Positions 1 through 37,916 of a DNA stretch of 37,916 nucleotides are shown in pieces. This DNA is from Halorubrum vacuolatum. Lineage in GTDB: Archaea; Halobacteriota; Halobacteria; Halobacteriales; Haloferacaceae. Position 1 is the stretch's first letter; every line of letters starts with the position of its first letter. The notes under the pieces were generated by a model. The model worked only from the letters and a program-made list of their open reading frames with translations, searched no databases and was not told where the DNA came from. Where the stretch lies: NCBI RefSeq assembly GCF_900188065.1, contig NZ_FZNQ01000022.1, positions 1-37,916 of the forward strand, in the 5' to 3' direction. The translations under genes were made by a program, and so were the position numbers.

Positions 1-438
1 AAATTCAGTCAGACGCATCAGCTGTTCCTGTCTGTCGGCTCGCTCGGCCTCACGCCTCGCATGGACAGCATTCCGGATTCGGTTGGCGAGAAGTTCGTAC
101 TGTTCAGACCCCGAACTCTTCTGAAGATAGTCCGTTACGTCTGCAGCAATGGCATCGCTGGCAACTGTCTCGCTACCTTTTCCGGTGTAGAGAATAAATG
201 GAAGGTCAGGATACTGCTCTCGAACAGCCTGCAAGAACTCAATGCCGTTCAACCCGGGCATTTCGTAGTCCGAAACCACACAGTCAGGTGGATGATTACG
301 GATGATGCCCAGCCCCTTATCGGCGTTGGTGGCCGTCTCAACGGTGAAGCGGTCATCCTCACGTTGTAGAAACGCTGCGGTCAGGTCCGCGATTGAAGAA
401 TCGTCATCGACGTGCAATACCCGGATCGATTGAGTCAT
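1..438 (-). CDS. Receiver-domain signalling protein, N-terminal part (runs off the left edge)
   Basis: Reading the minus strand from an ATG at 438 gives 146 codons with no stop before the window edge. The start reads MTQSIRVLHVDDD, with the acidic pair of a response-regulator receiver domain. The phospho-acceptor lies in CVVSDYEMPGLNGIEFL (an Asp-Tyr-Glu-Met-Pro setting), the conserved Thr in FILYTGKGSE, and the Lys in TDYLQKSSG. After the receiver comes an Ala/Arg/Glu-rich linker helix. In haloarchaea such linkers often lead into PAS and histidine-kinase domains, so the complete protein is probably a hybrid receiver-sensor kinase rather than a stand-alone regulator; that part is inference. 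The receiver assignment is secure, the full architecture is not visible. Confidence 0.85.
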   Translation of the reverse strand, partial: MTQSIRVLHVDDDSSIADLTAAFLQREDDRFTVETATNADKGLGIIRNHPPDCVVSDYEMPGLNGIEFLQAVREQYPDLPFILYTGKGSETVASDAIAADVTDYLQKSSGSEQYELLANRIRNAVHARREAERADRQEQLMRLTEF

Positions 439-1023
439 ATTCTCATTTATTTCTTATCACTGAGCAAAAGTGTATGGGGGTGCTCAGTGCGTTTAATTCC
501 ATATTCACGTTTGACTCGCTCTCTGTATCTTGTACGACATTCTTCTCGGCTACTGGATAAACCGTCAGTTCCGGTGAGCGATCTCACCTCTTAATCACTC
601 ATGGAAAGTCAACGACGAGTGCTGCATTCGTGCTGTGTATTCATCAAGAAGTATATTATCATTTATTCGATATTTTAGTCCAAAGGGATAAAAAACTCAG
701 CGGGATCCCGGATTAAGCGTGTCAACTTTAGCAGAGAGAATGACGGTGAAATTACAGGAATCTAAGGTTGACAGGCTCTTAATTCACCATCACAACCCCG
801 GTGATACAGTCGCGTCCGATCTGTATCACGACCCAATGCTGACTACACCCTCTGTATCTTGCACGACGCCCAAAACCTATCACCATTTGAGGACTTCAAC
901 AGAGCCGGATTTCTTTAATTGCTCTACAGCTTTCGATCCAACTGTCGAGCACGTCAACCTTTCAGGCACTGTATCCAGATTCGAGAAGCGTCTCCACGTG
1001 ATAGCAAGCAAAACATAGCCAAA
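439..1023. other. Non-coding stretch with an 18-bp near-repeat
   Basis: No convincing gene lies between the receiver gene and the ATPase. A 99-codon open frame at 719-1018 lacks haloarchaeal acidic composition and recognisable motifs. The stretch is more A+T-rich than its surroundings. An 18-bp sequence ctctgtatcttgtacgac at 521-538 recurs at 850-867 with one mismatch. This could be a relic of a mobile element or a shared binding site; nothing visible decides between them. Confidence 0.4.
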
Positions 1024-1068
1024 GATACAATAGTTTAGGCTACAATAGTTGAAGCTACACTATCTGAG
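1024..1068 (+). repeat. Three tandem 15-bp imperfect repeats at an ATPase promoter
   Basis: Three consecutive 15-base units are visible: gatacaatagtttag (1024-1038), gctacaatagttgaa (1039-1053) and gctacactatctgag (1054-1068). They end five bases before the ATG at 1074. They therefore cover the region where TATA box and start of transcription of a leaderless archaeal gene would lie. The position suggests an operator at which a repressor, possibly the ATPase itself, controls the gene. The repeat is seen; the operator role is inferred. Confidence 0.6.
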
Positions 1069-1073
1069 ATCAT

Positions 1074-2513
1074 ATGAGTGGGGGAGACAAACAGCTGCTA
1101 ATGGCCGAGTTCGTCAACCGGGAAGAAGAACTCGCGCGCTTGCGAGAACTCTATGCGAGCGACGAAGCGGAACTCGCTGTCGTGTGGGGCCGTCGCCGGA
1201 TCGGTAAGACGAGACTGGTCGCAGAATCGATCCGCGAGCGGGACGACGCAGTGTATCACCAGGCGACAGAAACAACCGCGAAGGCCCAACTCGACGCCTT
1301 CGTGACTGACGCGAGTGAGACGTATCCCGACATCGAGCGTCTCCAGCGTGACTGGGAAACACTTCTGGACTATCTCATCGATCAGGACGCGATCATCGTT
1401 CTCGACGAATTCCCTTACCTCGCTGACGCTAACGAGGAACTTCCATCGTTGATTCAGCGACTGTGGGACCACAGCGTCGAGGACTCCGCGACGACACTCG
1501 TCCTTACCGGATCGGCGATCGGGATGATGTACGACCTCACACTCGATGGACGCGCCCCACTGTACGGACGTATCTCACAGAATCCCAGCGGAAAGTTTCC
1601 GATCAACCAACTCGACTTCGGGGCAGCGATGGAGTTCTTCCCCAACTACAGTCCCGAGGAACAAGTGTTTGCGTACGGGGTCTTTGGAGGCGTTCCCCAC
1701 TACCTCCAAGCGGTCGATGACACGCAGTCGCTTGACGAGAACATCACGCGAACGTTGCTACACCAACAGGGCAGTCTCCACGAAGAGCCCGAGTTGATCC
1801 TCCGAATGGAGGTTGACGAGGTAAATCGGTTCTTTGCTATTCTCGAAGCGATCGCTAAAGGGAACCGAACGCGGAATGAAATCGCCGGTGACGCAGGTAT
1901 TGATGCAAACAGTTCGAGTTACTACCTCGACCGACTGGAGGATCTGGAACTCATCGAACCCGACTATCCCGTGACGGCGGATCCGACGCGTAGTCGGAAA
2001 CGTCGGTATCAGATCAGTGACCACCTCTTCCGCTTCTGGTTTCGGTTCGTTCACGGCCGCGGCGGTAGATACGAGATGTATGGCGACACGGCGTATAGTG
2101 AACTCGTCGAGCCCGAACTCCCGAACTTCGTCAGTGACGTCTTCGAGCAACTTTGTCAGCAGGCCGTCCCCTCGTTGTATTCCGACTTGGCATTCACCGA
2201 GCGACCGGGACGCTGGTGGCACCGAGAACACGAGATCGACGTTGTCGGGCTCACTGCCGAGGGAACGCTTCTCGCAGGAGAAGTCAAGTTCACAAACCAG
2301 CCCGTTGGATATACCGTACTCTCTCGACTACAGGAAGAAGCCAAGCAGATCGATTGGACGCCACCAGCTGGTGGAGAGCCCGACTACGAATACGCACTGT
2401 TCAGTCGAAACGGGTTCAAACAATCAGTTCGAGAGGCAGCCGACGAAGAGGACACCCTTCGACTATTCACCCTTGAAGATGTTATAGACGTACTCAATCA
2501 ACGGCCACAGTAA
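1074..2513 (+). CDS. Archaeal AAA ATPase (ATPase_2 family) with C-terminal DUF234-like nuclease-fold domain
   Basis: 479 residues. The P-loop is VVWGRRRIGKTRL near residues 37-49, and the Walker B strand is IIVLDEFPYL near 110-119, typical of the archaeal ATPase_2 (PF01637) group. A helix-turn-helix-like segment follows (residues about 265-300, GNRTRNEIAGDAGID). The C-terminus has EIDVVG followed by LLAGEVKF, the D...ExK pattern of a PD-(D/E)xK-like fold seen in DUF234 partners. Such proteins are often found in mobile or defence contexts but their biochemical role is poorly known. An alternative ATG at 1101 would begin MAEFVNREEEL, the usual start of the family, so the true start may be 1101. 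Promoter repeats lie immediately upstream. Confidence 0.85.
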   Translation: MSGGDKQLLMAEFVNREEELARLRELYASDEAELAVVWGRRRIGKTRLVAESIRERDDAVYHQATETTAKAQLDAFVTDASETYPDIERLQRDWETLLDYLIDQDAIIVLDEFPYLADANEELPSLIQRLWDHSVEDSATTLVLTGSAIGMMYDLTLDGRAPLYGRISQNPSGKFPINQLDFGAAMEFFPNYSPEEQVFAYGVFGGVPHYLQAVDDTQSLDENITRTLLHQQGSLHEEPELILRMEVDEVNRFFAILEAIAKGNRTRNEIAGDAGIDANSSSYYLDRLEDLELIEPDYPVTADPTRSRKRRYQISDHLFRFWFRFVHGRGGRYEMYGDTAYSELVEPELPNFVSDVFEQLCQQAVPSLYSDLAFTERPGRWWHREHEIDVVGLTAEGTLLAGEVKFTNQPVGYTVLSRLQEEAKQIDWTPPAGGEPDYEYALFSRNGFKQSVREAADEEDTLRLFTLEDVIDVLNQRPQ

Positions 2514-2528
2514 CATGGCATCGACTGG

Positions 2529-3068
2529 TCAATCCAGATCCGCTCGCTCGCGTAACTCCCCGACCAACAGATCAAGAATCGCCTCTTTATCCTCCTGGGG
2601 AACCGCTCGGCCATGGACTTCAGCGAATTTCTCTTCCCAGTGGTCGATCCAGGAGCCGAACACATCGTCGAAGGCAGCTTCCGGATCGTCCGCAGCTCTG
2701 ACTTCGGTGATCTCTTGCTGGATCATATCGTGGGGACCGCCAGCTCCAAGTTCAGCTTCGACAACCAACCAGGGCTCGTATTCGAAGCTCGACGCGAGTT
2801 CCTCACTGTCCCACGTCTCGTTATTCAAATCCAGTCGGTACTCCGTCAAAACATGAAACCGAGCTGGTGACGCATCGATGCCTGGGACACCCATCCCGGA
2901 GAGATACATCGTCGGATGTCGCTCGATCCGAAACGAGAGTTCCTCACCTTCCTCGAATTTGAATCCGAACGCACGATCCCGAATTTTTGACAGCGTGAGA
3001 TCTTCTGGAAGGGTTATTGGACGATCAGCAAGGATCGTGAGAACGCGCTCGCTGGTACGTTCGGGCAT
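2529..3068 (-). CDS. Acidic hypothetical protein, downstream of the SWIM gene
   Basis: 179 residues, strongly acidic, no family recognised. It starts MPERTSERVLTILADRP. The first half is rich in short beta-type segments (FGFKFEEGEELSFRI, FHVLTEYRLDLN), and the C-terminal half is helical (FDDVFGSWIDHWEEKFAEVHG). No signal peptide, membrane segment or catalytic motif is seen. The gene begins 17 bases after the stop of the SWIM zinc-finger gene, on the same strand, so the two are almost certainly co-transcribed and may act together. It converges with the AAA ATPase gene, with 15 bases between the two stops. Coding status is well supported by composition and operon position; the function is unknown. 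Confidence 0.75.
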   Translation of the reverse strand: MPERTSERVLTILADRPITLPEDLTLSKIRDRAFGFKFEEGEELSFRIERHPTMYLSGMGVPGIDASPARFHVLTEYRLDLNNETWDSEELASSFEYEPWLVVEAELGAGGPHDMIQQEITEVRAADDPEAAFDDVFGSWIDHWEEKFAEVHGRAVPQEDKEAILDLLVGELRERADLD

Positions 3069-3085
3069 TGTTCACCGTGGTTCCG

Positions 3086-4885
3086 TCACTCTGGAAATTC
3101 CGCAAGCAGTTCTTCCAGCATCGGTCGGAGTTTGTACTTTCGGGAGTTTTCGTCTTTCAGCTCTTCCACGTAGGCACGCCATTCGTCGAGTTCCTCTGCA
3201 GCCGCGGCTGCCTTCCCGGCAGTTTCCAGCCACAGGACCGCGTGGCGATACCGCTGTGATTTGCCCTCCTCGATGATCGGCTCCGCCTGCTGTTTGCAGG
3301 CTTCGATCGTCCACTGTGGATGTTCTCCGAAGACGGCCTCTGTGACTGGTTCGACGACGGTATAATCCGAAAATTCCTCCGCGATAGCGATCGCCTCCTC
3401 GTACCGCTCCGCCTCCAGAAAGATTTCGACGTGTTGCCGCGCTGTCCGAGCCGTCGTATTCTGATCGGCGAGATACGACAGCAGTTCGTCTCGAATCTCG
3501 GGCCACTCCTCACCGGCAAGTTCCTCTGTCGCCTGATAGGCCAAGAGCGTCGGATCAGTTTTGAACGCAGTAATAGCAGCTTCCAATGCTAACTCCGGCT
3601 CATCCATACTCTTGGCTCGATCGCGGAGCCATTCGGCTAACTCGGCTTTTTTCGGCCCCTCAAGTGAGAGACCGAGGTGTGCGATTTCCAGTGCTGCCTG
3701 TGGACGGTCGTGTTCACGCAGCGTTTTGGCCAGTGCCAGCGCCTCGTCAGGCGAGACCAGGTTGCTTCGCCCGTATTCGATGGCCTCGTCGATGCGTCCT
3801 TCTCTCACCAACATCGTGACAAATGCCTCGATCTGGTCGGCGGCGTGTGCCAGATTCAGGTACTCCTCGATGCGATCCTGCCGTTCGAGGACGTTAAGAC
3901 GGGCTCTAATGAAGTCCTCGGCGTACCACGGTGGATCGCCTTCCCAGAGATCGACGGCAGCGGTATCGCCGTCCAGTGCTCGCTGCACCGGTTCGAAATC
4001 CCAGCCACGCTGGACCGCTTCGAGCGCGACGCTGTACGGTGGGTGATGGGTATACCGCCCCATCTCCTGTTCCCACTGCCAGAGCTGTTCTTCCCACTGT
4101 TGACGGGCAGTTTCGGATGGATCAACCGTGAGAAGCGCCTCAGCCAGTACTCGATCGACCTCGTCGAAAAACTCGAAGATTGCCTGCGAATCGTCGTACG
4201 AGAGCGCCAACCACTCTTCGTCCATCAACTCCTCGACCATTGGTTCGAGAATAACCAGGGCCGTTTCACCATCACCAGCATCGAGAGCTGTTCGTGCCTG
4301 GTCGAGGATCTCTCGGAGTTTCTCTACATCAGTTTCGACTGCGGCATACGGGTCGTGACCGTGCCCTGACCTCCCATCTGATGGTCGGAGTACGTACTGG
4401 ACTTGCTGGCGAATCGACTCGCGGTTGATATCTGGCGATCGGACAGACGCATCGTCGCCTTGGCCCGTTTCAAGTCGTGATTCGACCCGAGCCGCTAGTT
4501 CTGGGTGGTGCTCAACGAGATCAAGAATCACGTCCCGGAGTTCCGACGGGTCTGCATCCGCAACCAGGTCGGACACAGACGGACGCTGATCGATACTATC
4601 TGGATCACGTATGTACGTTAACAGAACCGCGACTCGATGTTTGCAGATGCCGCCGTGGTCGTACGGACAGGAACACGCCGTCTCCACGATTCCAGTATCA
4701 TCGAGTTCAACTCGTACCTGGTAGGGTTCGTACTGGCTCCCTTCGACCTCACCTCGCAGCGTATCGCCACGATGAGTGACGTCGATGACGGCACCCTGAT
4801 CGTAGTAGTTCTCACCGCGGTCGTACGACTTGGACCGTGCGAGACGCTTGATCGCTGCCTCCGTCACTGTCGGTTCGTGTTCCAT
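3086..4885 (-). CDS. SWIM zinc-finger protein with a helical-repeat body
   Basis: 599 residues. The N-terminus carries a SWIM zinc finger: Cys71-x-Cys73-x7-Cys81-x-His83 in CSCPYDHGGICKH, preceded by the usual two strands (LRGEVEGSQYEPYQVRV). SWIM fingers bind nucleic acid or protein and occur with SNF2 helicases, transposases or alone. The remaining 500 residues are a long series of amphipathic helices with paired Ala/Glu positions (for example EEYLNLAHAADQIEAF and RIDEAIEYGRSNLV), resembling TPR or other helical solenoid repeats. The product is therefore probably a scaffold with a nucleic-acid-binding finger. It is the first gene of a two-gene operon with the acidic protein ending at 2529, and is divergent from the gene at 5000. 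The biological role is unknown. Confidence 0.8.
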   Translation of the reverse strand: MEHEPTVTEAAIKRLARSKSYDRGENYYDQGAVIDVTHRGDTLRGEVEGSQYEPYQVRVELDDTGIVETACSCPYDHGGICKHRVAVLLTYIRDPDSIDQRPSVSDLVADADPSELRDVILDLVEHHPELAARVESRLETGQGDDASVRSPDINRESIRQQVQYVLRPSDGRSGHGHDPYAAVETDVEKLREILDQARTALDAGDGETALVILEPMVEELMDEEWLALSYDDSQAIFEFFDEVDRVLAEALLTVDPSETARQQWEEQLWQWEQEMGRYTHHPPYSVALEAVQRGWDFEPVQRALDGDTAAVDLWEGDPPWYAEDFIRARLNVLERQDRIEEYLNLAHAADQIEAFVTMLVREGRIDEAIEYGRSNLVSPDEALALAKTLREHDRPQAALEIAHLGLSLEGPKKAELAEWLRDRAKSMDEPELALEAAITAFKTDPTLLAYQATEELAGEEWPEIRDELLSYLADQNTTARTARQHVEIFLEAERYEEAIAIAEEFSDYTVVEPVTEAVFGEHPQWTIEACKQQAEPIIEEGKSQRYRHAVLWLETAGKAAAAAEELDEWRAYVEELKDENSRKYKLRPMLEELLAEFPE

Positions 4886-4999
4886 CGCGTCCTATCCGTT
4901 GCTACGGGTCCGATCGGTAGAAAACCCTGGGCACCCCTCACCGCCGCAACGACACGTATACGGAGTACTGTTTAGTCGATTGCTTGCCAAGGTTTTCAT

Positions 5000-5992
5000 A
5001 TGCCGTTCAGCGTCAGTTGGCACACACTCCTTGACGAACTCGAAGAACTCTCCGACGGAGCAACGCTCATCACGCCACTGTCACACGAGCGCTTTCGTAT
5101 CACCGATATCCAAGAACACCGCGTCATCATCCAGATTGACGAAACAGGAGAGAAGCGGCCACTGCAGCGGGAGCAGTTTGAGACGCTGTATCGCCGAGTA
5201 ACCGAAGAATCGGGTGGGTTCGAACTGGACCGTCTTCCGCCCGACGCTGAACCGTATTCAGCAGTCCTGAGCGTCCATCCTCGCTTCGAAATCGACGAGG
5301 AGCGTGGCGTGATTCTTGAGAGAGACGGGCCGACGACCACCCAACTACTCGATGATGCGGGGGATTCCGAACGTGGCCAAGAGAAACGAACTGAACCGGA
5401 TCTGGATGTCTATGCTGATGCGCTCTTGCTCGTGGATGCACTCGAACGCCACGAAGTCGATGTACTCGAAGACATGGAGACGGACGCGCTGGTGAATCTC
5501 TATACGCTGCTTTCGGACGTCCAACGAAACGCCAACGATCTCAGGCAGAACGTGGCCGACGTCCTATTGAACCGCCTGCATCACGACCGTCCCGTGAGCG
5601 GTCCGTTCGGCTCCGTCCAGCGAACGACGCGGCGGAACCGGTCGTTGAAGGACGAAGACGACGTACTCGATACTCTCGAACATGCTGGCATCGACCCCGA
5701 GCGCGTCATGGGAGTGGACCGCGGCAAAGTGGACGACGCACTAGAGGTGACAGAACTCTCCGAACGAGATGTATACGAGATCACCGAGAGTGAGTACGTA
5801 CGGAAAGCCGAGGTGGACGAGGATCGGAAAGAAACCAGACTACAGGGTCTCAAAGACCAACTTGCTGCCACCGACGGAACGGAAGCCGAGGAGCTACGCG
5901 AAGAGATCGAGGAACTCGAAGATCGCATCGAGGAGTTGACCGAGTTCAAATCCGGACATGCCTTCCACACTCCTGCTGAAGGTGGACCATAA
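5000..5992 (+). CDS. Hypothetical protein with C-terminal coiled coil
   Basis: 330 residues, not recognised. The N-terminal 90 residues are beta-rich (FRITDIQEHRVIIQIDETGE) and could form a small barrel. A helical middle follows (VDALERHEVDVLEDMETDALVNLYTLL). The C-terminal 50 residues are a heptad-like coiled coil (RLQGLKDQLAATDGTEAEELREEIEE is its core, near residues 283-320). No catalytic signature or membrane segment is visible. It is transcribed away from the SWIM operon across a 114-base gap that must hold both promoters; no clear TATA box could be singled out there. The coding call rests on acidic composition and length. Confidence 0.7.
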   Translation: MPFSVSWHTLLDELEELSDGATLITPLSHERFRITDIQEHRVIIQIDETGEKRPLQREQFETLYRRVTEESGGFELDRLPPDAEPYSAVLSVHPRFEIDEERGVILERDGPTTTQLLDDAGDSERGQEKRTEPDLDVYADALLLVDALERHEVDVLEDMETDALVNLYTLLSDVQRNANDLRQNVADVLLNRLHHDRPVSGPFGSVQRTTRRNRSLKDEDDVLDTLEHAGIDPERVMGVDRGKVDDALEVTELSERDVYEITESEYVRKAEVDEDRKETRLQGLKDQLAATDGTEAEELREEIEELEDRIEELTEFKSGHAFHTPAEGGP

Positions 5993-6076
5993 CACGGCCA
6001 GAGCGCGACGGGGTGGGTGCTCACAGAAGAAATCGGAATTGAGGTTCCCTGAAGCCCGCACACTCGGTTGCTGCTC

Positions 6077-6769
6077 TCACGACACGTCTTCTTCGTCGAT
6101 TGCGAGTTCACTCAACTCGTAGTGATCAGTAATCCAGGTAGTGATATGTTCGGCGAGGGTCTCGAACACAGCCTCGTCATCCCGTTCAACATCGGTCACA
6201 TCCAGCGAGTGGGCAACCTCCCACGTGTTCGTCTCGGGATTGTAGCCGTAGGCAGCGAACAACCGTCTGTTCTCGATTGGTTCGTCGAACGCAAGCACGA
6301 ACGAGACGTACCGATCAGTACTCTTGTGTCGTGTGAACGGAATCGCTTCGGGAATGAATCCTCGGTCGCCGATGGCCGTGATCTGTGCAGCTGTCAACGG
6401 CTCCTGTGGCAGATTCGCTGCGAACCCGTCCAACGGATCGTTGAGGTATCCTGCCGGTTCAATCTCATCCTCATCGTATCCAGCCTCAATTTGCTCTGTC
6501 AATCGATCATCATCGAGTCCGACGTCTTCGGTGAGGCCTTCCCACGATCCGGTTGAGTCAACCTTTACCCACGCTCGTTTCTCGGGATCGAAGATTAGGA
6601 CATGGACCTGCTCACCGACACCGATAAACACCGAGATGATCGCATCTTCGTCATCCACGAGTTGGTACACAGGATGACAGATGTCGATGCTATGATGGCC
6701 GGCGAGTGCGCGAATGTCGGAGTGTGTCAGAGGACGGTCCGGCAGCCCGCCGATAGGATTAGCAGTCAC
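6077..6769 (-). CDS. Hypothetical acidic protein
   Basis: About 230 residues of unrecognised family. There is no ATG at the start of the frame: TTG at 6784 and GTG at 6769 are the options. A TATA-like gtatatt at 6794-6800 lies about 29 bases from the GTG, so I chose the leaderless GTG start. Two similar-looking halves are possible: residues about 45-65 (DAIISVFIGVGEQVHVLIF followed by DPEKRAWVKVDSTG) and about 155-190 (YVSFVLAFDEP, AAYGYNPETNTWEVAHS). Both have a beta hairpin followed by a W-V/E element. This may be an internal duplication. No enzyme motif is seen. Confidence 0.65.
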   Translation of the reverse strand: MTANPIGGLPDRPLTHSDIRALAGHHSIDICHPVYQLVDDEDAIISVFIGVGEQVHVLIFDPEKRAWVKVDSTGSWEGLTEDVGLDDDRLTEQIEAGYDEDEIEPAGYLNDPLDGFAANLPQEPLTAAQITAIGDRGFIPEAIPFTRHKSTDRYVSFVLAFDEPIENRRLFAAYGYNPETNTWEVAHSLDVTDVERDDEAVFETLAEHITTWITDHYELSELAIDEEDVS

Positions 6770-6855
6770 ACGATATCGTAGCAAGTCTCGGACGTATATT
6801 CGTTTCTGAGACGTTATCGATACACTTGTGCCCAGATAAGCCGAGACACCATCTG

Positions 6856-7146
6856 TCAGTTTTCGGGAGGCGTCAGCGATGACCGCCGCTTCGCTTCCTC
6901 ACCAGCCCGTTCGTGTCGGTTCTCGACCTGCTGCATCTCCTCCGGATTGTTGTGGTAGTACGCGAGTGCCTCGTAGACGTCAGCGATATCTAGATTGTAC
7001 CGCTCAGCCACTCGGTCGGGACTAAGTCCCCGTTGCTCCACCCGGACAAATACGTCTCGTACCGTAACTCGGCTTCCCTCAATATGGGGTTCTTGATGTA
7101 TCTCCGAGTCCTCCCCAGAGACGATACGATACTCCTGTGCAGCCAT
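6856..7146 (-). CDS. DUF433 family antitoxin-like protein
   Basis: 96 residues. The segment HIEGSRVTVRDVFVRVEQRGLSPDRVAERYNLDIADVYEALAYYHNN (split here as residues about 21-67) has the pattern of the DUF433 (VapB-like) domain: a 'G-x-R-h-x-V' strand followed by a short helix-turn-helix with 'A-x-Y-x-L-x-x-x-x-h-x-x-A-L-x-Y-Y'. DUF433 proteins are usually antitoxins paired with a PIN-like DUF5615 toxin located just downstream. Here only 86 bases separate it from the next gene (its GTG start is at 6769), which is not PIN-like, so the partner is missing or elsewhere. A TATA-like ttaaag sits about 30 bases upstream of the ATG. Confidence 0.8.
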   Translation of the reverse strand: MAAQEYRIVSGEDSEIHQEPHIEGSRVTVRDVFVRVEQRGLSPDRVAERYNLDIADVYEALAYYHNNPEEMQQVENRHERAGEEAKRRSSLTPPEN

Positions 7147-7213
7147 TGAGGGAAAGTAGTCGCCCCAGCGTCTTTAACATGATGTACAGAAACGGCGCTA
7201 TCCAGTCGCTCTC

Positions 7214-8134
7214 TCATACGTCAACCTCGTACTCCCTGGCAAGCTTTTCGAACTCTGTCCACCCCGGAAGCGAGTCAGCCCGAACCTCACCTTCGGTGTC
7301 AAGATACGTGAGGAGATCGGATACGATTTCTTCGACGTCGTATCTCTCTGCCAGGGATTGGAGTTCCCCTCGATCTATATCGGTGGCCGCCAACAACAAG
7401 AGACAGTATGACTGTGATCGCGCCCCATAATCGATGACTATCATGTGGCAGCATAGTTCCGACGCTGAAAGATCAGTCTTCGATTCATTGTACAGATAGT
7501 ACCGGCGTTGACGGGTCAAAAGCGGGAGACCGTATTCTTGGAACCGTTCTGGACCCGTTGGGAGAAACGGTTCTGCATCGACTCCTTCATCCGTTTGGAC
7601 GAGGAACTCATCGAGAGACTCCCAGAGAATTGTATAGGCATCTACATGGTTTTCGATCCGGTTTTGATGCCGATGATGAGCGAATTCCCTCGCAACTGTA
7701 GCGAGTTCTCCGAACTCTCCGTTGAGTGCATACTTGCCGTTCGTTCGATAGACGAGTCCTCGATGTTGTAAGGGGGAGAGTGACCTGTGAACTGTGCTCC
7801 GATGTACCTCGGTGGAATCAGCGAGTTCTGTCGCAGTTGCTGGCGTGTCGAGGTAGTACAGCACGCGAAGCGTGGCCCCATCCAGAAGTTCGGGAAATGG
7901 GATGTGCGGATACCGCAGGACGAATCTATCGAACAGTTCGATAGCTTTTGTTTGCGACCGACGAACTCGCCTCGTTTTCCCTGACCGGACCGTGTGGAGC
8001 AGATTCTTTTCTTCCATCTGCGTTACCAGCTCAGACACGTAGCTAAGGCTTCGATCGAGATCGTCGGCGAGGTCGCTGAGCGCGCGCTCCCCGCGGAGGG
8101 TTGCGAGCAATCGGAGCTCCGCTTCGCTGTACAC
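7214..8134 (-). CDS. Winged helix-turn-helix transcriptional regulator
   Basis: 306 residues from a GTG at 8134. A longer frame begins at 8200, but its first residues (rich in Cys and Phe) would be encoded across the promoter, so I rejected it. Two winged-helix domains are visible: residues about 4-65 (YSEAELRLLATLRGERALSDLADDL, then SYVSELVTQMEEKNLLHTVR) and about 85-140 (LRVLYYLDTPATATELADSTEVHRSTVHRSLSPL, split across the helices). The C-terminal 150 residues resemble a nucleotidyltransferase-like or ligand-binding region but lack a motif I can name. Tandem MarR-like readers of this kind are common haloarchaeal regulators. A TATA box at 8154-8166 fits leaderless transcription from the GTG. 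Confidence 0.75.
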   Translation of the reverse strand: MYSEAELRLLATLRGERALSDLADDLDRSLSYVSELVTQMEEKNLLHTVRSGKTRRVRRSQTKAIELFDRFVLRYPHIPFPELLDGATLRVLYYLDTPATATELADSTEVHRSTVHRSLSPLQHRGLVYRTNGKYALNGEFGELATVAREFAHHRHQNRIENHVDAYTILWESLDEFLVQTDEGVDAEPFLPTGPERFQEYGLPLLTRQRRYYLYNESKTDLSASELCCHMIVIDYGARSQSYCLLLLAATDIDRGELQSLAERYDVEEIVSDLLTYLDTEGEVRADSLPGWTEFEKLAREYEVDV

Positions 8135-8153
8135 TGTGTTGCAAAAATACGAA

Positions 8154-8166
8154 CCAAATATAAATA
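8154..8166 (-). promoter_or_regulatory. TATA box of the winged-helix regulator gene
   Basis: On the minus strand the sequence reads tatttatatttgg. Its centre is about 26 bases from the GTG at 8134, the standard archaeal spacing between TATA box and transcription start. This means the mRNA starts at or next to the GTG, and it decides against the upstream ATG at 8200. Confidence 0.6.
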
Positions 8167-8275
8167 GCTTCACTTTTATGCAACAGAGACGTAATATCAT
8201 ACATCATAATCTGCCGGCACAACAACCGTGATTCGACCTAAGAGACGATTCTTTCAGATGGCTCGCCTCCTGGGA

Positions 8276-8650
8276 TTAGTTGTCCTCGTCCACCGTTGTC
8301 TCGTCGGCTATCTCGTCAATGAGCGCCGCGATGGCTTCGTCAAGGATTTGTTCGTCAACTGTTCCCTGCCAGAACTCAATATCGTCAGCATCAATTGATT
8401 GAACACCCCACGGGACAATCCGGCTTTTATCCGGCGTCCCTCCACGAATCCAGGCTGTTTCAGGAATCTCGATTAACCCATCCATCCAAGACTTCGTCGT
8501 AAGCGTCAGTGCGATATATTGCTCACCGTGAAACGGTTTGTCCCCGTGATTCGAAATGATAACCCAGGGTCGTGCATCCTCTTCACCTTTGAACGGATCG
8601 TCTCCGTAAACGACATCCCCCCGATCGTAAACTGGATCCTCGTCGGTCAC
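8276..8650 (-). CDS. PemK/MazF-like toxin
   Basis: 124 residues. The segment DRGDVVYGDDPFKGEEDARPW followed by VIISN matches the start of the PemK/MazF (PF02452) barrel: 'G-D-h-V' then 'R-P-h-h-h-h-S'. Later come ALTLTTK and the basic/hydrophobic SRIVPWGVQSI strand, where MazF proteins place an active-site Ser/Thr. Members are sequence-specific endoribonucleases that inhibit growth unless bound by an antitoxin. The ATG overlaps the stop of the upstream helix-turn-helix gene by four bases, so the two are translationally coupled, as in toxin-antitoxin pairs. The C-terminus is acidic and helical. Toxicity is inferred from the family. Confidence 0.75.
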   Translation of the reverse strand: MTDEDPVYDRGDVVYGDDPFKGEEDARPWVIISNHGDKPFHGEQYIALTLTTKSWMDGLIEIPETAWIRGGTPDKSRIVPWGVQSIDADDIEFWQGTVDEQILDEAIAALIDEIADETTVDEDN

Positions 8651-14490: not shown

Positions 14491-14563
14491 GCCGACGCCG
14501 GGATTTGAACCCGGATACCGACCGTGACAGGGCCGGATGCTCACCGGATTACATCACGTCGGC
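14491..14563 (-). tRNA. tRNA-Asp (anticodon GTC)
   Basis: 73 bases: acceptor GCCGACG/CGTCGGC, D-arm ATGT-AATCCGGTGA-GCAT, anticodon stem CGGCC/GGTCG with loop CTGTCAC, T-arm CCGGG-TTCAAAT-CCCGG. Discriminator G, the aspartate identity base. Reads GAC and GAT. Confidence 0.92.
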
Positions 14564-14576
14564 ACGCACATGTGAT

Positions 14577-14651
14577 CGCCCCGGCCGGAATCGAACCGGC
14601 GGCCTCTGGATTCAAACTCCAGCGTCCCTCGCCAGCGGAGACTCCGGGGCT
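14577..14651 (-). tRNA. tRNA-Gln (anticodon TTG)
   Basis: 75 bases: acceptor AGCCCCG/CGGGGCG with six pairs and an open A-G end, D-arm GTCTCC...GGGAC, anticodon stem CTGGA/TCCAG with loop GTTTGAA, variable loop AGGCC, T-arm GCCGG-TTCGATT-CCGGC. It reads CAA. A weak first pair is compatible with a Gln tRNA. It is the first tRNA of the array. Confidence 0.82.
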
Positions 14652-15523
14652 TCACACAGCCGTAGCTCTGTCTCTGGGAAAGCGTACTAGCGGCTCGTCG
14701 TGCGCTCGGCGCGCAGAGAACCGCTCGTTCGCTCCACTTGCAGGAACGAACGCAAGTCACAGCGCCGCGAACATCATCCGTCATAGTCGCCCGGATATGA
14801 AAAACGGACGAGTTACTGGATGAATGCAGGCGGCAGTCCCGTGTTCCCCGGCCCCGAGCGGGTAATCCGAATGGGGGCCAAGTTATGCGGGAGAAAGTCT
14901 CCGGAGATCGTCGGAGTGCGTCGAGTTCTCGGGTTCGACGCACGTCCAGCGATTGGTATCCGGGCGTTCCACACGCTGGTCTTGTAGATACTCGCCGGAC
15001 ACGCGACCCGCGGCTAACGGTGAACGAACAGGCCGCGGTTCGAGGCGAGTATCCGTCATCGTGTGGAATCTCATTGAATATCGCTTTGTGGTTGACGTCG
15101 CTTATTCGTCAGCATGGCAATTGTATTAAACTTAGTTGGGGTGTGTGAACTTTGAACAAAGAGGAGATATCTCACCTATCCACAATAGTAGATTGATCCA
15201 AGTTGGTTCCTTACTATCATATCAAATGGAAAAGAAGGGCTTCGTCGATCGTTCTTCACGCAGTTTGCAAATAATCGGAAAATGGCTTTTTGGGCCATCT
15301 ATGTGCTGAATTTTCGTACTTCAGAATCATATTCACCCTAATCAAACTTACGATTCAGGGTTTTAGACCCTCTCTGCTACGGTTTCGGCATTGGGGTAAT
15401 TCAAGTGGCCGGTGTTTGAAGATTATCGGATAGAACAAAATCACGAGAAACCTTTTCGAATTCACCTCTTTCCTGGCAAGTCTTTATGCGTAACCAGATC
15501 CATTAAGTAAAATTACCCAAATC
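14652..15523. other. Non-coding region between the tRNA array and the transposase-like gene
   Basis: No gene was found. On the minus strand the part next to the array is foldable: hairpin CGTTCGTTCC/GGAGCGAACG (14752-14726), nested stems AGCGG/CCGCT with TGCGC/GCGCA (14725-14689), and GGCCCC/GGGGCC (14879-14850). From about 15060 the composition becomes clearly A+T-rich, unlike the surrounding DNA. A TATA-like tttaata on the minus strand near 15126-15132 could start an array transcript. On the plus strand tctttatgcg near 15480 lies about 40 bases before the transposase ATG. Confidence 0.4.
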
Positions 15524-17293
15524 ATGGCCACCCATACCGATCAGTTTGCGTCGATGACAAGACACGCGAACAAAGACCGTGTAGATGAATTTACGTCTTT
15601 CAATCCTTCCGCTACCGACGACATCGTCATTTCACACCCTAATGGTGGACGATCTGAGATTGAGCTACAGAAACCATTGCTCGTAGCGATGGCACGAGAA
15701 AACAAGTACGAACCCTGTAGTGACGAGACCGATGGCGACGAATGTGTGGATCGGATTTTCGATGAAGCGCTGTGTGACGTCGCTGAATTAGCGCTGGACA
15801 CTGCAGGGCTAAATGAGAATCTGGTTGCTCTCCCGAAGTTACGTGCATTGATGATTCGTGTGGCCCGAAATCTCGACTCATTTGAAGAACTATCCACGCA
15901 TATTTCACAGTACTCGCCTGAAGAAATCGAGGATTTCGGGCTACACACGGCCTATGGGACATCAACGTATACGAAAGCAGCGAAAAAGCTGAGAAAGGAA
16001 GATACGTTCGAATTATTGATTGAAGCGACCTTCATCACTGTTCACGCGCTGTTCTGGAACGGAGTTCCGATCCCAGAGTCAGTCAAAAATCAGTATGATC
16101 TGTCGTACGATGCGGGACCTGCAGCGTCCGATTTTTCTAGAGGGACGCGACAATTAGCGCTGTATACTCTTGCTGAGGACTTGATTGAGATTGTTGTTTC
16201 GAACCTTGACTTTCAGCGAAGCGCCAATAAATCACGGGAACTCAGGAGTCTACTCGGAGTTTTTGCCCATGCTGCGTACAACGGAGAAAGCATCGAGAAT
16301 TACGATCAGACTGCCCAGCACTCGTTCGAGCTCGATTCTGCATTCAGCGGACCAACCATTCGTGAACATATCGATGGTCTATACCTGTGGCAGATCGAGG
16401 AAATGTTCGACGACATCAATCAGGCGCTACTCGAATACGTCATCGACTCGGGGATCGTATCCCGACCTGTTCTGATCTCGTATGACCTCACGAACATCCA
16501 AAGTCTCGAACTTGAGGAATACGATGAGTCATTTCTCACCGAGGATGGCCGCTGGCGATTTGTGTCCCTTTCATTCACAGACCCTGATCTCGAATTCGCA
16601 TTCGGACTCCGACTGCTCAAATCAGAAGCGCAGCGGGCACGCGTGCTAAAGAACTTCCTTCGAAGCCTGACCTCAATGGCGGATGTAGAACTGTTGATGG
16701 CCGATCGAGGATTTGATGGCCGGGAAGACATCGAAGCCTGCCGGGCGTTCGTTCCAGGTCGCTGGGTAATCCTTGCACAAGACTACAGCGACACCCGCGA
16801 CGACGACTATGCAGAGCTCCGTGAAGAACTCAAACCTGGCGGAACCGCTGTTGTCCAAGACGCAGGATATGAGAATCTTCACCCTCCCGTTCGGTTGATC
16901 GGATACTCTGGGAGCACAGATGATACTGTCGGACCAGTACGGGCATTTTACACTGACATGGATGTTCCGTCCGACAAAGAACAACAGAAGGAGCTGATCA
17001 CGCAGATCAATTTCCGGTACAATCAGCGAGCGAAAATCGAATCGATGTTTCGAATGGCCAAGAACGCGTTCGACGTCTCCACCGATACGGACAAAGCAGC
17101 GCGGAAATCCTTCTACTTCCATATGTCCGTCCTGTTCTACAACCTGTACAAGATCGTTAACACCGTGCCCGCACCGAATAACGGGCTCGAACTCGACACT
17201 ACTCAGAAGGAGCTACTCGAAGTCATCCGGAACCTCGCTTTTCGCGGACCAACTCGCCCCACCGCACTCACGTACCTGTTGGAACATTCGTAA
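15524..17293 (+). CDS. DDE transposase-like protein (IS4-type fold)
   Basis: 589 residues. The catalytic triad of an IS4-like RNase H-fold transposase is visible: Asp321 in LISYDLTNIQ, Asp394 in LLMADRGFDG, and Glu506 in YNQRAKIESMFRMAKN. The last is followed by the KSFYFHMSVLFYNLY helix typical of this group. The N-terminal 300 residues are long and helical and probably bind DNA. The gene is more A+T-rich than its neighbours, a sign of transfer. Its TAA shares one base with the ATG of a PCNA-like gene (TAATG), so the two are translationally coupled. No convincing terminal inverted repeats were found by eye, so whether this is a complete mobile element is open. A domesticated role is possible. 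Confidence 0.8.
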   Translation: MATHTDQFASMTRHANKDRVDEFTSFNPSATDDIVISHPNGGRSEIELQKPLLVAMARENKYEPCSDETDGDECVDRIFDEALCDVAELALDTAGLNENLVALPKLRALMIRVARNLDSFEELSTHISQYSPEEIEDFGLHTAYGTSTYTKAAKKLRKEDTFELLIEATFITVHALFWNGVPIPESVKNQYDLSYDAGPAASDFSRGTRQLALYTLAEDLIEIVVSNLDFQRSANKSRELRSLLGVFAHAAYNGESIENYDQTAQHSFELDSAFSGPTIREHIDGLYLWQIEEMFDDINQALLEYVIDSGIVSRPVLISYDLTNIQSLELEEYDESFLTEDGRWRFVSLSFTDPDLEFAFGLRLLKSEAQRARVLKNFLRSLTSMADVELLMADRGFDGREDIEACRAFVPGRWVILAQDYSDTRDDDYAELREELKPGGTAVVQDAGYENLHPPVRLIGYSGSTDDTVGPVRAFYTDMDVPSDKEQQKELITQINFRYNQRAKIESMFRMAKNAFDVSTDTDKAARKSFYFHMSVLFYNLYKIVNTVPAPNNGLELDTTQKELLEVIRNLAFRGPTRPTALTYLLEHS

Positions 17294-18048
17294 TGCCCAT
17301 TCACATAGCTCCCACGACCCTCCGTGAGACGATCCGCCCTGGATTAGCCGTGCGAAAAATCGGGGACTGTTGTGTCGATGTTGGCCCAAATCTGGTCCGA
17401 CTACGCGTTCAATCAGAGGACAAAACCGCGTATATGAACTACGAACTCCTACCACAGTCCGTGGATTCTTTGCTCACCAGCAAGTCAAGCAGTTTCTGGA
17501 TCCGTCTTGAACCCATCAAAAACTTCCTGGACGTAGGTACCAGTGAGGAGGTTTCCGTCTCTTTCCCCTTCGAAACGACCGATGCCACAATGGTTCTCCA
17601 GTCTGCTGGTCTCAGATACCGATTCCCATCAATAACACCTGTCTATCGGGTATTCGATAAACCGTCCTATGATGCCGTAACCACAGTCTCGATCCAACAC
17701 CGGCCGTTCGATCGCGCCGTCCAGGTAGCAAATCTCGTCGGAGAAGAAATGCATGTCAGTGTGGTCCCAGATGCGCGACGGGTTGAATTTTCTGCTAAGG
17801 CCGGGGACGATAGTGATTCATTCTCGTACTCGGTTCCTGACGAACAAATCAGCAGCATCTGTGGGAGCGCGTCATCACTCACCATCTCAATTGATCGGCT
17901 CCGGGATATCACACCACTCATTCCGGACACCACTTCCGCATCACTCCAACTCACTCGTCATTGCCTCATCTATCAAGTCGAATATCCCATCTCAGGAGCC
18001 GAGCTGACTCTGTATATCGCAAAGCGACACGGCCTCATTCAAGGGTGA
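17293..18048 (+). CDS. PCNA-like sliding clamp encoded with the transposase
   Basis: 251 residues, almost exactly PCNA length (about 247). The two-domain clamp pattern is visible: MPIHIAPTTLRETI at the start of domain 1, FDRAVQVANLVGEEMHVSVVPD at the start of domain 2 (helix followed by strand), FSAKAGDDSDSFSYSVPD, and SSLTISIDRLRDITPLIPDTTS before the final strands ending YQVEYPISGAELTLYIAKR. These correspond to the PCNA motifs for the inner helices and last beta hairpin, but the sequence is divergent from chromosomal haloarchaeal PCNA. Clamps encircle DNA and tether polymerases, nucleases and some transposases. The one-base overlap with the transposase gene suggests the clamp serves transposition or repair of its insertion site. 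That role is inference. Confidence 0.75.
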   Translation: MPIHIAPTTLRETIRPGLAVRKIGDCCVDVGPNLVRLRVQSEDKTAYMNYELLPQSVDSLLTSKSSSFWIRLEPIKNFLDVGTSEEVSVSFPFETTDATMVLQSAGLRYRFPSITPVYRVFDKPSYDAVTTVSIQHRPFDRAVQVANLVGEEMHVSVVPDARRVEFSAKAGDDSDSFSYSVPDEQISSICGSASSLTISIDRLRDITPLIPDTTSASLQLTRHCLIYQVEYPISGAELTLYIAKRHGLIQG

Positions 18049-18103
18049 TTCCACCACCTTCGACACTCCTCGTGACAACGTATTGCGCCGCATTGTAGAG
18101 AGC

Positions 18104-20407
18104 TCAGCCACCAAGCAACCTCGAAAGGATTCCCCGCGACTCATCTCCGTCGGGTGTTACCTCTGCTTCAGACGCCTTGTCGGTAGTCCCATCGACCTCC
18201 GCAGGCCCGTCCAGTAGTTCATCAACTGAGTAACCGACCCATTCGGCGAACTCCTCAGGCGCGCCGATATAGACACTTGTCCCGGACTTATCCGACATGA
18301 ATCGCTTGTCCAGCCGCTTCTCGTAATCGTAGACCTCCCAGTCCTCGCGGTCGAAATCAGCATTGATCCCGTCGGGTTCCGACTCGAAAGTGACGCGACC
18401 ACCTTGAATGTCTCGCTGCCACTTTATTCGGCCCGTGTCGTACATTTTTTCTGCCGGTTGATCCGCAGGGAAGTACTCCGGCTGTTTTCGATCGGCCTCT
18501 TCGTAGAACTCACAGAAGATTCGGCGGACATCTTCGACAGTACCGCTCCCTTCAGTCCAGGGCTGCTTGGTGAGCATCCGACGAGCGACATAGCTGAAAA
18601 TGGGATTTTCTCGTTCAAGCACCTCCGCCAAATCCTCTTGAGCGTCGTGGAATCCGGGATCCTCAGGATTCGATGGGAACGAGACATCCATGCTGAGGAT
18701 TTTCATCCGGTTCCGAAACTCCGATTTGGGGAGTGCGTCGTTAGTGGTGAAAATCAGGCAGGGCTGATCGACACTGGTTGGTGTCCAATCACCCCAGTAG
18801 TTCCGAATCGGACTCCATTTCTCGATTTTACTCTTTTCGGCGTCGATGATCGCATACGGGAAGCACGTGTCCCATTCCCGAATACCACGAATCTCCTCGA
18901 CACCCACATCGTCAGCATCGACACCGGACACGACAGTGTTGTCTGATAGTAACCGTAGGATGTACTCAGTGAGCTTGTCTTTTCCAGCATCGCTGTTACC
19001 TTCGATGTACAGATGCTGAAGGACGTTGTCAAGCGTCCGTGAGGGGGAAGAGAGCTCATTTGCGTACTGATTAGCGAACGGAGCCCAGAACCCGTAGAGG
19101 AAGGCTTCGTACATCTGGGCCATCACCGCGTCGGGCGTCTGGGTGTAACCGTGGTCCCGGACCGTCTCGACGTACGCTTCGATAGTGGCGAGGCAGTGAT
19201 CCAGCACTTCCGGGGTCGGTGGATCGGTTGCCACCAAGATCATGTCTTCCTCATCGCCGAGGACAACCTGATCAGCTTCAGGGATAACGGACATTTTCGG
19301 GATCTTGGTCGATTCTCGGACCTGGCTGTTGTACGCACTCAGGGGTGCTGTGATGCTGTGATCCTCGACCGTTGCTCCCCGATTTCGGAGACTGGCTCCG
19401 AATTCATCGGCGACATCCTTATCGATCTTACTCGTCCCCATCCGAATTTTCTCCTCTGGCGTGCGAACCCGAGGTCGATCTAGCGTATCCGTGAGCGACG
19501 TCTCGTGATCAGATTCAACGAGACCGACATCAGGAGATTCTTCATCTGCCTCCTTGTCTCCGGATTCATCGGCTGAATCGTTGCCGTCACCGGTGTCGCC
19601 GTCCTCATCTGCGCCATCAGGCTCGATGATTGTCCGGTCGGCCTTCTCCGGTTCATCGATGAAGGCCACAGTTTCATCGGCTGACTCGGGATCGTCCACG
19701 ACAGCCGTGACCTGGTCGGCGATATCTTTCAGGTCTTCCGTCGCGTCTTGGTTCAGCGCGGCCGTATCGCTCATATTTAGGTCGCCAGTTCCGACCCAGT
19801 ATTCGATACGGTCTTCTCGCTCTTCGGGAGAATCTGCCTCTTCGAGCGCTTCAACCAAGCCCTCAAGGAGCGTCTGATTGCTGTAGCGTTCCCGGTATTC
19901 ATCGATGAACGCCGCAAACTCCTCATCTAATTCTGTTCCGACTTCCGTCGTGAATATCGACACCTGGTTCGTGTGATACTCCCATGAGTTCACTGAAAGA
20001 TTCGCCGACCCATGAACTAGTTTCACCGTGTCATCCGGCATCACGATCCGGTAAATTTTGGAGTGGACGATCTTCCGATTCTTCAGCCGAATCGTCAACC
20101 GGTCATCCTGACGGAGCCGAACGAGTGACCGTGCCGTCGAAACGTCATCAACCTGATTGGCGTAATCGTCGGCGTTCCCCACGAGTACGTCAAGTGAACC
20201 GACATCGTACTCCGTCAGCATCCGAACCATCAACTCCGGTGTCTCAGCGTACGTTATTGCATCAACGTGACGAGCACCCTCGAAGAGCTCCAAAAAGTCT
20301 TCTCGCTGTTTCACCATTGTCAGACGGTAGCCGGCTGCACCGGAACCGTAGAACTCGGGCATGTCCGCGAACTTGTCAAACGAAATGTTCGCTGTGATTT
20401 CGTCCAT
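18104..20407 (-). CDS. PLD-type nuclease fused to an AAA/superfamily-3-like ATPase
   Basis: 767 residues. The N-terminal domain has one HKD-type site: His115-Ser-Lys117 in IVHSKIYRI, followed by VHGSANLSVNSWEYHTNQ (Gly-Ser-x-Asn at 133-136). This points to a PLD-fold nuclease working as a dimer. An acidic linker (about 240-320) follows. The C-terminal part has a P-loop EGNSDAGKDKL (469-479), a Walker B-like strand YAIIDAEK (518-525) and the IFTTND sensor (552-557), resembling primase-associated or superfamily 3 helicases. It is the last gene of the Mre11-Rad50-NurA-HerA operon, 114 bases after HerA. Coupled PLD nuclease and motor domains are common in antiviral systems, so a role in defence or DNA end degradation is likely but not proven. 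Confidence 0.75.
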   Translation of the reverse strand: MDEITANISFDKFADMPEFYGSGAAGYRLTMVKQREDFLELFEGARHVDAITYAETPELMVRMLTEYDVGSLDVLVGNADDYANQVDDVSTARSLVRLRQDDRLTIRLKNRKIVHSKIYRIVMPDDTVKLVHGSANLSVNSWEYHTNQVSIFTTEVGTELDEEFAAFIDEYRERYSNQTLLEGLVEALEEADSPEEREDRIEYWVGTGDLNMSDTAALNQDATEDLKDIADQVTAVVDDPESADETVAFIDEPEKADRTIIEPDGADEDGDTGDGNDSADESGDKEADEESPDVGLVESDHETSLTDTLDRPRVRTPEEKIRMGTSKIDKDVADEFGASLRNRGATVEDHSITAPLSAYNSQVRESTKIPKMSVIPEADQVVLGDEEDMILVATDPPTPEVLDHCLATIEAYVETVRDHGYTQTPDAVMAQMYEAFLYGFWAPFANQYANELSSPSRTLDNVLQHLYIEGNSDAGKDKLTEYILRLLSDNTVVSGVDADDVGVEEIRGIREWDTCFPYAIIDAEKSKIEKWSPIRNYWGDWTPTSVDQPCLIFTTNDALPKSEFRNRMKILSMDVSFPSNPEDPGFHDAQEDLAEVLERENPIFSYVARRMLTKQPWTEGSGTVEDVRRIFCEFYEEADRKQPEYFPADQPAEKMYDTGRIKWQRDIQGGRVTFESEPDGINADFDREDWEVYDYEKRLDKRFMSDKSGTSVYIGAPEEFAEWVGYSVDELLDGPAEVDGTTDKASEAEVTPDGDESRGILSRLLGG

Positions 20408-20521
20408 TGTTGGTGCCGTGTTCAGTGATTTGAGGGTTGCTTTTATCGCGGTTTCTCCAGGCTCGCACCCTGCAGGGCGGCTCCGCAGTGTTCTTGGCTT
20501 GGCTTCATCATTTCCCCCTGA

Positions 20522-22165
20522 TCAGTCGAGGCTTTGCACCCCCGTCGAATCGCCCTCTCCGAAGTCCGCGCTCTCAGAACGCGTCGGTTCGCGCTGACGA
20601 GCGTCGTAGGCTTCTCGCCACTTGTCTATGACATCTAGGCTACCAGCACCGTGTTCCGTTCGCCGGGGTCGCACCTGAATCAGCGCTGGTGTGTTCATCG
20701 CGTCACCGGAGACGATCGCTTGCCCTGGTGTCAACCCAGGAAGTTCGCGGAGAACGTCTTCGCCAGCGGCTTCGACGGACTTTTTAATCGCGTCTTGGTC
20801 GTTCGGATTCCGGATTTTCATCGAAATCTGCGTCCCGCACTGGGAGAGAACGTCCTGGTCGATCTTCGATGGTCGCTGACTTATAATACCGAGCCCGAAC
20901 CCAAACTTACGGCCTTCAGAGGTGATCGTCCGCATAATTCCGAGCGAGGGAGCGTCACCCGATGTCGGAGCGAATCGATGCCCTTCTTCGAACAGGGCGA
21001 AGACCGGGTGCTCAACCTCGGATTCCCGACCACGAACATCGTTGAGCCGTTCCCGATAGAGACGGCGCAGGAGGACCGTTGTGATTAGTTGCTGATCGCG
21101 GCGGTCGAGTGTATCCATTTGGAGCACGGTACACTGTCCCGGGTCGATGATTTCGTCAAGCGGAACGTTCTCCTCTGGATCGAACAAGTCGTTACGCTGA
21201 ATTGATCGTCGAAGCCGCCACTCCAATGCGCCGACGCTGGCGTCATTACCGCCGAACTCGCTCCGCATTTCAGTCATAAGATCATCGATGCCCCACGTTT
21301 CGCTTTCTTGGTTCTGCATAGAGCGCCATGCCGTCGAGAGGCGGTCCTGCATCCGGTTACTCGGGTTGTCCAAGATCGCCATGACGTCGCCAATCTCCAG
21401 TTCGGAAATCCGGACTTGGAGGCGCTCAGGGTCGTAGTAGACGACGTCCGGTTCGTATCCGTCTTCCTCGCGGAAGGATTCGTGACCTTGCATCTCGGCC
21501 AAGGTGTCGTACTCGCCATGCGGGTCAAACACGAGGAGCGACGCCCGCGACGTCGGGCGCATCATCTCTTCGATCAATACCGACGCTGTGTAGGACTTCC
21601 CGCTCCCTGTGGCCGCGAGGATTGCCAGATGCGTTGAGGCGAATTCTTCGATGGGGATGTGAATGTTCGTTGCCCGCTCAGGTCGGTTCAGCAACCACCC
21701 GATATGGGCAACGCCATCAAGCTGGGTTACTTCGGTCTCGACCGTGTCGCATCCGAGGTTTGGGAGCACCGTTTCGAGTTGTCCATCCGGTGCGATCGAC
21801 AGTGGTGTTCCTGGGTCCGGAAGCTGCCGCGGGTTGGCAAAGGTCTCCATATTGGTATTGTAGAACCCGATGACCGTCGCTGTCATCCGGTACAGTTCCG
21901 TATCGTCAGTTGGTACTCCGAGTGTAGCAGCGACTGTTTCGGGTCCAACTTCCGGATCTGCAAGGAACCCTTCTGGGAGTCCCCGAATGAGTTCTCGGTT
22001 CGTCACCCGGGCAAACACCGACCGACTCTCGCCGTCTACTGTCACGTCGTAGGTGATGAACTCGCCCGTTTTGATCGGCTGGTCGGCCGGAGTTACGAAT
22101 ATGAACTCGTTTGGATCCTCGCCCGGACCGGCGACCGTCCCGATCACTTCCTCGTGTCCCGGCAT
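20522..22165 (-). CDS. herA: HerA-like DNA translocase
   Basis: 547 residues from the ATG at 22165. The N-terminal HAS-barrel is visible (VIGTVAGPGEDPNEFIFVT, then GEFITYDV). The RecA-like core has Walker A ATGSGKS (residues 185-191), Walker B FALFEE (389-394) and IISQRPSKI (428-436) as the conserved Arg-containing motif. HerA hexamers pump DNA into NurA nuclease and work with Mre11-Rad50 in end resection. The preceding gene's stop overlaps this ATG as TAATG, with a G-rich ribosome site just before it. A frame start at 22198 is less likely. Both its context and its partners match the archaeal mre11-rad50-herA-nurA cluster. Confidence 0.88.
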   Translation of the reverse strand: MPGHEEVIGTVAGPGEDPNEFIFVTPADQPIKTGEFITYDVTVDGESRSVFARVTNRELIRGLPEGFLADPEVGPETVAATLGVPTDDTELYRMTATVIGFYNTNMETFANPRQLPDPGTPLSIAPDGQLETVLPNLGCDTVETEVTQLDGVAHIGWLLNRPERATNIHIPIEEFASTHLAILAATGSGKSYTASVLIEEMMRPTSRASLLVFDPHGEYDTLAEMQGHESFREEDGYEPDVVYYDPERLQVRISELEIGDVMAILDNPSNRMQDRLSTAWRSMQNQESETWGIDDLMTEMRSEFGGNDASVGALEWRLRRSIQRNDLFDPEENVPLDEIIDPGQCTVLQMDTLDRRDQQLITTVLLRRLYRERLNDVRGRESEVEHPVFALFEEGHRFAPTSGDAPSLGIMRTITSEGRKFGFGLGIISQRPSKIDQDVLSQCGTQISMKIRNPNDQDAIKKSVEAAGEDVLRELPGLTPGQAIVSGDAMNTPALIQVRPRRTEHGAGSLDVIDKWREAYDARQREPTRSESADFGEGDSTGVQSLD

Positions 22166-22830
22166 TATACCACCCCCCGTCGCTCGTGTGCCTGCCATTC
22201 AACGTTTTGCTCAACGACGTCCAACACGCGTTGATTTGGATCTTCGTTCGGCAAGACACTCCGCAGTCGGTCAATCAGGGCGACGATAACTTCGGCACCG
22301 AGATCGCCTGCGATATCGACGAGGCGGTCAATGTATGCCAACTGTATTTGACCGTCGATGGTGTGGAACGACGCAGTAATTTCGTCCGGACAATGATAGA
22401 CTGTATCGTCTACTTCGAGCGTCCAGCGAGGCATGCGATGCGTGGGGTCAGTGATGGTCCGATCCTCGTTGACCGTTGCAGTCCCGAGGAGTGCGACGCC
22501 AGCTAGGGTCGTGCGCTCTTCGATGTATCCGGGAGTGAACTGGGCTTGATCGTCCTGGGCTAGGCGCGGTCCGGTTCGTCCCTGGTCCGGATCGACCAGT
22601 TGTGTATCGTAGATCACGCCCATCACCGCGTGTTCCGTCCCATCAATCGTCTTTTTAATGAAGACTGGTTGGCCGAACTCGCGTTCGCTGAGTTTCGGCG
22701 GACGCTCGCAATCACGATCTTTGTACACCTCAACGACGTAATCGAGGTGGCTGTTCGAAGACACGATACTCCCGATTTGGACGCACGAATCGACATTCGC
22801 GGTCTCCATCTCTGTTGTTTGGTCTGTCAT
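22165..22830 (-). CDS. Small protein coupled to HerA, unrecognised
   Basis: 221 residues. The N-terminus (VGSIVSSNSHLDYVVEVYKD after correcting for the exact reading CVQIGSIVSSNSHLDYVVEV, residues about 16-35) looks like the opening strands of a HAS-barrel, the domain found at the start of HerA. The middle (DGTEHAVMGVIYDTQLVDPDQ) and the C-terminal helices (IQLAYIDRLVDIAGDLGAEVIVALIDRLRSVL) have no known motif. Its stop overlaps the HerA start, so the two proteins are made together. It may be an accessory subunit of HerA that uses the same barrel fold to bind the nuclease. That is inference from sequence pattern and position. Confidence 0.7.
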   Translation of the reverse strand: MTDQTTEMETANVDSCVQIGSIVSSNSHLDYVVEVYKDRDCERPPKLSEREFGQPVFIKKTIDGTEHAVMGVIYDTQLVDPDQGRTGPRLAQDDQAQFTPGYIEERTTLAGVALLGTATVNEDRTITDPTHRMPRWTLEVDDTVYHCPDEITASFHTIDGQIQLAYIDRLVDIAGDLGAEVIVALIDRLRSVLPNEDPNQRVLDVVEQNVEWQAHERRGVV

Positions 22831-22897
22831 GTGTTCGTTCGGTGGTTGAGGGTGATTGGCCGCTTTATGCTCTCGTCAGTTGTTCCATGGTGTGCTG

Positions 22898-24163
22898 TCA
22901 TCGTCGGCGGAGTTCTTTGCTCAGTGCCTTGGCATTCCACTCGACCGGCACATCGTTGGATTCGGCCCACCGCTGAACGATCCGGTGGAATTGTTGCCGG
23001 TCTTGGTGGTCGAGAACTGCGTCGCTGTCTGCTTGCTGGAGGATTTCCGGATACCCTCGTCCGATTCCTGCTTCAGCACGCACGATCTCAACGGTGTACT
23101 CGTACATCGAATCATACCCATCGGGCCCATCGCTTTGACAAAGCCAGCCAGGAAACTCGATCCGATCGAGACCTGCCCCGGGCGGAACGTTCAGGTATGT
23201 AAAAAGGATGTCATCACGGAACTCGTACGACTTGCCCTCGTACGTTGTCTGTAAGGCATCGATGCTCCCATCGCGTTTCGAGATGAACGGGATCGTCGTA
23301 TCTCCCCACGGACTCATCAAGTCCGTCAGGACGTGTGCGTCCGGAATGACGCGATCCGTCCCGAACTCCTCGCGCAACAGAAGCCGTGTCATCTTCACTA
23401 ACTCCGTTGCGTTCGATCCAGCGACGTACCCGACCAACGGAATTCGATGGTGCTGACTCGCCGCAATCACGCGACTGAGCGTCGAAATGTACCGCTCGCG
23501 GGTCTCCGGCTTCAACGGGTTCGCAAACGAAGCGATCAGCGGACCGTCGTAGAAGACGACCGGCGTGTGCTCGATGTCATCGCTCTCACGGGCCTCGGCA
23601 AGTTCGACGATTTGATCGATGAGCAACCCTCCTTCGTGTTCGAACCGGTGATGTCCGACGAGTTGTGAATCGACGAATCTGTAGTCTCCATCGTCTGATT
23701 CCCGCGTAACCTCATCGGGTGTCAGCAACCGACCTTCGACGCCACGGTCGAGTCGCCCTTCTGTGTGGTGATAGTTGACCGACCACGCTGCCTGAACATA
23801 CGCGAGCGGAACGTTGAATTCAGTCGTGGGGGGTAACTGTGACCCGTCTACAGCCATGACGGGAACGTCACGAAGGATGTCACGTGCCCACTCATTGACC
23901 TCTTCGTGATTATCCCACGCATCGCTCTCCGTATGGGGAACGACAATGCTGTCAATCTGGTCGAACTCGTCAGTTGGGTACGCTCCTGGATAAGAGGTAT
24001 CTCGTAGGGCGGCACGGATCTCCTCACTCGACCATTCCTTGGGTAGGCGCTGGAACGCGTCTTTATACCGGTCAGCGATTCCCGGTTCGTCTTCCAGATA
24101 CGCCTCAATCGTCTCGACGCTCGACTCTAACTCGGCAGCGACATCGTGTTTGTTGATCGTCAT
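22898..24163 (-). CDS. nurA: NurA-like 5'-3' nuclease
   Basis: 421 residues. The NurA domain (PF09376) is indicated by VMAVDGSQL (metal ligand Asp106), VVFYDGPLIASF (Asp206) and the later conserved YVAGSNATELVKM with its Lys. These are the hallmarks of this RNase H-like nuclease. The first 100 residues are helical and specific to this group. NurA forms a dimer that sits on the HerA hexamer and degrades DNA fed through it. The ATG overlaps the Rad50-like stop by one base (TGATG), so production is coupled. The length is close to the usual 350-430 residues. Confidence 0.85.
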   Translation of the reverse strand: MTINKHDVAAELESSVETIEAYLEDEPGIADRYKDAFQRLPKEWSSEEIRAALRDTSYPGAYPTDEFDQIDSIVVPHTESDAWDNHEEVNEWARDILRDVPVMAVDGSQLPPTTEFNVPLAYVQAAWSVNYHHTEGRLDRGVEGRLLTPDEVTRESDDGDYRFVDSQLVGHHRFEHEGGLLIDQIVELAEARESDDIEHTPVVFYDGPLIASFANPLKPETRERYISTLSRVIAASQHHRIPLVGYVAGSNATELVKMTRLLLREEFGTDRVIPDAHVLTDLMSPWGDTTIPFISKRDGSIDALQTTYEGKSYEFRDDILFTYLNVPPGAGLDRIEFPGWLCQSDGPDGYDSMYEYTVEIVRAEAGIGRGYPEILQQADSDAVLDHQDRQQFHRIVQRWAESNDVPVEWNAKALSKELRRR

Positions 24164-26880
24164 CAGTTCACGGTCACCTCCGACGCCTGCTGGTCCTTGC
24201 TCACAGAGATAGTGTAGTCCGTCATCGAGTCAAACGTCTGGTCGTGACTGATGACTGTGAGCTGCTCGAAGCTATCCAACTGCTTCAATTGCATCACGAG
24301 GTTCCGCTTCTTCTGCCGGTCCAAGTTCGCCGTGGGCTCGTCAAGGAATGCGATCCCGACCGACGCGAGCTGTTCGAGAATGGCAAGCCTGACCGAAAGC
24401 GCAGCCGCCATTTTTTCGCCGCCGCTCAGGGTCGAGAACGACTTCCGCACATCCGCGTCGTGAACGAGGATCTCGTAATCGCTCGTCCACTCTAGCGTCT
24501 CAGTGGATGTGCCACGGATCGATCGGAACAACTCGTTAGCACGTGCCCCGAGTCGATCCGTGATGATTTCGCGCATCTTCGGCCCGGCTTCCCGGACGTT
24601 CTCCCGGACCCACTCTGCGAACTGCTGGTCCGCTTTCAACTCTTTCAACTGCTGGAGCTTCTCCTGGCGCTCCTCCAATTTCGACTCTAACCGTTCGACC
24701 TCCTCGCGGACCTCCTCTAGCTCGTCCTCTTTGTGTTCCAGTGTCCGACGGTCGCCCGCAAGATCGCTCTTGAGGTCCTCTATTTCGGAGCCGAGCGTTT
24801 CCATTCGGTCTTCATCGAACGACTCCTCCGCCTCTTCGAGTTCGGTTTCCGTCTCATCGAGTTCCGTTCGAAGCCCCTCCAGTTCGGACTGCAACTCCTC
24901 GACGGTTTCTCGCCGCTCCTCAACTTGGGCGGCTTGCTGCTCGTGCTTGATGTAGGTCTGGTATCCCGACTTGGTCTCTTCTATCGTTGTTTTGACCTCA
25001 GCTAACTCATCGTCGAGACCCTCGTACTCGGCTAGCTCCTCTTCGATTTCTTCGAGGGCCTCTCGTTCATCCCGTAATTTCTCGCGTTTGGTCTCCAATC
25101 GGTCGGGGACGTCGCTGAGGTCTTCCACTCGGACCTCGGCCTTTCGGTACTCTTCGTGCGCTTCTTCCAACTCGTCGCGTTCTGATTTGAGTTCAGGGAG
25201 CTCTGCTAAGTCCTCTTCCAGCGCCTTTCTCTCTTTCGTCGTTTCTTCCTTTTCTGACTCCAGGTCTCCGACATCCTCTTCGAGCGAATCAATCCGCTCC
25301 CGCAGAACAGGGATTTTTCCAACACGTTCCTTGACTTCCTGCGCTTCCTCACGGCGGTCACGTAATTTGCTGAGTTCGTCACCGAGTTTCTCACGCTGGG
25401 TTTTGATTTCTTCAATTCTATCCTCGCGCTCCTCGATCGTCTCGGACCGATGTTCTTCGTCCAGCGGCCGGTCACAGGTCGGACACGGCGCATCGACGTC
25501 CGTATCGCGTAACCGTTCCAACTGTTCTTCGAGTCGCGCACGCTCCGATTTGAGTTGCTTGCGCTCGACTTCCAGCTCATTAATCTCAGCAGTGAGCTCT
25601 TCGGGGTTAGTGGTCTCGTCCCACTCCTTCTTGATTTCCGTGATCTCCGTCTGCAACGACTCGACGTCGCTCTTCTTTTCGTCGATTTCACTAGTGAGCT
25701 CTTCGACACGCTGCTCTAACTCTTCGACCTCGTCCTCGCGGTCTCGCAACGACTCTATCCGATCATCCAGTTCCTCGTATCGCTCTTTCTCGTCTTCACG
25801 GGTTTTCAGCGTTTCTTGAGCCGACTCTAACGTTTCTAAATCCGACTCAAGTTGGTTAACCTCGAACTCTATTTCTTGAATCGTGTCTTCCTGCTCATCC
25901 CACTTTGCTTCGAGTTCGTCACGCTTCTTTTCCTGCTTCTCTAATTCATCGAGTCGGTCATTTGCCTCCCGATGACGGCGGCATTCGTCACGATTCGCCT
26001 CGCACTTCTCTTGAGCATCCGCGGCCGCTTCAAGTTCCTCTTCAGCGGTTTTCAACTTGCTCTCGGTCGCACTAATCTCTTGGTTTAGAGACTTGATCGC
26101 CTGGTTGAGGTCCTCGATCTCCTCTTGGATCGATTCCAAGTCATTGTATTCTGACTCCTTCTGTTCCAGTTCGCCGCTTTTTCGGTCGATTTCGGCTTCG
26201 AGTGATTGGACCTCCGCAGCGAGTGACTCTGCGGTGTTCCGCTCGTCTGGAAGACCCTGTACTTCGGTCGTGAGACCGATGATATCGTCACGAAGATCCC
26301 GCTGCTGTTTTTCGATTGCGTCCGGGATGTCCTTCAGTGCCTCCCACGACTCTTCATACGCATCGAGATTCAGTAACGCATCGAACGTGTTCTTTCGATT
26401 GCCTGGCCGCTGCGCGAAATCGGACAGGAAGCGTGTCTGTGGTACACCGATACATGACTCCCACAACCCCTGTAGCTCATCTTTGCCCGCGACGTCGAAT
26501 CGGGCACACAACCAGCGAATCAATTCTTTCTTCGAGTCGATATCCTGATCGACCCACTCCTCAGTCTCGGGGTCGTACCGATGCACACCATAATTGGAGC
26601 GTCCGGCCGACCGAGTTACTCTGAACTGCTCGGTCCCGTTCTGGGTTTCTTGCTCAAACACCACCTCAACAGTCCCCGAGTTCGCCCCTTCTCGCACGAA
26701 GTCCTTGATGTTGACACGCCGTGGGAGGGAATCAAACAGCGCAAACCCGATCGCTTCCTGGATCGTCGATTTCCCAGCCCCGTTCTCGCCGAGGATTGCC
26801 GTTACACCCCCCTCAATGGGTACTTCAGTCCGGCCTTCGTAGGATTTGATGTCTTCCAACGCGACCTGTTGAATCTTCAT
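24163..26880 (-). CDS. Rad50/SMC-like ATPase with zinc hook
   Basis: 905 residues. The N-terminal P-loop is GENGAGKST (31-39) in a Rad50-type start (MKIQQVALEDIKSYEG). Two long coiled coils, extremely rich in Glu, Lys and Arg, flank a zinc hook Cys-Pro-x-Cys (CPTCDRPL near residues 466-473). The C-terminal head has the ABC signature TLSGGEKMAAALS (about 815-827) and Walker B IAFLDEPTANLD (about 842-853). Length and order match Rad50. It pairs with the Mre11-like gene just upstream, with a gap-free ATGA overlap to that gene's C-terminal frame. It is more divergent than a housekeeping Rad50 and likely belongs to this accessory cluster. Confidence 0.9.
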   Translation of the reverse strand: MKIQQVALEDIKSYEGRTEVPIEGGVTAILGENGAGKSTIQEAIGFALFDSLPRRVNIKDFVREGANSGTVEVVFEQETQNGTEQFRVTRSAGRSNYGVHRYDPETEEWVDQDIDSKKELIRWLCARFDVAGKDELQGLWESCIGVPQTRFLSDFAQRPGNRKNTFDALLNLDAYEESWEALKDIPDAIEKQQRDLRDDIIGLTTEVQGLPDERNTAESLAAEVQSLEAEIDRKSGELEQKESEYNDLESIQEEIEDLNQAIKSLNQEISATESKLKTAEEELEAAADAQEKCEANRDECRRHREANDRLDELEKQEKKRDELEAKWDEQEDTIQEIEFEVNQLESDLETLESAQETLKTREDEKERYEELDDRIESLRDREDEVEELEQRVEELTSEIDEKKSDVESLQTEITEIKKEWDETTNPEELTAEINELEVERKQLKSERARLEEQLERLRDTDVDAPCPTCDRPLDEEHRSETIEEREDRIEEIKTQREKLGDELSKLRDRREEAQEVKERVGKIPVLRERIDSLEEDVGDLESEKEETTKERKALEEDLAELPELKSERDELEEAHEEYRKAEVRVEDLSDVPDRLETKREKLRDEREALEEIEEELAEYEGLDDELAEVKTTIEETKSGYQTYIKHEQQAAQVEERRETVEELQSELEGLRTELDETETELEEAEESFDEDRMETLGSEIEDLKSDLAGDRRTLEHKEDELEEVREEVERLESKLEERQEKLQQLKELKADQQFAEWVRENVREAGPKMREIITDRLGARANELFRSIRGTSTETLEWTSDYEILVHDADVRKSFSTLSGGEKMAAALSVRLAILEQLASVGIAFLDEPTANLDRQKKRNLVMQLKQLDSFEQLTVISHDQTFDSMTDYTISVSKDQQASEVTVN

Positions 26881-27588
26881 TGGGTAGTCACCTCCTCTGG
26901 ACGGTCATCGTCGGCAGGACGTTCCTCGTCACTGCTCTCCTCCGGCGCATCTGATTCCTCCTCATCACGGAAGGGGTCCTCGTCGATATCGACAACTACG
27001 TTATCGGCTAATTCGGGGAACAGGTCCCGTCGTGCGGAGCTGACCGTATCAGAGATGTCCTCGACCGCCTCCTCGGCCTGCGCCATTTCGTGAGCGTTCC
27101 CCAGTATGTCTGCGACGTCTTCTGCCTTCTCAGCATACATCGACTCTTTCGCAATCGTCTCGAACACCTGGTCTTCCAACGCCGCTGTGTTCAATTGCCC
27201 ATCCTTGAACACGTCCTCTTCATCGATCTCTGAGATGAGTTGCTGCACATCTGCCGTCCGGATTCCACCTGCGTTCTCTTGCACGTACAGCGCATCACAC
27301 GCCTCTTCAGCATACGCAGCGAGTTCGTCAGTCCGGAAGTCGCCACGACTGAACTGAAGTGTCCCCGTGAACCGTAAGTCAAGAATCGGCCGACGCGGCT
27401 CACCTTCAGCCGTGTATTTCGGTTGCTGACAGTATTCTTGGACAGCTCCGACCTCGGCCTCGATCTGCTCGCGGAACGCTGATTCGAGTTCACCCGGCGA
27501 GTCGTGTGGGGTCACGTCGAACTCGATACGGTAGTACGGTCGGCGCTTGGTCTCGTGGTGTGCTATCTCAAAGCTGCACTCCCCCCCC
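26877..27588 (-). CDS. C-terminal part of the Mre11-like protein, in another frame
   Basis: This frame continues the Mre11-like protein after the eight-G tract at 27581-27588. It opens with GECSFEIAHHETKRRPYYRI followed by EFDVTPHDSPGELESAFREQ, which is the layout of the Mre11 capping domain (a beta-hairpin then a long helix). It ends with an acidic tail (DEDPFRDEEESDAPEESSDEE region). There is no good start codon of its own near the shift; an open frame extends to an ATG at 27752, but that part lies inside the upstream gene. Removing one G would fuse the two frames into a protein of roughly 500 residues. It overlaps the Rad50-like ATG by four bases. Confidence 0.7.
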
Positions 27589-28395
27589 ACCAGCGCCGCT
27601 CTCACCAGGCGAAAGCTCGACCGAGTAGTAACCGTGCTCCCACTCATCACGACCTTCGCGGGTGCTGTGTGCCTCCGGTGAGCCTGGATTGTAAATCCAC
27701 TCACCGGCCTTGTACCGCTTGTGGATGTGTCCGAGCGCGAGGTAATCGACAACTTCTTTCACATCCCGCAGTTCGGCGTGAGTGACTGTCCCGCCCAGCG
27801 TCGGAACTTCGTCTTCCATACCGAAATGCGCCAGCAGCATTGTGAACGCTGGCTCGCCGTGAAGTTCATTCGCTGTGCGAATCCCGTTCGCCACTTGTTG
27901 GAGCGCTCGATCCGTCTTCGCACCCCGCCACTGTAGTCCGAACACGCGAACGGGGCCATCGAACGCCTCGCTCTCGATATCGTAAAAGCCCGCGTAGTTC
28001 CCTGGATCTTCGCGGTCGTACGGCTCGAACCGAACGGTATCAGGATCGGCCGACAGATCGGCTTTCAGGAACACGATATGCCCGCGCTGGTGGAGGTAGT
28101 TTAGCCACGTGACGTCTCGTGGCGTCAGGTTTTCGTCGTGATTGCCTCGTGAGACCAGCACAGGCACATCGTCTGGAACGCGACTGAGTTGCTGTTCGGC
28201 CTGATGCAGGACCTTCGGGCGGAGGTCCCTGGAGTGGAACAAGTCCCCGGGTAACACGATAGCGTCCGTATCGTGGTGCTCCACCATGTCCCCAAGCGCG
28301 GCTTGCAGGGTCGATACCATGTCATCCTCTCGCTGTTTCAACCCGTATTGCCGGTGGCCAAGGTGTGTATCGGCAATGTGTGTGACTGTCAGCAT
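27568..28395 (-). CDS. Mre11-like phosphodiesterase, truncated by frameshift
   Basis: 275 residues. All five calcineurin-like motifs are seen: HIADTHLG (Asp9, His11), VLPGDLFHSRDL, VSRGNHDE, LLAHFGMED and LALGHIHK. It is therefore an Mre11-type manganese nuclease core. The frame then runs into eight Gs (27581-27588) and ends at a TGA giving the unnatural tail GGGGVQL; the expected capping domain follows in another frame. The gene is the first of a six-cistron minus-strand operon and is divergent from the AAA ATPase at 28477. The frame break is either a real mutation, a sequencing indel, or a slippage site. The nuclease domain itself is complete. Confidence 0.85.
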   Translation of the reverse strand: MLTVTHIADTHLGHRQYGLKQREDDMVSTLQAALGDMVEHHDTDAIVLPGDLFHSRDLRPKVLHQAEQQLSRVPDDVPVLVSRGNHDENLTPRDVTWLNYLHQRGHIVFLKADLSADPDTVRFEPYDREDPGNYAGFYDIESEAFDGPVRVFGLQWRGAKTDRALQQVANGIRTANELHGEPAFTMLLAHFGMEDEVPTLGGTVTHAELRDVKEVVDYLALGHIHKRYKAGEWIYNPGSPEAHSTREGRDEWEHGYYSVELSPGESGAGGGGVQL

Positions 28396-28476
28396 GTTCC
28401 CTTTGACACTACCACGGTTCGTCTAACAAGTTTTAATAGTTTTGGGTTAGCAGGATAGTTTGAGGCGTTGGAACTG
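28396..28476. promoter_or_regulatory. Divergent promoter region
   Basis: 81 bases separate the Mre11-like ATG and the AAA ATPase ATG. The A+T-rich ttttaata at 28431-28438 reads as a TATA-like box in both directions. It lies 36 bases from the minus-strand ATG and 39 from the plus-strand ATG. A shared control region for both operons is plausible. Confidence 0.45.
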
Positions 28477-29592
28477 ATGGACCCGACCAACGGCGACGAG
28501 AAGAAAAAACGATTTCAGGAGGCCTTCGAACGTGGGCGAGACGGCCACGTCGGCAGTTACAACGTCTGGCTGGAGAACCACGGTTTCGATCCCAGTCGCG
28601 TGGACCGCGACAAGGTCACGGAGTTTTTCCGAGAGAACCCGACCAAATCCGTCAATCAAGACGACGTGACGGATATTGCAGAGTATGCAGGTTTCGTTAC
28701 AACCAGACAAGATCTGCATCACATCCCCGTTATCGGCCCGTCCGGAATCGGGAAAACACAGTTACTTCACACCGTTATCGGCCTTCTTTCCGAGGTTGAC
28801 GATGACATCGATACAAAACTACTTGAAGCGAACCGCCTCGGCAAGAAGACCGAAGACGGATTCCTTCTCGACGAGTACAGCCGTCAAATTGCCGAACTCA
28901 CTACCCCAATCGTGTGTATTGACGATTGCGGGTTAGATAAGCGAATTCGAACATCACTTCGAGAGCTCCGCGACGCCGTTGACGCTGGGTTGTTCGTGAC
29001 TACCTGGACACCGGAACGATGGGGCGTCAACCAGGATCAAGTTCGAGATGTCTTCTCACCCGCGAAGGAGGTACATCTCCGGTCATTTACACAGTCTGAA
29101 ACGAAGGGAACTCTCCGAGTCATCTACGACTACATCTCCCAAGACAACTTCGCTCTGCCGTCGAAAACAGAGGAGCGGATTCACGAACTTAGCGACGGTA
29201 TCCCCCGATTGATTCATCTCCTTGCGCTGGAGTCACTTCGAGAAGCCTACCACAAGGAGTTGGTGCCAGGACATATTTCAGCGACGGACGCAGCTGCTGA
29301 TCGGCTCAATCTGAGTAACGCAAGTGCGCGGGTACAGGATCTGTCGGAGGCGAGATTGACCGTCCTCAAACAGATTCTTCAGCTTCCCGATGAACGCGGC
29401 GTGCAACCTGGCACGCTGGTGGACGAGCTTCATCGAGACAAGTCCACAATTTCCTACCATCTCCGCGAGCTGAACGAGATAGGATTTGTAGAACGGGATC
29501 GGAAAGGGAGGCGGGCATTCTATCGCGTAACAGAGACGATCGAACCGCTCGTTCAGCGCCGAATTAGCCAGGAGGCAGAATATAATGCCTAG
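28477..29592 (+). CDS. AAA ATPase with C-terminal winged helix
   Basis: 371 residues from the ATG at 28477 (a TTG nine bases upstream is possible). P-loop PVIGPSGIGKTQLL (Gly87 to Thr94 region) and Walker B PIVCIDDCG (145-152) define the ATPase. The segment SDGIPRLIHLLALESLREA looks like the helical lid with sensor 2. The last 80 residues form a winged helix (LTVLKQILQLPDERGVQPGTLVD, then STISYHLRELNEIGFVERD). The layout resembles Orc1/Cdc6-type or STAND-type switch ATPases. It is divergent from the Mre11 operon and overlaps the next gene by eight bases. It could be the regulator or the sensor of the neighbouring cluster; no direct evidence. Confidence 0.75.
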   Translation: MDPTNGDEKKKRFQEAFERGRDGHVGSYNVWLENHGFDPSRVDRDKVTEFFRENPTKSVNQDDVTDIAEYAGFVTTRQDLHHIPVIGPSGIGKTQLLHTVIGLLSEVDDDIDTKLLEANRLGKKTEDGFLLDEYSRQIAELTTPIVCIDDCGLDKRIRTSLRELRDAVDAGLFVTTWTPERWGVNQDQVRDVFSPAKEVHLRSFTQSETKGTLRVIYDYISQDNFALPSKTEERIHELSDGIPRLIHLLALESLREAYHKELVPGHISATDAAADRLNLSNASARVQDLSEARLTVLKQILQLPDERGVQPGTLVDELHRDKSTISYHLRELNEIGFVERDRKGRRAFYRVTETIEPLVQRRISQEAEYNA

Positions 29593-30302
29593 CTACAAGC
29601 TCGCACCAATACCGGACGACACTATCGCCATCGAATCGCTCAAAGAGAGGATCGAAGCCACCTCGGCGTTCAATTCCGATGCCGAGCTTCGGAGCGGAAT
29701 GCTTCCACAGACATTCACCGAAGGAGCTGATGGGCTATGCTGGGCAGAATACGGACGAGAAACGTACTACGACCGAATGACACTCGAAGGTCCGGTCGAA
29801 ACGAAACACGCCAAGCGCTACGAAGTCATCGTCCTGCAAAACGGGTACATCGCCATAAAAAAAGAGCACTAAAAAAGTCGAGCAGGAAATCCTCACAACG
29901 TCAACAGCGGTCCTGGACAATGATGTGAAGCTTGAGACATTGGAATTCGATGAGGATGACCTTCGAACGGTCATCGAGGAATCGAACCGAGTGCAGCGCG
30001 TCGATGTCTCTCCGACCAGTATCGAAGGGCCGGATCACATTTCAGCGCATGACCGGGGAGACCTCCGCGATACTGACTGGTGGGACCAGCATCTGGCGGA
30101 TCCATTCGAGCAAGTTCGCGTCGTTCTTCCACACCGCAACGTACATGTTGATGTTGGATTCGATGATACCGGCCGGATCACCCTCTACGGGCGCGAAATA
30201 GAAATGCCGATCCAGGCAGAAGCAATGCGGTACTTGACAGACGAAATCATCGATAAATACCGAGATCCAACTGAATTTCAGGGCACGCTCAACGGGTACT
30301 GA
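29585..30302 (+). pseudogene. Unrecognised gene frameshifted at seven As
   Basis: From the ATG at 29585, which overlaps the ATPase stop, 95 codons are read to a TAA at 29870-29872. Just before it, seven As (29857-29863) occur. Dropping one A continues without a stop as AIKKSTKKVEQEILTTSTAV, then LDNDVKLETLEFDEDDL, to a stop at 30302. The result would be about 238 residues of uniform acidic composition. A start at 29925 (GTG) could give the last 125 residues alone. I treat it as one gene with an indel, or a slippage site. No family was recognised; the sequence is mixed alpha-beta. Confidence 0.6.
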
Positions 30303-30460
30303 CATGCGTAGGGATCACTGTAACGCGCTTTTGAGCATATCCGACTACGAGCGCTCAGCGGATCTTTCATATCATCACGACGCGTCCGTCAGGTGCAGCT
30401 GTTTCAGCACCAGTCATCGAATACAGTCCACGAGACAGCCATCCCCTACCCGCTCGTAGT

Positions 30461-32008
30461 ATGACGAAACAAAGCTCCTCCGCGAATATCCAGTCCGATA
30501 CGTTCGAGTTGCTCACACTCCCGTCAATCACGCTCGAACACGTTTCACAACCCGCGGTTCGAGACGCCGTTCAATACTTCGACCCTGATCTCATCACGAT
30601 TCCCGGTCCTCGAAATCCCAAGGCACACGCATCAGTCCGCGATACCGCTTCGAACTCTCCGGTAGTCCACCCACAGCTTTCCCAGGGAGGTCGCCACATC
30701 CAGCACTATCGATACACCGCCGACACCGGTCTCCACGAGGCACCGAATAGTGCCCCACCGGCTGAAACGATCGACGTTATCGCCGTCCAAACCCGTGACC
30801 TCCTTGGACGACTCCACGCACAATTGATCTCCGACGAGCGTCACACTGGCAGCGACGCTGCCACGTTCGTAATCGTCCCACAACTTACCGTAGAGTGGGA
30901 CGCAGCATCCCTCTCGACCACGCTTCCCAGCGCTGCGGACCTTGCTGCACTCGCGGCCGCACTCCCTGAACCGGTTACGATCTTCGCTGGCGGCCAACCG
31001 GCAGAATACTACCACGAATGGGACTTACAACACGACCACACCGCCGTTACGGTCCCAGTCGCTGGACTCGGCGCGACGGAACGGGATGGATCACAGTTCG
31101 CCCAGTATGCATGCACGACACACGGACGAGTCGCAGCGGAAGCCGTAGATCCCGATGAGTTCGGTCTCCGAGCCCTCAACGGCATCGGACAGGCAACCGC
31201 CACACGGTTACAGCAAAGCGGATGTCGGACCGTCGAGGACGTTCGAAATCTCGCCGTCAGTGACCTGACGGACCTCTCCGGCATCGGACGAACGACCGCT
31301 GAACGAATCCACGCACACGCCGACGTGCTCGACTCCGCCGAGCCGCTCGTGCTAACCAACAAAACGCCTGTCAAAACCCGCGATGACCGCCCGCCGCTCT
31401 GCATTGACATCGAAACGGACGGCCTGTCACCGACTATCATCTGGCAGTTTGGTGTCTACGACCCGGCGACCGACACGCATCAAGCGTTCGTCGAGAAAGA
31501 TGACCCCACAGACCCGGAGCCAGTTCTCGAAGCCTTCATCACGTGGCTGCTCGCAAACCACGACGATCGAACCCTCTTGGCGTGGAACGGGCACAAGTTC
31601 GATTATAAATACATCACGCAGTTCCTCCAGCAATACCTCCCCGAATACGTGGATGCCTGGGACGACGTCTGGACATACGATCTGTACAAGTGGGCAATCC
31701 GCGACGAGAACGCGCTGCTTCCCGGGCGAACAAACAAGCTAGACCACGTCGCCCGCGCCCTCGGCTACGACTCCGCCGGCACGGGTCTCACCGGCGCACA
31801 AACGGCAGCCGCCTATCAGGCGTTCATGCGGAACCCGGAGGGGTCAGCCAGTGAACCAGACTGGGAAAGACACGAACAGTACTGCGAAGACGATTGCCGA
31901 GCACTCTGGCACGTTTACCATGCTATCCTCGATGCACCCCGCCGCGACGTGACCGACAGCGGAACAGGCGGTGCATCCGGCCAACAAGCAGGCCTCACCG
32001 ACTTCTAA
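30461..32008 (+). CDS. MrfB-like RNase H-fold exonuclease with helix-hairpin-helix repeats
   Basis: 515 residues. Two tandem helix-hairpin-helix motifs are visible: LRALNGIGQATATRLQQSG (about 237-254) and LTDLSGIGRTTAERIHAHA (about 269-287), which bind DNA without sequence preference. The exonuclease domain follows: CIDIETDGLSP (Asp316, Glu318), LAWNGHKFDYKYI (Asn376, Asp381), WTYDLYKW and YCEDDCRALW (Asp near 478), the DEDD pattern of the YprB/RNase_H_2 family. The N-terminal 230 residues are unassigned. Two bases separate it from the helicase gene. In Bacillus the equivalent pair, MrfB exonuclease and MrfA helicase, repairs mitomycin-type damage; I infer a related job here. Confidence 0.82.
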   Translation: MTKQSSSANIQSDTFELLTLPSITLEHVSQPAVRDAVQYFDPDLITIPGPRNPKAHASVRDTASNSPVVHPQLSQGGRHIQHYRYTADTGLHEAPNSAPPAETIDVIAVQTRDLLGRLHAQLISDERHTGSDAATFVIVPQLTVEWDAASLSTTLPSAADLAALAAALPEPVTIFAGGQPAEYYHEWDLQHDHTAVTVPVAGLGATERDGSQFAQYACTTHGRVAAEAVDPDEFGLRALNGIGQATATRLQQSGCRTVEDVRNLAVSDLTDLSGIGRTTAERIHAHADVLDSAEPLVLTNKTPVKTRDDRPPLCIDIETDGLSPTIIWQFGVYDPATDTHQAFVEKDDPTDPEPVLEAFITWLLANHDDRTLLAWNGHKFDYKYITQFLQQYLPEYVDAWDDVWTYDLYKWAIRDENALLPGRTNKLDHVARALGYDSAGTGLTGAQTAAAYQAFMRNPEGSASEPDWERHEQYCEDDCRALWHVYHAILDAPRRDVTDSGTGGASGQQAGLTDF

Positions 32009-32010
32009 CC

Positions 32011-34746
32011 ATGAGTGACGATACCACCACTCCCGACACGACACACGGAACCGATATCGACGTAGCAACCCTCATCGACACGTTCCCCCGAACCAGTCTC
32101 ACCCCGGAGTCGGAGTATCTCGAAACCATCGAGCAGCCAGCGAAGTCAGCAGACACCGCTCCGGCGGCCGATGTCCTTCGACCAGAACTCGCAGAGCCAT
32201 ACCCGTACGATCTGTTCAGCCACCAGGCTGATGCACTCGACGCACTCGAAGCTGGCGACAACGTCACTGTCACCACTTCCACATCCAGCGGGAAAACCCA
32301 CATTTACGGGTTGCAAATCGCCCGAAATCTCCTCGACGCTGGTGTGCTGAACGCCGACGGAAGCAGAGCGGCCGACAACAACGACGCCTCGACCGCCCTG
32401 TGCGTCTATCCGATGAAGGCGCTCACAAAAGACCAGAAGGAGGCGCTCGACGACCTATACGAGCAACTCGGGCTCGACATCCGCGTCGAGATCTACGATG
32501 GCGACACGCAGAGCGGTCGCCGCGAGATCCGTGAGCAAGCCGACGTTATCCTCACGAACTTCGCTGCGCTCAACATCTATCTCGAACATCACGACAAGTG
32601 GAGCCGGTTCTACAGCGCTCTTGATTTGGTCGCCATCGACGAGTCACACACCTACACTGGCATCCAGGGTATGCACGTCGCCTGGATCCTGCGTCGCATG
32701 CAACGCGTCGCTGATTACTGGGGTGGGGATCTGCAGTACATCCTCACCTCCGCAACGATCGGTAACCCCGAGGAGCACTCGGAAGAGCTCATCAACGAAC
32801 CGGTCACAGTCATCGACAACGACGGCTCACCGCACGGTCCGCGCGAACTCACCCTCTGGAATCCACCACCACGGGACAAAACCAGCGACTCGACCCCCGA
32901 AGAAGACGTATTTGACATCGAAGCCGACGCAGGTCCGGAAGAGACGGACACTGATGACGGGGAGTTCGTCGCAGAACGCGTCCCGGCGAGCGTTGAAGCA
33001 CCGAAAGTGTTCAACCACCTCACGTCCCGCGACATCCGTACGCTCCTGTTCTGCCCGAGCCGGAAACTCACCGAACTCAGCATTCAACGCGCCGACGAGC
33101 ACCGGCGTAACAACCCGCGGGTGTACGATCAGTCAACGACAGTCGGCCGCGAAGCCTACAACGCTGGCCTCGGTCGTAGCACACGCCACTCCCGAGAACA
33201 CCAGTTCAAAACCGGCGTGCTCACCGGGCTCGCTACGACCTCCGCGCTCGAACTCGGCATCGACATCGGCGACCTCGACGCGACTGTCCTTATGGGCTAC
33301 CCCGGTCAGCGACAAGCCTTCTGGCAACGCATCGGTCGCGCCGGCCGAGAAGCCAGCCGTAGCCTCGCTGTCCTCGTTGGTGACCACCGTACTCTCGACC
33401 AGTACATCCTCACCCATCCCGAGTACCTCCTGGAAAACGACGTCGAAGACGCCGTCGTAGACACCTCGAACAACACCGTATTCGCAACGCACGTCCTGGC
33501 CGCTGCCGACGAAATCGCACTTGATGAAGCCGACATCGACACGTTCGCTGACGAAGACCGTCTCCGCGCTGCTGTGAAGATGTGGCGCGAAGCCGGGTTC
33601 GTAGACGGTTATCTGGATGCCGCCGTTCACTACTGCGGCCCCAGTCGCCCACAAACCCGAGTCAACCTCTACGGGACGACTGAAACTGACTACCATCTCA
33701 CGCTCGCTGGCGACATTGACCGCGACCGTTGTGGACTCTCGGAAGATCTAGACCTTGAGCCAGTCGAACAGAACCGAGCTTACCGCGATTACCACGAAGG
33801 CGCGGTCAGACTTCTGAACGGCCAGCAGTTCGAGGTTGTCAACATCGATGAAAACCGAGCGCAGCCCACCATCGAACTCAAGCCAGTCGATTGTGAGTAC
33901 TACACCCGCACTCGCAACAAGGTCAACGTCCTCGACGCCGAATCCGAAGAATCACGCGAAGTCAACGGCTTTACACTTCACTTCGGACGCGGAACCGTCC
34001 TCGTTCATCACCACTCCTATGATCAGCTCTATATCGGCAACAGCGAACCCAAACAGCAAGGCATCCCCACGAACGTCCCGCCAATTTTGATGGACACGCA
34101 ACTGTGCTGGGTTGAAGTCCCTGAAGACGTGGAAACCGCACTCGTCCGGAAATACAAAAATTATGGCGTCGAAACCGGCGTCGATCCCGACCAAACGGAC
34201 ATCGCCCACCTTGGATACATCGCCGGGCTCCACGCCGCCGAGCACGCCACGATTCAAACCGCACCCCTCGAACTTCGGGTGGACAAGAACGACCTCGGCG
34301 GGCTCGCCACGCTTGTGATGGATACTCACTACACCCATCCCGACTACGACGAGATAGCCGACTCGATCAGAGAATCTTTCGAAGCAGCTGCCCACGCACT
34401 TGAACAGCGAACGCAGGATCTCGCCGTTCGAACCGCTTCAGGTTGGTTCATTTACGACGCGGTAGACGGCGGCCTCGGCTTTGCTCGCGCGATCTACGAC
34501 AACTTTGAAGCACTCGCCGAACGGGCCCGCGACCAACTCTCCGACTGTCGCTGCGGCCAGTCCAACGGCTGTCCCGCCTGCACCTTCGATGAAAACTGCG
34601 GAAATGACAACAAGCCCCTGCTTCGGGCGTCCGCTATCGACGTGCTCGATCAGCTTCTCGGCGAGGCCGATCGGAATGACCTTGCTGAACATCTCCCCGA
34701 TGACGAGTACGGTGGAGAACGACGTCCAGTTGTGTTCTACTCTTGA
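32011..34746 (+). CDS. MrfA/Hrq1-like DEAH-box helicase with DUF1998
   Basis: 911 residues from the ATG at 32011; the longer frame starting at 31894 would overlap the upstream gene. Motif I is TSTSSGKT (89-96), motif II DESH (210-213), motif III TSATIG, and motif VI QRIGRAGR. The C-terminus carries the DUF1998 cysteines, CRC...C..C...C (DCRCGQSNGCPACTFDENCG), which bind metal in MrfA and Hrq1. These enzymes unwind DNA 3' to 5'. The MrfB-like exonuclease lies directly upstream and in the same operon. The domain order and length match the family well. The acidic insert EEDVFDIEADAGPEETD near residue 295 is typical of halophilic versions. Confidence 0.88.
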   Translation: MSDDTTTPDTTHGTDIDVATLIDTFPRTSLTPESEYLETIEQPAKSADTAPAADVLRPELAEPYPYDLFSHQADALDALEAGDNVTVTTSTSSGKTHIYGLQIARNLLDAGVLNADGSRAADNNDASTALCVYPMKALTKDQKEALDDLYEQLGLDIRVEIYDGDTQSGRREIREQADVILTNFAALNIYLEHHDKWSRFYSALDLVAIDESHTYTGIQGMHVAWILRRMQRVADYWGGDLQYILTSATIGNPEEHSEELINEPVTVIDNDGSPHGPRELTLWNPPPRDKTSDSTPEEDVFDIEADAGPEETDTDDGEFVAERVPASVEAPKVFNHLTSRDIRTLLFCPSRKLTELSIQRADEHRRNNPRVYDQSTTVGREAYNAGLGRSTRHSREHQFKTGVLTGLATTSALELGIDIGDLDATVLMGYPGQRQAFWQRIGRAGREASRSLAVLVGDHRTLDQYILTHPEYLLENDVEDAVVDTSNNTVFATHVLAAADEIALDEADIDTFADEDRLRAAVKMWREAGFVDGYLDAAVHYCGPSRPQTRVNLYGTTETDYHLTLAGDIDRDRCGLSEDLDLEPVEQNRAYRDYHEGAVRLLNGQQFEVVNIDENRAQPTIELKPVDCEYYTRTRNKVNVLDAESEESREVNGFTLHFGRGTVLVHHHSYDQLYIGNSEPKQQGIPTNVPPILMDTQLCWVEVPEDVETALVRKYKNYGVETGVDPDQTDIAHLGYIAGLHAAEHATIQTAPLELRVDKNDLGGLATLVMDTHYTHPDYDEIADSIRESFEAAAHALEQRTQDLAVRTASGWFIYDAVDGGLGFARAIYDNFEALAERARDQLSDCRCGQSNGCPACTFDENCGNDNKPLLRASAIDVLDQLLGEADRNDLAEHLPDDEYGGERRPVVFYS

Positions 34747-34836
34747 CCGAGTTAGGGTGACATCATCCACAAACCGAAGACATCATCATAAGAATCTGGT
34801 AGAGTCTGTATTAAAACAAAAGAAGCTCCGACAGCG

Positions 34837-35169
34837 TTACCGTGTTACCTGATCTCGGGGCGGTAACGCGGCTTTCTCTGCAAGTTTGTCTCGAAAATCC
34901 TCAATACGCTTGAGAGTTGCAACTCGACCCTCCTCATGCACTACTGCCCTGTTCAGCTGAATTAGTGCGAGCCGCACACAGTAATTATATTCACCGTCAT
35001 TCAACAGCTCATCTTTGGCGAGATTGATATTTGTTTTAATATAGGCAAGTTCACTCCCAGTTTCTTTTTTTACATCTTGCCGAAGTTCTTCTACTTCGTC
35101 GAGGACTGTCTTCCGTTTCTCTTTGATAGTGTCTGTGCTTGGATCAGAGTCGTTTGCATCCGTTGACAT
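34837..35169 (-). CDS. Small helical hypothetical protein
   Basis: 110 residues, predicted mostly helical: a coiled coil KEKRKTVLDEVEELRQDVKK in the first half, and LALIQLNRAVVHEEGRVATL in the second. No family recognised. TATA-like tttttaag lies about 30 bases upstream of the ATG (35198-35205, minus strand), so it is likely expressed. It is convergent with the helicase gene, with about 90 bases between the stops. No neighbour relationship is obvious. Confidence 0.6.
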   Translation of the reverse strand: MSTDANDSDPSTDTIKEKRKTVLDEVEELRQDVKKETGSELAYIKTNINLAKDELLNDGEYNYCVRLALIQLNRAVVHEEGRVATLKRIEDFRDKLAEKAALPPRDQVTR

Positions 35170-35453
35170 CGCAATCGTGGTAAAATATACCGATACTTAA
35201 AAAGGTCAGTCACTGAGGAAGGAAAAGTCGATGATCAGTGGATAGAGTGTAGTATTTATCTATAGATATCTGAAATTTACTTCCTTGGTTTGACTCATAG
35301 GGTCTACGGGTCGCTTCATAAGGTAGAACAGAAACAGCGCTGCAACGAAACGTTGGAAATCCTGGGACAGCGGCATCTGCCAAACGCGTGTAGTTAGTAC
35401 TTTGACAATAGAGTTTCTTCAGTATTTAATTCAATAACTGCATCAGGTCGAAA

Positions 35454-35684
35454 TCACTCGTCAGTTGGTGGCCGCAAATCCTGCCATCGGAAGTCAGCTG
35501 TCTCCCAGGAGTCGAGCTCGATTCGGTATAGAAGACGGTCGCGTTTGTCGCCAGTCATCGCGTCTCCCGCATCAGTGAGTGTTTCGATCACCAGTCCGTG
35601 CGTTCCATGATAGACCTCATGATCCGGATCGGTCTCATCCGGGATATCGATGCGGACGCGATCTCCAACGACGAACCGCTGCAT
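35454..35684 (-). CDS. Small SH3-barrel-like protein
   Basis: 76 residues, almost all beta: VGDRVRIDIPDETDPDHEVY then HGTHGLVIETL, LLYRIELDS, and WQDLRPP. The 'G-D-x-V-x-h ... H-G-x-x-G-x-V' pattern is that of KOW/SH3-like barrels common as small haloarchaeal proteins. Partner unknown. Before it (35170-35453) there is only A+T-rich sequence with no other gene. It is divergent from the EVE-domain gene at 35817. Confidence 0.65.
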   Translation of the reverse strand: MQRFVVGDRVRIDIPDETDPDHEVYHGTHGLVIETLTDAGDAMTGDKRDRLLYRIELDSWETADFRWQDLRPPTDE

Positions 35685-35816
35685 TATCGGATTCTACCGG
35701 TTCAAGTTCAATCAGTCCATCGGGAAAAGATGTCTCCTATGGCTCGCACACCGAACTTTCATGTGACGAGACGATCACCCTAACCTACTTATTTTGTAGC
35801 ATGAGAAAAGTGATGC

Positions 35817-37838
35817 ATGCTCAGTTCCGGCGACGACGCATACTACCAAGCTCTATTCTGGAAAACATTATATGATTCTCGTAAAACATCTCCATGGCCA
35901 GACCTCCAGCAAGCCGCTAAAACAACGACTGTGGTTGTCCGTGACCTCGTTCGATGCTTGGTCGATAATACAGACCGTATTGGGGGGCAGGAACTCCAAA
36001 CATTGTTCCACTTGTGTCAAAATCCAGATGATGGACCATCGATCGAAGAACGTCGAGAATTAGTCCGGGATCTCGACCTGCCTACCGAAGACATCGAACG
36101 GATCACGCAACAAATCAAGCGTCCCATGGGCAGTGTCGGTTCGACGATGCAAGACCCAGCGATCGAGGTTGGTGATCCTGATGAAGACAACTCGGAGGAA
36201 GCAGAACGATCACTGCATAACTGCTTCGCACGCCTCATCCATAACGTTGATCCTGTAGACGAATCTGCGCTGATCGATGCAGTTGAAGACCTCGTCGCCA
36301 TCGAATTCCACCGGGTTCAATCCGGCCGGATGTCCCCGATTCTCCATTACCTCGCACCACAAGTCTTTCCGGTAATTAATGGTCGCTCCCGCAAGGGGAT
36401 GGCACTATGTTTCGACGTAGACGTCAGCGGTCAATTAGAGGACTATCTCGACGAACGGGAAACATATCTGGCCGTTCGTGACGAATTTGAGTTCAGACCC
36501 CACTTCCGAGATTTGGACTGGTTTTTCAACTGGATCTATCAGGAAGATAATCACTGGACTGCTGCTGCACAGCATGACGAGAAACGCCGGTACTGGCAGG
36601 CACAACCTGGCACCCGCGAACACGGGTATCCTGAAGTCCTATGGCCGCGCTGGCAAGAGGAAAACATCATTTCCATGGGGTCCGGGTATGGGCCTGTTTC
36701 GTCGCTCGATTCACCCGACGAACTCGGGGAGCAAGGACGTATTCTCATCGATCGCATGTCCCCAGGTGATCTCGTCGTTGCAAAGGCTGGACATTCGAAA
36801 CTCCTCGGGATCGGCGTTGTCGAACCTAGAGGCATCCTCAAACCAGGGGGATACGAGTACCGTACGACCGAAGACGAGTGGATTGAATTTGCAAATCAGG
36901 GTGAAAGCGACACACATCAGGACGTTCGTCACGTTGAATGGATCTTCACCATTTCCGTAGATGATGCGATCGACGTCAGCGGCTGGGACTTACCGAAGCA
37001 GTTTGACAATCGGACTCTTGTCGCGTACAATTGCTTTCACGAACTTCGGTACAAACTCTTCGATCGGTATGGTGATGACGTACTCGACGACTTGGAAATT
37101 ATCGAACAGAAAAGCAACGAGTCCCTTTCAGAACCGGACCCAGAACCACGAGACGTACCAGAGCATGACGGCCCCGGCCCAGAACCGGAGCCCGTTGACA
37201 CCTCGTACTACTGGGTGAATCAGAAACGAGATATCGAACTCGAAGAGGAATACCTCCGCTCCCAAGACACGAAATGGCAGCGTGACTTGACTGTCCTCGA
37301 CCCGGGTGACGTCACCTTTCACTACACTGACCAGGCAATTCGGGCAGTATCCGTCGTGACGAGCGACGCACAAAAAACCGAGATGGAGGGTGGTGAGTAC
37401 TATCGTGTGGATGTCGATACAACCCACCTCGACGATCCTCTGGCGCTCGATGAGCTCCGCAACACACTCGATAGCCCAGAAATGAGACAAGCACAGGAAC
37501 GCTATCCCCTCGATAAAAACGGAGACGTAATCCAAGCGTACCTGTGCCATCTCACAACTGAGGCCGGTGACTACATTCTCGATCAAAGTGGTATCGAACT
37601 GCCGAACATCGATCAACCTACAGCGACGAATTACTTCTGGGCGACCGCGAATCCATCAATCTGGTCCGTTGAGAACATCGATGACGGTGGGGATGTGTTC
37701 TACACTGCATATAATGACCAAGGCAACAAGAAACGGTTGTTCGACGCATTCACAAGCGCTTCGCCAGGCGACCGCGTCCTCTTCTACGAATCCACCCCCG
37801 TCAAAGCGATTGTTGCCGAAGCATCCGTATTCGGATAA
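35817..37838 (+). CDS. EVE/PUA-like multidomain protein, possible modified-DNA reader
   Basis: 673 residues. The N-terminal 200 residues are helical (YYQALFWKTLYDSRKTSPWP, then the helical segment up to about 190). Then come PUA-like segments. Residues about 280-370 contain the strands LIDRMSPGDLVVAKAGHSKL and LGIGVVEP. Residues about 461-600 include SYYWVNQK. The last 75 residues are an EVE-like barrel start: NYFWATANPSIWSVENIDDG, then FYTAYNDQGNKKRLFDAFTS and GDRVLFYES. EVE domains read modified cytosine in McrB-type restriction. No McrB GTPase motifs are present, and the protein stops soon after the EVE start (AEASVFG), so it may be truncated. A TATA-like ttatttt lies about 25 bases before the ATG. 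Confidence 0.7.
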   Translation: MLSSGDDAYYQALFWKTLYDSRKTSPWPDLQQAAKTTTVVVRDLVRCLVDNTDRIGGQELQTLFHLCQNPDDGPSIEERRELVRDLDLPTEDIERITQQIKRPMGSVGSTMQDPAIEVGDPDEDNSEEAERSLHNCFARLIHNVDPVDESALIDAVEDLVAIEFHRVQSGRMSPILHYLAPQVFPVINGRSRKGMALCFDVDVSGQLEDYLDERETYLAVRDEFEFRPHFRDLDWFFNWIYQEDNHWTAAAQHDEKRRYWQAQPGTREHGYPEVLWPRWQEENIISMGSGYGPVSSLDSPDELGEQGRILIDRMSPGDLVVAKAGHSKLLGIGVVEPRGILKPGGYEYRTTEDEWIEFANQGESDTHQDVRHVEWIFTISVDDAIDVSGWDLPKQFDNRTLVAYNCFHELRYKLFDRYGDDVLDDLEIIEQKSNESLSEPDPEPRDVPEHDGPGPEPEPVDTSYYWVNQKRDIELEEEYLRSQDTKWQRDLTVLDPGDVTFHYTDQAIRAVSVVTSDAQKTEMEGGEYYRVDVDTTHLDDPLALDELRNTLDSPEMRQAQERYPLDKNGDVIQAYLCHLTTEAGDYILDQSGIELPNIDQPTATNYFWATANPSIWSVENIDDGGDVFYTAYNDQGNKKRLFDAFTSASPGDRVLFYESTPVKAIVAEASVFG

Positions 37839-37916
37839 GCGAGAGAATCGCGTGACGTAGGGCTAATCGCCGAAACTATCACCGTAGGATGAGATGGGGA
37901 GGGTGGTATGCGCCTC

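Follow-up and report, generated by a model that had tools for sequence, protein, structure and literature searches.

The transposon Tn7 borrows the sliding clamp of its host, and a YREK motif near the catalytic glutamate defines DDE transposons of the ISH3/IS4 type. Closest to the locus described here are the clamp-binding insertion sequence families, of which passages of two papers give an account: IS1634 transposases bind both β and archaeal PCNA, with stronger β binding raising transposition (PMC4549789), and clamp contact is treated as a common link between transposons and the replication fork in a review that also mentions Tn7, through TnsE and the β clamp (PMC5371812). As described in these passages, such families use the clamp of the host by means of a QLxLF or PIP-type motif (PMC4549789, PMC5371812). 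Our locus resembles them in that transposition appears to be tied to a sliding clamp, and is unlike them in that the element encodes a clamp of its own and that no PIP-type motif was seen; a likeness to Tn7 would hold only if this clamp aims the transposase at forks. PCNA genes also travel in the Halorubrum virus CGphi46 and in genomic islands (L007 and L030), which are, as here, mobile elements with a PCNA. However, none of the virus or island PCNAs examined lies behind a transposase of the present kind, and that of CGphi46 matches our clamp weakly (E 9e-3). In a full-text literature search (titles and abstracts, with subscription papers mostly outside it), we found no paper describing a transposase followed by a sliding clamp that the element itself encodes.

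The DNA analysed, which we call the window, is a stretch of 37,916 nucleotides from Halorubrum vacuolatum (NZ_FZNQ01000022.1) and corresponds to contig C20 of G000, a haloarchaeal genome of 3.48 Mb. On its plus strand, positions 15524-17293 encode a 589 aa DDE transposase resembling those of ISH3/IS4 (ORF call, family profiles and catalytic alignment) and positions 17293-18048 a divergent PCNA-like sliding clamp of 251 aa (phmmer, profile, AlphaFold2 and Foldseek). The original prediction, that the transposase frame ends in TAATG and that the ATG within it opens a 251-residue protein, is exact in its coordinates, and in this stop/start overlap (17291-17295, plus strand) one base is common to both frames.

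The pairing recurs in other genomes, where the original prediction had proposed that it be sought, and we counted 17 pairs in four transposase clades (eight in clade A, which includes the window, four in B, three in C and two in D). Among 170 genomes of the window's family the transposase was present in five, each time with a PCNA-like ORF downstream. Homologues are thus not always clampless: the best 30 transposase loci among 391 haloarchaeal genomes comprised 14 that are followed, on the same strand, by an ORF for a clamp or clamp-like protein and 16 that are not, and the 12 strongest of these 30 (E < 1e-115) all had a clamp. Second matches of this class-wide search in G337 (E 1e-77) and G189 (E 1e-74), which came without a locus, were left out. 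Searches by family of 125 and 146 genomes added a clade-C pair (G451) and a clade-E pair (G358), the latter standing outside the count of 17. Starting from the clamps, all eight of clade A that were found adjoin a transposase (3/3 in the 170 genomes and 6/6 in the 391, the window being in both). The 1-nt stop/start overlap (TAATG, TGATG or TAGTG) is present in seven of the eight clade-A loci, the frameshifted locus of G122 being the single exception, and the spacing between the two genes is -7 to +88 nt in clade B, -4 to +3 nt in clade C and -4 nt in clade D. As the same gene order is kept with clamps whose identity to that of the window is as low as 14-19%, the pairing is more than chance, and on the sequences compared these data support the view that transposase and divergent clamp form one overlapping gene unit, a conserved trait of the family. 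In two clade-A loci of the eight, G122 (L032, 9826-12358) and G098 (L033, 6131-8613), an open clamp ORF follows a disrupted transposase frame, the disruption being due to either decay or sequencing error.

Clade D is counted with the caveat that its clamp is weakly supported by profiles, the hhalign probability against host PCNA and clade A being 51-58%. The clamp model built from its two sequences had a pLDDT of 43.3, with a better C-terminal half, and its 50 best Foldseek matches were all PCNA. The second ORF of clade E (G358; 227 aa, 8 nt past the transposase) gave no PCNA signal, and this clade was left out of the count. That ORF (L166 / L078, 5683-6366) lies behind a divergent transposase on the Haloarcula halobia plasmid NZ_CP119788 and is absent from the PLSDB gene table; the plasmid carries a segment of approximately 9.4 kb twice at 99.5% identity (L178 / L179), with the transposase frameshifted in one copy. 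The two clade-E copies are thus one 9.4-kb duplication and give no element ends. A plasmid search returned no clamp match and transposase matches only at 22-26% identity, among which that of Haloarcula halobia is the clade-E pair. Viral contigs searched with the clade-A transposase profile gave 40 pattern matches, none of which was confirmed, a phage search for the clamp returned distant PCNA only, and the genes next to the pair included no visible clamp loader.

The match of the window transposase to the NCBIfam ISH3 model (NF033541; E 2.4e-14) spans positions 4-297 of the 298 in the model, with a score of 53.1 bits against an equivalog cut-off of 225 bits, which places it outside the ISH3 family proper. 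Its match to Pfam DDE_Tnp_1 (E 3.5e-4) falls just under the curated cut-off, at 20.8 bits against 23. ISH3 was the best NCBIfam match in 13 of the 14 transposases scanned, and 11 of the 14 matched DDE_Tnp_1 at E ≤ 0.01. The catalytic triad (D321, D394 and E506) is intact and D-D-E is kept in all 18 clamp-linked transposases, in an alignment from which three of 41 transposase rows were dropped. The YREK motif is formed by Y499, R502, E506 and K513 (Y-x2-R-x3-E-x6-K), and its arginine and glutamate are present in 18/18 clamp-linked transposases, the lysine being replaced in three and the tyrosine in two. These residues mark the protein as an ISH3/IS4-type DDE transposase with a predicted RNase H-like DDE triad. 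D-D-E and YREK are common to the window-type transposases and the ISH3 family with its wider kin (IS4, IS1380, IS701 and IS1634); in contrast with ISH3, the clamp-linked transposases are 587-659 aa long against a 298-position model and the score is far under the family cut-off, and the window-type elements have a second, coupled gene for the clamp and gave no terminal inverted repeats.

Two side observations concern motifs of the transposase. The YREK lysine is kept in 15 of the 18 clamp-linked proteins, unlike most clampless sister transposases (L060-L066, L157, L158 and L161), where S, A, V or R replaces it. An N-terminal H-x-D-x-F motif was rejected as a signature of clamp linkage, being present in clampless relatives too.

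Docking of the transposase on a clamp through a PIP box was also considered and rejected, because neither a strict PIP box nor the QLxLF β-binding motif occurred in any of 41 transposase rows (partial rows included) and relaxed PIP matches in 15 rows numbered three, against 2.97 in shuffled sequences, i.e. no excess. The simplest docking model is thus without sequence support, and any contact between transposase and clamp must use another surface.

The second protein had been called PCNA-like and divergent from typical haloarchaeal PCNA in the original prediction, and both descriptions stand. By phmmer, the window clamp matches Haloferax volcanii PCNA (3hi8; E 5e-7). A profile built from five of the pair clamps matches PCNAs over the full length (best PDB match H. 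volcanii PCNA, E 3.5e-27) and, in the reverse direction, all 15 clamps of clades A-C are found at E 7.6e-6 or better by a profile made from 12 host PCNAs. Structure prediction for 17293-18048, which had been named as the check on the fold, gave a PCNA fold: the AlphaFold2 monomer model (15 sequences) has a pLDDT of 89.0 and a pTM of 0.87, its best Foldseek match is 3ifv_C (H. volcanii PCNA; E 1.2e-17, TMq 0.85, rmsd 2.2), and the 50 best matches are all PCNA or PCNA complexes. The protein is thus, according to this model, a PCNA-type clamp with the two-domain processivity fold, the same fold as in haloarchaeal PCNA (H. volcanii, PDB 3hi8 and 3ifv), from which it differs in being only 16% identical in the structural alignment, in forming a separate lineage in the tree and in charge, clade-A clamps having a net charge of -2 to -14 compared with -31 to -36 in four host PCNAs. 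No Pfam PCNA model matches the window clamp, so that Pfam alone would miss it; at E ≤ 0.1, PCNA_N was found in five and PCNA_C in one of 15 clamps. The host's own PCNA is apparently encoded elsewhere (a weak match on contig C37, E 1.8e-4). The inner helices of PCNA face DNA. As read from the clamp alignment together with the AlphaFold2 model, the four predicted inner helices of clade A carry basic residues at position 141 in all eight clamps, at 204 in seven and at 11 and 15 in six each.

We read the locus as the coding part of an ISH3/IS4-like transposon, a two-protein module in which the clamp most likely serves as an accessory transposition factor, and we give this reading somewhat better than even confidence. 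The alternative that survives best, which we nevertheless consider unlikely, is that the clamp acts on the ring of the host, forming hetero-rings with host PCNA or competing for its clients, and so regulates replication or repair around the insertion. The full-length PCNA fold, the absence of a PIP box from the transposase and the low negative charge of clade A, which would present a different surface in the same cell, all count for it, as does the formation of hetero-rings by crenarchaeal PCNAs given in passages of PMC3984812; however, strict linkage to the transposase and the overlap of the two genes suit a direct partner of the transposase at least equally well. More doubtful still is that the clamp fold now serves the transposase as a subunit or regulator, for example a DNA-binding or inhibitory one, that forms no ring and no longer encircles DNA. 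Such a role would fit the fast divergence of the clamp, which between the window and G342 is 52% identical compared with 70% for the transposase, and the very divergent clamps of clades C and D. Against it, clade A retains both PCNA domains and the basic inner-helix positions, and third codon positions still change most, in the clamp gene as in the transposase gene, between the window and G342.

Phylogenetic trees bear on how long the two genes have been together. In a transposase tree of 36 rows (five of 41 being dropped as near-copies or short), the clamp label needs two changes, and 11 clampless rows, from the 16 clampless loci, form one clade (100/100) that sits among the clamp-linked transposases; the broken N-terminal part of the G098 transposase was omitted from alignments and trees, as was, in A2, A4, A6 and A7, the part of the G122 transposase after the frameshift. 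The simplest reading of this sequence tree, whose rooting is uncertain, would be one gain of the clamp and one loss, and the existence of a related clampless clade indicates that transposases of this type do not generally need a clamp. The clamp tree, which took in six of the 12 host PCNAs and left clade E out, recovered clades A (99/98) and C (100/100), with B weakly (56/64), and grouped host PCNAs and two island PCNAs together (98/95), apart from the element clamps. Clamp clades A and C correspond to transposase clades, and for B the correspondence is weak; the trees conflict in the sister pairs within clade C and in the placement of clade D, which joins B by transposase and A (weakly) by clamp. 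As the clamps form lineages apart from host PCNAs, the two genes were paired long ago and the clamp is no recent capture from the host, and so long an association suggests that the elements supply a ring themselves for transposition or repair and do not use that of the host. The island PCNAs (L007, L009, L011 and L030) are themselves peculiar in having long acidic N-terminal extensions (319-369 aa), and those of L007 and L030 group with host PCNA and not with the element clamps.

The original prediction had also pointed to the element ends, and here a conserved left-end motif was found in 8/8 clade-A loci, but neither terminal inverted repeats nor a target-site duplication. This 37 bp motif, ATCGTTNNTNACGCAG...AATAATCGGAA in the window (15247-15283, plus strand), lies 247-277 bp upstream of the transposase, and similarity among the eight aligned clade-A upstream regions ends to its left. 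By leave-one-out score it ranked first in seven of the eight loci, and in the degenerate locus of G098 the best site was one base off; the motif is probably the left element end or a transposase-binding site, as judged from sequence conservation. Closer to the gene, a Gibbs motif, GGCAAGTCTTTATG (15475-15488, plus strand), which we take to be the TATA box of a probable promoter, has TATA-like counterparts 32-64 bp before the start codon in all eight loci, and it was rejected as an element terminus because it probably marks the promoter region. The right end is expected at 18049-18103, i.e. soon after the clamp stop codon, given that the neighbouring convergent gene ends at 18104 and that flank homology in relatives begins nearby, within 87 bp of the clamp stop in G420 (to an unrelated locus, and an upper bound only) and approximately 120 bp past it in G122.

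No inverted repeats emerged in 16 loci when ungapped arms were compared between 500 bp of upstream and 600 bp of downstream sequence, nor did a shared-motif Gibbs search reveal any, and gapped alignment of left ends with right flanks gave p 0.06 to 1.0 against shuffles in eight loci; no inverted copy of the left-end motif was found on the right side. In Halorubrum loci that share the left or the right flank, homology reaches as far as 15151 on the left side and resumes at 18207 on the right side. The two flanks were joined in no genome examined, and no clean or exact empty site was found among relatives with shared flanks; the difference between G122 and G129 extends beyond the element and gives no clean ends. 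The window genome holds no second copy or remnant. Since inverted repeat, target-site duplication, second copy, clean empty site and PIP box were all looked for and not found, we infer rather than observe mobility, clamp loading and fork targeting.

The surroundings of the pair differ between most genomes. In the window, it lies between a tRNA array and a block of PLD-like, HerA, NurA, Rad50 and Mre11 genes, and in G122 it adjoins a similar NurA/Rad50-type block and an Mrr-like gene. The block in the window (18104-28395) is convergent with the pair and encodes a PLD-like protein, HerA, NurA, a Rad50-like protein and, as assigned by eye, an Mre11-like protein. The array (10870-14651) comprises 14 minus-strand tRNA genes, as predicted, around a Ro60/TROVE gene (10970-12547), and at least eight further genomes of the genus have matches to stretches of it. 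A clade-B pair in G107 (L046, 3917-9288) is located beside a Ro60 gene similar to that of the window, whose clade-A pair borders a tRNA/Ro60 cluster of this kind at the opposite end; this may be coincidence or a target preference. A pair of tyrosine-recombinase-like genes was found within approximately 6 kb in seven of 16 pair loci (L119, 9021-13214; L124, 10724-13228; L047, 2897-5526; L122, 4196-7717; L033, 9531-12026; L123; and L125), compared with one of 17 other loci, which had been retrieved for different purposes and do not serve as a fair control. Two of these recombinase-like proteins were checked, and one matches Phage_integrase and the other no Pfam family.

These contexts bear on another doubtful alternative, that the pair is no longer mobile, or never was, and is a fixed module of DDE nuclease and clamp that has a host or defence role and travels in islands. 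The single copy, the lack of detectable terminal inverted repeats and the NurA/Rad50-type block beside the pair in both the window and G122 would suit such a module. However, contexts differ in most genomes, the distribution is patchy (5/170 genomes), the 5′ end motif is conserved, two copies appear decayed, and neither the transposase nor the clamp matched any PADLOC model at E ≤ 1e-3. That a transposase merely happens to precede a stray PCNA gene is a reading to which the clampless relatives lend something, but which we dismiss as extremely improbable, because the pairing recurs 17 times across four clades, with gene order and strand unchanged, and the trees agree on the main clades.

The reading that we favour, of a transposon with an accessory clamp, may be set out as follows. 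The element would measure approximately 2.85 kb, running roughly from 15247 to 18048-18103, and its overlapping genes would yield both proteins of the module, a DDE transposase and a dedicated PCNA-like clamp. The clamp would be put on DNA by the host clamp loader, or spontaneously, at a primer-template junction, which could be either a replication fork or the gaps at the insertion ends. Once loaded, it may hold or recruit the transposase, or else the enzymes of gap-filling repair, and would act independently of host PCNA. In a stronger form, which we offer tentatively and regard as possible rather than probable, such elements would constitute an ancient class of archaeal transposons with a private trimer ring at forks or insertion gaps, an obligate partner of the transposase that is independent of the host clamp, kept in at least four clades and lost in one.

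Several transposase families dock on the host sliding clamp, and because host clamps are essential it has been hard to test whether this contact serves targeting or repair. If an element brings its own, probably dispensable, clamp, that clamp could be removed, altered or exchanged in cells that stay alive. If true, this would be a rare case of a simple transposon keeping a replication-ring gene over long evolutionary time.

Follow-up and report, generated by a model that had tools for sequence, protein, structure and literature searches.

The window, the whole 37,916-nucleotide stretch of Halorubrum vacuolatum DNA analysed here, contains an accessory set of mre11, rad50, nurA and herA genes that probably belongs to a horizontally moving module for destroying or processing foreign DNA. 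An Argonaute gene accompanies some related sets, which suggests an undescribed antiviral machine. All six genes named in a preliminary description of the locus (mre11, rad50, nurA, a gene for a small protein, herA and a gene for a PLD-ATPase) were present on the minus strand:

18104-20407, minus strand: predicted fusion of a PLD nuclease and an MCM/Cch-like AAA+ helicase, 767 aa, homologue of AgaP
20522-22198, minus strand: HerA translocase, 558 aa (PF01935, E 2.7e-36)
22165-22830, minus strand: stand-alone HAS-barrel protein, 221 aa (AlphaFold2 model and Foldseek)
22898-24163, minus strand: NurA nuclease, 421 aa (PF09376, E 4.7e-24)
24163-26880, minus strand: accessory Rad50, 905 aa (PF13476, E 3.9e-16)
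26877-27752, minus strand: C-terminal part of Mre11 in another frame, 291-aa ORF (alignment to Mre11 of relatives)
27581-27588, minus strand: run of eight G on the coding strand (C8 on the plus strand), point of the mre11 frame shift
27568-28395, minus strand: N-terminal part of the accessory Mre11, 275 aa (PF00149, E 9.2e-11)
28468-29592, plus strand: AAA ATPase with winged helix (AAA-HTH), divergent from mre11
29585-30302, plus strand: two small ORFs of 95 and 125 aa, part of the AAA-HTH cassette

The preliminary description treated the six genes as one coupled operon ending in the PLD gene. Tight coupling does extend from mre11 through herA: among scored loci, mre11 and rad50 overlap by 1-4 nt in 38 of 38, the ends of rad50 and nurA touch in 37 of 37, and those of the 221-aa protein gene and herA touch or overlap in 36 of 36; the 221-aa protein gene also adjoins nurA in 40 of 40 genomes with nurA. 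With a 114-nt gap to herA in the window and a co-directional, convergent, upstream or distant position in relatives, the PLD gene is therefore a linked partner rather than the fixed last cistron; it is counted separately from the five-gene core of mre11, rad50, nurA, the HAS-barrel gene and herA.

The host has another mre11 and rad50. Contig C43 of the same genome encodes a housekeeping pair with scores of 625 bits for Mre11 (cut-off 550) and 1218 bits for Rad50 (cut-off 1000), whereas the window Mre11 and Rad50 fall below the cut-offs of the haloarchaeal equivalog models NF041030 (53.7 vs 550 bits) and NF041035 (159.2 vs 1000 bits). Because the C43 pair passes cut-offs that the window proteins miss, the window genes form a second, separate set, and their identification as the housekeeping set is rejected. 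A housekeeping-type Rad50 was also found in 17 of the 17 relatives tested. The accessory Rad50 has intact Walker A and B, zinc hook (CPTC), signature (LSGGE), FLDE and ISHD motifs.

The core recurs in the same gene order in 40 of 391 haloarchaeal (Halobacteria) genomes, and this patchy recurrence across several families, together with the C43 pair, supports the earlier suggestion of a separate, mobile version. Accessory NurA proteins are 81-87% identical across four families, yet identity to three congeners is 46%; housekeeping Rad50 proteins of different families mostly share 49-55% identity. The HerA tree mixes families (7 changes, versus 7.5 when shuffled), and some copies of the core sit on megaplasmids. 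Judged by these sequence comparisons, the core moves horizontally between haloarchaeal families. A virus-borne operon was considered and rejected, phage records being without a NurA or PLD-ATPase match; the 221-aa protein had no relative in viral contigs in a search sensitive to close relatives only.

In thermophilic archaea, the same four families form a repair cluster, mre11-rad50-nurA-herA, in one transcription unit (Constantinesco et al., as cited in PMC7776575). The window set differs in being accessory, patchy, present beside a housekeeping pair and accompanied by an extra HAS-barrel gene, and the haloarchaeal core in its linkage to a PLD-helicase and Argonaute. An accessory set that serves mobile replicons or stressed cells in fork processing or double-strand-break repair, and whose defence neighbours are the usual company of mobile genes, would have the enzyme families and clustering of the thermophile cluster (PMC7776575, PMC12977600) and would fit the intact catalytic motifs and the megaplasmid copies. 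Such a set is nevertheless improbable, given the housekeeping-type Rad50 already present in the host and in every relative tested, the strong patchiness and transfer between families, and the repeated linkage to an AgaP-like nuclease and Argonaute.

Within the proposed foreign-DNA module, NurA (PF09376, 85.7 bits vs a cut-off of 21) stands beside a HerA/DUF87 ATPase with Walker motifs (PF01935, 126 bits vs 23.2; motifs ATGSGKS, FALFEE and SQRP kept), the combination expected of a HerA-NurA helicase-nuclease. The window HerA is far below the cut-offs of the curated anti-phage HerA models NF042943 (101.2 vs 800 bits) and NF042944 (104.9 vs 850 bits). AlphaFold2 modelled the 221-aa protein at pLDDT 83.9 with a helical C-terminal part, and among the top 48 Foldseek PDB matches 44 are named HerA; on this structural prediction the protein is a stand-alone HerA-type HAS-barrel. 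In bacterial defence systems (SIR2-HerA/Nezha, HerA-DUF4297), HerA and a nuclease likewise occur in defence surroundings, but the window nuclease is NurA, in company with Mre11-Rad50. HerA-NurA of T. kodakarensis digests both strands, and its authors suggested antiviral defence; doubts have been raised about HerA-NurA acting in resection (PMC12977600), and the defence reading would give it a plausible role. Published statements hold that H. volcanii is without HerA or NurA and that both are not apparent in halophiles; the core puts HerA-NurA in this group.

The PLD-ATPase itself matches PF13091 and PF09565 weakly, and 25 of 25 and 24 of 25 family members, respectively, match these models. Its residues H115, K117, S134, N136, G470, G475 and K476 are invariant among 33 homologues. 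AgaP, the PLD nuclease of Argonaute-PLD (APAP) immunity, restricts plasmid DNA; when Ago is missing, AgaP is toxic (PMC11442185). As expected of AgaP, the window protein has an N-terminal PLD domain with H115-K117 (HxK) and a separate GSAN at 133-136 (GSxN), and it aligns over its length with PLD proteins encoded next to Piwi genes on plasmids of haloarchaea, all four motif residues (H, K, S, N) being invariant; the HxK-GSxN spacing is 18 residues, not about 50, and is likewise short in some Piwi-neighbouring PLD homologues. By alignment, it is a full-length AgaP homologue in which a predicted PLD nuclease is joined to an MCM/Cch-like helicase. Haloarchaeal PbeABCD likewise has a PLD domain joined to a helicase, together with an SMC-like ATPase (PMC6459918), but the PbeA helicase is of the Res/DEAD type and the sequence match is marginal (E 0.005).

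In 18 of the 27 genomes having both, a PLD-helicase gene lies no more than 12 kb from the core, and the two are associated (Fisher odds ratio 10, p 8e-11, a value that takes no account of common descent or of the general tendency of defence genes to cluster in islands). The possibility that core and PLD-helicase are independent defence genes sharing islands, with the PLD-helicase playing no part in the work of the core, is doubtful: the linked copies come in several arrangements and from two divergent PLD subfamilies, and in three genomes (G223, G135 and G334) the gene is co-directional and directly upstream of mre11. Independence would nonetheless suit the 114-nt gap in the window, the many loci with a convergent or far-off PLD gene, and the absence of the core from most genomes with the PLD gene. 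The reading as a joint foreign-DNA module is also weakened by the roughly half of core operons with no PLD-helicase nearby and by the occurrence of most PLD-helicases apart from the core.

The proposal that the gene set may degrade invading DNA is strengthened because the PLD-ATPase is homologous to AgaP (PMC11442185) and Argonaute genes occur in the same loci. Long Argonautes are found at most 7.1 kb from the core in 6 of 9 genomes with both (random placement p 6e-11, again ignoring shared ancestry and island clustering), two further genomes have a divergent Piwi protein encoded ahead of mre11, and one genome (G141) has the single gene run Ago-PLD-mre11-rad50-nurA-HAS-herA. Across whole genomes, core and Argonaute do not co-occur significantly (p 0.08). 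Argonautes were counted by profile, Pfam Piwi having omitted those of G095, G224, G151 and G373. An Argonaute lies within 500 bp of 22 of 93 PLD-helicase genes, and UvrD/PD-(D/E)XK genes occupy the place of the core beside other Ago-PLD pairs. An Argonaute-sized gene (855 aa) between herA and the PLD gene of G370 proved to encode an Eco57I-type methylase. No earlier report of the core-Argonaute association was found in the literature.

APAP of haloarchaea consists of a long-A Argonaute and the PLD protein AgaP (Cheng et al. 2024, PMC11442185); the main text of that paper does not mention Mre11, Rad50 or NurA. In the window genome, no Argonaute was detected by Pfam Piwi, a single close Argonaute query or an 11-sequence Argonaute profile, and one may possibly have been lost in an assembly gap. 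Lacking a detected Argonaute and having another motif spacing, the window locus was not assigned to APAP.

In close relatives the AAA-HTH gene belongs to the cassette AGO - DUF2797 - g29925 - AAA-HTH; the window genome keeps the AAA-HTH cassette that accompanies Argonaute there, and its 95- and 125-aa ORFs are 66-82% identical in Argonaute-carrying relatives. In the window, the 275-aa mre11 ORF stops right behind the poly-G run, and the remainder is in another frame; relatives have Mre11 as one ORF, mostly of 460-540 aa. The 291-aa ORF aligns with the C-terminal half of their ~500-aa Mre11, so that a gene of its own between mre11 and rad50 is ruled out. The break may be an assembly error, a real frameshift or slippage. 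A decayed remnant, with Argonaute and DUF2797 lost and mre11 frameshifted, would account for this break and for the Argonaute not found beside a cassette whose sister loci have one, and would have parallels elsewhere: G014 retains a Piwi fragment of 164 aa, and the G068 Argonaute is interrupted by an in-frame stop. Decay is unlikely, however, as the remaining genes are all open with motifs kept, and a homopolymer error in this 72-contig draft explains the shift equally well. The N-terminal part of Mre11 itself has all metallophosphoesterase motifs intact (DTH, GDL, GNHD, HFG and GHIH).

For prokaryotic Argonautes, the source of guides and the finisher of cut DNA are open questions, and RecBCD has been suggested as a helper in bacteria. 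In the module favoured here, Mre11-Rad50 would capture and trim DNA ends, blocked ends included, and a HerA hexamer, equipped with the extra HAS-barrel protein and NurA, would degrade both strands. The PLD-helicase would serve as a second nuclease that unwinds its own target, and a partner may hold it harmless until needed, as Argonaute does AgaP. In Argonaute-carrying relatives the module might supply guides from, or finish, Argonaute-cut DNA, in analogy to the bacterial RecBCD proposal; in the window genome, since no Argonaute was detected, it would work by itself or answer to a different sensor, for which the AAA-HTH cassette is a possible candidate. Only tentatively can a three-part haloarchaeal immunity be envisaged, with targeting by Argonaute, an AgaP-type PLD-helicase as licensed nuclease, and the core replacing RecBCD/AddAB in guide supply or target destruction. 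The repeated combination of Argonaute, nuclease partner and complete end-processing machine in genetically tractable archaea makes the questions of guide source and of finishing cut DNA directly testable.

The surroundings of the core resemble defence islands, its neighbours being richer in defence models than random loci: core-flank genes match 165 PADLOC families, versus 13 for random loci (1e-10), in sets of 108 dereplicated proteins each, the figures counting models rather than proteins.

The window is the complete contig C20 (37,916 bases) of a haloarchaeal draft genome of 3.48 Mb. All of the genes that the preliminary description placed at 18104-28395 are present on the minus strand, in the order (from 28395 to 18104) mre11, rad50, nurA, a gene encoding a 221-aa protein (orf221), herA, and a gene encoding a 767-aa PLD-ATPase (PLD-helicase). 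Catalytic motifs are kept in Mre11, Rad50 and HerA; Rad50 also has its zinc hook, and the PLD domain its HxK/GSxN motif. The reading frame of mre11 shifts at eight consecutive G (plus-strand C, 27581-27588), which may be an assembly error; the same frame change could also mean that the window copy has decayed, a possibility to be weighed against the retained motifs. A 291-aa open reading frame listed between mre11 and rad50 is not a gene of its own, being the C-terminal part of Mre11, which is fused with the N-terminal part in relatives (a single frame, mostly 460-540 aa).

The operon is not the housekeeping set: Mre11 and Rad50 encoded on contig C43 of the same genome exceed the haloarchaeal equivalog cut-offs, of which the window pair falls far short, in agreement with the proposal of a separate accessory version. 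Housekeeping-type Rad50 is also present in all 17 relatives tested among those that carry the core (mre11-rad50-nurA-orf221-herA). Contig C23 of the same genome carries yet another, divergent mre11-rad50-nurA-herA set, the third (type II; locus L080, 8038-19900). It encodes Mre11, Rad50 (1102 aa), NurA (426 aa) and a HerA-like protein (670 aa), and is adjoined by an AddA-like helicase-nuclease.

NurA of the window type is present in 40 of 391 genomes of the class Halobacteria, and orf221 adjoins nurA in all 40. The order of the five core genes is conserved, with gene ends that touch or overlap; of the six-gene order sought in other haloarchaea, this core held and the position of the PLD gene did not. 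A few annotated core copies sit on megaplasmids. Window NurA is 81-87% identical to proteins from genomes of four families, but among five NurA-carrying congeners it is 85-86% identical in two and only 46% in three; housekeeping Rad50 is 66-68% identical within the genus and mostly 49-55% between families. Because NurA identity ignores relatedness and families are intermingled in the HerA tree, the core has spread by horizontal transfer, as expected of the mobile version that had been suggested.

No Pfam family was found with the sequence of the 221-aa protein. Its AlphaFold2 model (pLDDT 83.9) matched PDB structures over the barrel and helices (E 4e-6 to 8e-3), 44 of the first 48 rows being named HerA and the remaining four "bacterial protein". 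It is best described, from this model, as a stand-alone HAS-barrel protein, and it might be an adaptor for HerA or NurA.

Pfam PLDc_2 was matched by 25 of 25 aligned members of the PLD-ATPase family. The modelled window protein matches the PLD nucleases NgoAVII, SauUSI and Nuc over its first 185 residues. In residues 371-706 the match is to the SCCmec helicase Cch (Z 13.4, rmsd 4.5, 249 residues), which ranks above SaPI and MCM helicases. Full-length alignment (about 29-35%) to Piwi-adjacent homologues on plasmids of Natrinema, Natrarchaeobaculum, Salinirubellus, Salinigranum and Halomontanus, among them AgaP of Natrinema pellirubrum, indicates that the window protein is an AgaP homologue. AgaP is toxic alone, is silenced by Argonaute, and is required for plasmid restriction (Cheng et al., PMC11442185). 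The window locus was not assigned to this Argonaute-AgaP system (APAP), because its genome has no detectable Argonaute in a search of the whole assembly and the spacing of its PLD motif is different.

A PLD-helicase is present in 27 of the 40 core genomes (odds ratio 10, p 8e-11, disregarding shared ancestry and clustering in islands) and lies within 12 kb of the core in 18 of them, where random placement predicts about 1% per genome. It is not generally the end of the operon, as had been described, but may be downstream and co-directional (the window, G095, G224), downstream and convergent (G151, G052, G295, G049, G214, G370), directly upstream (G223, G135, G334, G141), or upstream and divergent (G276, G335). 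The PLD-helicase may be an independent passenger, a reading that island clustering would suit; the differing arrangements, together with the two divergent PLD subfamilies into which the linked proteins fall, argue for repeated association with the core. The type II set is likewise beside a PLD-helicase in five genomes (G065, G003, G343, G011, G242).

A profile built from plasmid Piwi proteins detected long Argonautes in core loci, and all 11 that were aligned have a complete catalytic tetrad. A class-wide search with an 11-Argonaute profile found substantial Argonautes in 51 genomes, nine of which also have the core, at most 7.1 kb away in six. In G141, Argonaute, PLD-helicase, mre11, rad50, nurA, orf221 and herA form one run; in G068, the Argonaute ahead of mre11 carries an in-frame stop; and in four genomes (G095, G224, G151, G373) a divergent cassette comprises, in this order, an AAA-HTH gene, two small ORFs, DUF2797 and Argonaute. 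Immediately upstream of mre11, G276 and G335 encode a divergent 762-aa Piwi protein (PF02171 E 3e-5, under the family cut-off) that retains three of four catalytic residues, the fourth tetrad position not being conserved, and G014 has a 164-aa Piwi remnant upstream of mre11. At loci L121 (4128-7240) and L122 (13357-16469), the 762-aa protein and a 275-aa partner run in the direction of mre11-herA. At two other Argonaute-PLD pairs, UvrD and PD-(D/E)XK genes occupy the place of the core. Of the divergent cassette, the window retains the AAA-HTH gene and both small ORFs (28468-30302), followed by:

30461-34746, plus strand: MrfB-MrfA-like pair, an RNase H-like/HHH nuclease and a DEAD helicase with an MZB domain

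Such a pair is also near the PLD-helicase at loci L087 (with Argonaute) and L131. No report of an Argonaute-core link was found in the open literature (subscription papers and preprints lying outside the search), and two open-access papers on Argonaute contexts do not mention Mre11, Rad50 or NurA.

HerA and NurA have been described as absent from H. volcanii (PMC7776575) and not apparent in halophiles (PMC12977600). A Pfam NurA match shows that a NurA-domain protein exists in H. volcanii; therefore, the published absence concerns the classical pair. HerA-NurA of T. kodakarensis digests both strands and was proposed to have a role in defence (PMC12977600), consistent with our reading of the window core. 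The core is accessory, transferred and intact in its motifs; it is linked to an AgaP homologue, and certain relatives show linkage to Argonaute as well. The flanks of core operons matched 165 PADLOC families at 1e-10, pAgo, methylases, and Old- and AriA-like ATPases among them, compared with 13 for random loci of the same genomes (108 dereplicated proteins each). The core may repair mobile replicons, with which its copies on megaplasmids would agree; considering these flanks, its role is rather probably defence by DNA destruction. Mre11-Rad50 would capture DNA ends, HerA-NurA together with the HAS protein would degrade the DNA, and the PLD-helicase would be a second, licensed nuclease. A full three-part system including Argonaute is a doubtful extension of this defensive role.

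Directly upstream of core mre11 in Natrinema zhouii (L159, 1519-7569) and strain DL31 (L160, 1-5674), whose NurA proteins are 84% and 44% identical to window NurA, is a set encoding a TerB-N protein (named from one record), an ATP-binding protein and a DEAD/DEAH helicase, which is another recurrent partner cassette of the core. Elsewhere in the window, an ISH3/IS1380-like transposase (under the family cut-off) is directly followed by a 251-aa protein weakly similar to the sliding clamp PCNA (15524-18048, plus strand), and a 673-aa protein that weakly matches an EVE domain in its C-terminal part (35817-37838, plus strand) has partial homologues at L074, L080 and L124, the last adjoining a core operon. 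Up to 14 tRNA genes called by ARAGORN, nine of them reaching the Rfam threshold, form an array at 10870-14651 (minus strand) that contains a TROVE/Ro60-vWA gene (10970-12547). The tRNA-Ro60 cassette was found again on haloarchaeal megaplasmids (72-78% DNA identity), and Halogranum tailed virus 1 encodes a relative of the Ro60 protein with 44% identity.
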